From NCBI RefSeq assembly GCF_024713975.1, contig NC_091095.1:702501-766500 (forward strand): 64,000 nt of DNA. Reading direction: 5' to 3'. The notes beneath the pieces were generated by a model. The model worked only from the letters and a program-made list of their open reading frames with translations, was not told the DNA's origin and searched no databases. The stretch comes from Paralichthys olivaceus (taxonomy: Eukaryota; Chordata; Actinopteri; Pleuronectiformes; Paralichthyidae). A program made the position numbers and the translations under genes. Positions 1-64,000 of the stretch are shown piece after piece. Position 1 is the stretch's first letter; the number at the start of each line of letters is the position of its first letter.

Positions 1-37
1 GTTGTGTGTCTGAGGTGTGTCTCTGTTTTGTCGTCAG

Positions 38-767
38 TCCTCCAGCAGCTCGTGTCCTGATGGTTGGACTCACTACAGGAGACGCTGTTACATCATCAGC
101 TCGTCTGTGGCGACCTGGGCCAGTGCTGAGAGAACCTGCTCACTGCTGTAATACACACAGACACACACACGAACACACACACAAACACTACACACAGTTG
201 TGTTAGTTAAATGTCGTTGAACTTTTCACTTCAAGGAAAATGTGGAACCAAAAAAATCTTAGTTTCCCAAAGGTGTCAGAAATCACAGCGGTTGCCATGG
301 GAACTAATTGGAGTTAATGGATCCACAGAGCTGCGTGTAAACGTTTGATTCCCTCACAGGTTCAACAGCAGCTTGACCAGCGTGCGCTCCCGGAGAGACA
401 TGACCTGGCTGTGGAAGTTCTCCAGGAAGAAGCCGTTCTGGATCGGTGAGTGACGGCAGCCAACCCCCAGCTTCCAGGTTTCCAGCTTAGGAACAGCTGT
501 TGATCAGTGTCCCTGTTGTGTCCCTGTTGTGTCCCTGTTGTGTCCCTGTTGTGTCCCTGCTCCTCAGGTCTGCCCGCAGGTCCGAGGGGCTGGATGTGGG
601 CTGATGGTCGCTCGGGGTCCTTCTCCAGGCCGAGGGGGGCGCCACCGAACCGCAGTGGCGGCTCAGACTGCATGCTGGTTGAAAACCCCAGAAGCTGGAT
701 TTCCTCGAGCTGCTCGTCAGAAGTTCAACACCCGTTCATCTGTTCATCTCCGGCTCACACTCACTGA
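38..767 (+). CDS. C-type lectin-like domain protein, 3' end only
   Basis: Three terminal exons are visible: 38-147, 360-445 and 568-767, with AG acceptors, GT donors and compatible phases; the gene begins left of the window. The joined frame reads as a C-type lectin-like domain. It has an opening CPDGW, a YRRRCY strand, an aromatic-rich WLWKFS stretch, FWIG at the second exon border, WMWADG as the WxWxDG core, and cysteines in DCMLVE and PFIC near the end. Family knowledge: such domains bind sugars or proteins at the cell surface or in secretions. The usual EPN or QPD sugar-selecting triplet is replaced by a PPN context and no WND is seen, so calcium-dependent mannose or galactose binding is doubtful. 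An AATAAA at 868-873 follows the stop. The family member cannot be named without the missing 5' exons. Confidence 0.72.
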
Positions 768-867
768 GACTCTGGGACATTTACATCATCACGACTCGCA
801 GGAACTCGTCATATTTAACATCACGTGATGACGCTGCTCTGTACATTAGTTTTTGTATTTTTCTCAT

Positions 868-873
868 AATAAA
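868..873 (+). other. Polyadenylation signal of the lectin-like gene
   Basis: AATAAA lies about 100 bases after the stop codon at 765-767, in the right orientation and with no other gene between. Confidence 0.6.
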
Positions 874-2210
874 GATTTGGTGGAAAACAAAATAACAAAA
901 TAACTGTGAGACGAATAATTCAAAAACACTTGAAGATTTTTTAATTATCATTTAAAGACAGAATTAACAATCAGTAGCTATTTTTTAACTGTCACTGAAG
1001 TGAAAATGTAATTAATTATTTGAATGTGAAACTCGTCCTCAGCCTCAACAGAAGATTGTAAAACATTCTGGTCTGTTTGGTTCAGGCCATCAGATCAGGT
1101 TCAACATTGAAATAAGAGAACACGACAGTGGAACATGTAAACACATGACGACGAGCTTCAGTGAGAAATGATCGTTCTTCCCTTTTGTAACAAACCAGAG
1201 CCCTGAGACATCGTGCTGCATTCACTGCACCTGGGAAAAACACACCTCGCAGTTAAAAGAGCAATCAGGAGGAATTCTGGTGAATCACTCGTCATGTTGC
1301 TCTGGATTTAGTTTTCTGAGAAGCTGCAGTTTAAATATTTTAACAACTCACTGAGAAGATTTAGATTTGTTAATGTTCTGTTGGTTGGAACCAACAAAAG
1401 AATTGAAAACATCACATTGATTTGTTCAACTGTGACGGACGCTTCAGTTACAAGTTTCCACAAATTATAATGAAAATAATAATAATAATTAAAAAAACTT
1501 TTTGTCACAGACTTGGTGTAATTTCAGGTCAAAGTTCAGAGTTCAAACATTTTACACTGTGAGGTCTCAACCACAGACGGTAAATAAAGATGGACGACAT
1601 GACGGCTCCCAAAACTGAAGCCAAAGCATCTTGATCGCCCCCTGGTGTCTGGCTGCAGTATAGATCATTAACCTCCTCCTCCATGTTAACAGATGGGACA
1701 TGGACCAAACTAAAAACTCCAAGTTAAACTCTCAAACGTTAAATCAATGTTGGTCAAAGATGTTTCTGTCGTTTCAGCTCGTTGATATCAAGGCTCCTCC
1801 CCACGATCGCTACTGCACAGACCCTGACTGTAAATGACGTCATCACCACAAGATGGCAGCGTTTGAATCAGAGATATTTTGGCTTCTCTTCTGGAGGAAG
1901 AGACGCGTCGTCCCGTTTTATTTACAGTCGATGGTCTCGACGTTAAAGTGTAAAGTGACTTGAGACGATGAAAGTTGTGGTGCTAATAGATCCTGAACAT
2001 GTTTTATCAGTAAGAAGCTCAGATCTACATTTTCCTCCAGGACATGAACACAGCATCATCACATAAAAGAAAAGAACTAACATTTCCGAAACGTTTCTTT
2101 TCATCCCAAGCGTGTCGCCTTTGACCAGTGTGATTACCAAAGCTAGCCATCTCCATGGTTACCGTGTCAGTCTTTAGTGGAGTTTGCTGTCGCTCTGCAG
2201 TGGGAGTGGC
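874..2210. other. Convergent intergenic region and nrdc 3' UTR
   Basis: No coding exon is seen. The right part should be the nrdc 3' UTR; a TTTATT at 1917-1922 is an AATAAA on the minus strand and a candidate poly(A) signal. The middle part holds a dispersed repeat, listed separately. Confidence 0.5.
1560..1935 (+). repeat. Dispersed teleost repeat, copy 1
   Basis: A stretch around 1585-1710 (GATGGACGACATGACGGCTC, then CCCCTGGTGTCTGGCTGCAG, then ACAGATGGGACATGGACC) recurs in reverse orientation at about 21640-21760. This marks an interspersed repeat rather than unique sequence. Boundaries are approximate and the family is not identified. Confidence 0.55.
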
Positions 2211-12605
<10,395 letters not shown>

Positions 12606-12939
12606 TTTCTCAAAGTCGTCTGGAGTGACGTGAAGAAAACATGTTCATGAGCATAGATATTGAAAATCATGCAGCCACAACATTGTTAGGCAGAAAATGT
12701 GTCTGTGTACATTACTGGAACTCTATATGGACAGAAGTATGTGGACACTGACAGCAGTGTGCTTCAACATTGTGTCGGACTCGGAAGTGAAACAAATCTC
12801 TAACAAATCACAAGATTAGTCGATAACCTGATAATCAATCAGCTGATTGACAGAAAATCACTGAAACAATTAATCAATTTTCAAAGTTACTGTCATCAGG
12901 TTGTTGACTTATTTACTTCAAGATAAGATCAGAGAAGAT

Positions 12940-13095
12940 AAGTTAAGATAATCCTTTATTCGTACCACAATGGGGAAATAGTATCACAGCAGCAAGAGTC
13001 CAAAAGACATCAGTAAGTAATAACACTGAGGAAATCTAACTTGATTTAAACTAGTGTACAGTGTAAAACAGGAAACATGTGCTGCACATGAAGAA
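12940..13095 (+). repeat. Dispersed fish repeat fragment
   Basis: The stretch with CCTTTATTCGTACCACAATG, a following GGGGAAAT and a later CAGCAGCAAGAGTC resembles a familiar interspersed fish repeat end. Recognition is from memory of the motif; limits are approximate. Confidence 0.5.
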
Positions 13096-13387
13096 CATTC
13101 TGAACTGTATCATTGAGGACAAATGAATGAATGAAGCCAGCAGAGCTTTAGCCTGAAACTAGGGGTCAAGGGTCAAATCACCTTGAACCTTCTCTGAATC
13201 GAATGCAAACCGAATTCACGGCTGTCATTTGAAAACGATCTGGACTCACGTGTGTTGTGTTCATCAGAGAATGAAAACTGATCTGGATTTTAAATCCAGT
13301 GTGGAGGCTCAGTCTGAACCGTTGGTCTGGATGTGAACACACGTGTTACCGTCAAATATTCAGAAGTAACGTCAGTCACTGAGTTAG

Positions 13388-13556
13388 ACCGTTAACCGGT
13401 AGTTAACCGTCAGTTAGCGGTAGTTAACCGTCAGTTAACCGGTAGTTAACCGGTAGTTAGCGGCAGTTAACCGATAGTTAACCGTCAGTTAGCGGTAGTT
13501 AACCGATAGTTAACCGGTAGTTAGCCGGTAGTTAACCGGTAGTTAACCCGGTTAGC
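13388..13556. repeat. 10-11 bp minisatellite upstream of nrdc
   Basis: Tandem units of the form GTTAACCGGTA, GTTAACCGTCA and GTTAGCGGTA, about 15 copies with variants. It lies in the presumed first intron of nrdc. Confidence 0.93.
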
Positions 13557-13640
13557 CGGACATTAGCTGTTGCTAATCCCGTTGTTCAGAGCCGCATCAC
13601 TGCTGGTTGAATTAATCTGTAGCTTCTGAGAAACACGCAG

Positions 13641-13643
<3 letters not shown>

Positions 13644-13705
<62 letters not shown>
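13644..13705. repeat. (GT)n microsatellite
   Basis: About 30 GT units adjoining the 12-bp minisatellite at the nrdc 5' end. Confidence 0.97.
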
Positions 13706-13707
<2 letters not shown>

Positions 13708-13727
13708 CAGGATGTGGAGCCGCTCAC

Positions 13728-14030
13728 CTCTGACTGGATCTCTCTCTGGATCTCTGACTGGATCTCTCTCTGGATCTCTCACCGAACCTCTGACTGGATC
13801 TCTCACCGAACCTCTGACTGGATCTCTCTCTGGATCTCTGACTGGATCTCTCTCTGGATCTCTCACCGAACCTCTGACTGGATCTCTCACCGAACCTCTG
13901 ACTGGATCTCTGACTGGATCTCTGACTGGATCTCTCACCGAACCTCTGACTGGATCTCCGCTGCTGAACTTTGAGGAGTCGGTCCACAGCGGCGGCCTAG
14001 CATGACCCCGTTCGCCAAAACAGAGCCTGT
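13728..14030 (-). other. nrdc: Candidate nrdc 5' exon with 12-bp minisatellite
   Basis: About 19 tandem 12-bp units of three kinds (TCTGACTGGATC, TCTCTCTGGATC, TCTCACCGAACC) occupy 13729-13957. On the minus strand the left edge is a good donor, CAGAG|gtgagc, next to 13728. The first coding exon has a fitting acceptor beside 12619. Joined, the frame into MPQTNK stays open but offers no upstream ATG, so I read this as 5' UTR rather than coding. The five TCTCACCGAACC units each hold a donor-like GTGAGA on the minus strand. The transcription start is not known. Confidence 0.5.
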
Positions 14031-14080
14031 GATTGGCTGAGGACGCGTCACTCACACCCCGACGGCGCTTCTGATTGGTC
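14031..14080 (-). promoter_or_regulatory. nrdc: Paired CCAAT boxes of the nrdc promoter
   Basis: Minus-strand AGCCAATCA (14031-14039) and ACCAATCAG (14071-14079) lie about 40 bases apart in CpG-containing DNA just upstream of the candidate first exon. No TATA box is visible. NF-Y binding is inferred from the motif alone. Confidence 0.45.
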
Positions 14081-14483
14081 TACATCTTCTTCTTTGATTT
14101 AATTTGCGACCAGACGGAGCGTCACTGCCCCCTGCTGCTGCGGTGTAAACGCATCCTCTTACTTATATTATATATTTACCTGGATTTCTTCTTCTTCTGT
14201 TTGTGAAGCACTTGATTTAGAAAAGTGCAATAAAAATAAAGTTTCGCTTTTATTAATAATGATTGACAGATGAGACTGACTCAACTTCACAATCACTGCA
14301 GCCCAGAGGTCACCGTGACCTTTGACCTCTAAAGTCTAATCAGAAACTTCCAACTGAACTTTTCTACCAAATTAGAATAAATTCCCTCGAGTGGGACGGA
14401 TGAACAGCCTGAAAACATAACGCCCTCGTCCACTGGGTGTCACAGAGACATAGAGACCAGACCATGTTATTAAGATTGTGACT

Positions 14484-17400
14484 TTTATTATACTAAATTG
14501 CATCTATAATATACAAACATTCACAATATTTTGTACAATCACTTTGTGCTTCTCCCCCGTTCAGGAGTGAACTGTAAGACAACAAGTTTACATAAACTCT
14601 ATATATAATTTGTTCATGGTATACACAGCATAAAAATAAATTCATAAATTCATACGACACCATTATAGTTTCTAATTCTATCATTTACAAATTCACTTAA
14701 AAATAATCATATGAAGACAATGTCAATATTGTTATTATTATCAATATGAAGACACATGTTTGGGAGTCACACACAGAAACGTGCGCTGTGGTAGCTATTT
14801 AACAATTTGGCAGGATATTGTTTTTTAATATCTAATAATAAATGCACATTTTTTTCTCCACAATCTCTCTTTTTCTTGAAGTCTTTCATGTTTCACTGTT
14901 TCTCAGCTGACATGACGTTATGAAAATATCACACTTCCGTCAAAGATACTGAACACAAACACAAAAACCCTAACAACTGAACACGCAATAAATATCTTAA
15001 CCATATGCAACAATAGAACATGTTGGCTCTAATACCACACTCACACATCATACACTCACACATCATACACACACACACACGCTACGGTCATGTAGGAAAC
15101 ACTGCACACATGACGGCTACGTGACAACACCTGCTAACGGGGAAGGAGAGAACCATGTGCTCTTCACGCATCAGCTCTGCTCACATGTTGCATGTGTGAG
15201 TATAAAACACCCTCAGTATGGCGTTGGGTTGTGTCGGCCAGTGCAAAAGCTAGAAGCCACCATGAAGCAGGGCTGCAGCGCTCAAGTCTCTGGGAGGTCG
15301 AGAGGATTCGACCTTGGTCCAGATCATTTGATCTTTTTTGTTCTTTTGTTTTGGTTCAGTTTGGTCTCAGATATTTGTAAAGTTGGTTATTTATTCTTGG
15401 GAAACACCAGAAAACTTTACATAGAAGTTAATGACAAAACCACAAGAGCCAGAGACATCAAAAGACTTTTTAGCATCAAGATTTGAGAAACTGCTTCCAA
15501 ACGAACATTCACTTCAATATCTGACTTATGTGAATAAACACAACTTCAATGGGTTAGGGTTAGGGTCAATATGTTGCAGGTGAAACTAAACTAGAGTCAG
15601 GGCAGGAACAAATATTCAGCTAATAATCAACTTTGAGCTTTAATAGTGCAAATAACAGAACTTATTAACTGATCAAATTTCTAAAACCAGTGGAGACTGA
15701 TGAATCTGTGGAATTTAAAGTGCACACTTATTATGAGCTGGAAACTAAATCACATGACTCAAGTGTCTGGGGCCTTTAGGCAGTCGTCCACTTTGCCTGA
15801 ATGGTCATTCAGCTTTGTGCACCAGGGCCTTGAATTCAACTTTAGAGCCCCTTTTCTCCCTCGACTCCCAAAAACTGTGTGATGACATCGTTCAAACTTA
15901 ACAACATGCTCTGTTTTCTATTTGCTCTTTAGAACGACACATCCAGGGGTTTTCTCAGCTTTGTCTTCGAATCTGTGCCAAATCTCTATTTCATAATTTA
16001 TCTCTATTTGTGTCCACATGTGTTCACATGCTCAAGTTTGCAGCTTCGAGTATCTTTGACCATTGGCTGGAAAAACATTAGAAGATGAACTAAAAGGAAA
16101 TGGACACGTGACAACGTCGTATGAGCTGTCGACAGAATTTAGTCATCACTGCTCCACTGAGACCAATCTACACAAATAAATATGCTCAGTTCTTTCCGAT
16201 GTTTACGACATGCAAATCTGGTAGTTCAATGAAAGTCTGGGGTCTCTAGTGCCCTCTGCAGGTGTCCTCCAGTAAAACCAGTAGCACACAGGTATGAGAC
16301 ACAAACACATGGTTAATGTCCTGATGTAAGAAACTGTGAGTGTCACTCGTAGATTAGTTGTGTTCACAATTTATGATTAATTACTAATAATAACTCGTAA
16401 TCCAGAGATATGACTGTTTCCATAATTACAAGGAAACGTCTCCCATTTTTTCTTTGGTGAATTCATTGTGCTTCATTTTATTTAAATGATGTTTATGTTA
16501 ATTGGCTGTATTCATTCTGCTGTGGTCTGACCCTGGTGTCTGCACCAGTCCAAAAGCAGTTACTATGGTTCCAGTACAAATACTGTAGAATAGTGATTTG
16601 TCTCATCGGTCTACCTGACAACAATCTGCAGGAACTTTGTCAAAACATTACAATAGGCACTATCATTTTAACCAATGGTGCAAAAACCCAGTGCAGGAGC
16701 ATCTCAGACTGCAGCAGTGTCAGACTGCAGCAGTGTCAGTCTGGGACTCGACCCCCTCCTCACATGGACTCACATGATTTCAGCTGCAGCCCTGCCTGAG
16801 AGTTGTGCATTGGTGGTGTAGCCCTAAAGCGTCTCTTAAGCCAAAAACAGCACTAAGTAAGGCCAGTAACAGTTATAGGCATATTGAATTGGAGTGGACC
16901 CAACTATCACCAACTATCTGAGAAGCAGCGGATGACTCGGTGAACGACTGCGACCTGTAAACTTGTGATCATGAGCAGCTGTGGTGGTGCCAGCTTCTCG
17001 TTGTGCTACACTTTGAGGAGAGGCAGTGCTGTGCTTACCTGCGGAACCGGCTTCAAGTGCACTCCAACAGAATCTGAATTTGGCGTGCTCGAAAGTTTGG
17101 AACCAACGTGAGAATGTTGCTAGGTTTTCTGCACAACCTCTTAAATGAGGACGCCTGTTAGCGGTTAATGAACTTGCAAATAGCATATAGCAACTTGTAA
17201 CGTGAGAATTTCGCTATGTTTTCTTGGAACTGAGGTGATCGGGCCCTTTTCCTCGTAACATCATGACCCGACCTTCATTTTCTAAACTGCATTTATAGTC
17301 ACAGCTGGAACTTGTCGTCACAGGAGCGTAAACAGAGGTTCTTTAATTTCTTTTCAAACACACCAAATTAGGTTTTGTCTGGAGAACAGTGCTGCTGTTA

Positions 17401-17649
17401 CTCCTCCGTCTATGTTGGGGCCACCCTCAGATACTCGGGGACGGGGAGCGAGTGAAAGTGGCGAGCGGATATAAATGTTAGCAGAAACTGCAGTAGAGAT
17501 TATTGACTGCTCACGAACATGGACTGAAGCGGAGAGTGTTTTGAGGAACGTTACGATAGTTGAGCTGTATTTTGTTTGTTTTTTTTACTTGGGGGGGGGG
17601 GGGGGGGGGGGGCAAATGAAGCGACAGCAGACGGACAGGCGACAGACGA
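14484..17649 (-). other. rab3b: Presumed long 3' UTR of rab3b
   Basis: No coding exon is seen over about 3.2 kb after the rab3b stop. TTTATT at 14484-14489 is an AATAAA on the minus strand and a possible end. Human RAB3B also has a very long 3' UTR, so the length is plausible. A run of about 22 G lies at 17591-17612, shortly after the stop. No RNA evidence is available. Confidence 0.4.
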
Positions 17650-18171
17650 TCAGCAGCACTTCTGAGGTAGCTGGGCGGGCTTGTCGGTCAGTCTGGTGGT
17701 CTTGGTGCCGGGGGCCGTTGGCACCTCGACGTCTACCCGCTCCGACATCTTCACACAGATGATGTCCACCAGGCGCTCGAAGACCTGCCGCACATTGATG
17801 TTCTCCTTAGCACTGGCCTCATAGTACTCGAAGCCTGCCGGAGGAAACAGGAAATCATTTAGTTAGTTCTTAAACTAACGTTTTGGGAACATTCTCTAAT
17901 TAATCGCAGTAGACACGTTTTTATTGGCTCCGATCGGCAGTGACAGAAACTGACACCAGGGGGAACATGCTACTTTGACAGAGAGGTGAGAGAGCGCCTC
18001 GGTCTCCGTTGCGTTTGTGACGTCGAACATAATCATCGAACATAAACTGCCAATGAGGAGTCAAACCTGTTTCCGATGGTTTTACCCACGAATGCTGATG
18101 AAACAGACAGAACGCTTTTGTGACTTAAAGTGAAAATTCAAGTTGTTGTGTTTAGCAGAGCTTATGGATCG

Positions 18172-18205
<34 letters not shown>

Positions 18206-19453
18206 TGTATTTATATAGCACGGTATCACAACAAACAGTTGTCTCAGGGTGCTGCACAAAAGTCCAAGATCTTAAAAAAGACAAAATCCAACTTGTTCCA
18301 CAGATCAGATCCATTAAACTGATGGAGGCTTTTAAAGACGAACGTTGGGTGTGGTTTCAACAGAGTTTATTTGCTGTCTGCTGTGTTTTCTTCCCACTTC
18401 ACAAATATCTAAATCCCTTAAAGACTTTTCTCAAATCCAGAGATGCCAGTCCAGCTCTCGTGCTGTGAGCAGCCGGAGGTGTTTACATGGTGAAAGTGAG
18501 AAAACAGCTCTCAGCAGTGCAGCTAAAACCAGTTTGTAATTAGAAAGGTCTCATTGGCCCTGGGACACAGGGAGCTGAGCGTCTGCGCTGTAGTATCTCT
18601 CAGTACACACATCCTGACGGGAACTCCTTCCCTCCTGGAGTCGAACTGGTTCGTGCAGGTTTTTGTCAGAACTCACAACACTCACTGGGACCCTGATTTG
18701 TGAGGGGTCGTGTTCTCTGAGCTGAGTGTAACACGTTTTTAAAATTCTCTCAATCGCACATGTTCATCACCAAGTGTCACCTTTTAAACTTTTCACCCGT
18801 AAACATGGTAGAGACAAAAAGCAAGGGCTACGTAAATAAGAAACCCAAATACACACATTAATACATATTTTTATATTTGAAAAAGTGATCCAACTATATG
18901 TATGTATAATTTATAATATAATATTAGAGAATGAGCTTCAGGAAGGTACATTTTGTGATAGCAATAAATAAAACAATAATGAAACTACTTATTCTATATT
19001 AAACTAAGATTACACAACATCATATGCAACAGAATAAGTACAAATGTAATAATATGATAATTAGAATGAACTAGTAATTTAAAAAACAATGTCTACAGTA
19101 ACTAGCTTACATTGGAAAGGTTTTTGTTAACAATAACAAGTTTGGAAGTTTGATGTGGTTCATTTACTCAAACACATTTCCCCCAGGACATAAATAAAGT
19201 ATTCCTGACACCTCTGAGCAGCGGCTTCAGGTAAAGTGTCCGAGTTCTGTTAGAAACATGAGGAGGAGTGTTTCCTGTTGTATTCACTCACAACCTGAAA
19301 TCCAGGACAGCGAGTTCGAGCCTCACCTAACTGCTCAGCCAGATGTTTTCCTTTCTCCAGAGGCACAACTCTCTCCTCGTCCATGTCGCACTTGTTGCCC
19401 ACCATGATCACCTGGGCGTTATCCCATGAGTACGTCTTAATCTGAGTGGCCCT

Positions 19454-19494
<41 letters not shown>

Positions 19495-20737
19495 TCATCA
19501 TTTAACTGACTTGAGTTTCTCGTCTTTATTTGAATGTGATTGAGTAAGAATCACATACCAGTCCTGGACGGCGTTGAACGACTCTTCGTTGGTGATGTCA
19601 TACATGAGGATGAAGCCCATGGCGCCGCGGTAGTAGGCCGTGGTGATGGTGCGGTATCTCTCCTGGCCTGCCGTGTCCTGGAGACAGAAACTTTACATTA
19701 GAAATACTGCACATGTAATAACAAGACGGAACTTCAAACTGATTGGTCCAGAGGGGGTGTTAACATGTCGAACACGTGTTTCATGACACCGACAACCTTA
19801 ACAATTCATGCTTGTGACACGGAGGCCCCTCCGTGGATTTCAGACGCACCACAGACAGAACAATCTGTAGATACTTGGTAACTCAAATTCAAACAACGTG
19901 TACTTCTACAGTGCTGTTGAATTGTGTGTCCATCACTTCACATGAACTGGAGGTGGCTACATCACAGCTGAAACAGGAAGCTAACAACAACCTGGACATA
20001 TCACCACAATCATCAGGACTCGTCCTCTGGGGACCAAGAACATCTACAGTATCTGTCAGGTGATTTTTCTATGGACAGACTGTTTAAACTGCGGGACACT
20101 GTAATCTGTTGACTGTGAGTGGGGATTAGCCTTTAGGCCTAAATGCTAAGCTAAGCTAATACTGCACCTGTTCACACTGTTTGATTTAGCGAACGCTCCG
20201 AGTTCTGTAGGAAAACTACACGAGCTCCGATTAAAAGAAGCAGACTGAAGACTTTCCTTTGTGACAGAGCTGATAGTCAGGACCGGCTCATCGTTAGTTA
20301 TGCTGCTATAGGATCAGACTGCCGGGGGACAGTCGGACTAGTTTCTTCACGACACGAGTCGTTTCTCACACAAACAGTGACTCTTGTCTTTTAACAGCCA
20401 GCTGCGTTGAATGTAGGTAAATTAAAAAGCATTTTGGTCAAACTGGAAACAGAAGCTTCTTGTCCCTCGTCTACAGATTCTGTATATTCACATGTACAAT
20501 CTGTCTCTAGTTACAACTGGCAGGTTTCCTTTAAAACCAGTTAGTTGTAGAGAAGCGTTATTTATAAAAGGAGACAGGTTCGACTCCCGTCAGACTTTGA
20601 CTGGAGGAGCTATTAGTGTTAGCGTAGCAAACATGGAGGCTGTGTAATTCAGCTCTTTCATATATTTGTGTCATTGATGCGTGTGTGTGTATTTATACTC
20701 ATCACTATGCTTTCAGCTTGAATCAATCGGCTCTGAT

Positions 20738-20791
<54 letters not shown>

Positions 20792-20872
20792 CTGTCTTCA
20801 ATGGCAATTAAAGAGACCTCTTGGGGTGAAGAGGTTGAGACCAGGTGGGGGACAGAGAAGCCTGGAGGGGGG

Positions 20873-20921
<49 letters not shown>

Positions 20922-21363
20922 AGCGAGAGACTGAGTGAGCGTGAAGAGCTGCTGCCATGGCAACAGCATCACCACTGATGAAACAAGCTGTAGAAGTCTT
21001 CTCTTCCCCTCAGCAGCTCGTTGTTGATTGAGAGCAGAACATCACGTTACACTGCTTCACTCTCATGTCTCATACTGCGTTACACTGTGTAACACAATTT
21101 AACATATAATAATAACACAACATAATGTCCATCCTCACCCAGATCTGCAGCTTGATCCTCTTGTCGTTGCGATACACCGTCTTCACCTTGAAGTCGATGC
21201 CCACGGTGCTGACGAAGGAGTTGCTGAAGGAATCGTCGGCGTAGCGGAACAGGAAGGACGTTTTCCCGACGCTGCTGTTGCCAATGATCAGCAGCTTGAA
21301 CATGTAGTCAAAGTTCTGGTCGGAGCCGTCCCGCTGGCCGAAACGCTGGTCTGCCTTCGCCAT
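17650..21363 (-). CDS. rab3b: Rab3-family small GTPase, probably Rab3B
   Basis: Four coding exons, 21363-21139, 19677-19559, 19451-19327 and 17834-17650, total 654 nt and give 217 residues. The P-loop GNSSVGKT is at 28-35, followed by the [11 protein letters not shown] switch I region, DTAGQE (76-81), GNKCD (133-137) and EASAK (162-166). These are complete G-domain motifs, and the Rab3 signature [14 protein letters not shown] is present. Family knowledge: Rab3 proteins sit on secretory and synaptic vesicles and control docking and exocytosis through RIM and rabphilin. The paralogue call rests mainly on synteny with NRDC and ORC1; the N-terminus is also close to Rab3A and Rab3C. The C-terminus ends QKCC, a CC prenylation motif, whereas mammalian Rab3 proteins end CxC. 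An acceptor-like CCTCAG lies directly before the ATG, so a separate noncoding exon is likely. Confidence 0.93.
18176..18290 (+). repeat. (ATCA)n plus dispersed repeat in rab3b intron 3
   Basis: About nine ATCA units at 18171-18202 lead into ATGTATTTATATAGCACGGT and a CAGGGTGCTGCAC block. This layout is typical of a teleost interspersed repeat tail. The right limit is uncertain. Confidence 0.55.
19454..19491. repeat. (AC)n microsatellite at a rab3b splice acceptor
   Basis: About 19 AC units next to the acceptor of the exon at 19327-19451; in the transcript this is a (UG)n tract followed by UCCAG. Confidence 0.95.
20739..20920. repeat. (AC)n and (GT)n microsatellite pair in rab3b intron 1
   Basis: AC repeat at about 20739-20788 and GT repeat at about 20876-20918, separated by about 90 bases. 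In one strand they are complementary and could pair as a hairpin. Confidence 0.92.
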
Positions 21364-21639
21364 CTGAGGGTTTGGTTATATGAGAGAAGAAGTGAGTCGT
21401 GTGATAATCCATCTAAACCTCAGATTCACGACACGTCTCCGTTTCCTCTCACTGTCAACAAAACATCTCGGCCATCTTGTGCCGATGACGTCATTTGGAT
21501 CCAGAGTCAGTCTCAGCTGTCAATCATGACATTAAAACCAAGATGATCAGAAACACCTGAACAAACATCAGCGAGATAAGAACGACCTGAAATGACAGAA
21601 ACCATCTTTGACAAACATTTATTTTACGTCTACTTAATT

Positions 21640-21770
21640 TTTTCATTTGGTCTGTGTCCCATCTGCTAACATGGAGAAGGTGCAGCAAGCCACCAGGGGG
21701 GGATCCAGATACTTTGGCCTCATTTTTGGGAGCCATCATGTCGTCCATCTTTATTTGTCTGGGGTTGAGG
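21640..21770 (-). repeat. Dispersed teleost repeat, copy 2
   Basis: Reverse-orientation relative of the repeat at 1560-1935, including GTGTCCCATCTGCTAACATG, a CCACCAGGGGG segment and GAGCCATCATGTCGTCCATC. It lies upstream of the rab3b ATG. Confidence 0.55.
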
Positions 21771-21914
21771 CGGATACGTTCAAATATTTCAAAAGCTCCG
21801 CCTCACTCTCAGTTGTGGGAAATCTACAGGTTTTCCATATTGGACAAATTCAAATGTTGACCTGATGGTGGCGCTAGATGTAAAGTCCAAGGATCATCAG
21901 AACATGAACATCTG

Positions 21915-22137
21915 AACCCTCGCTCATCTCCGTCCATATTTCAAACACTGCTGATGAACGCTGCAGGTTTACATTTGAAGAATCGGTCACCAGTTACTTC
22001 AGTTGTATTGGATTCTGCTGCAACGGTGTTTACCCCTGAAACTCCAGGAAACTCAAACACCCCCCCCCCACCTCCATCACAGTGGTGAGTAGATAATGAG
22101 GGGATTTTCATTTTTGGGTGAACTATCCCTTTAAGAT
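21915..22137 (-). repeat. Dispersed teleost repeat ending in GTGAACTATCCCTTTAA
   Basis: The block runs from CGTCCATATTTCAAACACTG through a C-run at 22059-22069 to TTTTTGGGTGAACTATCCCT. It matches a very common fish interspersed element whose other strand starts AAAGGGATAGTTCACCCAAA. Recognised from memory; family name not assigned. Confidence 0.6.
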
Positions 22138-24912
22138 CCAGGTGAACCGTCACCTTAGTGTGGTGATATCGTCACGGAGGATTTAGGGAGTGAGAGTAAA
22201 CACTTCTCTGCAGAGTCAACAGATCATGTGTGTAAAAGAGTGTGTGCTCGTTGTTCACCTTGATGTCGCTGAATGTTACGATAGTGAAATACTGAACCAC
22301 TGACCTCAGACCAGCTTTCTGATGTTTAGTCTCTTCCCACTGCATCAACACATCAACGAGTCTGACCCCAGCTCACCTCAACACGTGCTGGAAGATTCTG
22401 AGAGCTGGCGTCTTTGAATTTTGTATTATTTTGTTGTATAGTTTGAGTTTTGTGGTTGAATTTAAATGGAGCATATAGACTCTGCCTCTGTTATCTATCA
22501 GTGAAACTAAATGTTATATATAAAATCTATTTCTATTTTACAAAACAACCATGTGGGTTTTTATTTAAAGAAGTTAACACTTGTTTTTTATTGTGTTTCT
22601 CTGACCTCTCGCTCTATTTCAACTTTTTGGATGAGCTGAAAACTGCACAAATCTGTTCCTCCTCGCTTGTGACATTTCAGAAGTTTTCACTCGACTGTGC
22701 TCGGGGACGAGCTGCAGCCAAATGTGATTCAGCACAAGCAGCTGACGGAGCCGCATCGTGCCAAACAGACATTATATTACGCTTCACCTGTCCAATCAAA
22801 TGAACCCAAAGAAAAGCCAGGGAGTGACCTTGCAGACAGGTGGAGGTCGCTGTGTGGGGTCAGTGGATGAGTCAGAGCTGAAGATCCTGCTGGGCTCAAT
22901 CTAGCGTGGACGGCTGTGTCCGTAGAGGCTCATCCACTCTGTTGGCGACCAGGAGAGGAAAGAATACTTCTGAAATTATAATTCAAGCTGTGGAGACGAC
23001 GCTGACGTATGCACGTTTGTCCACGGACTCATTTTGAGACCATTAGTGTGAGCAGAGAATCAGTCTTTTCCAAACAGTCAGTGAAATGCACTGAGATGGA
23101 AAACGATGTGCTGCAGATCTGTCGCCTCAGTGCTGCTGCCTCCCATTCAAGACTCGTCATGTTATCTATTGTTTATGAGACAGAGGAGCCTGAGTCCCCA
23201 CCGCACCAATCTCAACCACGGTTTGATTTCTTTCAACACAATCACAATGGAAAACTGTCAAACTGGAGAACACTGAGAAACGTCAGCTTGTCCACTAAAA
23301 TCACCAGATTTTTGAGTGTGAAGACACAATGGAAAATGTTCCCGCCCCACATGAACCCACAGAAATGAGCACAGCCTCTTTTTTAACCTGCTCATTCTGG
23401 ACCTGTCTGGTTGATCTGGTCTCAGTTGTTTCCCTGCAACAAACAACCAGAGAGCAGCAGGTGAACATGGTGCAGCATTTAGCAGCTAAAGAGCCTGACG
23501 TTTCCCTCGGGAGGGGGAGGAGACCAAACACAGACAAACCAGAGGCAGCGACAATCCAACTGAGCGACTACAGCAAACTTGCTTTGGCCCAGATTTGGCC
23601 CACACCCCCATACTGTGTGGAATGATGGCGGTCCGTTCCTGTTTGCCACATCTGGGCAACAAGCGAGCCACAGCGATGCCACATGTCAGCCAAAGGTGGC
23701 CCAAATTAGTTTTGTGCTATTTGGGCCATATTCAGCATTTATCACTTTAGGTTCAGATCCAGATTAAACCTTGTCGAGAGCTCCACATGTTTGTCCACAG
23801 TTGTTGGGATACTTGGGCCACTTTAGGCTCACAGCCATTTTGTCTGGGCCACAAGAAGGACAGAGGTGCCACATCATTGTGTGTGTGGCCCACATCTGTC
23901 AACTATCTGGTTGTGTTTAGGTACGAACGACGCCCTCTAGTGGTGTTCATGACCTCTGAATTCTCTTAAACCTCCGCAGAGTTCAATATCTGTAACTACA
24001 ACTGAAGATCATTTTCATTGGACGGCATTTTAGTGTAATTTTAGTCTTAAGGGTTTTTCTCTCTGTCTGAGGAAAATGTTGCTATTCAAACATTTCATTC
24101 GTACGTTACCTGCTAGCTTAGCCACAGTAACGCTGATATTATCGTCCATGTTTCCGTTGCCTGGCAGCAGTGTTATGGTTTAACCACGAAAACCAAGCAC
24201 CTTTGGGACATGACTTCCCACCTCGTAACCACAGAGCTGCTGCACGGCCCAACAATCAAATCAACATTTATTATAGATCATTACCAGCTCCAACAACAAG
24301 CAGCACTTAACACTGTTGTTGGAGCAGCTGAGGCTCAAAGTACTGAACATGGAGATGAGATAAGATCTGAGAGCCGGAGACACAACATCTTACCACAATA
24401 ATAAAAACCACAATGTATATAAACACATGGATGAGATATGAACATACAGGACCAGTGTAAAGTCACATGACACTGTCAGAACATTTAAAACACACATATA
24501 TATATATATATATAATAATGATATATATATAATTAATATATATATATATAATTACAGGGAATTACTGTAATTATGTTACTATCATTATTATAACTGAAAT
24601 CATAGTTATACAGTAGAATTCCTGCAGGGAGAGGAAACACAGCAGATGAATCACGAGACCAGAGGAGGCTCAGCTGCACCTGTACATAATGATGACGTTT
24701 TATCAGAGCTACACTGTGTATGGATGTTTATACATATGTGTGTGTGTGTGTGTGTGTGTGTGTTCACCAGAGCAGGCTCCATATACAATAATGTTACTAT
24801 AGATTTTCAGGGAGGTGGTGATGGACATGGTGGAGCTGTGAGATGTGAATGAAGAGACTGGAACATGTGATGGATTCATGAGATGACGGTGCTCAGTGTT
24901 TTCTGTGTCTCA
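22138..24912. other. Noncoding region upstream of the rab3b ATG
   Basis: No supported exon. It holds a repeat with many TGGCCCA and GGGCCA motifs at about 23575-23910, a (TA)n tract at about 24496-24552 and a short (TG)n at 24738-24762. If the first rab3b exon is at 24914 this is intronic. Confidence 0.45.
23575..23910. repeat. Dispersed repeat rich in GGCCCA and GGGCCA motifs
   Basis: Repeated phrases such as TTTGGCCCAGATTTGGCCCA, GGTGGCCCAAATTAG, CTTGGGCCACTTTAG and GTGTGGCCCACATCTG resemble a known fish interspersed repeat. Limits are approximate. Confidence 0.45.
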
Positions 24913-24913
24913 C

Positions 24914-25200
24914 CTCTGCTGGATCTGAAGCTCTGTCTCTGTGTCTCTGTGTCTCTGTCTGTCTCTCTCTCTGCACCTGATGGACGCAGCTCGCTCGGTG
25001 TCTGCGCTTCCTACAGATGTGATCCTGATGATGAGAATGAAGCAGCAGCGCGCGTCAGATCGTATCCACTGGCCGGTTCGGTGAATCGGGATCAGCGGCT
25101 GTTGGCGCAGAGCGGGTTTTTTCCTCCTCCCAATGAGTTCCGCCGCACGCAGCCTTTTTACGCACAGCTTTACGCACACATCCAGCGAGGTGGAGCGAAG
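24914..25200 (-). other. rab3b: Candidate noncoding first exon and promoter of rab3b
   Basis: On the minus strand the left edge is a strong donor, CAGAG|gtgaga, at 24913/24914. The sequence to its right is the only CpG-rich, repeat-free block upstream of the rab3b ATG. A 159-codon plus-strand frame crosses it but has no family resemblance. Pairing with the acceptor at 21363/21364 is inference. Confidence 0.35.
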
Positions 25201-25351
25201 GGTGAGAACGTCTGCGGCGCGTCAGCTCCTCCTGCTCCTCCTGCTCCTCCTGCTCCTAAAATAACCCGCAGCCGCTTCTCTGTGAATGAACAGCGGGTTT
25301 TCAGCTCCTCCGCCCGGTCACACACATCTGCTGCCTGTGACTCACAACTGA

Positions 25352-26042
25352 GGAGGGAGTGAGAGGGAGAGGGAGAGGGAGGGAGAGGGAGGGAGAGGGA
25401 GAGGGAGAGGGAGGGAGTGGGAGGGAGAGAGAGGGAGGGAGAGAGAGGGAGGGAGAGTGAGAGAGAGGGAGGGAGAGAGAGGGAGGGAGGGAGAGAGAGA
25501 GGGAGGGAGAGAGAGAGGGAGAGAGTGAGGGCGAGTGAGGGAGGGAGGGAGAGAGAGAGGGAGGGAGAGAGAGAGGGAGAGGGTGAGAGATGGAGCGAGA
25601 GAGAGAGAAGGAGAGAGAGAGGGAGGGGGGAGAGAGAGGGGGCGGGAGTGAGGGAGAGAGAGGGAGGGAGAGAGGGGGAGGGAGAGAGAGGGGGGAGGGA
25701 GGGAGGGAGAGGGTGAGAGAGGGAGAGAGAGAGAGGGAGAGAGAGAGAGGGAGAGGGACAGGGAGAGAGAGCGAGGGGGAGGGAGGGAGGGAGGGAGGGA
25801 GAGGGAGAGGGAGAGGGTGAGAGATGGAGCGAGAGAGAGAAGGAGAGAGAGAGGGAGGGGGGAGAGAGAGGGGGCGGGAGTGAGGGAGAGAGAGGGGGGA
25901 GGGAGGGAGAGGGGGAGGGAGGGAGGGAGAGGGTGAGAGAGGGAGAGAGAGCGAGAGAGGGAGAGGGACAGGGAGAGAGAGGGACAGGGAGAGAGAGCGA
26001 GAGAGGGACAGGGAGAGAAAGCGAGAGAGAGGGGAGAGAGAT
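25352..26042. repeat. Purine-rich GGGAGA/GAGAGG tract
   Basis: About 690 bases of almost pure A and G on the plus strand in GGGAGAG and GGGAGGGA variants, with rare C and T. It codes for nothing credible. Such tracts can adopt triplex (H-DNA) structures. Confidence 0.96.
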
Positions 26043-26516
26043 GTGATTTTTACAAAAAGACTGTATTTACATATTTTCATTTGTACAGGTTTTTAAAATA
26101 AAGAGCTCGTGTCATTAGAGTAATTAAAAGTGTGGAAACGACTCATCATCATTAGATTATGTTTTTTAAAGACTCCAGATCAGAGACATGTTTGTAAAAG
26201 TTGAACTCGAGTCTGAGTCTTGCTCGGAGGTTTGTCTCCCACACTGCTTCCTGTCCTTCCCTGTTCTCCACCATGTGTCTACAGCTGATGTATATTATAT
26301 AAAATCCCAGTTTGACTTCACCGGATAAGAAGTTTAGGAGCTGCCACTTCTCTTTATTAAAATTCTTGTAGCCAGCTCCCATGATCAAAACCTTCTCAGT
26401 AAAAATGACGTCAAAAAGACTAAAAACGTGATGAACAGTCTCACGCAGATCAAAAAGGGCACCGTGTACAATCCTCCACTGGAGGGCGCCGTTTCTTTTT
26501 TTAGAGGAGGTTTATA

Positions 26517-26815
26517 TAAAGAGAGGGAGGGAGAGAGAGAGAGGGAGAGGGGGAGGGAGAGAGAGAGGGGGAGATGGGGAGAGAGCGGGGGAGGGAGAGA
26601 GGGAGAGAGAGGGAGAGAGAGAGAGATGGGGAGAGAGCGGGGGAGGGAGAGAGGGAGAGAGAGGGAGAGGGAGAGAGAGGCAGGGAGAGAGAGAGAGATG
26701 GGGAGAGAGCGGGGGAGGGAGAGGGGGAGAGAGGGAGAGGGAGAGAGAGAGAGATGGGGAGAGAGCGGGGGAGGGAGAGAGGGAGAGAGAGGGGGAGGGA
26801 GAGAGGGAGAGAGTA
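26517..26815. repeat. Second purine-rich tract
   Basis: About 300 bases of GAGAGGGAG units. A longer repeating block contains GATGGGGAGAGAGCGGGGGA and recurs about four times. Confidence 0.95.
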
Positions 26816-26845
26816 TATAAGATGTTAACACAGAGGTTCATGTAC

Positions 26846-26916
26846 AAAAAGAAATATCCCGCCAAACTCATTTTTCATGTTGCCGGTAAAAATGAGTTTG
26901 GCGGGAATTTCTTTTT
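26846..26916. repeat. Perfect-stem inverted repeat with E2F-like sites
   Basis: Arms 26846-26875 and 26888-26916 are complementary except for one extra base, with a 12-base loop. Each arm holds the E2F-type core TTTGGCGGGAA or a close inverse form (TCCCGCCAAA). Confidence 0.88.
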
Positions 26917-27014
26917 CTTTTTGGAATGAATCACTCTTTAAATCTGAATCTACTGGGCGTGGTTAAAAACCTCAAGACGGGACTTGACCAATCAGAGCCA
27001 TGGTTCTTCGATAT

Positions 27015-27346
27015 AAGAGAGAGGGAGAGAGAGGGAGCGACAGAGGAAGACACAGAAGAAGAGACAGAGGAAGAGACAGCGACAGAAGAAGAGACAGCGA
27101 CAGAAGAAGAGACAGAGGGGGAGACAGCGACAGAAGAAGAGACAGAGGAAGAGACAGCGACAGAAGAAGAGACAGCGACAGAAGAAGAGACAGAGGGGGA
27201 GACAGCGACAGAAGAAGAGACAGAGGGGGAGACAGCGACAGAAGAAGAGACAGAGGAAGAGACAGCGACAGAAGAAGAGACAGCGACAGAAGAAGAGACA
27301 GAGGAAGAGACAGAGGGGGAGACAGAGGGGGAGACAGATGAAGAGA
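27015..27346. repeat. GACAGAGGAAGA/GACAGCGACAGAAGAA minisatellite, array 1
   Basis: Tandem 12- to 30-bp composite units built from GAGACAGAGG, GGGAGACAGCGA and CAGAAGAAGA. The same family returns at 28323-28888. Open in several frames because unit lengths are multiples of three. Confidence 0.94.
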
Positions 27347-27443
27347 CTCCGTCGCGCTCCGTCAGTCCAGATGTTTGCTGCTGGTCCGTTCACTCTCTGA
27401 GCTCGGGGGACACACGTAGTTTCACCAGTACCGGGTCCACCGG

Positions 27444-27790
27444 GGCCCCGCAGACTCAGAGACCCCGCAGACTGATAGAGACCCCGCAGACTGATAGAGA
27501 CCCCGCAGACTGATAGAGACCCCGCAGACTAATAGAGACCCCGCAGACTGATAGAGGCCCCGCAGACTAATAGAGGCCCCGCAGACTGATAGAGACCCCG
27601 CAGACTGATAGAGACCCCGCAGACTGATAGAGACCCCGCAGACTGATAGAGACCCCGCAGACTGATAGAGGCCCCGCAGACTAATAGAGACCCCGCAGAC
27701 TAATAGAGACCCCGCAGACTGATAGAGACCCCGCAGACTGATAGAGGCCCCGCAGACTAATAGAGACCCCGCAGACTGATAGAGACCCCG
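27444..27790. repeat. 19-bp minisatellite
   Basis: About 18 copies of ACTGATAGAGACCCCGCAG, with variants carrying AATAG or AGGCC. Confidence 0.96.
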
Positions 27791-27840
27791 CGAAAGGAAA
27801 ACTAAAACGTGACCGTCCGTCGCTTGACGTTTGATTCCCA

Positions 27841-27922
27841 GTGCACGTGCATCAGCCCAGCAACATGAAGCGGAGTCCTCCGACAACAAGAGGAAGAGAC
27901 TTCATGAGGGTGACGCGGTCAG
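27841..27922 (+). other. Candidate 5' exon of the unrecognised membrane-protein gene
   Basis: Ends in a strong donor, GCGGTCAG|gtaagt, at 27922/27923. A decayed copy of its last 37 bases, lacking the gtaagt, lies at 28887-28923. Splicing to the acceptor at 29030/29031 gives a 31-codon upstream reading frame starting at 27865 whose stop (29066-29068) overlaps the main ATG (29065-29067). The exon assignment is inference from splice motifs. Confidence 0.4.
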
Positions 27923-27932
27923 GTAAGTCTCC

Positions 27933-27937
<5 letters not shown>

Positions 27938-27970
<33 letters not shown>
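27938..27970 (+). repeat. 33-base poly(G) run
   Basis: Uninterrupted G run 15 bases after the donor at 27922. A second run of 17 G is at 29099-29115, just after the donor at 29080. G-quadruplex formation is plausible, and assembly length is unreliable. Confidence 0.95.
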
Positions 27971-27971
<1 letters not shown>

Positions 27972-28322
27972 GAGGGGGAGAGAGAGAGTCTCTGTAGCTG
28001 CTCTTTGTTTCAGATTTAGTTCTTAATAAATTAATAATTATTTATAAGACTTCAGGAGCCAATCAGATTTCAGCTGTGCCACCTCAGGATCCGCCCCTGG
28101 ACAAGTGGACAGGACAACCTGTCAAAGTGGGACATGTCCTCCATAGACTGCATATAAGATGTTAACACAGTGTTTGTCAAAGTGGGACATGTCCTCGTTT
28201 CTGTCCTCCCATTGTTTTGCATTGGCCTGTGCCCACGTCACGTGACTGCGTGCACGTTAACACAGTGTTTGTCAAAGTAGGGGGAAGATAAGAAAAAAAA
28301 TAAGAAATACAGAAAAATGTAA

Positions 28323-28888
28323 AAGAGACAGAGGGGGAGACAGAAGAAGAGACAGAGGGGGAGACAGCGACAGAGGAAGAGACAGAGGGGGAGACAGCGA
28401 CAGAGGAAGAGAGAAGAAGAGACAGAGGGGGAGACAGCGACAGAGGAAGAGACAGAAGAAGAGACAGAGGGGGAGACAGTGACAGAGGAAGAGACAGAAG
28501 AAGAGACAGAGGGGGAGACAGCGACAGAGGAAGAGAGAAGAAGAGACAGAGGGGGAGACAGCGACAGAGGAAGAGACAGAAGAAGAGACAGAGGGGGAGA
28601 CAGTGACAGAGGAAGAGACAGAAGAAGAGACAGAGGGGGAGACAGTGACAGAGGAAGAGACAGAAGAAGAGACAGAGGGGGAGACAGTGACAGAGGAAGA
28701 GACAGAAGAAGAGACAGAGGGGGAGACAGCAACAGAGGGGGAGACAGAAGAAGAGACAGAGGGGGAGACAGCGACAGAGGAAGAGACAGAAGAAGAGACA
28801 GAGGGGGAGACAGCAACAGAGGGGGAGACAGAAGAAGAGACAGAGGGGGAGACAGCGACAGAGGAAGAGACAGAGGGGGAGACAGCAA
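28323..28888. repeat. GACAGAGGGGGAGACAGCGA minisatellite, array 2
   Basis: About 570 bases of the same unit family as array 1, arranged in higher-order blocks of about 42 bp (GACAGAAGAAGA, GACAGAGGGGGA, GACAGYGACAGAGGAAGA). Confidence 0.95.
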
Positions 28889-29064
28889 AACAAGAGGAAG
28901 AGACTTCATGAGAGTGGAGCGGTCAGTAGGGGAGCTCTGGGTGAACACCGGGCTCCGTGTGCGTCTTGGATTTATCATCTTTCTTCATTCTTCTCTCTCT
29001 CTTTCTTCTGTCTCTCTTTCTTGCTGTCAGTCTTTATCCAGAGCAGCGCATCAAGGACTCGAGT

Positions 29065-30285
29065 ATGAAACTCAGTGTTGGTATGTGGCCCTTCAGGAGG
29101 GGGGGGGGGGGGGGGTACTGTGAGGGGACTTCATGTGTAAGAGACTTTGACCTTTTCATTGGGTTCCAGGTTTTGCTGCTCTGCTGGTGTTTCGGTTCAT
29201 TCTCGTTTCCTCACATCAAAACTGCAGCGTCACGCGACAGCCAGACGATTCATTCAGTTACCAGTTCTCAGAGCCTCACGCCGCCGCCTGTGACATCAGC
29301 TGGGAGGACGCCAACGTAAGTCCTGCACGTCAGTGACAATCCTTAACCACAGAAACTGAGTTTGTTCGGAACTCAGATAAAAACAGTTCTGCAATAAATC
29401 ATCTTCAGAAAAATGTATTTTTAGTTTGGTTTCATCTGTTATCGTTTTGGTCTCATCCACAAATAAAACTGCGAGTTTGAAAAACTTCTTCCAGAGTTCA
29501 GAAAACTACTCAGTGTAAACACGGAGAATCGCCTGGAGTAGTAGTAGTACTGCGAGAGGACCCTAACCCCCCCTCTGTTGATTGGTTATATGTTTTTCAG
29601 AAAACCGTCATCGCCCGCAACTCTAGAAGAAATGAAACTCTGGTGCAGGCTCTGACCAACCGCTCCATCATAACGAAGATCTGCTTTGACTACCTGCTCC
29701 AGGGAAAAGAGTGTTCAGGGGTAAAGAACATCTTCAATATTCAGATTCACACCCTGAGAATCTGAGAACTCATCAACACACAGAGGGAAACAGGCTCAGG
29801 ACGGGTTGTAGGAGCGAGTCAGACTCTGTTTATCGAGACAACTGAAACAGCAGGAATACAAATGTGACCTCAAGTCCACTGCTGAGCCTAAAATTCAACT
29901 TTTCAAATCAGAGACGCAGTCGATAAAAAGGTTTTCATGACGAGCTCACATGAAATGAAGTGAAACACGAGCTTCAGGCTAACGTCAGGTCTCTGGCAGA
30001 GAGTGGGGCGGGGTTTCGGAGCATGCCTGACATTTGTAATGTGCTCTTTCACGTATCTTCTACACCACTCACCTTTTTCTAGTTTCACTTTCATTCCCCT
30101 CTGTTTCTTGTCCTTCTCTTCAGGTCCTGGTGAAAATCGCCTGCTCAGGTGAGAAACACGAGAAAAGAACGTGATTCATGTTATTAGAATTTAAATGTCT
30201 GGTTTGTAGGATACAGGCAGATTTATCTTTGTGTTTCTGTTACCTTAGTTTTATATCTGCATCAGGAGTTTATATACAGTCACTG

Positions 30286-30323
<38 letters not shown>

Positions 30324-31138
30324 CATACATACATATATATATATATACATATATACATACATACATACATATATACACAGTCACTGATGGTCTTTTTTCT
30401 TTTTCTCTGTTGGACAGTGAACTGCACTTCTCTCTTGGAGCGGAGTACAAAAACAACCACTGGTGAGTCATCACACGTTTTCTGATCAGATTAACTGGTT
30501 CATGTCGTCTGTCGCATTGCTTTTGTGGTTTCAGATTTTCAGTAAGAGGTTGTAATCATGTGGCGACGTCACAAATTTTTTACGAGAACATCCCTCAGCA
30601 GAGCTCATACCTCAGCCAAGGCTCAACTGTCCCTCAAATTCAACCAGTCTGCACCAAGGTTATTATAGTTTGTGTTTTTATTTAGTTTTTCAGTTTGCTT
30701 TTTTATTTCAGTTTAGTTTTAGTTAGTTCAACAAGTGATTTTGTAGTTTTAGTTTAGTTTTTATTTAGTTTTTCCAGGTATTAAGAGAAAGCCTCGACTT
30801 GTAGAAGCTGAAAAAGGATGAAACAATGTGTGACACCAAATATATATAAAAATAAAAACTAATGAAAATTTCAAAACTATAATAACCTTGGTCTTTACCT
30901 CGTTTCAGTGAACCCCACCTTGAGCTGCCGCACTGACGACTGGGTCTTTGGACTCTATGCCATCATCATCATCATCGCTGTCACCGTCATCGTCACCGTC
31001 ATCGTCACCGCCATCGTCACCGTCATCGTGGTTCAATGCTTCTATAAACGGAGACGTTGGAGATCGAACAGAGAGACAGTTCTTTATTCTGCTCCTCTTC
31101 AACTTAAAAACATGAATGGAAATCCATCTAAAGTCTGA
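29065..31138 (+). CDS. Unrecognised single-pass type I membrane glycoprotein
   Basis: Six coding exons (29065-29080, 29170-29315, 29601-29720, 30124-30148, 30418-30462, 30909-31138) with GT donors, AG acceptors and matching phases sum to 582 nt, or 193 residues. The N-terminus (MKLSVGFAALLVFRFILVSS) is a clear signal peptide. The ectodomain of about 105 residues has seven cysteines (24, 46, 82, 92, 101, 105, 124) and five N-glycosylation sequons (23, 54, 65, 74, 104). A hydrophobic Ile/Val/Thr segment at about 130-159 is followed by the stop-transfer KRRRWR and a 30-residue tail with one tyrosine (VLYSAPL). That motif misses the ITIM consensus because Pro replaces the +3 hydrophobic residue. 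The exon pattern of small symmetric pieces resembles immune receptors, but I recognise no family and see no Ig or TNFR pattern. In-frame splicing across five introns makes a real gene likely. Confidence 0.8.
30289..30378. repeat. (TA)n and (CATA)n microsatellite
   Basis: TA units followed by CATA units, in the fourth intron of the unrecognised membrane-protein gene. Confidence 0.95.
30654..30891. mobile_element. MITE-like element with 17-bp terminal inverted repeats
   Basis: Begins CCAAGGTTATTATAGTT and ends with the exact inverse AACTATAATAACCTTGG, 238 bp in all, AT-rich inside with no reading frame. It fills the end of the last intron of the membrane-protein gene, 17 bases before the exon at 30909. 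No clear target-site duplication is visible. Confidence 0.78.
30980..31027 (+). repeat. 12-bp coding tandem repeat in a transmembrane segment
   Basis: Four copies of GTCACCGTCATC (one with GCC), translated Val-Thr-Val-Ile, preceded by five ATC codons at 30962-30976. Together they form most of the predicted membrane helix. Confidence 0.93.
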
Positions 31139-32440
31139 GACCAACCGACCCTGCATCTACATTTGACCGATAAATGTTATTATTATTGTTACTTCAATAA
31201 TATTATAATAATAATAATAATAATAATATAATGATATTATACCTCCTTTCTAAGCTATTTAAAGAATAAATACAATAAATACACAACATAACTACTTAGT
31301 ATACAACTATTCAAAGGAAGTATTTATAAGTACATGCCATTACTATATTAAATATATATAAAACATATTATAAGAGAAAGATGATTGGACTGGACCTGAG
31401 CAGCAGTTTCCAGAGGTCAGTCTCCCGTGGTCCTGCATCTTCACACCTCGGTGTGAAAGCTGCCGCTGGACACAACCTCAGAGCCCCGGAGACGTCCTCC
31501 TTCCCAATAATCACACAGAGCTACGCTCAGGACTGTTATTTCATTAAGTGCAATGTTTAATAATCTTGATCTGTGTGGTTCAGATATTTGGTTAATTGAA
31601 AGCTAATATTAGTTCTGTTCATCAGTTTGATCTGGAACCAACACTCATCTCCACAAACTTAACACATACGTGACCTCAGCCACATGGTCCCAACATCACG
31701 TGGCCAACACACACACACACCCACATACATATCTGAATATATTACGTTCCTTTAATTAGTCTTTATAGTTTCATCATGTTTTTCTTTAGCACAAAATATA
31801 TTTTATATCATATTGTTATGCAATAAAACATGTTGAATAGTTTGTGGTGTTGTTGAGTGTTTGTTGATCTAGTGTCGTGTCAGACTCATTTTAGTTCAGA
31901 TCTCATGTGGGCCAGACCAGTAAAATCAGAGCAGATTAACACAAACAGAAACACAATATGTCTCTGTTCAAATCATTGAAGGTTTCTGGATGAGAAGGTC
32001 TTTCTACAATAAACTAGAAACATAAAGACTAAAAACCCAGACATCAGACCAGTTTCTCTGCAGAGTCCCGAGCAGGTTTCTGGGCGGGTTATTTTACTCT
32101 TGTGTCCACAGTTCTTGGGGTAAATCTCCAACCTTGTCCTCTGATTGTTGTATATGTGGGATTCCTGACCCCTCACTTGCACTTAACTTTACACAAAAGC
32201 ACATTATAGCTTTCTCATCCTGACTAACAAGAAGTTACTCACTGTTGCATTGGAAGTCTGCTAAATACCCTTCTATCTCCTCTTTTCTTTTTTTTTTAAA
32301 CTTCAGAAAATTAAATCCACGTTGAGGATTTAGTCAAAGTTTTCCACAAATGGCCACCATTTATTTCCTATTTCACTAATTTAGAGGTACTACCCAACTG
32401 AATGTGTGCCTTTTATTGTTGTACCTTTTGTATTGCATAA
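31139..32440 (+). other. 3' UTR and downstream region of the membrane-protein gene
   Basis: No further coding exon. Poly(A) candidates are AATAAA at 31265-31270 and 31822-31827. The sequence is AT-rich, with a short (AAT)n at about 31196-31225. Confidence 0.5.
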
Positions 32441-33590
32441 ATTCAATTCTATTTGTATAGCACCAGATCATAATATACATTATCTCAAGGCACTTTACAT
32501 AGAAGGTCAGGACCTTAAAATCAAAATGTAGAGAAACCAACAGTTCCCACAATGAGCAGCACTTTGAGACTGTGGAGGAGAAAACATTAACATGCAGAAA
32601 CCTCGAGAACCAGACTCAGTGTGGAGACATCTGCCTCCACCGGTTGGGGTGAGCAAAGAAAACGGGAAGGAGATGAGAGATGGGTGGAAAAGAGGGGAGA
32701 GAAGAGAGAGGGATAGTGGGGAGGGGGAAGTAGGGGAGAGAAAGACTGGGGACACTTGAGCACCATCAGGTTTCAGATCTGACTAGTTAAAAATGGAACA
32801 ACAGTGTAAAGACTATTAATTATTATTGATAACGGACACAGTTGATATCATAATGAATTACTGAGATATTGTAATTAGTAATAGTAAAAGTTGTTGTCCT
32901 GAGGTTCAGGGGTTAGAGACATCTGAGATGAGAGAGAAAAAGAGAGAGAGACTATGGGAGGACAAAGTGAAACAGTCAGTGACATGTATTAAAATAAATA
33001 GATGAGTGAATGTGGGGGGGGCAGAGAGAAGTGGAGAGGTGCTCAGTGCATGATGGGAGTTCCCCCAGCAGTCTAGACCTACAGCAGCATAACTAAGTGA
33101 TGGGTCAGGACCTGATCCAGAACTATAGACTTTATCAAAGAGGAACGTTTTCACTTTAACTTTAATGCTGAGATGGTGTCTGCCTCCTGAACCCAGAGTG
33201 GGAGCTGGTTCCACAGGAGAGGAGCCTGGTAGCTGAAGGTTCTACCTCCTGTTCTGCTCTTACTGACTCTAGAACCACAAGAGAGCCTGTGTTTTGTGAA
33301 TGAAGTGATCTCTTTGGATAATATGTTATCAGCTCTTTGAGATATGAAGAGCTTGATTGTTAAGAGCTTTAAATGTGAGGAGCAGGATTTTGAAATCTAT
33401 TCTGAATTTTACAGGGAGTCAGTGTAGAGAAGCCAAGACAGGAGTAAGATGATGTCTCCTTTTCACAGACTTCCTGTGACGTCCTGATAATAAGAAATGA
33501 CAGTAACCTAGGTAACGTGTCAGGACGTAGGTGGTCACAGACACAACTTCTTCTTTTCACAACTTCAATGATAAAGGCATCCTGTATCAT
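32440..33590. repeat. Long dispersed teleost repeat
   Basis: Starts near TCTATTTGTATAGCACCAGA and TCAAGGCACTTTACATAGAA. It continues through GGGAGCTGGTTCCACAGGAG and TTACAGGGAGTCAGTGTAGA phrases that I recognise as an abundant fish repeat. Its start resembles the repeat at 18176. No intact protein is seen. Limits are approximate. Confidence 0.6.
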
Positions 33591-33763
33591 TGAAGGGAAA
33601 AATTCATTTTTACTTTTGTACCTAAGTCCATTTCAGAGCCTGCCCTTTCATACTTTTACTTGAGTGAAGGAGTTGACTTAGTACTTTTACTACAATATAT
33701 ATATTTTTTTTACACAATGGCAGGAGGTCAGGTTCCTGCCATAGACTGTATATAAAGTTGAAA

Positions 33764-33848
33764 TTCACCACTTCCTGTCGTGAATCACAACTTCCTGACG
33801 ACAGGAAGTTGTGAATTTCAACTCCCTGTCGTCAGGAAGTGGTGAATC
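33764..33848. repeat. Nested palindrome with CTTCCTG arms
   Basis: The inner hairpin is CACAACTTCCTG, ACGA, CAGGAAGTTGTG. Outer arms pair TTCACCACTTCCTG with CAGGAAGTGGTGAA. It lies just beyond the presumed orc1 3' end. Confidence 0.85.
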
Positions 33849-33909
33849 TACAGCGAGGGGAAACTACAGCAGTAATTAAATAAATAGAGCTTCACATTAA
33901 TGATGCACT

Positions 33910-33915
33910 TTTATT
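33910..33915 (-). other. orc1: Candidate orc1 polyadenylation signal
   Basis: TTTATT on the plus strand, thus AATAAA on the minus strand, about 430 bases after the orc1 stop. Confidence 0.45.
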
Positions 33916-34343
33916 ACATATTCAAGTATTGAAGCACGAAGAAATAATCAATTATATCATATTTAAAAAAAACTAAACTAACAGAATCAAATCTCACATT
34001 TTAAATAAGATTTAAAGCGGGGACATCACAAACTCTCCCATCTAAAAAAAGATGAAGTAAAAAAACATCACAAGTAAACAACGTGAGTCTGTGGTCGAGT
34101 CCTCGACACGTTTAAAACACCAGACTGTGATTCTGTGTCAGTTTGAAATGATAAAAACAACTTATTTCAGTTTGTCTCACAGTTCAGGCTGGATCTGGAT
34201 CTGGATCTGGATCTAGATCTGGATCTGGATCAGCCACTCTCACCTTCGTCATCATTCACATCGTCATATCATGCTTATGCAGCACAAAGCTGCTCTCCCA
34301 CATTCCCCCCCGAGGTTCAGATGCCTCGACAGGCGTCCGTCCT

Positions 34344-37300
34344 TCAGTCAGCCTTCAGGGCGTAGAGCACGTCGTCCTGACTGACGTTGAGGCGGACGCG
34401 CTGCAGGACTCCCAGGCGGCTGGGCTCCAGCAGCAGCAGCCTGCAGGCCCCCAGACGCTGACACACCGCCAGGCCCTCAGACACGCTGACGGGCTGCAAA
34501 CCCTCCACCCGGCACAGAGCCTGGTGCTGCACAAACACCTGACAGAGCGAACGAGGCGTCACTCGGGATGTTTCACATATCATCGATTCAAACCACTTTC
34601 AATTCCAACAAAACAAATCAGCTGATTTTCATCGTCCAACTGATAAATCAGTCAAATAAACCGTTTTATCATCCGACAGAGTGAAGCAGAGACTAAGGCC
34701 TGTTTTCTTCTGCGATCACAGTTTCAGTTACTTTCAGATCTTCCTTCCTTCCTCACCACAGACATCAGTGCATGTTCTAGAAAAGCTAAAAACAGGATGT
34801 GAAGTAAAGACTCATCTGTATTTCTAGTTATTTTTAGATTCCTCTTCATGTGATTGATCTGACCTGTTGGAACATGGCCTCCTCCAGTCCGAGTCGTCGA
34901 AACTCAGCGATGACGGCCCTGAGGAACAGCTGCTCCTGCACGGACGCACACCTGGAAACACACATGTCACTTCCTGTCATTAAAGCTCCCTGTGCACATG
35001 TTTAGAAATCTGTCATGTGACCAGAGGGAGAATCCTACTTGATGGCGGTGATGTAGGCGGAGGAAAACATCTCATTTAGCGCCTCCATCACGTGGCTCAT
35101 TCTCACCAGTCCCGTGGCAGAGTGCTCGCAGATCTCCGTCGCCCTGCGGCAGATGTCCAGACACCGGCGTGCGTCGCCCGACAGCGCGGCCACCTGCCAG
35201 AGGAGAGGAAGGCTGTGAGTGGACAGACCTGAGAACGGGCTCGGGTCAGACGGCACCGCCGGTCGTTTCACGTACCTTCCTGGACACGAGCTGCAGCGCG
35301 TCCTCTTCGAACGCCTTCACCTTGTTCAGCCTGGACATGATGATCTGCTGCAGCTGCTTGAAGCTGTACGGCTGAAAGGACATCCGCGTCAAACCCTGCA
35401 AACACACGTACAGTTAGTGTCTGACGTGCGTATTAAACATCAGCTAAGTCCCAAATAATGACATCAGGTGACAAATTGATCTGAAATAATCAGACTAACA
35501 CACCCAGCAACACATTCATGTCCTCTGGTCATATGATGTGAAGAGGAAGTAGATTGTTTCCTCTGCAGTGGTTTAACCGCAGAAAATCCTCAGAATGAGG
35601 AAGAGTCAGAGACGGAGACGATTTCTTTTTCTGAGCGATGGGGTCCTGGTATCATGTGTGTATTTAGTGTGTGTGTGTGTGTGTGTGTGTGTCCTGGAAG
35701 TTCTTACTTGAGTGTGTGTGCTTAAACATATTCTTTGGCTAGAAAACGGTACAAGTGGGAATTGGTATTTTCCGGCCAAGTTTGGTCCAAACAAGTCAAC
35801 ATTGTTCAGAGGTTGAACCCCAATATAACCCCCCCCCCCCCCCTGAGACGGCCGAGTACTGTTGTATGTAAGTTAAACATATTTATGGTTCTCGATGGGG
35901 ACAAGTCTGACAAATGATGGATGGATATTTATCAGTTTCTTTGATTTGGTGCACATCAAAATGAAAATCTGGATCTAGTGATGATTTGAATATGTTTTCA
36001 GACGAGCACCGTTTTAGTTCAGAGTTTGAAACCATTTGTTTTGCTGCTCCAGCGTCTCGTCCCAGCAGCTCCTCTGTCTTAGAGCTCGTGATCTGACATC
36101 TTGTAAGATGAACTCGTCTGTTCCCTCACCAGTCTGCTGGCCACCCTGTTAATCATGATCCTCTCCGGCAGGTCCATGGTGTTGGCGATGGTCAGCACCA
36201 CCAGGCGGGCGTGACGCCGCGTGGGCCAGTCGAACAGGTTGTACATCACGTTCTGCTTCCGCGTCCATAACAAGTCCAACTACAGGAGACAGACGGGGAC
36301 GTGTGAGTCTGACACCAACTGATCATTTTTAACTTGATGGTAAATAAACAAACAAACAAATAAATAAATAATGACCTCGTCCACCAGCAGCACTGTCGTC
36401 TCCTTCCTGGGCGCAGGGTTACTGAATCTCTTCTCCAGCAGGGCGGCAGCGTGGTCGGCCGTGGCCTTCTGACCCGTCAGTTTCTGAAGAGGACAGAGTC
36501 CGGTTCATTAGTGACCGTACCGTGGTTTTAATGTAACTCTGACGATTAAGACCAAGAGGTCAGAGTTCAGGTACATGAACCAGAAAATCTTCAGACATTA
36601 ACTTTAATATTTTAACATTAACTGAATTTCCAACCTCCTCGCTCACATTAAGTCCTCACCTGCAGGATCTGGACGTAGGCCTGATGAGGATCCGTCATCT
36701 TCATCCCATTGATCTCGATGAAGAGGAACGAAGGGATCTCGTCCACTTCAGCTGCGTGCTGTAGACAGCGCATCACCTCGTGCACCGTGGCCGTCTTCCC
36801 TGTGCCCGGAACGCCCGAGATATACATACACCTGAAAGGCAGCGCACAGCAGGTCAGCGTGACAACCATCGGGAACGACTGACTCGCTGTAATGCGTCAC
36901 ACGGGCTCGGGCCTGGTCTCACCCCCCGGTGCCGTCCATGATCTTGCTCTCCACGAAGCTGTAGATGTCCTGAAACTCCTGCTCCCTGCAGGGAAGAGAC
37001 TCCGGCACCGACGACACGTGCAGCCTGATGGGAGACGTAAACACATCGACATGTAATGAAGGTTTAAGGTGAAACACAGACACAACGATGCAGGTCTCAT
37101 CAAACTGATTCTCAAGTTTGATTTAAATTTGTTGCTTGATGATATATAAACGTGACTGGTGATTGGTTGAGCGTGTGAGTGGGCGGGACCTGGATACCAC
37201 GGCTCCACTTCACAAACAACAGACAATAGATTGACAAATGATGTCAAAAGCACAAGACGGTGTCGTTTGTATCCACGATACTTTAGTTGAATTTAGTACA

Positions 37301-40300
37301 ACAGAAGGAAGTGGGGGCGTGTCCTTGTTGTCCGTAATAACTATAAATACATAAAACTTCCTTCAAAGTCCGTGTGGATGAAACAAAGTGCGTCAGTGTG
37401 GTTAAACTGAAACTCTCCTCTTACCTCGCTCTGGCCTCCTCCAGGACATTCCCAGGACGTCGGGCAGGCAGTGACCTGCTGGGGATGCTGGGAGTGGCGT
37501 GACGGGGGGTCCGGGGAGTGCCAGGTGTGATCTGTTGAAGAAGACGTAAAACATTGAGACATTTAAAAGACTGATGTCTTCGTGTCACAGAGTTAGACTG
37601 GACCACACGAAGGAGGACGTCTCTGGATGATTTCAGATTTCTTCACACACACAGTGTCATCGCTCGATTACATTTTATTTTAAAACAATCAACCAATTAT
37701 CATCAAGAATCAACCGATGAGAAAACATTTGCAGCTTGTGTAAAAGTTTGAACCAATGAAGTTTGAGAGGAAACATGTTTGATTGTGTTGTAAATAAATA
37801 ATGTGTCATGTGGCCCCTCCTCCCCAACAAGCCAATCAATCATCTGCATCAAACTAAAACTTCTGCGTATTTCCAACTTCTCTTGTGCAGACAACTGCGA
37901 TGGACTGTGAACTGTTCGGGTTGAACCCCTTTGGGACAAAGCCTGGTCCTGTTCACTGGACTGTGTATTGGCAAGAAGGGAACAATACGATACAGGAATT
38001 TTTGATTTAATATACTGCAACGCAGATCAGATAATATATACAGTACAAAAGAAAATACCCACAATTCATCAGTCTGGACTTTTACCTTCTTGTTGGGAGT
38101 TTTACGCGGCGTCCTGGTAGTGATGCCAGTTTTCCGCTTTGAGCGAGGAGTGCGTGAACCCGTCGCAGTGTGTCGGCCCCTCTTTACGACAATATCCTCA
38201 TCACTATCCAGGCCTTCCTCCTCCTCCTCCTCCTCGCTGCTGCTCTGCAGCTCCTTCTTCGATGGAACAAACTCGTCCTCTTCTTCTCCATCTGAGTCCG
38301 GGAGCTGAAGGTTCTCCAGAAGATTCCTGAACAACCAGGAAACAAATGGAAATGGTTCCCAGTTCATGAGCCACAAACGCAACGTGCAACAAGATAAAAC
38401 TCAGCAACAAGAAATGCTCACGAATCAGAAGCTGGAGACGATAAATATTTTGCTGTTTTCTTGGATAAATGAATCATTTACTTTGCTCTCTGATGTTAAT
38501 CTGGGAGAAAAGAATCCGATGTTAATTCGAACACGAATAATAAAACAGTGACAGAGGTTGGATGATTGGACTTCACCAAGTTTCCATTAGAACTGAACTC
38601 AAATGTGAGAATGGATCAAACGTCCTTCTGTCAGAGCACAGCAGCTACAAGACAACCTGGAGGTCGGAGGTCAGCCACAGAGCCGTTGCACTCACAGCTG
38701 TTTCCTGATGCGAGACGACACCAGCTGGGCAGACTTCCTCTTCGAGCTCCTCGGCGTGACGGCGGTCGGCAGCATTGGAGAGTTTTCGTTGTCCACCTCA
38801 GCCCTGTTGACATCAGACATTTACAGTCACGGACGTCCCACACGTGGCGGCATACATAACATTTCTGTTTTTAAATGTGATGACATCACACTCACAGAGC
38901 AGCCAGAGCAGGTTCCCTCTGGGTTCTCGCTTCTTTCTTACGAGATGGCGTCCCAGCCCTGAGGACAAACCGGTTGGTTCAGTGAGAAGAAACGTCCACA
39001 GTTCATTCGGAGACAGAACCAGTGTTTTCATCTGACGTGGTGACTCACCAGAAAACACCGAGACTCATTTAAAACCACCTCATCACCTGAAACTTTGTTG
39101 AGCATCGGAGGAGCTGATGCTTTAATTAAAGATTCTGTCCACACTGTTGCTATGGTTACACCAGGTGGAGACTTGTGTAAACTGGGCTGGTTTAGTTTGA
39201 AAACTCACTTCTGCCCTCTGGTGGAAAGGTTTCTAACTACAATCCTATTTAATCTCTGAGTTAGTATTATTTTAAAACCAGTTTCTTTGGATTCCATCAT
39301 TTCAAACCAGCTTCTCTCTCTGGGTTCACACAGTTGAAAACCAGATTGAGTGTGTCAGTTAATTCTTGAACCTGAAAATAATCCACAAGGTCTGAATGAG
39401 CGTCTGAAGAATAAGGCTGATGATGTTCTATGAACATTTGAATGTAGGTGAACTAAATATTAGGAACCCAGAGCAGTTGAACAGCAACACTCGGGCCTGT
39501 ACACAGACTATATACACAATGTTCCTTCAGTTAGTGTGTGGGAGTGAGTCCACTACCCTCCCCCTGACCTGGTGGAGTCTCCTCTTCCAGACGACGGTGG
39601 ACCGCCAGACTCCTTCAGGTGGGTTGCGTCCTCGACGGCGGCGGCTCCATGGGCCTTCCTGAGGGGGGTGAGTCGGTGGGGGAGGGGGGTGACAGGGGCC
39701 CTCTGGGTCTTGCTGAGAGGGGTGAGGCTGTGGGTGAGGCGCAGGGCCTGAGGAGGAGACGATGAGAGCCTTTGCGCCAACATCACAGACTCCAGCTCCT
39801 CGTCCAGCAGCTGGTCAGCGAGGTCTTCCTGCGTCACTTTCTCCGGACCTGACGAGGAAACAGTCAAAAAAAAAAAAAACTACTGGACGAATGAACTGGA
39901 TGTTGTCGTTTCTTTTTACTGGTCTGCAGAAACAAACCAGAGGAAATAAACTGAAATCTACTGATTATCATTTTCAAACACTCACTGTTGAGCTCCAGTT
40001 TCTTGCGGACTCCCGGCGTCCTGGCTGTGGCGCTCCTCCTCTTGGCGCTCAGACATTTGGAGGCTGACAGTTTGGTGGTGGAGTGCAGGGACTCGGCCTC
40101 CGCAGTGCAGACCTTGCCCGCGCTCATGGTGGCTCTTCTGTATCTCACGTCGCCCGAGGAGGCGCTGCGCATGACTGCGGGGTCCGGCGTGGGCAGGGCG
40201 CGTCGAGAGGGGCCTCGAGACGCAGGAGCAGCCGTGGGCGGGGACCGGGGGGGCGAGGGGGGCAAGGAGGGTTTGGGACAGGGAGGAGGAGAGGATGCCG

Positions 40301-41621
40301 GCGTGGGTTCGGAGGCAGACTCCACCACAGCAGAGTCCAACAACTTGAAGGTCTTAGAGTCCCAGGACAGCTTCACAAACAGAGTGTCCTTATCGTCAGA
40401 GTCAGGAAACGCCGCTGCTCCGTCCAGGTGCTTCACCTTCGAGACAAGAACTTACAGGGTCAGTTCACACACACACACATACACACATACACACATACAT
40501 ACATACATACATACATACACACACACATACATACACACACACATACATGTCTCTGTTACATGTTAGTCCAATCAGGAAAAGGCAAAAGTAAAGATTCAAA
40601 GATCAGATTTGAGTGGTCAGACTTTCATTCATGTGTTAAAATAAAGGAGAAGTAACCTGCACAGGTCTGAGGATGGACTCAGCGTTGACCTCGTCGTCAC
40701 AGCTGCGACCTTGATAGTAGAAGATCTCCTGAGGGTGAGGCTCTCTGCCCAGCAGCTTCAGTTTGCTCAGAGGCACTTCAGACACACGAACAAACCACTG
40801 AACCACCGCCTTCTTCTGCTTCCCGCTCTCTGAAACACACGAGACACTTGGTCTTTGTGCTGCGTCGCATCACTCATCGTTTGTCTGTGTCACTTCAGTG
40901 CACTCGATCGGTTTAATCATCGAGTGTTTATCTACGTTCTCAATCTGACGTGTTGTTCTCCGTCTCGTTTTTACTTGTGGTCTTTATAATTACAAGTGAC
41001 ACAGCTCAGCCAATCAAATCCGCTCCAATGAGCATCCGGACACACTGACATCATCACGTGGTCATCGATCCTGTTCCAACATCTCGTTGGACTCACCGTC
41101 ACCGAAGAGCCTGACGACTTTGGCCACGTACGGGTTGTCTTCATCGTCGCCCTCTATGAGGATGTGCTGGCCGGCGTTAATGATGGTGGTCCTCGGGAGA
41201 CCGTCCACACTGATGGACAAGGAGCTGAGACACAATCACACGAGTTCAATATCCAAGCAGGATTTTCACAATAAAAGTGAAAAGGAGAAGCTGGTTTCAA
41301 AAATTCAACTGTTTGTGTCAATAACGATGAGATAATAAATAAATAAACTAACACAATGAAGCCAGACACACAATGAAGCCAGACACACAATGAAGACAAA
41401 CACACAATGAAGACAAACACACAATGAAGCCGAACACACAATGAAGCCGAACACACAATGAAGCCAGACACACAATGAAGCCAAACACACAATGAAGCCA
41501 AACACACCAGACACTTTGGTTCTCACCCAAATTCATACGTCTTCAGCTTCCTGTTGAATCTCAGCGGCTTCCCACCCCACCTGTAAACTCTGCGGACTCT
41601 GAGTCTGGTGAAGTACTTCAT
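34344..41621 (-). CDS. orc1: Origin recognition complex subunit 1
   Basis: Seventeen coding exons, 5' to 3': 41621-41527, 41224-41097, 40829-40657, 40436-39986, 39848-39569, 38958-38896, 38803-38696, 38326-38086, 37531-37425, 37024-36923, 36831-36660, 36483-36376, 36279-36130, 35395-35276, 35193-35039, 34951-34864, 34538-34344. Total 2736 nt, 911 residues (human 861). Exons 1-3 encode the BAH domain, which in the family reads H4K20me2 nucleosomes. The middle exons are Ser/Pro/Arg-rich, with acidic runs near 38210-38290. The AAA+ core has Walker A GVPGTGKT at about 588-595 and Walker B LLVDE at about 672-676, continuing as LDLLW after an intron. Sensor-region and arginine-finger stretches follow ([18 protein letters not shown]). 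The C-terminus is a winged-helix region ending [14 protein letters not shown]. Role: the ATPase subunit of ORC that marks replication origins. A noncoding first exon lies at 44006. Confidence 0.96.
41348..41512. repeat. 17-bp minisatellite in an orc1 intron
   Basis: About nine to ten copies of CACACAATGAAGCCAGA with variants (GACAAA, GCCGAA), between the first two orc1 coding exons and only about 15 bases from the exon at 41527. Confidence 0.94.
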
Positions 41622-41634
41622 CGTGTCTCCTGCA

Positions 41635-42600
41635 ACACACACACAGGTTAACACAACACATCACAGGTTAACACAACACACACTGAGGTTAACACAACAC
41701 AGGTTAACACAACACACACTGAGGTTAACACAACGACACACTGAGGTTAACACAACACACAGGTTAACACAACACAGGTTAACACAACACATCACAGGTT
41801 AACACAACACACACTGAAGTTAACACAACACAGGTTAACACAACACACAGGTTAACACAACACAGGTTAACACAACACACACTGAGGTTAACACAACGAC
41901 ACACTGAGGTTAACACAACACACAGGTTAACACAACACAGGTTAACACAACACATCACAGGTTAACACAACACACACTGAAGTTAACACAACACAGGTTA
42001 ACACAACACACAGGTTAACACAACACACAGGTTAACACAACACACAGGTTAACACAACACACACTGAGGTTAACACAACACACACTGAGGTTAACACAAC
42101 ACAGGTTAACACAACACACAGGTTAACACAACACACACTGAGGTTAACACAACACACACTGAGGTTAACACAACACAGGTTAACACAACACACACTGAGG
42201 TTAACACAACGACACACTGAAGTTAACACAACACACAGGTTAACACAACACACACTGAGGTTAACACAATGACACACTGAGGTTAACACAACACACAGGT
42301 TAACACAACACACAGGTTAACACAATACACACTGAGGTTAACACAACACACAGGTTAACACAACACAGATTAACACAACATAGGTTAACACAACACACAC
42401 TGAGGTTAACACAACACAGGTTAACACAACACACACTGAGGTTAACACAACACACACTGAGGTTAACACAACACACAGGTTAACACAACACACACTGAGG
42501 TTAACACAACACACACTGAGGTTAACACAACACACAGGTTAACACAACACAGGTTAACACAACACACACTGAGGTTAACACAACACGACACACAGGTTAA
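41635..42600. repeat. Minisatellite of GGTTAACACAACACA units, orc1 intron 1
   Basis: Mixed 15- and 21-bp units (ACAGGTTAACACAAC and ACACTGAGGTTAACACAAC) in irregular alternation, abutting the first coding exon. It passes into the 22-bp array on its right. Confidence 0.95.
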
Positions 42601-44000
42601 CACAACACAACACACTAACATTAACACAACGACACACTAAAGTTAACACAACACACTAACATTAACACAACGACACACTAAAGTTAACACAACGACACAC
42701 TAACATTAACACAACGACACACTAACATTAACACAACGACACACTAACATTAACACAACGACACACTGAAGTTAACACAACGACACACTGAGGTTAACAC
42801 AACGACACACTAACATTAACACAACGACACACTAACATTAACACAACGACACACTAAAGTTAACACAACGACACACTAACATTAACACAACGACACACTA
42901 ACATTAACACAACGACACACTAAAGTTAACACAACGACACACTAACATTAACACAACGACACACTAACATTAACACAACACACTAAAGTTAACACAACGA
43001 CACACTAACATTAACACAACGACACAACGACACACTAACATTAACACAACGACACACTAACATTAACACAACGACACACTAAAGTTAACACAACGACACA
43101 CTAACATTAACACAACGACACACTAACATTAACACAACGACACACTAACATTAACACAACGACACACTAACATTAACACAACGACACACTAACATTAACA
43201 CAACGACACACTAAAGTTAACACAACGACACACTAACATTAACACAACGACACACTAACATTAACACAACGACACACTGAAGTTAACACAACGACACACT
43301 AACATTAACACAACGACACACTAACGTTAACACAACGACACACTAAAGTTAACACAACGACACACTAACATTAACACAACGACACACTAACATTAACACA
43401 ACGACACACTAAAGTTAACACAACGACACACTAACATTAACACAACGACACACTAACATTAACACAACGACACACTAAAGTTAACACAACGACACACTAA
43501 CATTAACACAACGACACACTAACATTAACACAACGACACACTAAAGTTAACACAACGACACACTGAAGTTAACACAACGACACACTAACATTAACACAAC
43601 GACACACTAACGTTAACACAACGACACACTAAAGTTAACACAACGACACACTAACATTAACACAACGACACACTAACATTAACACAACGACACACTAAAG
43701 TTAACACAACGACACACTAACATTAACACAACGACACACTAACATTAACACAACGACACACTAAAGTTAACACAACGACACACTAACGTTAACACAACGA
43801 CACACTAAAGTTAACACAACGACACACTAACATTAACACAACGACACACTAACATTAACACAACGACACACTAACATTAACACAACGACACACTAAAGTT
43901 AACACAACGACACACTAAAGTTAACACAACGACACACTAAAGTTAACACAACGACACACTAAAGTTAACACAACGACACACTAACATTAACACAACGACA
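42600..44000. repeat. 22-bp minisatellite, orc1 intron 1
   Basis: About 60 copies of CGACACACTAACATTAACACAA with a second subtype carrying TAAAGTTAAC. The subtypes often occur in runs of two ACATT units then one AAGTT unit, suggesting a higher-order repeat of about 66 bp. It fills the intron up to the exon 1 donor. Confidence 0.96.
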
Positions 44001-44005
44001 CTTAC

Positions 44006-44045
44006 TCCGCAGAACATTCACCCGCCACCGCAGCAGACAACGCTT
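44006..44045 (-). other. orc1: Noncoding first exon of orc1
   Basis: Reading the minus strand, CTGCGGA|gtaagtgt at 44006/44005 is a strong donor in CpG-containing DNA immediately outside the satellite. The first coding exon has an acceptor-like position beside 41629, eight bases before the ATG. The upstream limit of the exon is not known. Confidence 0.6.
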
Positions 44046-44054
44046 CGCGCCAAA
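44046..44054 (-). promoter_or_regulatory. orc1: E2F site of the orc1 promoter
   Basis: Minus-strand TTTGGCGCG matches the E2F consensus TTTSGCGCS, within 50 bases of the exon 1 donor. Mammalian ORC1 is a known E2F target, which fits this position. Confidence 0.65.
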
Positions 44055-44611
44055 ATTGCGTAGTTTCCGCTTTGTAACCAGCGCCTCACGCTCACTAGCG
44101 CCACCAGCTGGCTCGGAGTGTGAGCGTCCACACTTAGTTTGTACAGGTTGGAGAATGATTTAGTGAAGTTGAAAGTTAAATTCGTGTGAGTGTTCGTGGT
44201 GATGAACCAACATGTGTTTATAACAGTGAACATTGATATAATTCATAAGAACAGGAGGAATGATGTGTTGAATGTGCCTCTGTACTTCTCTCACCTTTAC
44301 CTGAGTCTGAGGCCTTTCTGGCTTCTTATTGGTGAGTTCAGTCACATGAGGAGCAGGAAGTGTGCGTTGTTGATGTGAGGACCAGGGACAGAACGTGAAG
44401 GTCCAGAGTGTAAGGTTTAGGTGAAAGGATCTATTGGCAGAAAGTTAAGAATAAACAATCCTAGTTTTCACTAGCAGCCAGTCAGATTTACCTTAAGCCT
44501 CAGGTAACCTCAAGTTCAGCGTGTATCGTTGATGAAAAACACAAAACACTTGATGACGCTCAGGTGCACAACTGAAGTTATGTTCCTTACATCTGCTAAC
44601 ACCTGCTAACA

Positions 44612-44995
44612 TGTATGGGTATCAGTATTAGTCTTATTATAATAATTAGTATTATGATCAGCATTAGTCTTATTATAAGAATTAGTATTATGATCAGTAT
44701 TAGTCTTATTATAAGAATTAGTATTATGATCAGTATTAGTATTATTATAAGAATTAGTATTATGATCAGTATTAGTATTATTATAAGTATTAGTATTATT
44801 ATCAGTATTAGTTTCAGTAATAGAACTATCATCAGTATTAATATCAGTATTATTGTTTTAAGTATTATCAGTCTCAGTATTAGTATTATTATAAGTATTA
44901 TCATAGTATTAGTATTATTATAAGTATTGTCATAGTATTATTATAAGTATTATCAGTCTCAGTATTAGTATTATTATAGTATTAGTATAAGTATA
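44612..44995. repeat. AT-rich ATTAGTATTATNATCAGT repeat
   Basis: Degenerate tandem units of 18 to 36 bp (ATTAGTATTATGATCAGT and ATTAGTCTTATTATAAGA) in the orc1-prpf38a intergenic region. Its reading frames are low-complexity artefacts. Confidence 0.92.
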
Positions 44996-45154
44996 AATTC
45001 AACTTGGTGACTTCCGCTGACAGATCTACGTCAACCACCTTGCACTCTTATTCTGAAGGAAATCAGCCGGAAGTTGTCTCGCTTCCTCCGGAAGTTAGCT
45101 TGTACGTCGCGGCTGTGTTCGTGCTAGGAAGCTAACTCCTTTCCTTTCTCTCCG

Positions 45155-48100
45155 ATGGCGAACAGAACCGTGAAGGATGCGAACAGCATCCACGGGACGA
45201 ACCCCCAGTATCTGGTGGAGAAGATCATCCGAACCCGAATCTACGAGTCCAAATACTGGAAGGAGGAATGTTTCGGTCTCACGGGTCAGTAGCACGTTAG
45301 CACGTTAGCCAGAGAGCTAACATTAGCTCACGTTGATAACCAGAGGTTTCACTCTGAACTCAGTCGCTTTACTTTAGTGAACAACTGATGAACCGTCACC
45401 AGAATAAAGAGCGATGTTCACTGATACTGGAATCAAACACGTGGAGCCTGAGCTCACCGTGACTCAGGGCTCCTCAGTGAGTCACTGTTTCAGCTTCTTC
45501 AGATATTTGATCTGTTCAAGAGAAGAAGGACAAAGTGAGATGTTACAGCTGCTGCGTGTTGGATCACCACTTCAAGTGAACAAATATTCCCTCTAACATT
45601 TGATGAAACTAGAAGAAGCAGCGAACGAGGTTTTATTTTCTACTTCAATAACCCATCGATGACCTTGGTAGATTTTAAAACAAATAAAAATATGTTAAGA
45701 ATGTTATTTCATTTCATTCCTTCATTGTCCTCAACACACATTCCTGCAGAAACTCTTGTTTGGTGCATGTAGATGTGTTTTATTCTTTGTTTTACCAGAT
45801 AAAGACTGAGAGAAGTTACAAAACTTAAAGCTCCACTGAACCCCAGCGTCCACTTATGTTTTTATCCTGGGACAGTTTTTCCACTTTAATATAAAACTGA
45901 AATAAACTCTTTTCTTCACAGCAGCTTTGTATGTCTTCCTCTTTCCTGTGTTAACGTGACAGACTGTTAGTGTAACGTGTGCATGTCGTCATATCCGCAG
46001 CCGAGCTGGTTGTTGACAAAGCCATGGAGCTGAAGTTCGTAGGAGGAGTTTATGGCGGAAACATCAAGCCCACCCCCTTCCTTTGCCTCGCGCTGAAGAT
46101 GCTGCAGATTCAGCCAGAGAAAGACATCATCGTCGAGTTCATTAAAAATGAGGATTTCAAGTGAGTTCCTTCACGTGTGCAGAGCCGAACACTGCTGCGG
46201 CACTGAATTTGTGAGTCAGACACACAAAAGCTGGACGAATGTAACTTCAGTATGAATACATCGACTCCTGTGGTCGACTTGGAGGAAACGTATTTCAGCA
46301 GATGGCTTGATGTCACAAATAAAAGTTGGATGAATTTAGTCGTGCTTGTTGCCACACAAGCTCAGGTGCTTTCCCCAGTTTTTACTTTGGTGCTTCAATT
46401 TGCATTTACGGTTCTAATTGACTCACAAACGAGCTGCTGTTTGTCACAACAACACATTTAAATACAAATAACCAGTGGTTTTCACGATTCTCTGAGACTT
46501 TTATCATATATTCTATTAATCATCCTAAATGAAGTCGGCCTCTTCTGTGTCCTGGATCGTTCTCCTCATGCTGTCCCCTGGTTTTACTAGATATGTCCGT
46601 CTGCTTGGAGCGATGTACATGAGGTTGACGGGCACCGCAGCGGATTGTTACAAATACCTGGAGCCTCTGTACAATGACTACAGAAAGATCAAGAGTCAGA
46701 ACCGAAACGGAGGTGAGTCGTGAACATGAACAGCTGTGAGTCGAGTGACTTCTCCTCTGGCCACATGAACCACAACAAAGTTAGTCAGACACTTTATTGC
46801 GTCTCTGATTTTGTTGTAGGTGTAAGATGAAATAATTGCAGCATCGTTTCATGGTCTTTCTTTCAGAGTTCGAGTTGATGCACGTTGACGAGTTTATCGA
46901 CGAGCTTCTTCACGCAGAGAGAATGTGTGACATCATTTTGCCCCGGCTTCAGGTATGTCTACATCATGTTCATACGCTCAGCTTGTTTCATAGGCCCACA
47001 CCACTAATGTGTGTGTGTGTGTGACAGAGGAGACAAGTCCTCGAGGAGGCCGAGATGTTGGACCCACGCATCAGCGCCCTGGAGGAAGATCTGGATGAAG
47101 TGGAGACCAGTGATGAAGAAGAAGAGGAAGAAGAGAAGGTGATAAGAGTTTATTAAAGCAACACGATGTATCTTTGACTGAGCAACAGCGCCCCCTGCAG
47201 TCACACATAGTGATTCAGTCTGTTGGGCTCCGTTTCCGAGTGAAGTGGTTTTCATGTTCAGAAAGTAGAACAGCGTGTTTGGTTCCGGTGGTTGAGATTT
47301 TAAAACTTGTTTTTCCACCAGCAGCTGGAGAGACTCCAGACGCCTGAACCACACAGACGTAGTTACCGTGACAACGACAGGCCTCGCCGCTCCCCATCAC
47401 CTCGCTACAGACGCAGCCGCTCACCCAGACGGTTTGTCAACTTACTGAGGGTTTAATAATCTACATTTTTCTGCAGAGAAGACGGAAAGAAAATGTCGAC
47501 ATGTAAATGTTTCAGTGAAGTTATAATACGATTGACTATCAATGGACGATTCGGTTCTAAATCTAATCCTTTGTATTTTTATTTTATGTTTCAGGAGGAG
47601 CCGATCTCCAAAGAGGCGGAGGTTTGTTCGGATGAAATCAGTCGTCAAATGTTTTCAACCTTATTTTGTGGCTCAGGCTCTTTCAGTGATTCTGTTGTGT
47701 TTTGTCAGCCCATCGCCCCGGAGAGAGCGCCATCGCAGCAAGAGCCCCCGCCGCCACCGCAGCCGGTCCAGGGACCGACGCCACCGCTCCAAATCCCCAG
47801 GTAAGAACACATGTCTCGCCCCCCCACTGCCAGTCTGTGGTAATAAAACATAAGTGATAAGTTGTTGTTTTTGTTCATCCAGTCGTTCATTGACTTTAAC
47901 ACAGAGGAAACCATCTTGTGTACATGATGATATGTGATCATGGTTATTTTCATGGTTGTGAACCAGGTCACCACAGAAGCCACCGACACCGCAGCCACTC
48001 AAAGTCTCCAGAGAGGTGAGAGGTTTCAAATCATCGGAGGCGTGAGAGTGAATCAAAATCCTCAGGATCTTCTCCAGTGTGATTTATTATTGGTAACAAA

Positions 48101-48203
48101 GTGTGAATCGTTCGTTTCATTATTTGCACTAAACGTGATTTTGTTCGTTTCTCGTCACAGGAGTTCAAAGAAGAGTCACAAGAAGAGTCGAAGAAACGAG
48201 TGA
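45155..48203 (+). CDS. prpf38a: Pre-mRNA-splicing factor 38A
   Basis: Ten coding exons (45155-45284, 46001-46160, 46591-46712, 46867-46952, 47028-47138, 47322-47431, 47595-47621, 47709-47800, 47967-48015, 48161-48203) total 930 nt, 309 residues; human is 312. Residues 1 to about 180 are the PRP38 domain, opening MANRTVKDANSIHGTNPQYL and containing GGVYGGNIKPTPF and YNDYRKIKSQNRNG. A glutamate run (about 195-204) follows, then an Arg/Ser-rich tail with RSRSPKRR and RRHRSRSRDRRHR. Role: a component of the spliceosomal B complex needed for activation of the tri-snRNP. Exon 7 is only 27 nt. Exon 6 begins at a NAGNAG acceptor (CACCAGCAG), so one glutamine can be included or skipped. AATAAA at 48400-48405 is the likely poly(A) signal. 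Confidence 0.96.
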
Positions 48204-49795
48204 CCTCCTTTCTACTTTTATATCTTTTTTCTTTTTCCCTCGGAGCCTCGTATGAATGTGACGTTGTTTTTATGGTCGTGTCATTCAGAGTCTGTGTGAA
48301 GCTTTTCAGCCTCATTCTGAAAAATCCAAAAACACAGATAGACTGTGGCTGTGAATGGAAACTTCTGAAAGTACAGGAACATTTTCTGTTGTTTGAGTTA
48401 ATAAAGATCCTGATTCATTCGTCCTGAGTCTGTGGAAGTTTGGATTCCTGAGTACGAGCAGAGGATTTTTATCACGTCTCATATAAATATTCACTTGGAG
48501 GTGAAACCATGACACACATTTGTCCTAGAGCGTGTTATTTTAACGCCTCTTGACTCAGAGAGGAACTGATTAAGAGGTCAAAGGTCACGTTGAGACCATT
48601 TTCTGCTGCTGTTTGTCTGTTATTCTTTTTAAAGATTCAACTTTTACTGTAGTTGATCGCTCAGTCAAATAAATGAGGGAACAATGTTCAACCTCAGCTG
48701 TTGAAAATGATTTTGATCTGTAGAAGGGCTGTGTATGAGCTTTCACCTGCGTTAAAGAAATGTTTCTTCTTCTCTTGTCGCTCTCTCACCTCTCTCACTT
48801 CACACGAACAGAGCTGTGGCTCATTCACACTAATTACACACATCCAGGTTTTCTCTGCTGATTCAGCTCAGGTTCAGTTTCTTCAACTTCAGCAGCTCTG
48901 CGTTCACTCTGGATGTTCTAGTTCCAGAAGGTGAGGAATGATTCTGAATCTTGTGAAACAAAGTGTAAACCAGCACCTTTTGAAATCCAAACCTCTGATT
49001 TAATCTCTGGACACAGTTTTTATATTTTCTCAAAGTTCTCATATTTAATATTGACCGCAGCAGCTTTTAGAAGTTGTGGTTTCATCATAAATTTCTTTCA
49101 CCCTGTGAAACACAAAACACAAACAAGGAGGATTTTTATTGTGTTTAATAGAATTAGTACAGCTGAAATAATTTGTGATTAATATTCAGGTTATACAACA
49201 ACTTAACAATTAACATTAAATGTGATGAATAAAATCACTCAAAACATTAGTTGATAGAAACAGAGTCTGGTCTGTTGCTTGTGGACTTTATAAACCTCTG
49301 TTCTTTAATACAATTACACATTAATGATGCACATGACGACTGCAGCCAGTTTCCACTTAATCTGGTTTTTAAGAATGTTTCAATGTTGTTTTCCACTAAT
49401 AATCATCACAATAAGAATGTATGAACATTCCTTACATACCTGTTGTGATTATCAATAACACCATTACATCTATATGCATCACGATTATTATCGTCAATGT
49501 AACAACCACTCCGAAAACAACTGAACAGGAATATAATACAACCACAGAAATGATACTGAAGACGTTTGAACATGAAATATAAGACACAAATACCATTTAT
49601 CAGTTAGACTTTGGGTTGAAGCCCCTCTCGTCTTCAGAACATTCTGGAGCTGAAGTTAACTCAAACATTTCCTCATGTTGACAAAAGAACTGGAAGTTTG
49701 ATGGAGACCATGGAACGGACTTTAATGTGTGTGGATGAGATTTTGTGGATTTATTTCTGATGCATTTTCAGTCTGACCAGAAACTCGTCAACTCT
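48204..49795. other. prpf38a and IFIT convergent 3' regions
   Basis: No additional coding exon. Holds the prpf38a 3' UTR (AATAAA at 48400-48405) and the 3' region of the IFIT gene. On the minus strand AATAAA occurs at 49749-49755 and 49135-49140. The latter is changed by one base in unit B (near 57736). Confidence 0.5.
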
Positions 49796-51464
49796 TCAGT
49801 TGTCCTTTCTGTATCCAATCTTCTCCAGAATCTTGATGCTGTCATTTCGATAGAAGGACTCGTTTGGTATCTCCACCACCTTCATGTGATACTCGATTGA
49901 CCTCTTACGCTGCCGGCGTATGAAGAACAGATGTTTTGCGTAGTGGTTGAAGAGGAACTGTTGCTCAGGAGGATCCAGATCATCTGCGAGGAGCTGCTGG
50001 AAGATCTCCTCAGATTTGGCCAGGGTGTCCTCTGACTTTGCGTAAATACTTGCGAGGTCCATTTTCTTCTTAAAGCTGGAATCAGGATAAAGAGAAATCA
50101 GCTCCTCATAGACACAGATCCCTTTCTTGATCATGCTCGGATCTGGGCACTTCTCAGACCAGATCTTCCATTTGAGGCTGAGTCCGACACATCTTTTCAG
50201 ATAACGTTCCTCTGGATGTTTCTTTAGAGCATCTTCTGCCAAAGCAAGAGCCTCGTCGGGGGAGGTGTAGTCTCTGTAAAACCTTAGTAATGGTTTGAGT
50301 CCACCGTAACTGCTGGCAGGGTTCATCAGAACCTTTGTGGCTAACTCGCGTGCTCTGCATTTGTCTATTTGTCCTTTCTTAGCGAGCTGGTGGAGGTATA
50401 TGACAGCGAGGTACAGGTTCTCTGGATCCTGTTCGGTGGCTTGTCTCAGCTTCTCCATGATGTCGGCCTCGACCCCCTCGCTGTGTTTGGACATGTTAAC
50501 TAACCCCAACACGTGGCTGGTCTGCCACTCCACCATGTCCGGCTGCATCCTGATGGCTCTCTGGAAGTAATCAGCAGCCAGAAGCTTTTTTTCTCTGCTA
50601 AACTTCATCAGAGTCCAGGCTTTTTCAGCGCAGATCTCCGGATGCAGCTCCTCCTGCGATGGATGCTCAGTCATCAGGCCGTCGACCTTTGACAGACAAG
50701 CCAGACTCTCTGCTTGTTCTCCCTGACGATGGTGCAGCCAGGCCTGGTTCCCGTAGGTCACCACCAGCCAGGGACCCTCGTCTGCTCCTCTCATCTGCCT
50801 GAAGGCCTCCGCGGCTCTGCTGAAGAAACTCCTGGCTTCTTCGATGGACCCCAGCTGGAAGTGGACGTACCCCTGCAGGTTGTAAATGTGACCCAGCCAC
50901 TTGTTCCCCTCATTGGTGCCGATGTCCTGCAGCATGTCCCTGATACGGAAAAGATCGGACCTGCTGGGGTCCAGATCCCAGGTGAAGTGGCACTGCAGCG
51001 CCCCCAGTCTGTCCTCCAGTGTCGTGTCACTCTGAGCAGCACTGATGGAATAATAATAATAAAACCAAACATTAAAACACATCATCAGTGGGTCGATGTA
51101 AAATGTTACGAGTGATGAAATAAAAAAATATGAAAATGCTTTTTCCATTAAATGAAAACATTAAAGACAATAAGTCTCCAGTTCCTGATTTTACTTTAAT
51201 TCTGAATTATCTTAACGAACTGTTCATGTCTTATCTGTTTTTAATGCTGCCTTGTGTGACTTCTGTGTCTGTCTTTGAAAAGTTCTCTGTAAATAATTCT
51301 TATAAATATTAGACCCTGGGCTGATGAATAATACATTTCTAATACCAAATGATCAATGACAGCCAATATAGACATTTAAAGAGGATTCCTGAGACGATGT
51401 TATGGACTTGTAGAGGAAAGACTAGTTCTCACTTCTATCGTTATCTGGCCACAGAACATGTTCA

Positions 51465-51521
<57 letters not shown>

Positions 51522-51573
51522 AGTAAGAAAGGAAACACACACACACACACACACACACGTCAAGTAAGAAAGG

Positions 51574-51613
<40 letters not shown>

Positions 51614-51632
51614 AGTAAGAAAGGAAACACAC

Positions 51633-51668
<36 letters not shown>

Positions 51669-51679
51669 AGTAAGAAAAG

Positions 51680-51715
<36 letters not shown>

Positions 51716-51726
51716 AGTAAGAAAGG

Positions 51727-51762
<36 letters not shown>

Positions 51763-51773
51763 AGTAAGAAAGG

Positions 51774-51817
<44 letters not shown>

Positions 51818-51863
51818 AGTAAGAAAAGAAACACACACACACACACACGTCAAGTAAGAAAGG

Positions 51864-51911
<48 letters not shown>

Positions 51912-51984
51912 AGTAAGAAAGGAAACACACACACACACGTCAAGTAAGAAAGGAAACACACACACACACGTCAAGTAAGATAAG

Positions 51985-52022
<38 letters not shown>

Positions 52023-52033
52023 AGTAAGAAAGG

Positions 52034-52071
<38 letters not shown>

Positions 52072-52150
52072 AGTAAGAAAGGAAACACACACACACACGT
52101 CAAGTAAGATAAGAAACACACACACACACACACACGTCAAGTAAGAAAGG

Positions 52151-52188
<38 letters not shown>

Positions 52189-52692
52189 AGTAAGAAAAGA
52201 AACACACACACACACACACACACGATACAAGGACGAAAGAGCACTCCACATACACTTCAAGTAAAGATTTCTAGTAAAGGAAACTATTCCTATCAACAAC
52301 ATGGTTTATCAAACGGTATGAAAGCTGCAGCTGATGAAACGGACTCTTCCACTGCAAGTCTGCCTCTGTGTGTGTTTCTGTGTGTTGTTCACGATAAATC
52401 TTCTACAACAAACCATCAACTTTATTACAAATAGTTAAAAACTAAAGGAAAACACAAATGCAACCAAATGTATTGAACTTTCAAATCTTTTCTGCACCGT
52501 TTATTCTGTGAAATAAAAGTTTTCATATGTCTGTGAATGTCAGTGCTGCTCAAATGCACATTATTCTAGTTGATAAGGTAAAAACAGAGAGAACGTGACG
52601 ATGATACAAACACTGTCACTGACTTAAAGGATCATTCATGTTATTAAACTAGGACAGAATCCTGATGTGTCAATGAAATGAACTCACGTCAT
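49796..52692 (-). CDS. ifit: Interferon-induced TPR protein (IFIT), copy A
   Basis: Two exons as in all IFIT genes: 52692-52688 encodes ATGAC and the large exon 51041-49796 the rest, together 417 codons, 416 residues. The protein is built of TPR helices; recognisable segments are NLQGYVHFQLG, YGNQAWLHHRQGE, CAEKAWTLMKFS, YFQRAIRMQPD and AEDALKKHPEERYLKR. Family knowledge: IFITs are cytosolic, interferon-induced and bind non-self 5' RNA ends to block translation of viral RNA. A C-to-T change makes TGA where copy B has CGA, so copy A lacks the last 16 residues. That small loss may be tolerated. A TATA box and an ISRE precede exon 1. The longer open frame running into the intron up to 51148 is not used. 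Confidence 0.9.
51464..52225. repeat. Composite (AC)n / CGTCAAGTAAGAAAGGAA array, IFIT A intron
   Basis: Sixteen copies of CGTCAAGTAAGAAAGGAA (some AAAAGAA or ATAAGAA) separated by AC runs of variable length. It fills about half of the IFIT A intron. Two further copies lie upstream of the promoter near 52835 and 52885. Confidence 0.96.
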
Positions 52693-52752
52693 CTTCAGAT
52701 GTGTCCTCTGACTCCTGCAGCTGTGTGAACATCAGGCTGTGGATGAAGCAGC

Positions 52753-52786
52753 TTTATACTGAGCTCAGAGGGAAGCTTTCAGTTTC
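52753..52786 (-). promoter_or_regulatory. ifit: TATA box and ISRE of IFIT copy A
   Basis: TTTATA at 52753-52758 reads TATAAA on the minus strand. TTTCAGTTTC at 52777-52786 reads GAAACTGAAA, the ISRE core GAAANNGAAA bound by ISGF3 and IRFs. Both lie about 60-95 bases upstream of the IFIT start codon. Confidence 0.8.
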
Positions 52787-52800
52787 ATGTTCAGAGAAAC

Positions 52801-53257
52801 GGACACACACACACACACAAACAAACACACACACGTCAAGTAAGAAAGGAAACACACACACGCACACACACACACACACACACACGTCAAGTAAGAAAGG
52901 AAACACACACCCACACACTCACACACCCACACACACACACTCACACACCCACACACACACACTCACACTCACACACACACTCACACTCACACACACACAC
53001 ACACTCACACACTCACACACACAAACACACACACACACTCACACACTCACTCACCCACACACACTCACACTCACACACACACACACTCACACACCCACCC
53101 ACACACACACACACTCACACACCCACACACACTCACACTCACACACACACACACACTCACTCACACACCCACCCACACACACACACACTCACACACCCAC
53201 CCACACACACACACACTCACACACTCACACCCACCCACACACACACACACTCACACA

Positions 53258-53310
<53 letters not shown>

Positions 53311-53330
53311 ACACCCACTCACACAAATTA
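52801..53330. repeat. CACTCACACAC-rich satellite upstream of IFIT A
   Basis: About 530 bases of AC repeat with frequent ACTCAC and ACCCAC interruptions, between the IFIT promoter and the LINE. Confidence 0.95.
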
Positions 53331-53332
53331 CC

Positions 53333-56300
53333 CTGAGTGGCTCCGAGGATGGCTGCCGTGTCCCGAGCTCCTCACCAACTCCTCATTTCTAGTGTCGTCA
53401 TGTACTTTTTCTGTTTATTTTAATGTTTTGCAGCATGACACCGCCCGATCATTCAGTCTGATAGAGAACTACTTCTTCTCATCAGGTCGCTGGCAAACAG
53501 CAAAAAACCACCGCGACCAGCAAACATCAACAATGGCTCGTACCCGTGGTTACCTGTCGGCGCTTCACCTGCAGGACACAAAGACGGGGAGGATCCCGGG
53601 CCGGGGTCCTGGTCCGGCTGAGGAAACGCGCAAACCGGCCTCCTCTACCGAGCTTACTTCTGGCTAATGTCCAATCCCTGGATAATAAGCTGGATGAACT
53701 CCGGAGCAGGATGGCGTTTCCACGGGACATGAAGAGACTTGGCTTGACCCCTCGATCCAGGACGGCGCCATTGTCCCGCACGGATTCTCCATTCATCGCC
53801 AGGACCGGACATTAAACTCAGGGAAGAGTAAGGGAGGGGGTGTCTGCTTTAAGATCGACAACAACTGGTGCTCAGATGTGGAGATCATCTCTTCGGACTG
53901 CTCTCCCAGCTTAGAGCACACCATGATCAGATGTTGGCCCTTTTACCTGCAGAGGGAGTTTACACCTGTGGCTCCACCTGCAGTGTATGTGCCGCCGCAC
54001 TGACAACAACACAGGAGGAGCTGCACGGAGTGATGGACAGGACAGAGACTTCGAGGCCGGAGGCTGCATTTATTGTGGCCGGGGATTTTAACAGCAACAT
54101 GAAGAAAGTCCTGCCGAAACACTATCAGCCCGTCAGCTGCCCCACGCGCGGTGGAAATACACTGGACCACGTTTACTCTCCGACCGGTGACACGGACAGT
54201 CCAGACTGGACCGAGCAGTCTGCTTCAGCTCCGCGGAGCGGTGTGTGTTCGAGGAGGAGGACATCAACACACACACAGATAAATGGTCCGAGCCAAACTC
54301 AAAGCTCGGGCTGTCGCGCACAGCGCCGGTGATTTGGATGAATACAGGAACTCCAGGAATGCGCTCCGGAGAGCTGTTAGCAGTGCTAAAAGACAATACA
54401 AGAACAAAGTCTGACTACAAGGGCTCCAACGCTGGAAACATGTGGTCTGGACTAAAAACTATAATATAAAAGAACAACAAGTGGTGCGTCTCTCCCAGAT
54501 GAACTGAACACGTTTTAGAAGAAGAAGATATACTTTCATTGTCACGTTTAACACTTTTACATGCATACATGAAATTGTTCTCCGCATTTAACCCATCCAG
54601 TTGGCACCTGGATGAAACACACATTGACAGATGCCATGTACACACATATACTGGAGCGGTGGGCTGCTGTTGCCAGTTCCCAGGGAACCGCCAACCTTCC
54701 GGTTATTGGATGCTGCTCTACCGCTGAGCCACAGCTGCACGCTTTGAGAGACCCCCGGCTGTGGAGGTACAGAAGGCTCAGGGCCCCTGCCCCCTGGTTC
54801 TACCCAGTGCAGATGTGTGCAGATCCCTAAAAAAGATCAACACACATTAGGGCTCCTGGGCCTGACGGCATCCCTGGCCGTGCTCTCAAGGTGTGTGCAG
54901 TTCAGCTGGCAGAGGTGTTCACAGACATCTTCAACAAGTCACTGCTCCGGTCTAGAGTCCCCACTCGTCTCAAAGAGTCCACCATCATTCCAGTCCCTAA
55001 AAAGACAAAGACCATCTGCCTCAACGACTACCGCCCAGCTGCACTCACCCCCATCATCATGAAGTGCTTTGAGCGGTTAGTCAAACAGTTCATCACCTCC
55101 TCCCTCCCCGACTCACTGGACCCCCTGCAGTTTGCTTACAGGGAGAACAGGTCCACAGCCGACGCCCTCCCCCTCACCCTCCACACTGCCCTCTCCCACC
55201 TGGACCAGAGGAACACGTATGTGAGGATGCTGTTCATTGACTACAGTTCAGCATTCAACACTATTGAGCCCTCCAAGCTCGTCATCAAGCTCAGGGACCT
55301 CGGGCTCAACAGCGCCCTCTGTGACTGGATCCTGAACTTCGTGACGGGCAGACGCCAGGCAGTGCGGATGGGGAACATCACATCCTCCAGCCGGACCCTC
55401 AACACCGGAGCCCCCCAGGGTTGGTGCTCAGCCCTCTCCTCCCTGTTCACGCACGTGGCCACATACAGCTCCAACACCATCATCAAGTTTGCTGACGACA
55501 CCACCGCCATCGGCCTGATCACAGACGGCGACGAGACGCCTACGGAGAGGAGGTCAGAGCCCTGACAGCTTGGTGCCAGGACAACAACCTCCATCTCAAC
55601 ATCAGCAAAACCAAGGAGCTGATTGTGGATTACAGGAAGAAGCAGAGAGACGGACATCGATGGGACTCCGGTGGAGAGAGTCAGCAGCTTCAGGTTCCTC
55701 GGGGTTCACATCACTGAGGACCTGACATGGACTCATCACACCAGAGTCATCACAAAGACAGCTCGTCAGCGGCTCTTCTTCAACATGGACTCCAGGACAC
55801 TCTGCAACTTCTACAGATGCACCATCGAGAGTATCCTGACCGGCTGCATCACGGCCTGGTACGGCAGTTGCACCGCCCTCAAACGTAAGACTCTACAGAG
55901 GGGGGTGAAAACTGCTCAGCACATCACCAGGACGGAGCTACCATCCATGGAGGACCTCTACACCCAGCGTTGTAGGAAGAAGGCTCACAGGATACTGAAA
56001 GACCCCCATCACCCCAGCAACAAACTGTTCTGTCTGCTGCCGTCTGGCAGACGGTACCGCAGCATCCGGACCAGGACCAGACTCAGGGACAGGTTTATCC
56101 CACAGGCTGTAAGACTGCTGAGCTCCTGAGCTCTGTGAAAGTCACTACATCTGTTTATAGCAACATATTCATTTACACTTTATAATATTCATACACACAA
56201 AGAACTATATTTACTTATTTAATCTATCATAATTCTCATTCTGCTACATCCTTCTATTCATCATATTTCTAAGCTACATAAAAATATAATGACTACAATA

Positions 56301-56530
56301 ATTCATATCTGTTCACACCTCCCCATAACTGCTGCTAAATCATGACTGCACATGTTTATATTTCACCTTTTGCACCTTATAATGTTTTATTATAATGTTT
56401 ATCGGCACCTTTTAATGGTTCATTTTATTTTTTGCACTAGTTAATGACATTTGTACTTTCTTGTTTATTTGCACTAGTGTATTGGTATTTTTGTATTTTT
56501 AGTTACTCTTATTTTATTATTTTACACACG
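53333..56530 (+). mobile_element. Degenerate L2-like LINE, unit A
   Basis: A non-LTR retrotransposon in plus orientation. Endonuclease-region fragments (LLANVQSLDNKLDELR, then VAGDFNSNMKK and TLDHVYSPTGDTDS) are followed by reverse-transcriptase pieces. These include [56 protein letters not shown], the catalytic FADD at 55488-55499 and LLPSGRRYRSIR near the end. Frameshifts and stops break it, a 218-bp insertion interrupts it at 54518, and the segment before the sequence at 55782 lacks about 18 bases kept in unit B. Family: CR1/L2 group by motif memory. Not capable of movement. Confidence 0.85.
54518..54735 (+). mobile_element. 218-bp element nested in the LINE, unit A
   Basis: Interrupts the LINE inside a codon stretch that would read FYARFER. 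The inserted block contains AGATATACTTTCATTGTCAC, ATGAAATTGTTCTCCGCATT and ACCGCTGAGCCACAGC, phrases typical of a short fish interspersed repeat. The same insertion is in unit B, so it predates the duplication. Confidence 0.75.
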
Positions 56531-56766
56531 CACGCACACAAACACACACTCACACACACACACACACACTCACTCACGCACACACACACTCACACACACA
56601 ACTTTATGTTTGCTTTTGGATGAAATCAGTCGTGAGTCATCGGAGGCGTGAGAGTGAATCAAAATCCTCAGGATCTTCTCCAGTGTGATTTATTATTGGT
56701 AACAAAGTGTGAATCGTTCGTTTCATTATTTGCACTAAACGTGATTTTGTTCGTTTCTCGTCACAG

Positions 56767-56809
56767 GAGTTCAAAGAAGAGTCACAAGAAGAGTCGAAGA
56801 AACGAGTGA
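56767..56809 (+). pseudogene. Relic of prpf38a exon 10
   Basis: Exact copy of the last coding exon of prpf38a with its acceptor (GTCACAG) and stop codon, but with no upstream exons. It is a by-product of the tandem duplication. The copied AATAAA is at 57006-57011. Confidence 0.92.
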
Positions 56810-58356
56810 CCTCCTTTCTACTTTTATATCTTTTTTCTTTTTCCCTCGGAACCTCGTATGAATGTGACGTTGTTTTTATGGTCGTGTCATTCTGAGTCTG
56901 TGTGAAGCTTTTCAGCCTCATTCTGAAAAATCCAAAAACACAGATAGACTGTGGCTGTGAATGGAAACTTCTGAAAGTACAGGAACATTTTCTGTTGTTT
57001 GAGTTAATAAAGATCCTGATTCATTCGTCCTGAGTCTGTGGAAGTTTGGATTCCTGAGTACGAGCAGAGGATTTTTATCACGTCTCATATAAATATTCAC
57101 TTGGAGGTGAAACCATGACACACATTTGTCCTAGAGCGTGTTATTTTAACGCCTCTTGACTCAGAGAGGAACTGATTAAGAGGTCAAAGGTCACGTTGAG
57201 ACCATTTTCTGCTGCTGTTTGTCTGTTATTCTTTTTAAAGATTCAACTTTTACTGTAGTTGATCGCTCAGTCAAATAAATGAGGGAACAATGTTCAACCT
57301 CAGCTGTTGAAAATGATTTTGATCTGTAGAAGGGCTGTGTATGAGCTTTCACCTGCGTTAAAGAAATGTTTCTTCTTCTCTTGTCGCTCTCTCACCTCTC
57401 TCACTTCACACGAACAGAGCTGTGGCTCATTCACACTAATTACACACATCCAGGTTTTCTCTGCTGATTCAGCTCAGGTTCAGTTTCTTCAACTTCAGCA
57501 GCTCTGCGTTCACTCTGGATGTTCTAGTTCCAGAAAGTGAGGAATGATTCTGAATCTTGTGAAACAAAGTGTAAACCAGCACCTTTTGAAATCCAAACCT
57601 CTGATTTAATCTCTGGACACAGTTTTTATATTTTCTCAAAGTTCTCATATTTAATATTGACAGCAGCAGCTTTTAGAAGTTGTGGTTTCATCATAAATTT
57701 CTTTCACCCTGTGAAACACAAAACACAAACAAGGAGGATTTTGATTGTGTTTAATATAATTAGTACAGCTGAAATAATTTGTGGTTAACATTCAGGTTAT
57801 ACAACAACTTAACAATTAACATTAAATGTGATGAATAAAATCACTCAAAACATTAGTTGATAGAAACAGAGTCTGGTCTGTTGCTTGTGGACTTTATAAA
57901 CCTCTGTTCTTTAATACAATTACACATTAATGATGCACATGACGACTGCAGCCAGTTTCCACTTAATCTGGTTTTTAAGAATGTTTCAATGTTGTTTTCC
58001 ACTAATAATCATCACAATAAGAATGTATGAACATTCCTTACATACCTGTTGTGATTATCAATAACACCATTACATCTATATGCATCACGATTATTATCGT
58101 CAATGTAACAACCACTCCGAAAACAACTGAACAGGAATATAATACAACCACAGAAATGATACTGAAGACGTTTGAACATGAAATATAAGACACAAATACC
58201 ATTTATCAGTTAGACTTTGGGTTGAAGCCCCTCTCGTATTCAGAACATTCTGGAGCTGAAGTTAACTCAAACATTTCCTCATGTTGACAAAAGAACTGGA
58301 AGTTTGATGGAGACCATCCAACGGACTTTAATGTGTGTGGATGAGATTTTGTGGAT

Positions 58357-60073
58357 TTATTTCTGATGCATTTTCAGTCTGACCAGAAACTCGTCAACTC
58401 TTCGGTTGTCCTTTCTGTATCCAATCTTCTCCAGAATCTTGATGCTGTTATTTCGATAGAAGGACTCGTTTGGTATCTCCACCACCTTCATGTGATACTC
58501 GATTGACCTCTCAGACTGCTGGCACATGAAGAACAGATGTTGTGCGTAGTGGTTGAAGAGGACCTGTTGCTCAGGAGGATCCAGATCATCTGCAAGGAGC
58601 TGCTGGAAGATCTCCTCACATTTGGCCAGGGTGTCCTCTGACTTTGAGTAAATATTTGCGAGGTCAATTTTCTTCTTAAAGCAGGAATCAGGATAAAGAG
58701 AAATCAACTCCTCATAGACACAGATCCCTTTCTTGATCATGCTCGGATCTGGGTCTGACTTCTCAGACCAGATCTTCCATTTGAGGCTGAGTCCGACACA
58801 TCTTTTCAGATAACGTTCCTCTGGATGTTTCTTTAGAGCATCTTCTGCCAAAGCAAGAGCCTCGTCGATGGAAATGTAGGCTCTGTAAAACCTTAGTAAT
58901 GGTTTGAGTCCACAGTAGCAGCTGGCAGGGTTCATCAGAACCTTTGTGGCTAACTCGCGTGCTCTGCATTTGTCTATTTGTCCTTTCTTAGCGAGCTGCT
59001 GGAGGTATATGACAGCGAGGTACAGGTTCTCTGGATCCTGTTCGGTGGCTTGTCTCAGCTTCTCCATGAGGTCGGCCTCGACCCCCTCGCTGTGTTTGGA
59101 CATGTTAACTAACCCCAACACGTGGCTGGTCTGCCACTCCACCATGTCCGGCTGCATCCTGATGGCTCTCTGGAAGTAATCAGCAGCCAGAAGCTTTTTT
59201 TCTGTGCTAAACTTCATCAGAGTCCAGGCTTTTTCAGCGCAGATCTCCGGATGCAGCTCCTCCTGCGATGGATGCTCAGTCATCAGGCCGTCGACCTTTG
59301 ACAGACAAGCCAGACTCTCTGCTTGTTCTCCCTGACGATGGTGCAGCCAGGCCTGGTTCCCGTAGGTCACCACCAGCCAGGGACCCTCGTCTGCTCCTCT
59401 CATCTGCCTGAAGGCCTCCGCGGCTCTGCTGAAGAAACTCCTGGCTTCTTCGATGGACCCCAGCTGGAAGTGGACGTACCCCTGCAGGTTGTAAATGTGA
59501 CCCAGCCACTTGTTCCCCTCATCGGTGCCGATGTCCTGCAGCATGTCCCTGATACAGAAAAGATCGAACCTGCTGGGGTCCAGATCCCAGGTGAAGTGGC
59601 ACTGCAGCGCCCCCAGTCTGTCCTCCAGTGTCGTGTCACTCTGAGCAGCACTGATGGAATAATAATAATAAAACCAAACATTAAAACTCATCATCAGTGG
59701 GTCGATGTAAAATGTTACGAGTGATGAAATAAAAAAATATGAAAATGCTTTTTCCATTAAATGAAAACATTAAAGACAATAAGTCTCCAGTTCCTGATTT
59801 TACTTTAATTCTGAATTATCTTAACGAACTGTTCATGTCTCATCTGTTTTTAATGCTGCCTTGTGTGACTTCTGTGTCTGTCTTTGAAAAGTTCTCTGTA
59901 AATAATTCTTATAAATATTAGACCCTGGGCTGATGAATAATACATTTCTATTACCAAATGATCAATGACAGCCAATATAGACATTTAAAGAGGATTCCTG
60001 AGACGATGTTATGGACTTGTAGAGGAAAGACTAGTTCTCACTTCTATCGTTATCTGGCCACAGAACATGTTCA

Positions 60074-60144
<71 letters not shown>

Positions 60145-60155
60145 AGTAAGAAAGG

Positions 60156-60191
<36 letters not shown>

Positions 60192-60235
60192 AGTAAGAAA
60201 GGAAACACACACACACACACGTCAAGTAAGAAAAG

Positions 60236-60301
<66 letters not shown>

Positions 60302-60314
60302 AGTAAGAAAGGAA

Positions 60315-60346
<32 letters not shown>

Positions 60347-60841
60347 AGTAAGAAAAGAAACACACACACACACACGATACAAGGACGAAAGAGCACTCCA
60401 CATACACTTCAAGTAAAGATTTCTAGTAAAGGAAACAATTCCTATCAACATGGTTTATCAAACGGTATGAAAGCTGCAGCTGATGAAACGGACTCTTCCA
60501 CTGCAAGTCTGCCTCTGTGTGTGTTTCTGTGTGTTGTTCACGATAAATCTTCTACAACAAACCATCAACTTTATTACAAATAGTTAAAAACTAAAGGAAA
60601 ACACAAATGCAACCAAATGTATTGAACTTTCAAATCTTTTCTGCACCGTTTATTCTGTGAAATAAAAGTTTTCATATGTCTGTGAATGTCAGTGCTGCTC
60701 AAATGCACATTATTCTAGTTGATAAGGTAAAAACAGAGAGAACGTGACGATGAAACAAACACTGTCACTGACTTAAAGGATCATTCATGTTATTAAACTA
60801 GGACAGAATCCTGATGTGTCAATGAAATGAACTCACGTCAT
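58357..60841 (-). CDS. ifit: Interferon-induced TPR protein (IFIT), copy B
   Basis: Exon 1 codes ATGAC at 60841-60837 and exon 2 spans 59650-58357. Together they make 433 codons, 432 residues, close to the usual fish IFIT length. The TPR segments match those of copy A. The C-terminus continues past the copy A stop as NRRVDEFLVRLKMHQK. Compared with copy A it has one extra codon (KSDPDP against KCPDP) and about 30 amino-acid replacements, crowded into the second half. One block near 58515-58540 changes five of six codons (IRRQRK to MCQQSE). Residues 46-150 are identical. The TATA box and ISRE are conserved. The most likely functional member of the pair. Confidence 0.92.
60075..60375. repeat. 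Composite (AC)n / CGTCAAGTAAGAAAGGAA array, IFIT B intron
   Basis: Same array as in unit A but with only five CGTCAAGTAAGAAAGGAA copies, showing rapid length change after duplication. Confidence 0.95.
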
Positions 60842-60901
60842 CTTCAGATGTGTCCTCTGACTCCTGCAGCTGTGTGAACATCAGGCTGTGGATGAAGCAG
60901 C

Positions 60902-60935
60902 TTTATACTGAGCTCAGAGGGAAGCTTTCAGTTTC
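60902..60935 (-). promoter_or_regulatory. ifit: TATA box and ISRE of IFIT copy B
   Basis: TTTATA at 60902-60907 and TTTCAGTTTC at 60926-60935, unchanged from copy A in sequence and spacing. Confidence 0.8.
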
Positions 60936-60952
60936 ATGTTCAGAGAAACGGA

Positions 60953-61135
60953 CACACACACACACAAACAAACACACAAACACAAACACACACACACACA
61001 CACACTCACCCACACCCACACACTCACCCACACCCACACACACACACTCACACACACACACACACACACACACAAACACTCACACACCCACACACACACA
61101 CTCACACTCACACACACACTCACACAAACACTCAC

Positions 61136-61178
<43 letters not shown>

Positions 61179-61312
61179 CACACACACCCACTCACACTCA
61201 CACACACACACACTCACACACCCACACACACCCACACACACTCACACTCACACACACACACACTCACACACCCACACACACACACACACACACACCCACA
61301 CACACTCACACA
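60953..61312. repeat. CACTCACACAC-rich satellite upstream of IFIT B
   Basis: About 360 bases, shorter than the unit A counterpart and without the two CGTCAAGTAAG copies. Confidence 0.95.
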
Positions 61313-61319
61313 AATTACC

Positions 61320-64000
61320 CTGAGTGGCTCCGAGGATGGCTGCCGTGTCCCGAGCTCCTCACCAACTCCTCATTTCTAGTGTCGTCATGTACTTTTTCTG
61401 TTTATTTTAATGTTTTGCAGCATGACACCGCCCGATCATTCAGTCTGATAGAGAACTACTTCTTCTCATCAGGTCGCTGGCAAACAGCAAAAAACCACCG
61501 CGACCAGCAAACATCAACAATGGCTCGTACCCGTGGTTACCTGTCGGCGCTTCACCTGCAGGACACAAAGACGGGGAGGATCCCGGGCCGGGGTCCTGGT
61601 CCGGCTGAGGAAACGCGCAAACCGGCCTCCTCTACCGAGCTTACTTCTGGCTAATGTCCAATCCCTGGATAATAAGCTGGATGAACTCCGGAGCAGGATG
61701 GCGTTTCCACGGGACATGAAGAGACTTGGCTTGACCCCTCGATCCAGGACGGCGCCATTGTCCCGCACGGATTCTCCATTCATCGCCAGGACCGGACATT
61801 AAACTCAGGGAAGAGTAAGGGAGGGGGTGTCTGCTTTAAGATCGACAACAACTGGTGCTCAGATGTGGAGATCATCTCTTCGGACTGCTCTCCCAGCTTA
61901 GAGCACACCATGATCAGATGTTGGCCTTTTTACCTGCAGAGGGAGTTTACACCTGTGGCTCCACCTGCAGTGTATGTGCCGCCGCACTGACAACAACACA
62001 GGAGGAGCTGCACGGAGTGATGGACAGGACAGAGACTTCGAGGCCGGAGGCTGCATTTATTGTGGCCGGGGATTTTAACAGCAACATGAAGAAAGTCCTG
62101 CCGAAACACTATCAGCCCGTCAGCTGCCCCACGCGCGGTGGAAATACACTGGACCACGTTTACTCTCCGACCGGTGACACGGACAGTCCAGACTGGACCG
62201 AGCAGTCTGCTTCAGCTCCACGGAGCGGTGTGTGTTCGAGGAGGAGGACATCAACACACACACAGACGCGGATAAATGGTCCGAGCCAAACTCAAAGCTC
62301 GGGCTGTCGCGCACAGCGCCGGTGATTTGGATGAATACAGGAACTCCAGGAATGCGCTCCGGAGAGCTGTTAGCAGTGCTAAAAGACAATACAAGAACAA
62401 AGTCTGACTACAAGGGCTCCAACGCTAGAAACATGTGGTCTGGACTAAAAACTATAATATAAAAGAACAACAAGTGGTGCGTCTCTCCCAGATGAACTGA
62501 ACACGTTTTAGAAGAAGAAGATTTACTTTCATTGTCACGTTTAACACTTTTACATGCATACATGAAATTGTTCTCCGCATTTAACCCATCCAGTTGGCAC
62601 CTGGATGAAACACACATTGACAGATGCCATGTACACACATATACTGGAGCGGTGGGCTGCTGTTGCCAGTGCCCAGGGAACCGCCAACCTTCCGGTTATT
62701 GGATGCTGCTCTACCGCTGAGCCACAGCTGCACGCTTTGAGAGACCCCCGGCTGTGGAGGTACAGAAGGCTCAGGGCCCCTGCCCCCTGGTTCTAACCAG
62801 TGCAGATGTGTGCAGATCCCTAAAAAAGATCAACACACATTAGGGCTCCTGGGCCTGACGGCATCCCTGGCCGTGCTCTCTAGGTGTGTGCAGTTCAGCT
62901 GGCAGAGGTGTTCACAGACATCTTCAACAAGTCACTGCTCCGGTCTAGAGTCCCCACTCGTCTCAAAGAGTCCACCATCATTCCAGTCCCTAAAAAGACA
63001 AAGACCATCTGCCTCAACGACTACCGCCCAGCTGCACTCACCCCCATCATCATGAAGTGCTTTGAGCGGTTAGTCAAACAGTTCATCACCTCCTCCCTCC
63101 CCGACTCACTGGACCCCCTGCAGTTTGCTTACAGGGAGAACAGGTCCACAGCCGACGCCCTCCCCCTCACCCTCCACACTGCCCTCTCCCACCTGGACCA
63201 GAGGCACACGTATGTGAGGATGCTGTTCATTGACTACAGTTCAGCATTCAACACTATTGAGCCCTCCAAGCTCGTCATCAAGCTCAGGAACCTCAGCTCA
63301 ACAGCGCCCTCTGTGACTGGATCCTGAACTTCCTGACGGGCAGACGCCAGGCAGTGCGGATGGGGAACATCACGACACCGGAGCCCCCCAGGGTTGGTGC
63401 TCAGCCCTCTCCTCCCTGTTCACGCACGTGGCCACATACAGCTCCAACACCATCATCAAGTTTGCTGACGACACCACCGCCATCGGCCTGATCACAGACG
63501 GCGACGAGACGCCTACGGAGAGGAGGTCAGAGCCCTGACAGCTTGGTGCCAGGACAACAACCTCCATCTCAACGTCAGCAAAACCAAGGAGCTGATTGTG
63601 GATTACAGGAAGAAGCAGAGAGACGGACATCGACGGGACTCGTGTGGAGAGAGTCAGCAGCTTCAGGTTCCTCTGGGTTCACATCACTGAGGACCTGACA
63701 TGGACTCATCACACCAGAGTCATCACAAAGACAGCTCGTCAGCGGCTCTTCTTCCTCCGCAGGCTGCGGAGGTTCAACATGGACTCCAGGACACTCTGCA
63801 ACTTCTACAGGTGCACCATCGAGAGTATCCTGACCGGCTGCATCACGGCCTGGTACGGCAGTTGCACCGCCCTCAACCGTAAGACTCTACAGAGGGGGGT
63901 GAAAACTGCTCAGCACATCACCAGGACGGAGCTACCATCCATGGAGGACCTCTACACCCAGCGTTGTAGGAAGAAGGCTCACAGGATACTGAAAGACCCC
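61320..64000 (+). mobile_element. Degenerate L2-like LINE, unit B (runs off window)
   Basis: Copy of the unit A LINE, with FADD at 63461-63472. It carries its own small deletions near 63291 and 63374 but keeps CTCCGCAGGCTGCGGAGG at about 63754-63771, which unit A lost. The reading frame is broken as in unit A. Confidence 0.85.
62511..62728 (+). mobile_element. 218-bp element nested in the LINE, unit B
   Basis: Same insertion site and length as in unit A, with a few substitutions. Confidence 0.75.

Follow-up and report, generated by a model that had tools for sequence, protein, structure and literature searches.

Two tandem IFIT copies in Paralichthys olivaceus diverge mainly in a C-terminal TPR island, possibly through short gene conversions and selection

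The 64,000-nt stretch of DNA analyzed here (the window, which contains 0 N characters) holds two IFIT genes, copy A and copy B, and blastn self-comparison demonstrates that they lie in genuine tandem units of ~8.6 kb, set at an offset of 8606 (Table 1). Apart from copy A, unit 1 contains the last coding exon of prpf38a, microsatellites, and a LINE-like fragment. Its left end falls within a prpf38a intron, and the PRP38 domain was found on three ORFs upstream of that last exon. The segment 48031-48244 showed 0 substitutions relative to its unit 2 counterpart, in which the prpf38a exon is an orphan fragment. For the neighboring gene orc1, mismatches to the query protein were confined to the ends of the tblastn matches, each being spanned without mismatch by the adjoining match, and residues 33-37 were uncovered. 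A tblastn search of the window to an E value of 1 returned A, B, and one chance-level match, i.e., no IFIT copy beyond these two.

Table 1. Positions in the window of the tandem units, neighboring genes, and IFIT features
Feature	Position	Strand	Basis or remark
orc1, neighboring gene	34347..41621	-	tblastn with Paralichthys olivaceus ORC1 (P0121)
Tandem unit 1	48031..56636	.	blastn self-comparison, repeats D6-D11; left boundary read
prpf38a last coding exon, within unit 1	48162..48203	+	reading frame and acceptor; ends ...SSKKSHKKSRRNE
Premature TGA stop, copy A (CGA in copy B)	49796..49798	-	sequence and codon alignment
IFIT copy A exon 2, to premature stop	49796..51041	-	ORF, codon alignment, Pfam TPR matches
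Divergent island, copy A (C-terminal TPR part, codons 280-452)	49798..50311	-	codon and nucleotide alignments
IFIT copy A exon 1	52688..52692	-	ATGAC, then GTGAGT donor
Putative ISRE-like GAAACTGAAA	52777..52786	-	pattern scan; 94 bp upstream of copy A ATG
Tandem unit 2, holding IFIT copy B	56637..64000	.	right end beyond window end
prpf38a last-exon copy, orphan fragment in unit 2	56768..56809	+	same letters translated at offset 8606
IFIT copy B exon 2, open to own stop codon	58357..59650	-	ORF, Pfam TPR matches
Divergent island, copy B	58404..58920	-	codon and nucleotide alignments
IFIT copy B exon 1	60837..60841	-	ATGAC, then GTGAGT donor
Putative ISRE-like GAAACTGAAA	60926..60935	-	pattern scan; 94 bp upstream of copy B ATG

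Both copies have two exons with a tiny first coding exon, a layout that is typical of IFIT genes. As read from the DNA rather than from a transcript, ATGAC/GTGAGT is located at 52692 and 60841 and the acceptor CAG/T at 51041 and 59650, and the predicted join of exon 1 to exon 2 matches the N-terminus (MTAAQSD) of P0001, a protein named a P. olivaceus IFIT. The exon 2 limits that a previous sequence-only reading had assigned to A and B were recovered. Each copy carries one ISRE-like motif at an equal distance upstream of its ATG, a putative site of interferon response. We found a TPR superhelix resembling those of human IFIT1 and IFIT5; the Pfam scan returned generic TPR models only, and IFIT family identity was taken from other protein comparisons (24-25% identity to human IFIT1). 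The sequence-only reading did not mention the premature stop of copy A, which is in frame and lies 15 codons ahead of the point where copy B terminates; the corresponding stop codon in copy A ends at 49751. Copy A lacks 15 residues as a result, including the last predicted helix (exon-2 protein residues 416-429, with helix limits from the copy B model); it is truncated and may be decaying.

Codon alignment of exon 2 yielded 31 substitutions and 1 codon indel between A and B, and a 32nd substitution, at 51079, is intronic; the earlier estimate of about 32 substitutions with one codon indel was correct. Scanning the 3.39-kb nucleotide alignment demonstrated an island of divergence, in that 26 of its 46 substitutions fall within 520 bp, a concentration matched in 0 of 5,000 random placements. 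More specifically, the island (~515 bp, ~5% divergence) contains the codon indel together with 26 substitutions in the nucleotide alignment or 25 in the codon alignment, the former counting one base more beside the indel. Substitutions reached 0.8% in the 5' part of the exon versus 4.6% (26/568) in its 3' part. Thus, the clustering in the C-terminal TPR region that had been noticed by eye was confirmed, as was a run of five changed codons in six, located at codons 411-416 (49921-49904).

Non-coding DNA of the two units differs by ~0.7% (35 substitutions in ~5,160 bp, excluding the microsatellites at 51421-52239 and 52721-53399, as well as 56007-56636, for which the window has no counterpart). 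By segment, this divergence was 0.4-0.8% (left, 11/1720; upstream, 3/379; middle, 2/~480; right, 19/~2580), and the flank at 48701-49180, for which about four differences (near 1%) had been reported, has 5. The second half of the exon is changing faster than its flanks (4.6% versus 0.4-0.8%), as had been proposed. Non-coding substitutions are somewhat unevenly spread: single 150-bp windows hold as many as 4 there and as many as 9 within the island. Divergence in the island stops close to where the coding sequence finishes, and the 3' flank is back to 0.6%. We also considered a mutation hotspot for the tract; the 3' flank is quiet, yet a hotspot is possible.

According to the sequence-only reading, only two of the exon 2 substitutions are synonymous. 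Two codons are indeed purely synonymous (351, CTG/TTG; 388, CTC/CTT), but the NG86 tally is 4 synonymous versus 27 nonsynonymous changes (nonsense change included), with one synonymous step in each of the double-hit codons 280 (AGT/TGC) and 295 (ACC/ATT). Because these codons hide two synonymous steps, we dropped the per-codon tally of 2/31 as the main test (binomial p = 0.001-0.03; with 27 events, 0.005-0.06). Across neutral synonymous fractions of 0.205-0.303, the range given by the mutation spectra tried, the binomial probability of finding ≤4 synonymous changes among 31 falls from 0.21 to 0.02. The dN/dS analysis that had been proposed as a check gave an estimate of about 2, but its excess over 1 was not significant: codon-ML omega was 2.07 for exon 2 (one-sided p = 0.078) and 1.69 for the tract only (p = 0.17). 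The synonymous shortage by itself is not convincing, and the dN/dS argument is weaker than it first appeared and unable to carry a claim of selection alone.

Comparison with the non-coding rate demonstrates an excess of amino acid change. Nonsynonymous substitutions in the tract occur at 21/439 sites, a 7-fold elevation over non-coding DNA (p = 4e-10); leaving out the nonsense change gives 20/439 (p = 2e-9). On these grounds, we rejected pseudogene decay or relaxed constraint as the sole cause. The synonymous rate of the tract may be raised as well, at 4/122 (3.3%) versus 0.7% in non-coding DNA (p = 0.012) and versus 0/157 in the 5' part; when clean synonymous codons only are counted, it is 2/122 (p = 0.21). 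The changed residues lie at sites where the family as a whole varies (p = 8.5e-6; for the C part by itself, p = 0.002).

The same partition recurs in P0001. Proteins A and B differ at 6/241 residues in the N part and 19/171 in the C part, the corresponding values being 4/241 and 18/171 for P0001 versus A and 6/241 and 24/172 for P0001 versus B. The resulting C/N ratios (4.5, 6.3, and 5.6) are above the maximum of 3.31 reached by the 1,378 pairs that the other 53 aligned rows form, in a comparison that includes P0001, uses an N/C boundary (residue 244) chosen post hoc, and treats three flounder pairs that are non-independent. Among the 52 rows without P0001, 0 of the 128 pairs less than 20% apart reached a ratio of 4. 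Derived residues common to the flounder sequences give conflicting groupings: A and P0001 share codon 334 along with the deletion of codon 335 (a residue is missing at this place in 1 of 52 outgroups); B and P0001 share codons 359, 371, and probably 380; and A and B probably share codon 446. Sites 334, 359, and 371 are firm and the others weaker, with 32 of the 40 variable positions receiving no call, and recurrent mutation could produce such conflicts.

Selection and gene conversion had been offered as alternatives, a proposal that is partly supported, as the evidence favors a mixture of the two. We assign a probability of about 0.55 to the joint reading that a young tandem array of interferon-induced IFIT genes lies beside prpf38a and orc1, that short gene conversions shuffle its C-terminal TPR variants, and that selection probably preserves the diversity. 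Whole ~8.6-kb units would have been duplicated, presumably by unequal exchange, which would account for how little they differ. Within exon 2, the 3' part, encoding the C-terminal TPR helices, would have become an island of variation because conversion exchanges short variant tracts between array copies, and selection would probably favor copies with a differing C-terminal part. The 7-fold nonsynonymous rate, the termination of the island near the coding end, and the position of the changes at family-variable sites all suggest selection; since dN/dS is not significantly above 1, the case for it draws on the contrast in rates and the recurrence of the pattern in the third sequence. The possibly raised synonymous rate, the conflicting shared residues, and the mammalian IFIT1/IFIT1B layout, as described in the accessible text of Daugherty et al. 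2016 (PMC4887208), point to conversion. Against it, no donor DNA for the divergent tract was found within the window (tblastn to E 1). We infer that the mosaic arose by conversion instead of repeated mutation, that selection maintains it, presumably via viruses, and that it alters RNA or partner recognition. In a bolder version, which we regard as quite unlikely, the array would hold a dedicated pool of C-terminal variants, shuffled among otherwise identical genes by conversions limited to ~500 bp, amounting to germline cassette-like diversification of an antiviral RNA sensor in one genome and population.

Positive selection acting on point mutations only, with C-terminal TPR changes fixed singly after duplication and no exchange between copies, would account for the nonsynonymous rate, for clean synonymous change that matches the non-coding rate, for an island that stops near the coding end, and for the family-wide variability of the changed sites, and mammalian IFIT1 is known to evolve fast, residue 366 included (PMC12543323, in the part available). 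However, this explanation is at odds with the 3.3% synonymous rate of the tract when double-hit steps are counted and with the tract omega, and the conflicting derived residues of P0001 would require recurrent mutation; we consider it unlikely, though well short of negligible. The copies could alternatively be older (~3% apart, like the synonymous sites of the tract), with neutral conversion having recently homogenized the flanks and the exon's 5' part while the 3' part escaped. Such a history resembles that of mammalian IFIT1/IFIT1B, in which conversion at the 5' end is recurrent and seen also at synonymous sites (PMC4887208, accessible portion), and is consistent with a tract omega indistinguishable from 1 and with three flounder sequences of similar N/C split, but homogenization must span >5 kb on both sides (0.4-0.8%) while sparing just ~515 bp of coding sequence, and omega <1 would be expected given the many conserved C-terminal residues, whereas the estimates are 1.7-2.1 (not significantly >1); we hold it to be very unlikely. 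Least probable is that the assembler set two alleles or haplotypes of one locus in tandem as A and B, or that consensus errors make up the differences: 0.7% non-coding divergence is compatible with alleles and the window stops short of the far junction, at the right end of unit 2, yet the window is free of N, the prpf38a intron boundary and orphan exon are as in a true segmental duplication, random errors are not expected to cluster in one island, and P0001 matches A at some sites and B at others.

The preferred reading, conversion combined with selection, makes the flounder pair a fresh instance of a pattern already known in mammalian IFITs. The layout of mammalian IFIT1/IFIT1B, even at the 5' end and diverged at the 3' end, has been ascribed to gene conversion, and the C-terminus is reported to determine target specificity (PMC4887208, as far as the accessible text goes). 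Likewise, the flounder neighbors are near-identical over the 5' part and diverge over the 3' part, and the split was seen in 3/3 flounder protein pairs. In contrast to the chimeras described in that portion of the paper, where the 3' ends of cat and ferret are 62-63% identical, the flounder 3' parts are ~95% identical and the 3' flank is also close, making the divergent part an island, and conversion is deduced from three sequences, of which two are known at the DNA level. The available parts of accounts of teleost IFIT expansions (PMC3688568, PMC13030082) describe lineage-specific multiplication, with many genes induced by virus or interferon; those parts contain neither divergence islands nor conversion in young tandems, and do not name the flounder array. 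Among the literature matches listed, none reports this array, which is no proof of its absence from print. The array would carry the mammalian conversion pattern over to fish, and young copies whose differences lie mostly in the C-terminal TPR region amount to natural swaps: comparing them could reveal the role of the C-terminus in choosing RNA or partners, free of the noise that older divergence brings.

The changes do not seem to line the known RNA pocket, a possibility that had been proposed as a check: among 12 contact or pocket residues of human IFIT1, a set taken from the accessible portion of a review, 1 (D34, in the N-terminal part) is at a changed position in what is a distant alignment. 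In that alignment, whose pairing is uncertain at 24-25% identity, IFIT1 W147, K151, and Y218 would be kept, and R187 and R38 would be paired with N and M, respectively. In mammalian IFIT1, functionally relevant fast-evolving sites include C-terminal residues 364/366 (TPR7), off the RNA tunnel, as identified through between-species orthologues, site tests, and mutagenesis (PMC12543323, in the part available), in contrast to the single within-genome pair compared here. Flounder codon 380 lies within the helix that pairs with IFIT1 364/366 in the distant alignment.

Copies A and B, the only two IFIT genes in the window and both on the minus strand, are tandem duplicates, and an island of divergence between them within the 3' part of exon 2 (codons 280-452, the C-terminal TPR part; referred to here as the tract) is mostly amino-acid-changing. 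The left edge of the repeated unit lies inside the last prpf38a intron, and the orphan prpf38a exon in unit 2 is as expected of a true segmental duplication; no N bases occur anywhere in the window. For orc1, tblastn covered all but residues 33-37 of 911, with all mismatches near hit ends and each such residue matched by the adjoining hit; on this basis the species is taken as Japanese flounder, or one that this comparison would not tell apart from it. The LINE-like fragment was copied along with each IFIT unit, and the one tested (unit 1) matched reverse transcriptase (PF00078), with a weak endonuclease match below cut-off. Copy number in the IFIT intron array is unequal between units (14 vs 5 TTTC-type motifs).

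Features of the tandem IFIT locus and its neighbors
Feature	Position	Strand	Basis or remarks
Low-complexity repeats	24883-29123		spurious long ORFs, Ser/Leu/Pro-rich or Glu/Thr-rich
orc1	34347-41621	-	tblastn with P. olivaceus ORC1 protein P0121
prpf38a, three ORFs carrying the PRP38 domain	within 45976-47024	+	domain match
Unit 1	from 48031, ~8.6 kb		last prpf38a exon, IFIT, microsatellites, LINE-like fragment
prpf38a, last coding exon	48162-48203	+	
Copy A, exon 2	49796-51041	-	tract at 49798-50311
IFIT intron arrays	51420-52240		long, (TG)n/(CA)n-rich, with TTTCCTTTCTTACTTGACG motif; counterpart in unit 2
Microsatellite arrays 5' of exon 1	52750-53330		counterparts in unit 2
LINE-like fragment, unit 1	53868-56129	+	
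Unit 2	from 56637		directly after unit 1; extends past window end
prpf38a, last coding exon, orphan copy	56768-56809	+	in unit 2
Copy B, exon 2	58357-59650	-	
LINE-like fragment, unit 2	61855-64000	+	

With microsatellites excluded, non-coding substitutions between the units numbered 11/1720 in the 3' flank, 3/379 upstream, 2/~480 in the middle and 19/~2580 in the right part. Nucleotide alignment of exon 2 gave 6/723 in the 5' part and 26/568 in the 3' part, bearing out the sequence-only reading that the second half of the exon changes faster than its flanks (26/568 vs 11/1720 in the 3' flank). These 26, out of 46 substitutions across the 3.39-kb alignment, lie within 520 bp, a clustering matched by 0 of 5,000 random placements, and 150-bp windows peak at 9 substitutions in the tract vs 4 in non-coding DNA.

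Codon alignment of exon 2 yielded 31 substitutions and one codon indel, close to the ~32 counted by eye; the nucleotide alignment counts one extra base beside the indel. Only two synonymous changes had been reported; we found two clean synonymous codons plus one synonymous step in each of two double-hit codons (280 and 295). The NG86 method thus scored 4 changes as synonymous and 27, the nonsense one among them, as nonsynonymous (dS 0.0144, dN 0.0275). Our own Goldman-Yang type pairwise maximum-likelihood fit put omega at 2.07 for exon 2 (p = 0.078, one-sided likelihood ratio test of omega = 1), and the tract alone had an omega of 1.69 (p = 0.17); third codon positions held 6/31 changes in exon 2 (p = 0.068) and 5/25 in the tract (p = 0.11). 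The binomial probability of at most 4 of 31 ranged from 0.02 to 0.21 across the neutral synonymous fractions tried. The shortage of synonymous change therefore runs in the direction claimed but lacks significance by itself, and the dN/dS claim as originally worded was too strong.

Amino-acid change faster than neutral calls for selection, diverged sequence brought in from elsewhere, greater age of the tract, or a mutational hotspot, and raised synonymous change would favor the latter three over selection. Nonsynonymous divergence in the tract (21/439) far exceeded the ~0.68% of non-coding DNA (p = 4e-10); synonymous divergence was 4/122 (p = 0.012), or 2/122 with clean codons only (p = 0.21). 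The data lie between the two.

In the database, copy B has its best relative in P0001, a P. olivaceus protein named as IFIT1-like and distinct from both copies. Among the three pairs, 4-6 of 241 positions differ in residues 3-243 and 18-24 of 171-172 in residues 244-416, i.e., C/N divergence ratios of 4.5-6.3. By comparison, the other 53 aligned rows, P0001 among them, formed 1,378 pairs with a median of 1.29 and a maximum of 3.31, and none of 128 pairs <20% diverged (P0001 left out) reached a ratio of at least 4. The p values for A-B, A-P0001 and B-P0001 were 0.0039, 0.0011 and 0.0003 against 1.29, and 0.035, 0.012 and 0.006 against 1.82 (95th percentile, all pairs). The N/C boundary was picked post hoc, and these pairs are non-independent.

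When 52 other IFITs serve as outgroups, Cys at codon 334 is derived and common to A and P0001, which both also lack codon 335 (residue absent in 1/52 outgroups), whereas Cys359, Ser371 and probably Cys380 are derived and common to B and P0001; Gly446 is probably a derived state of A and B. Among 40 variable positions, 32 had no call at the thresholds used (codon 335 deletion included), and at 3 the change was unique to B. These conflicting groupings fall inside ~110 codons, and short gene conversions among array copies would be a simple explanation, the alternative being repeated mutation under selection. Gene conversion plus probable selection is our best reading, at somewhat better than even odds (roughly 0.55).

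According to Daugherty et al. (PMC4887208), IFIT1 and IFIT1B of cat and ferret share 97-98% identity over the 5' part but 62-63% over the 3' part, a split explained there by recurrent 5' gene conversion, with specificity set by the C-terminus. Set beside that account, the flounder pair resembles a very young version in fish, although its 3' flank is also close; by analogy, it looks like a further case of a known pattern.

Residues 244-416 contain 21 changed positions; in the predicted model (helices of at least 4 residues), 8 of them lie outside helices and 6 at a helix's two end residues, together 14/21 vs 74/173 of all residues there. Codons 411-416 (residues 375-380) run from the end of helix 358-375 through a loop into the first residues of helix 379-391. 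The changes do not appear to line the RNA channel: among 12 IFIT1 contact or pocket residues named in a review, one falls at a changed site (D34, aligned to N-part codon 68, at just 24-25% identity to IFIT1). Residues 364/366, away from the RNA tunnel, are reported in PMC12543323 to change primate IFIT1 activity; codon 380 sits in the aligned helix, a parallel rather than a test.

At 49796-49798 (minus strand), copy A carries TGA in place of B's CGA, 15 codons ahead of the stop in B; as copy A lacks the last predicted helix, the gene may be truncated or undergoing decay. Exon 2 encodes 12 cysteines in copy B vs 7 in truncated copy A, and B has Cys at codons 280, 282 and 359, positions occupied by Ser in 47, 48 and 50 of the 52 relatives.
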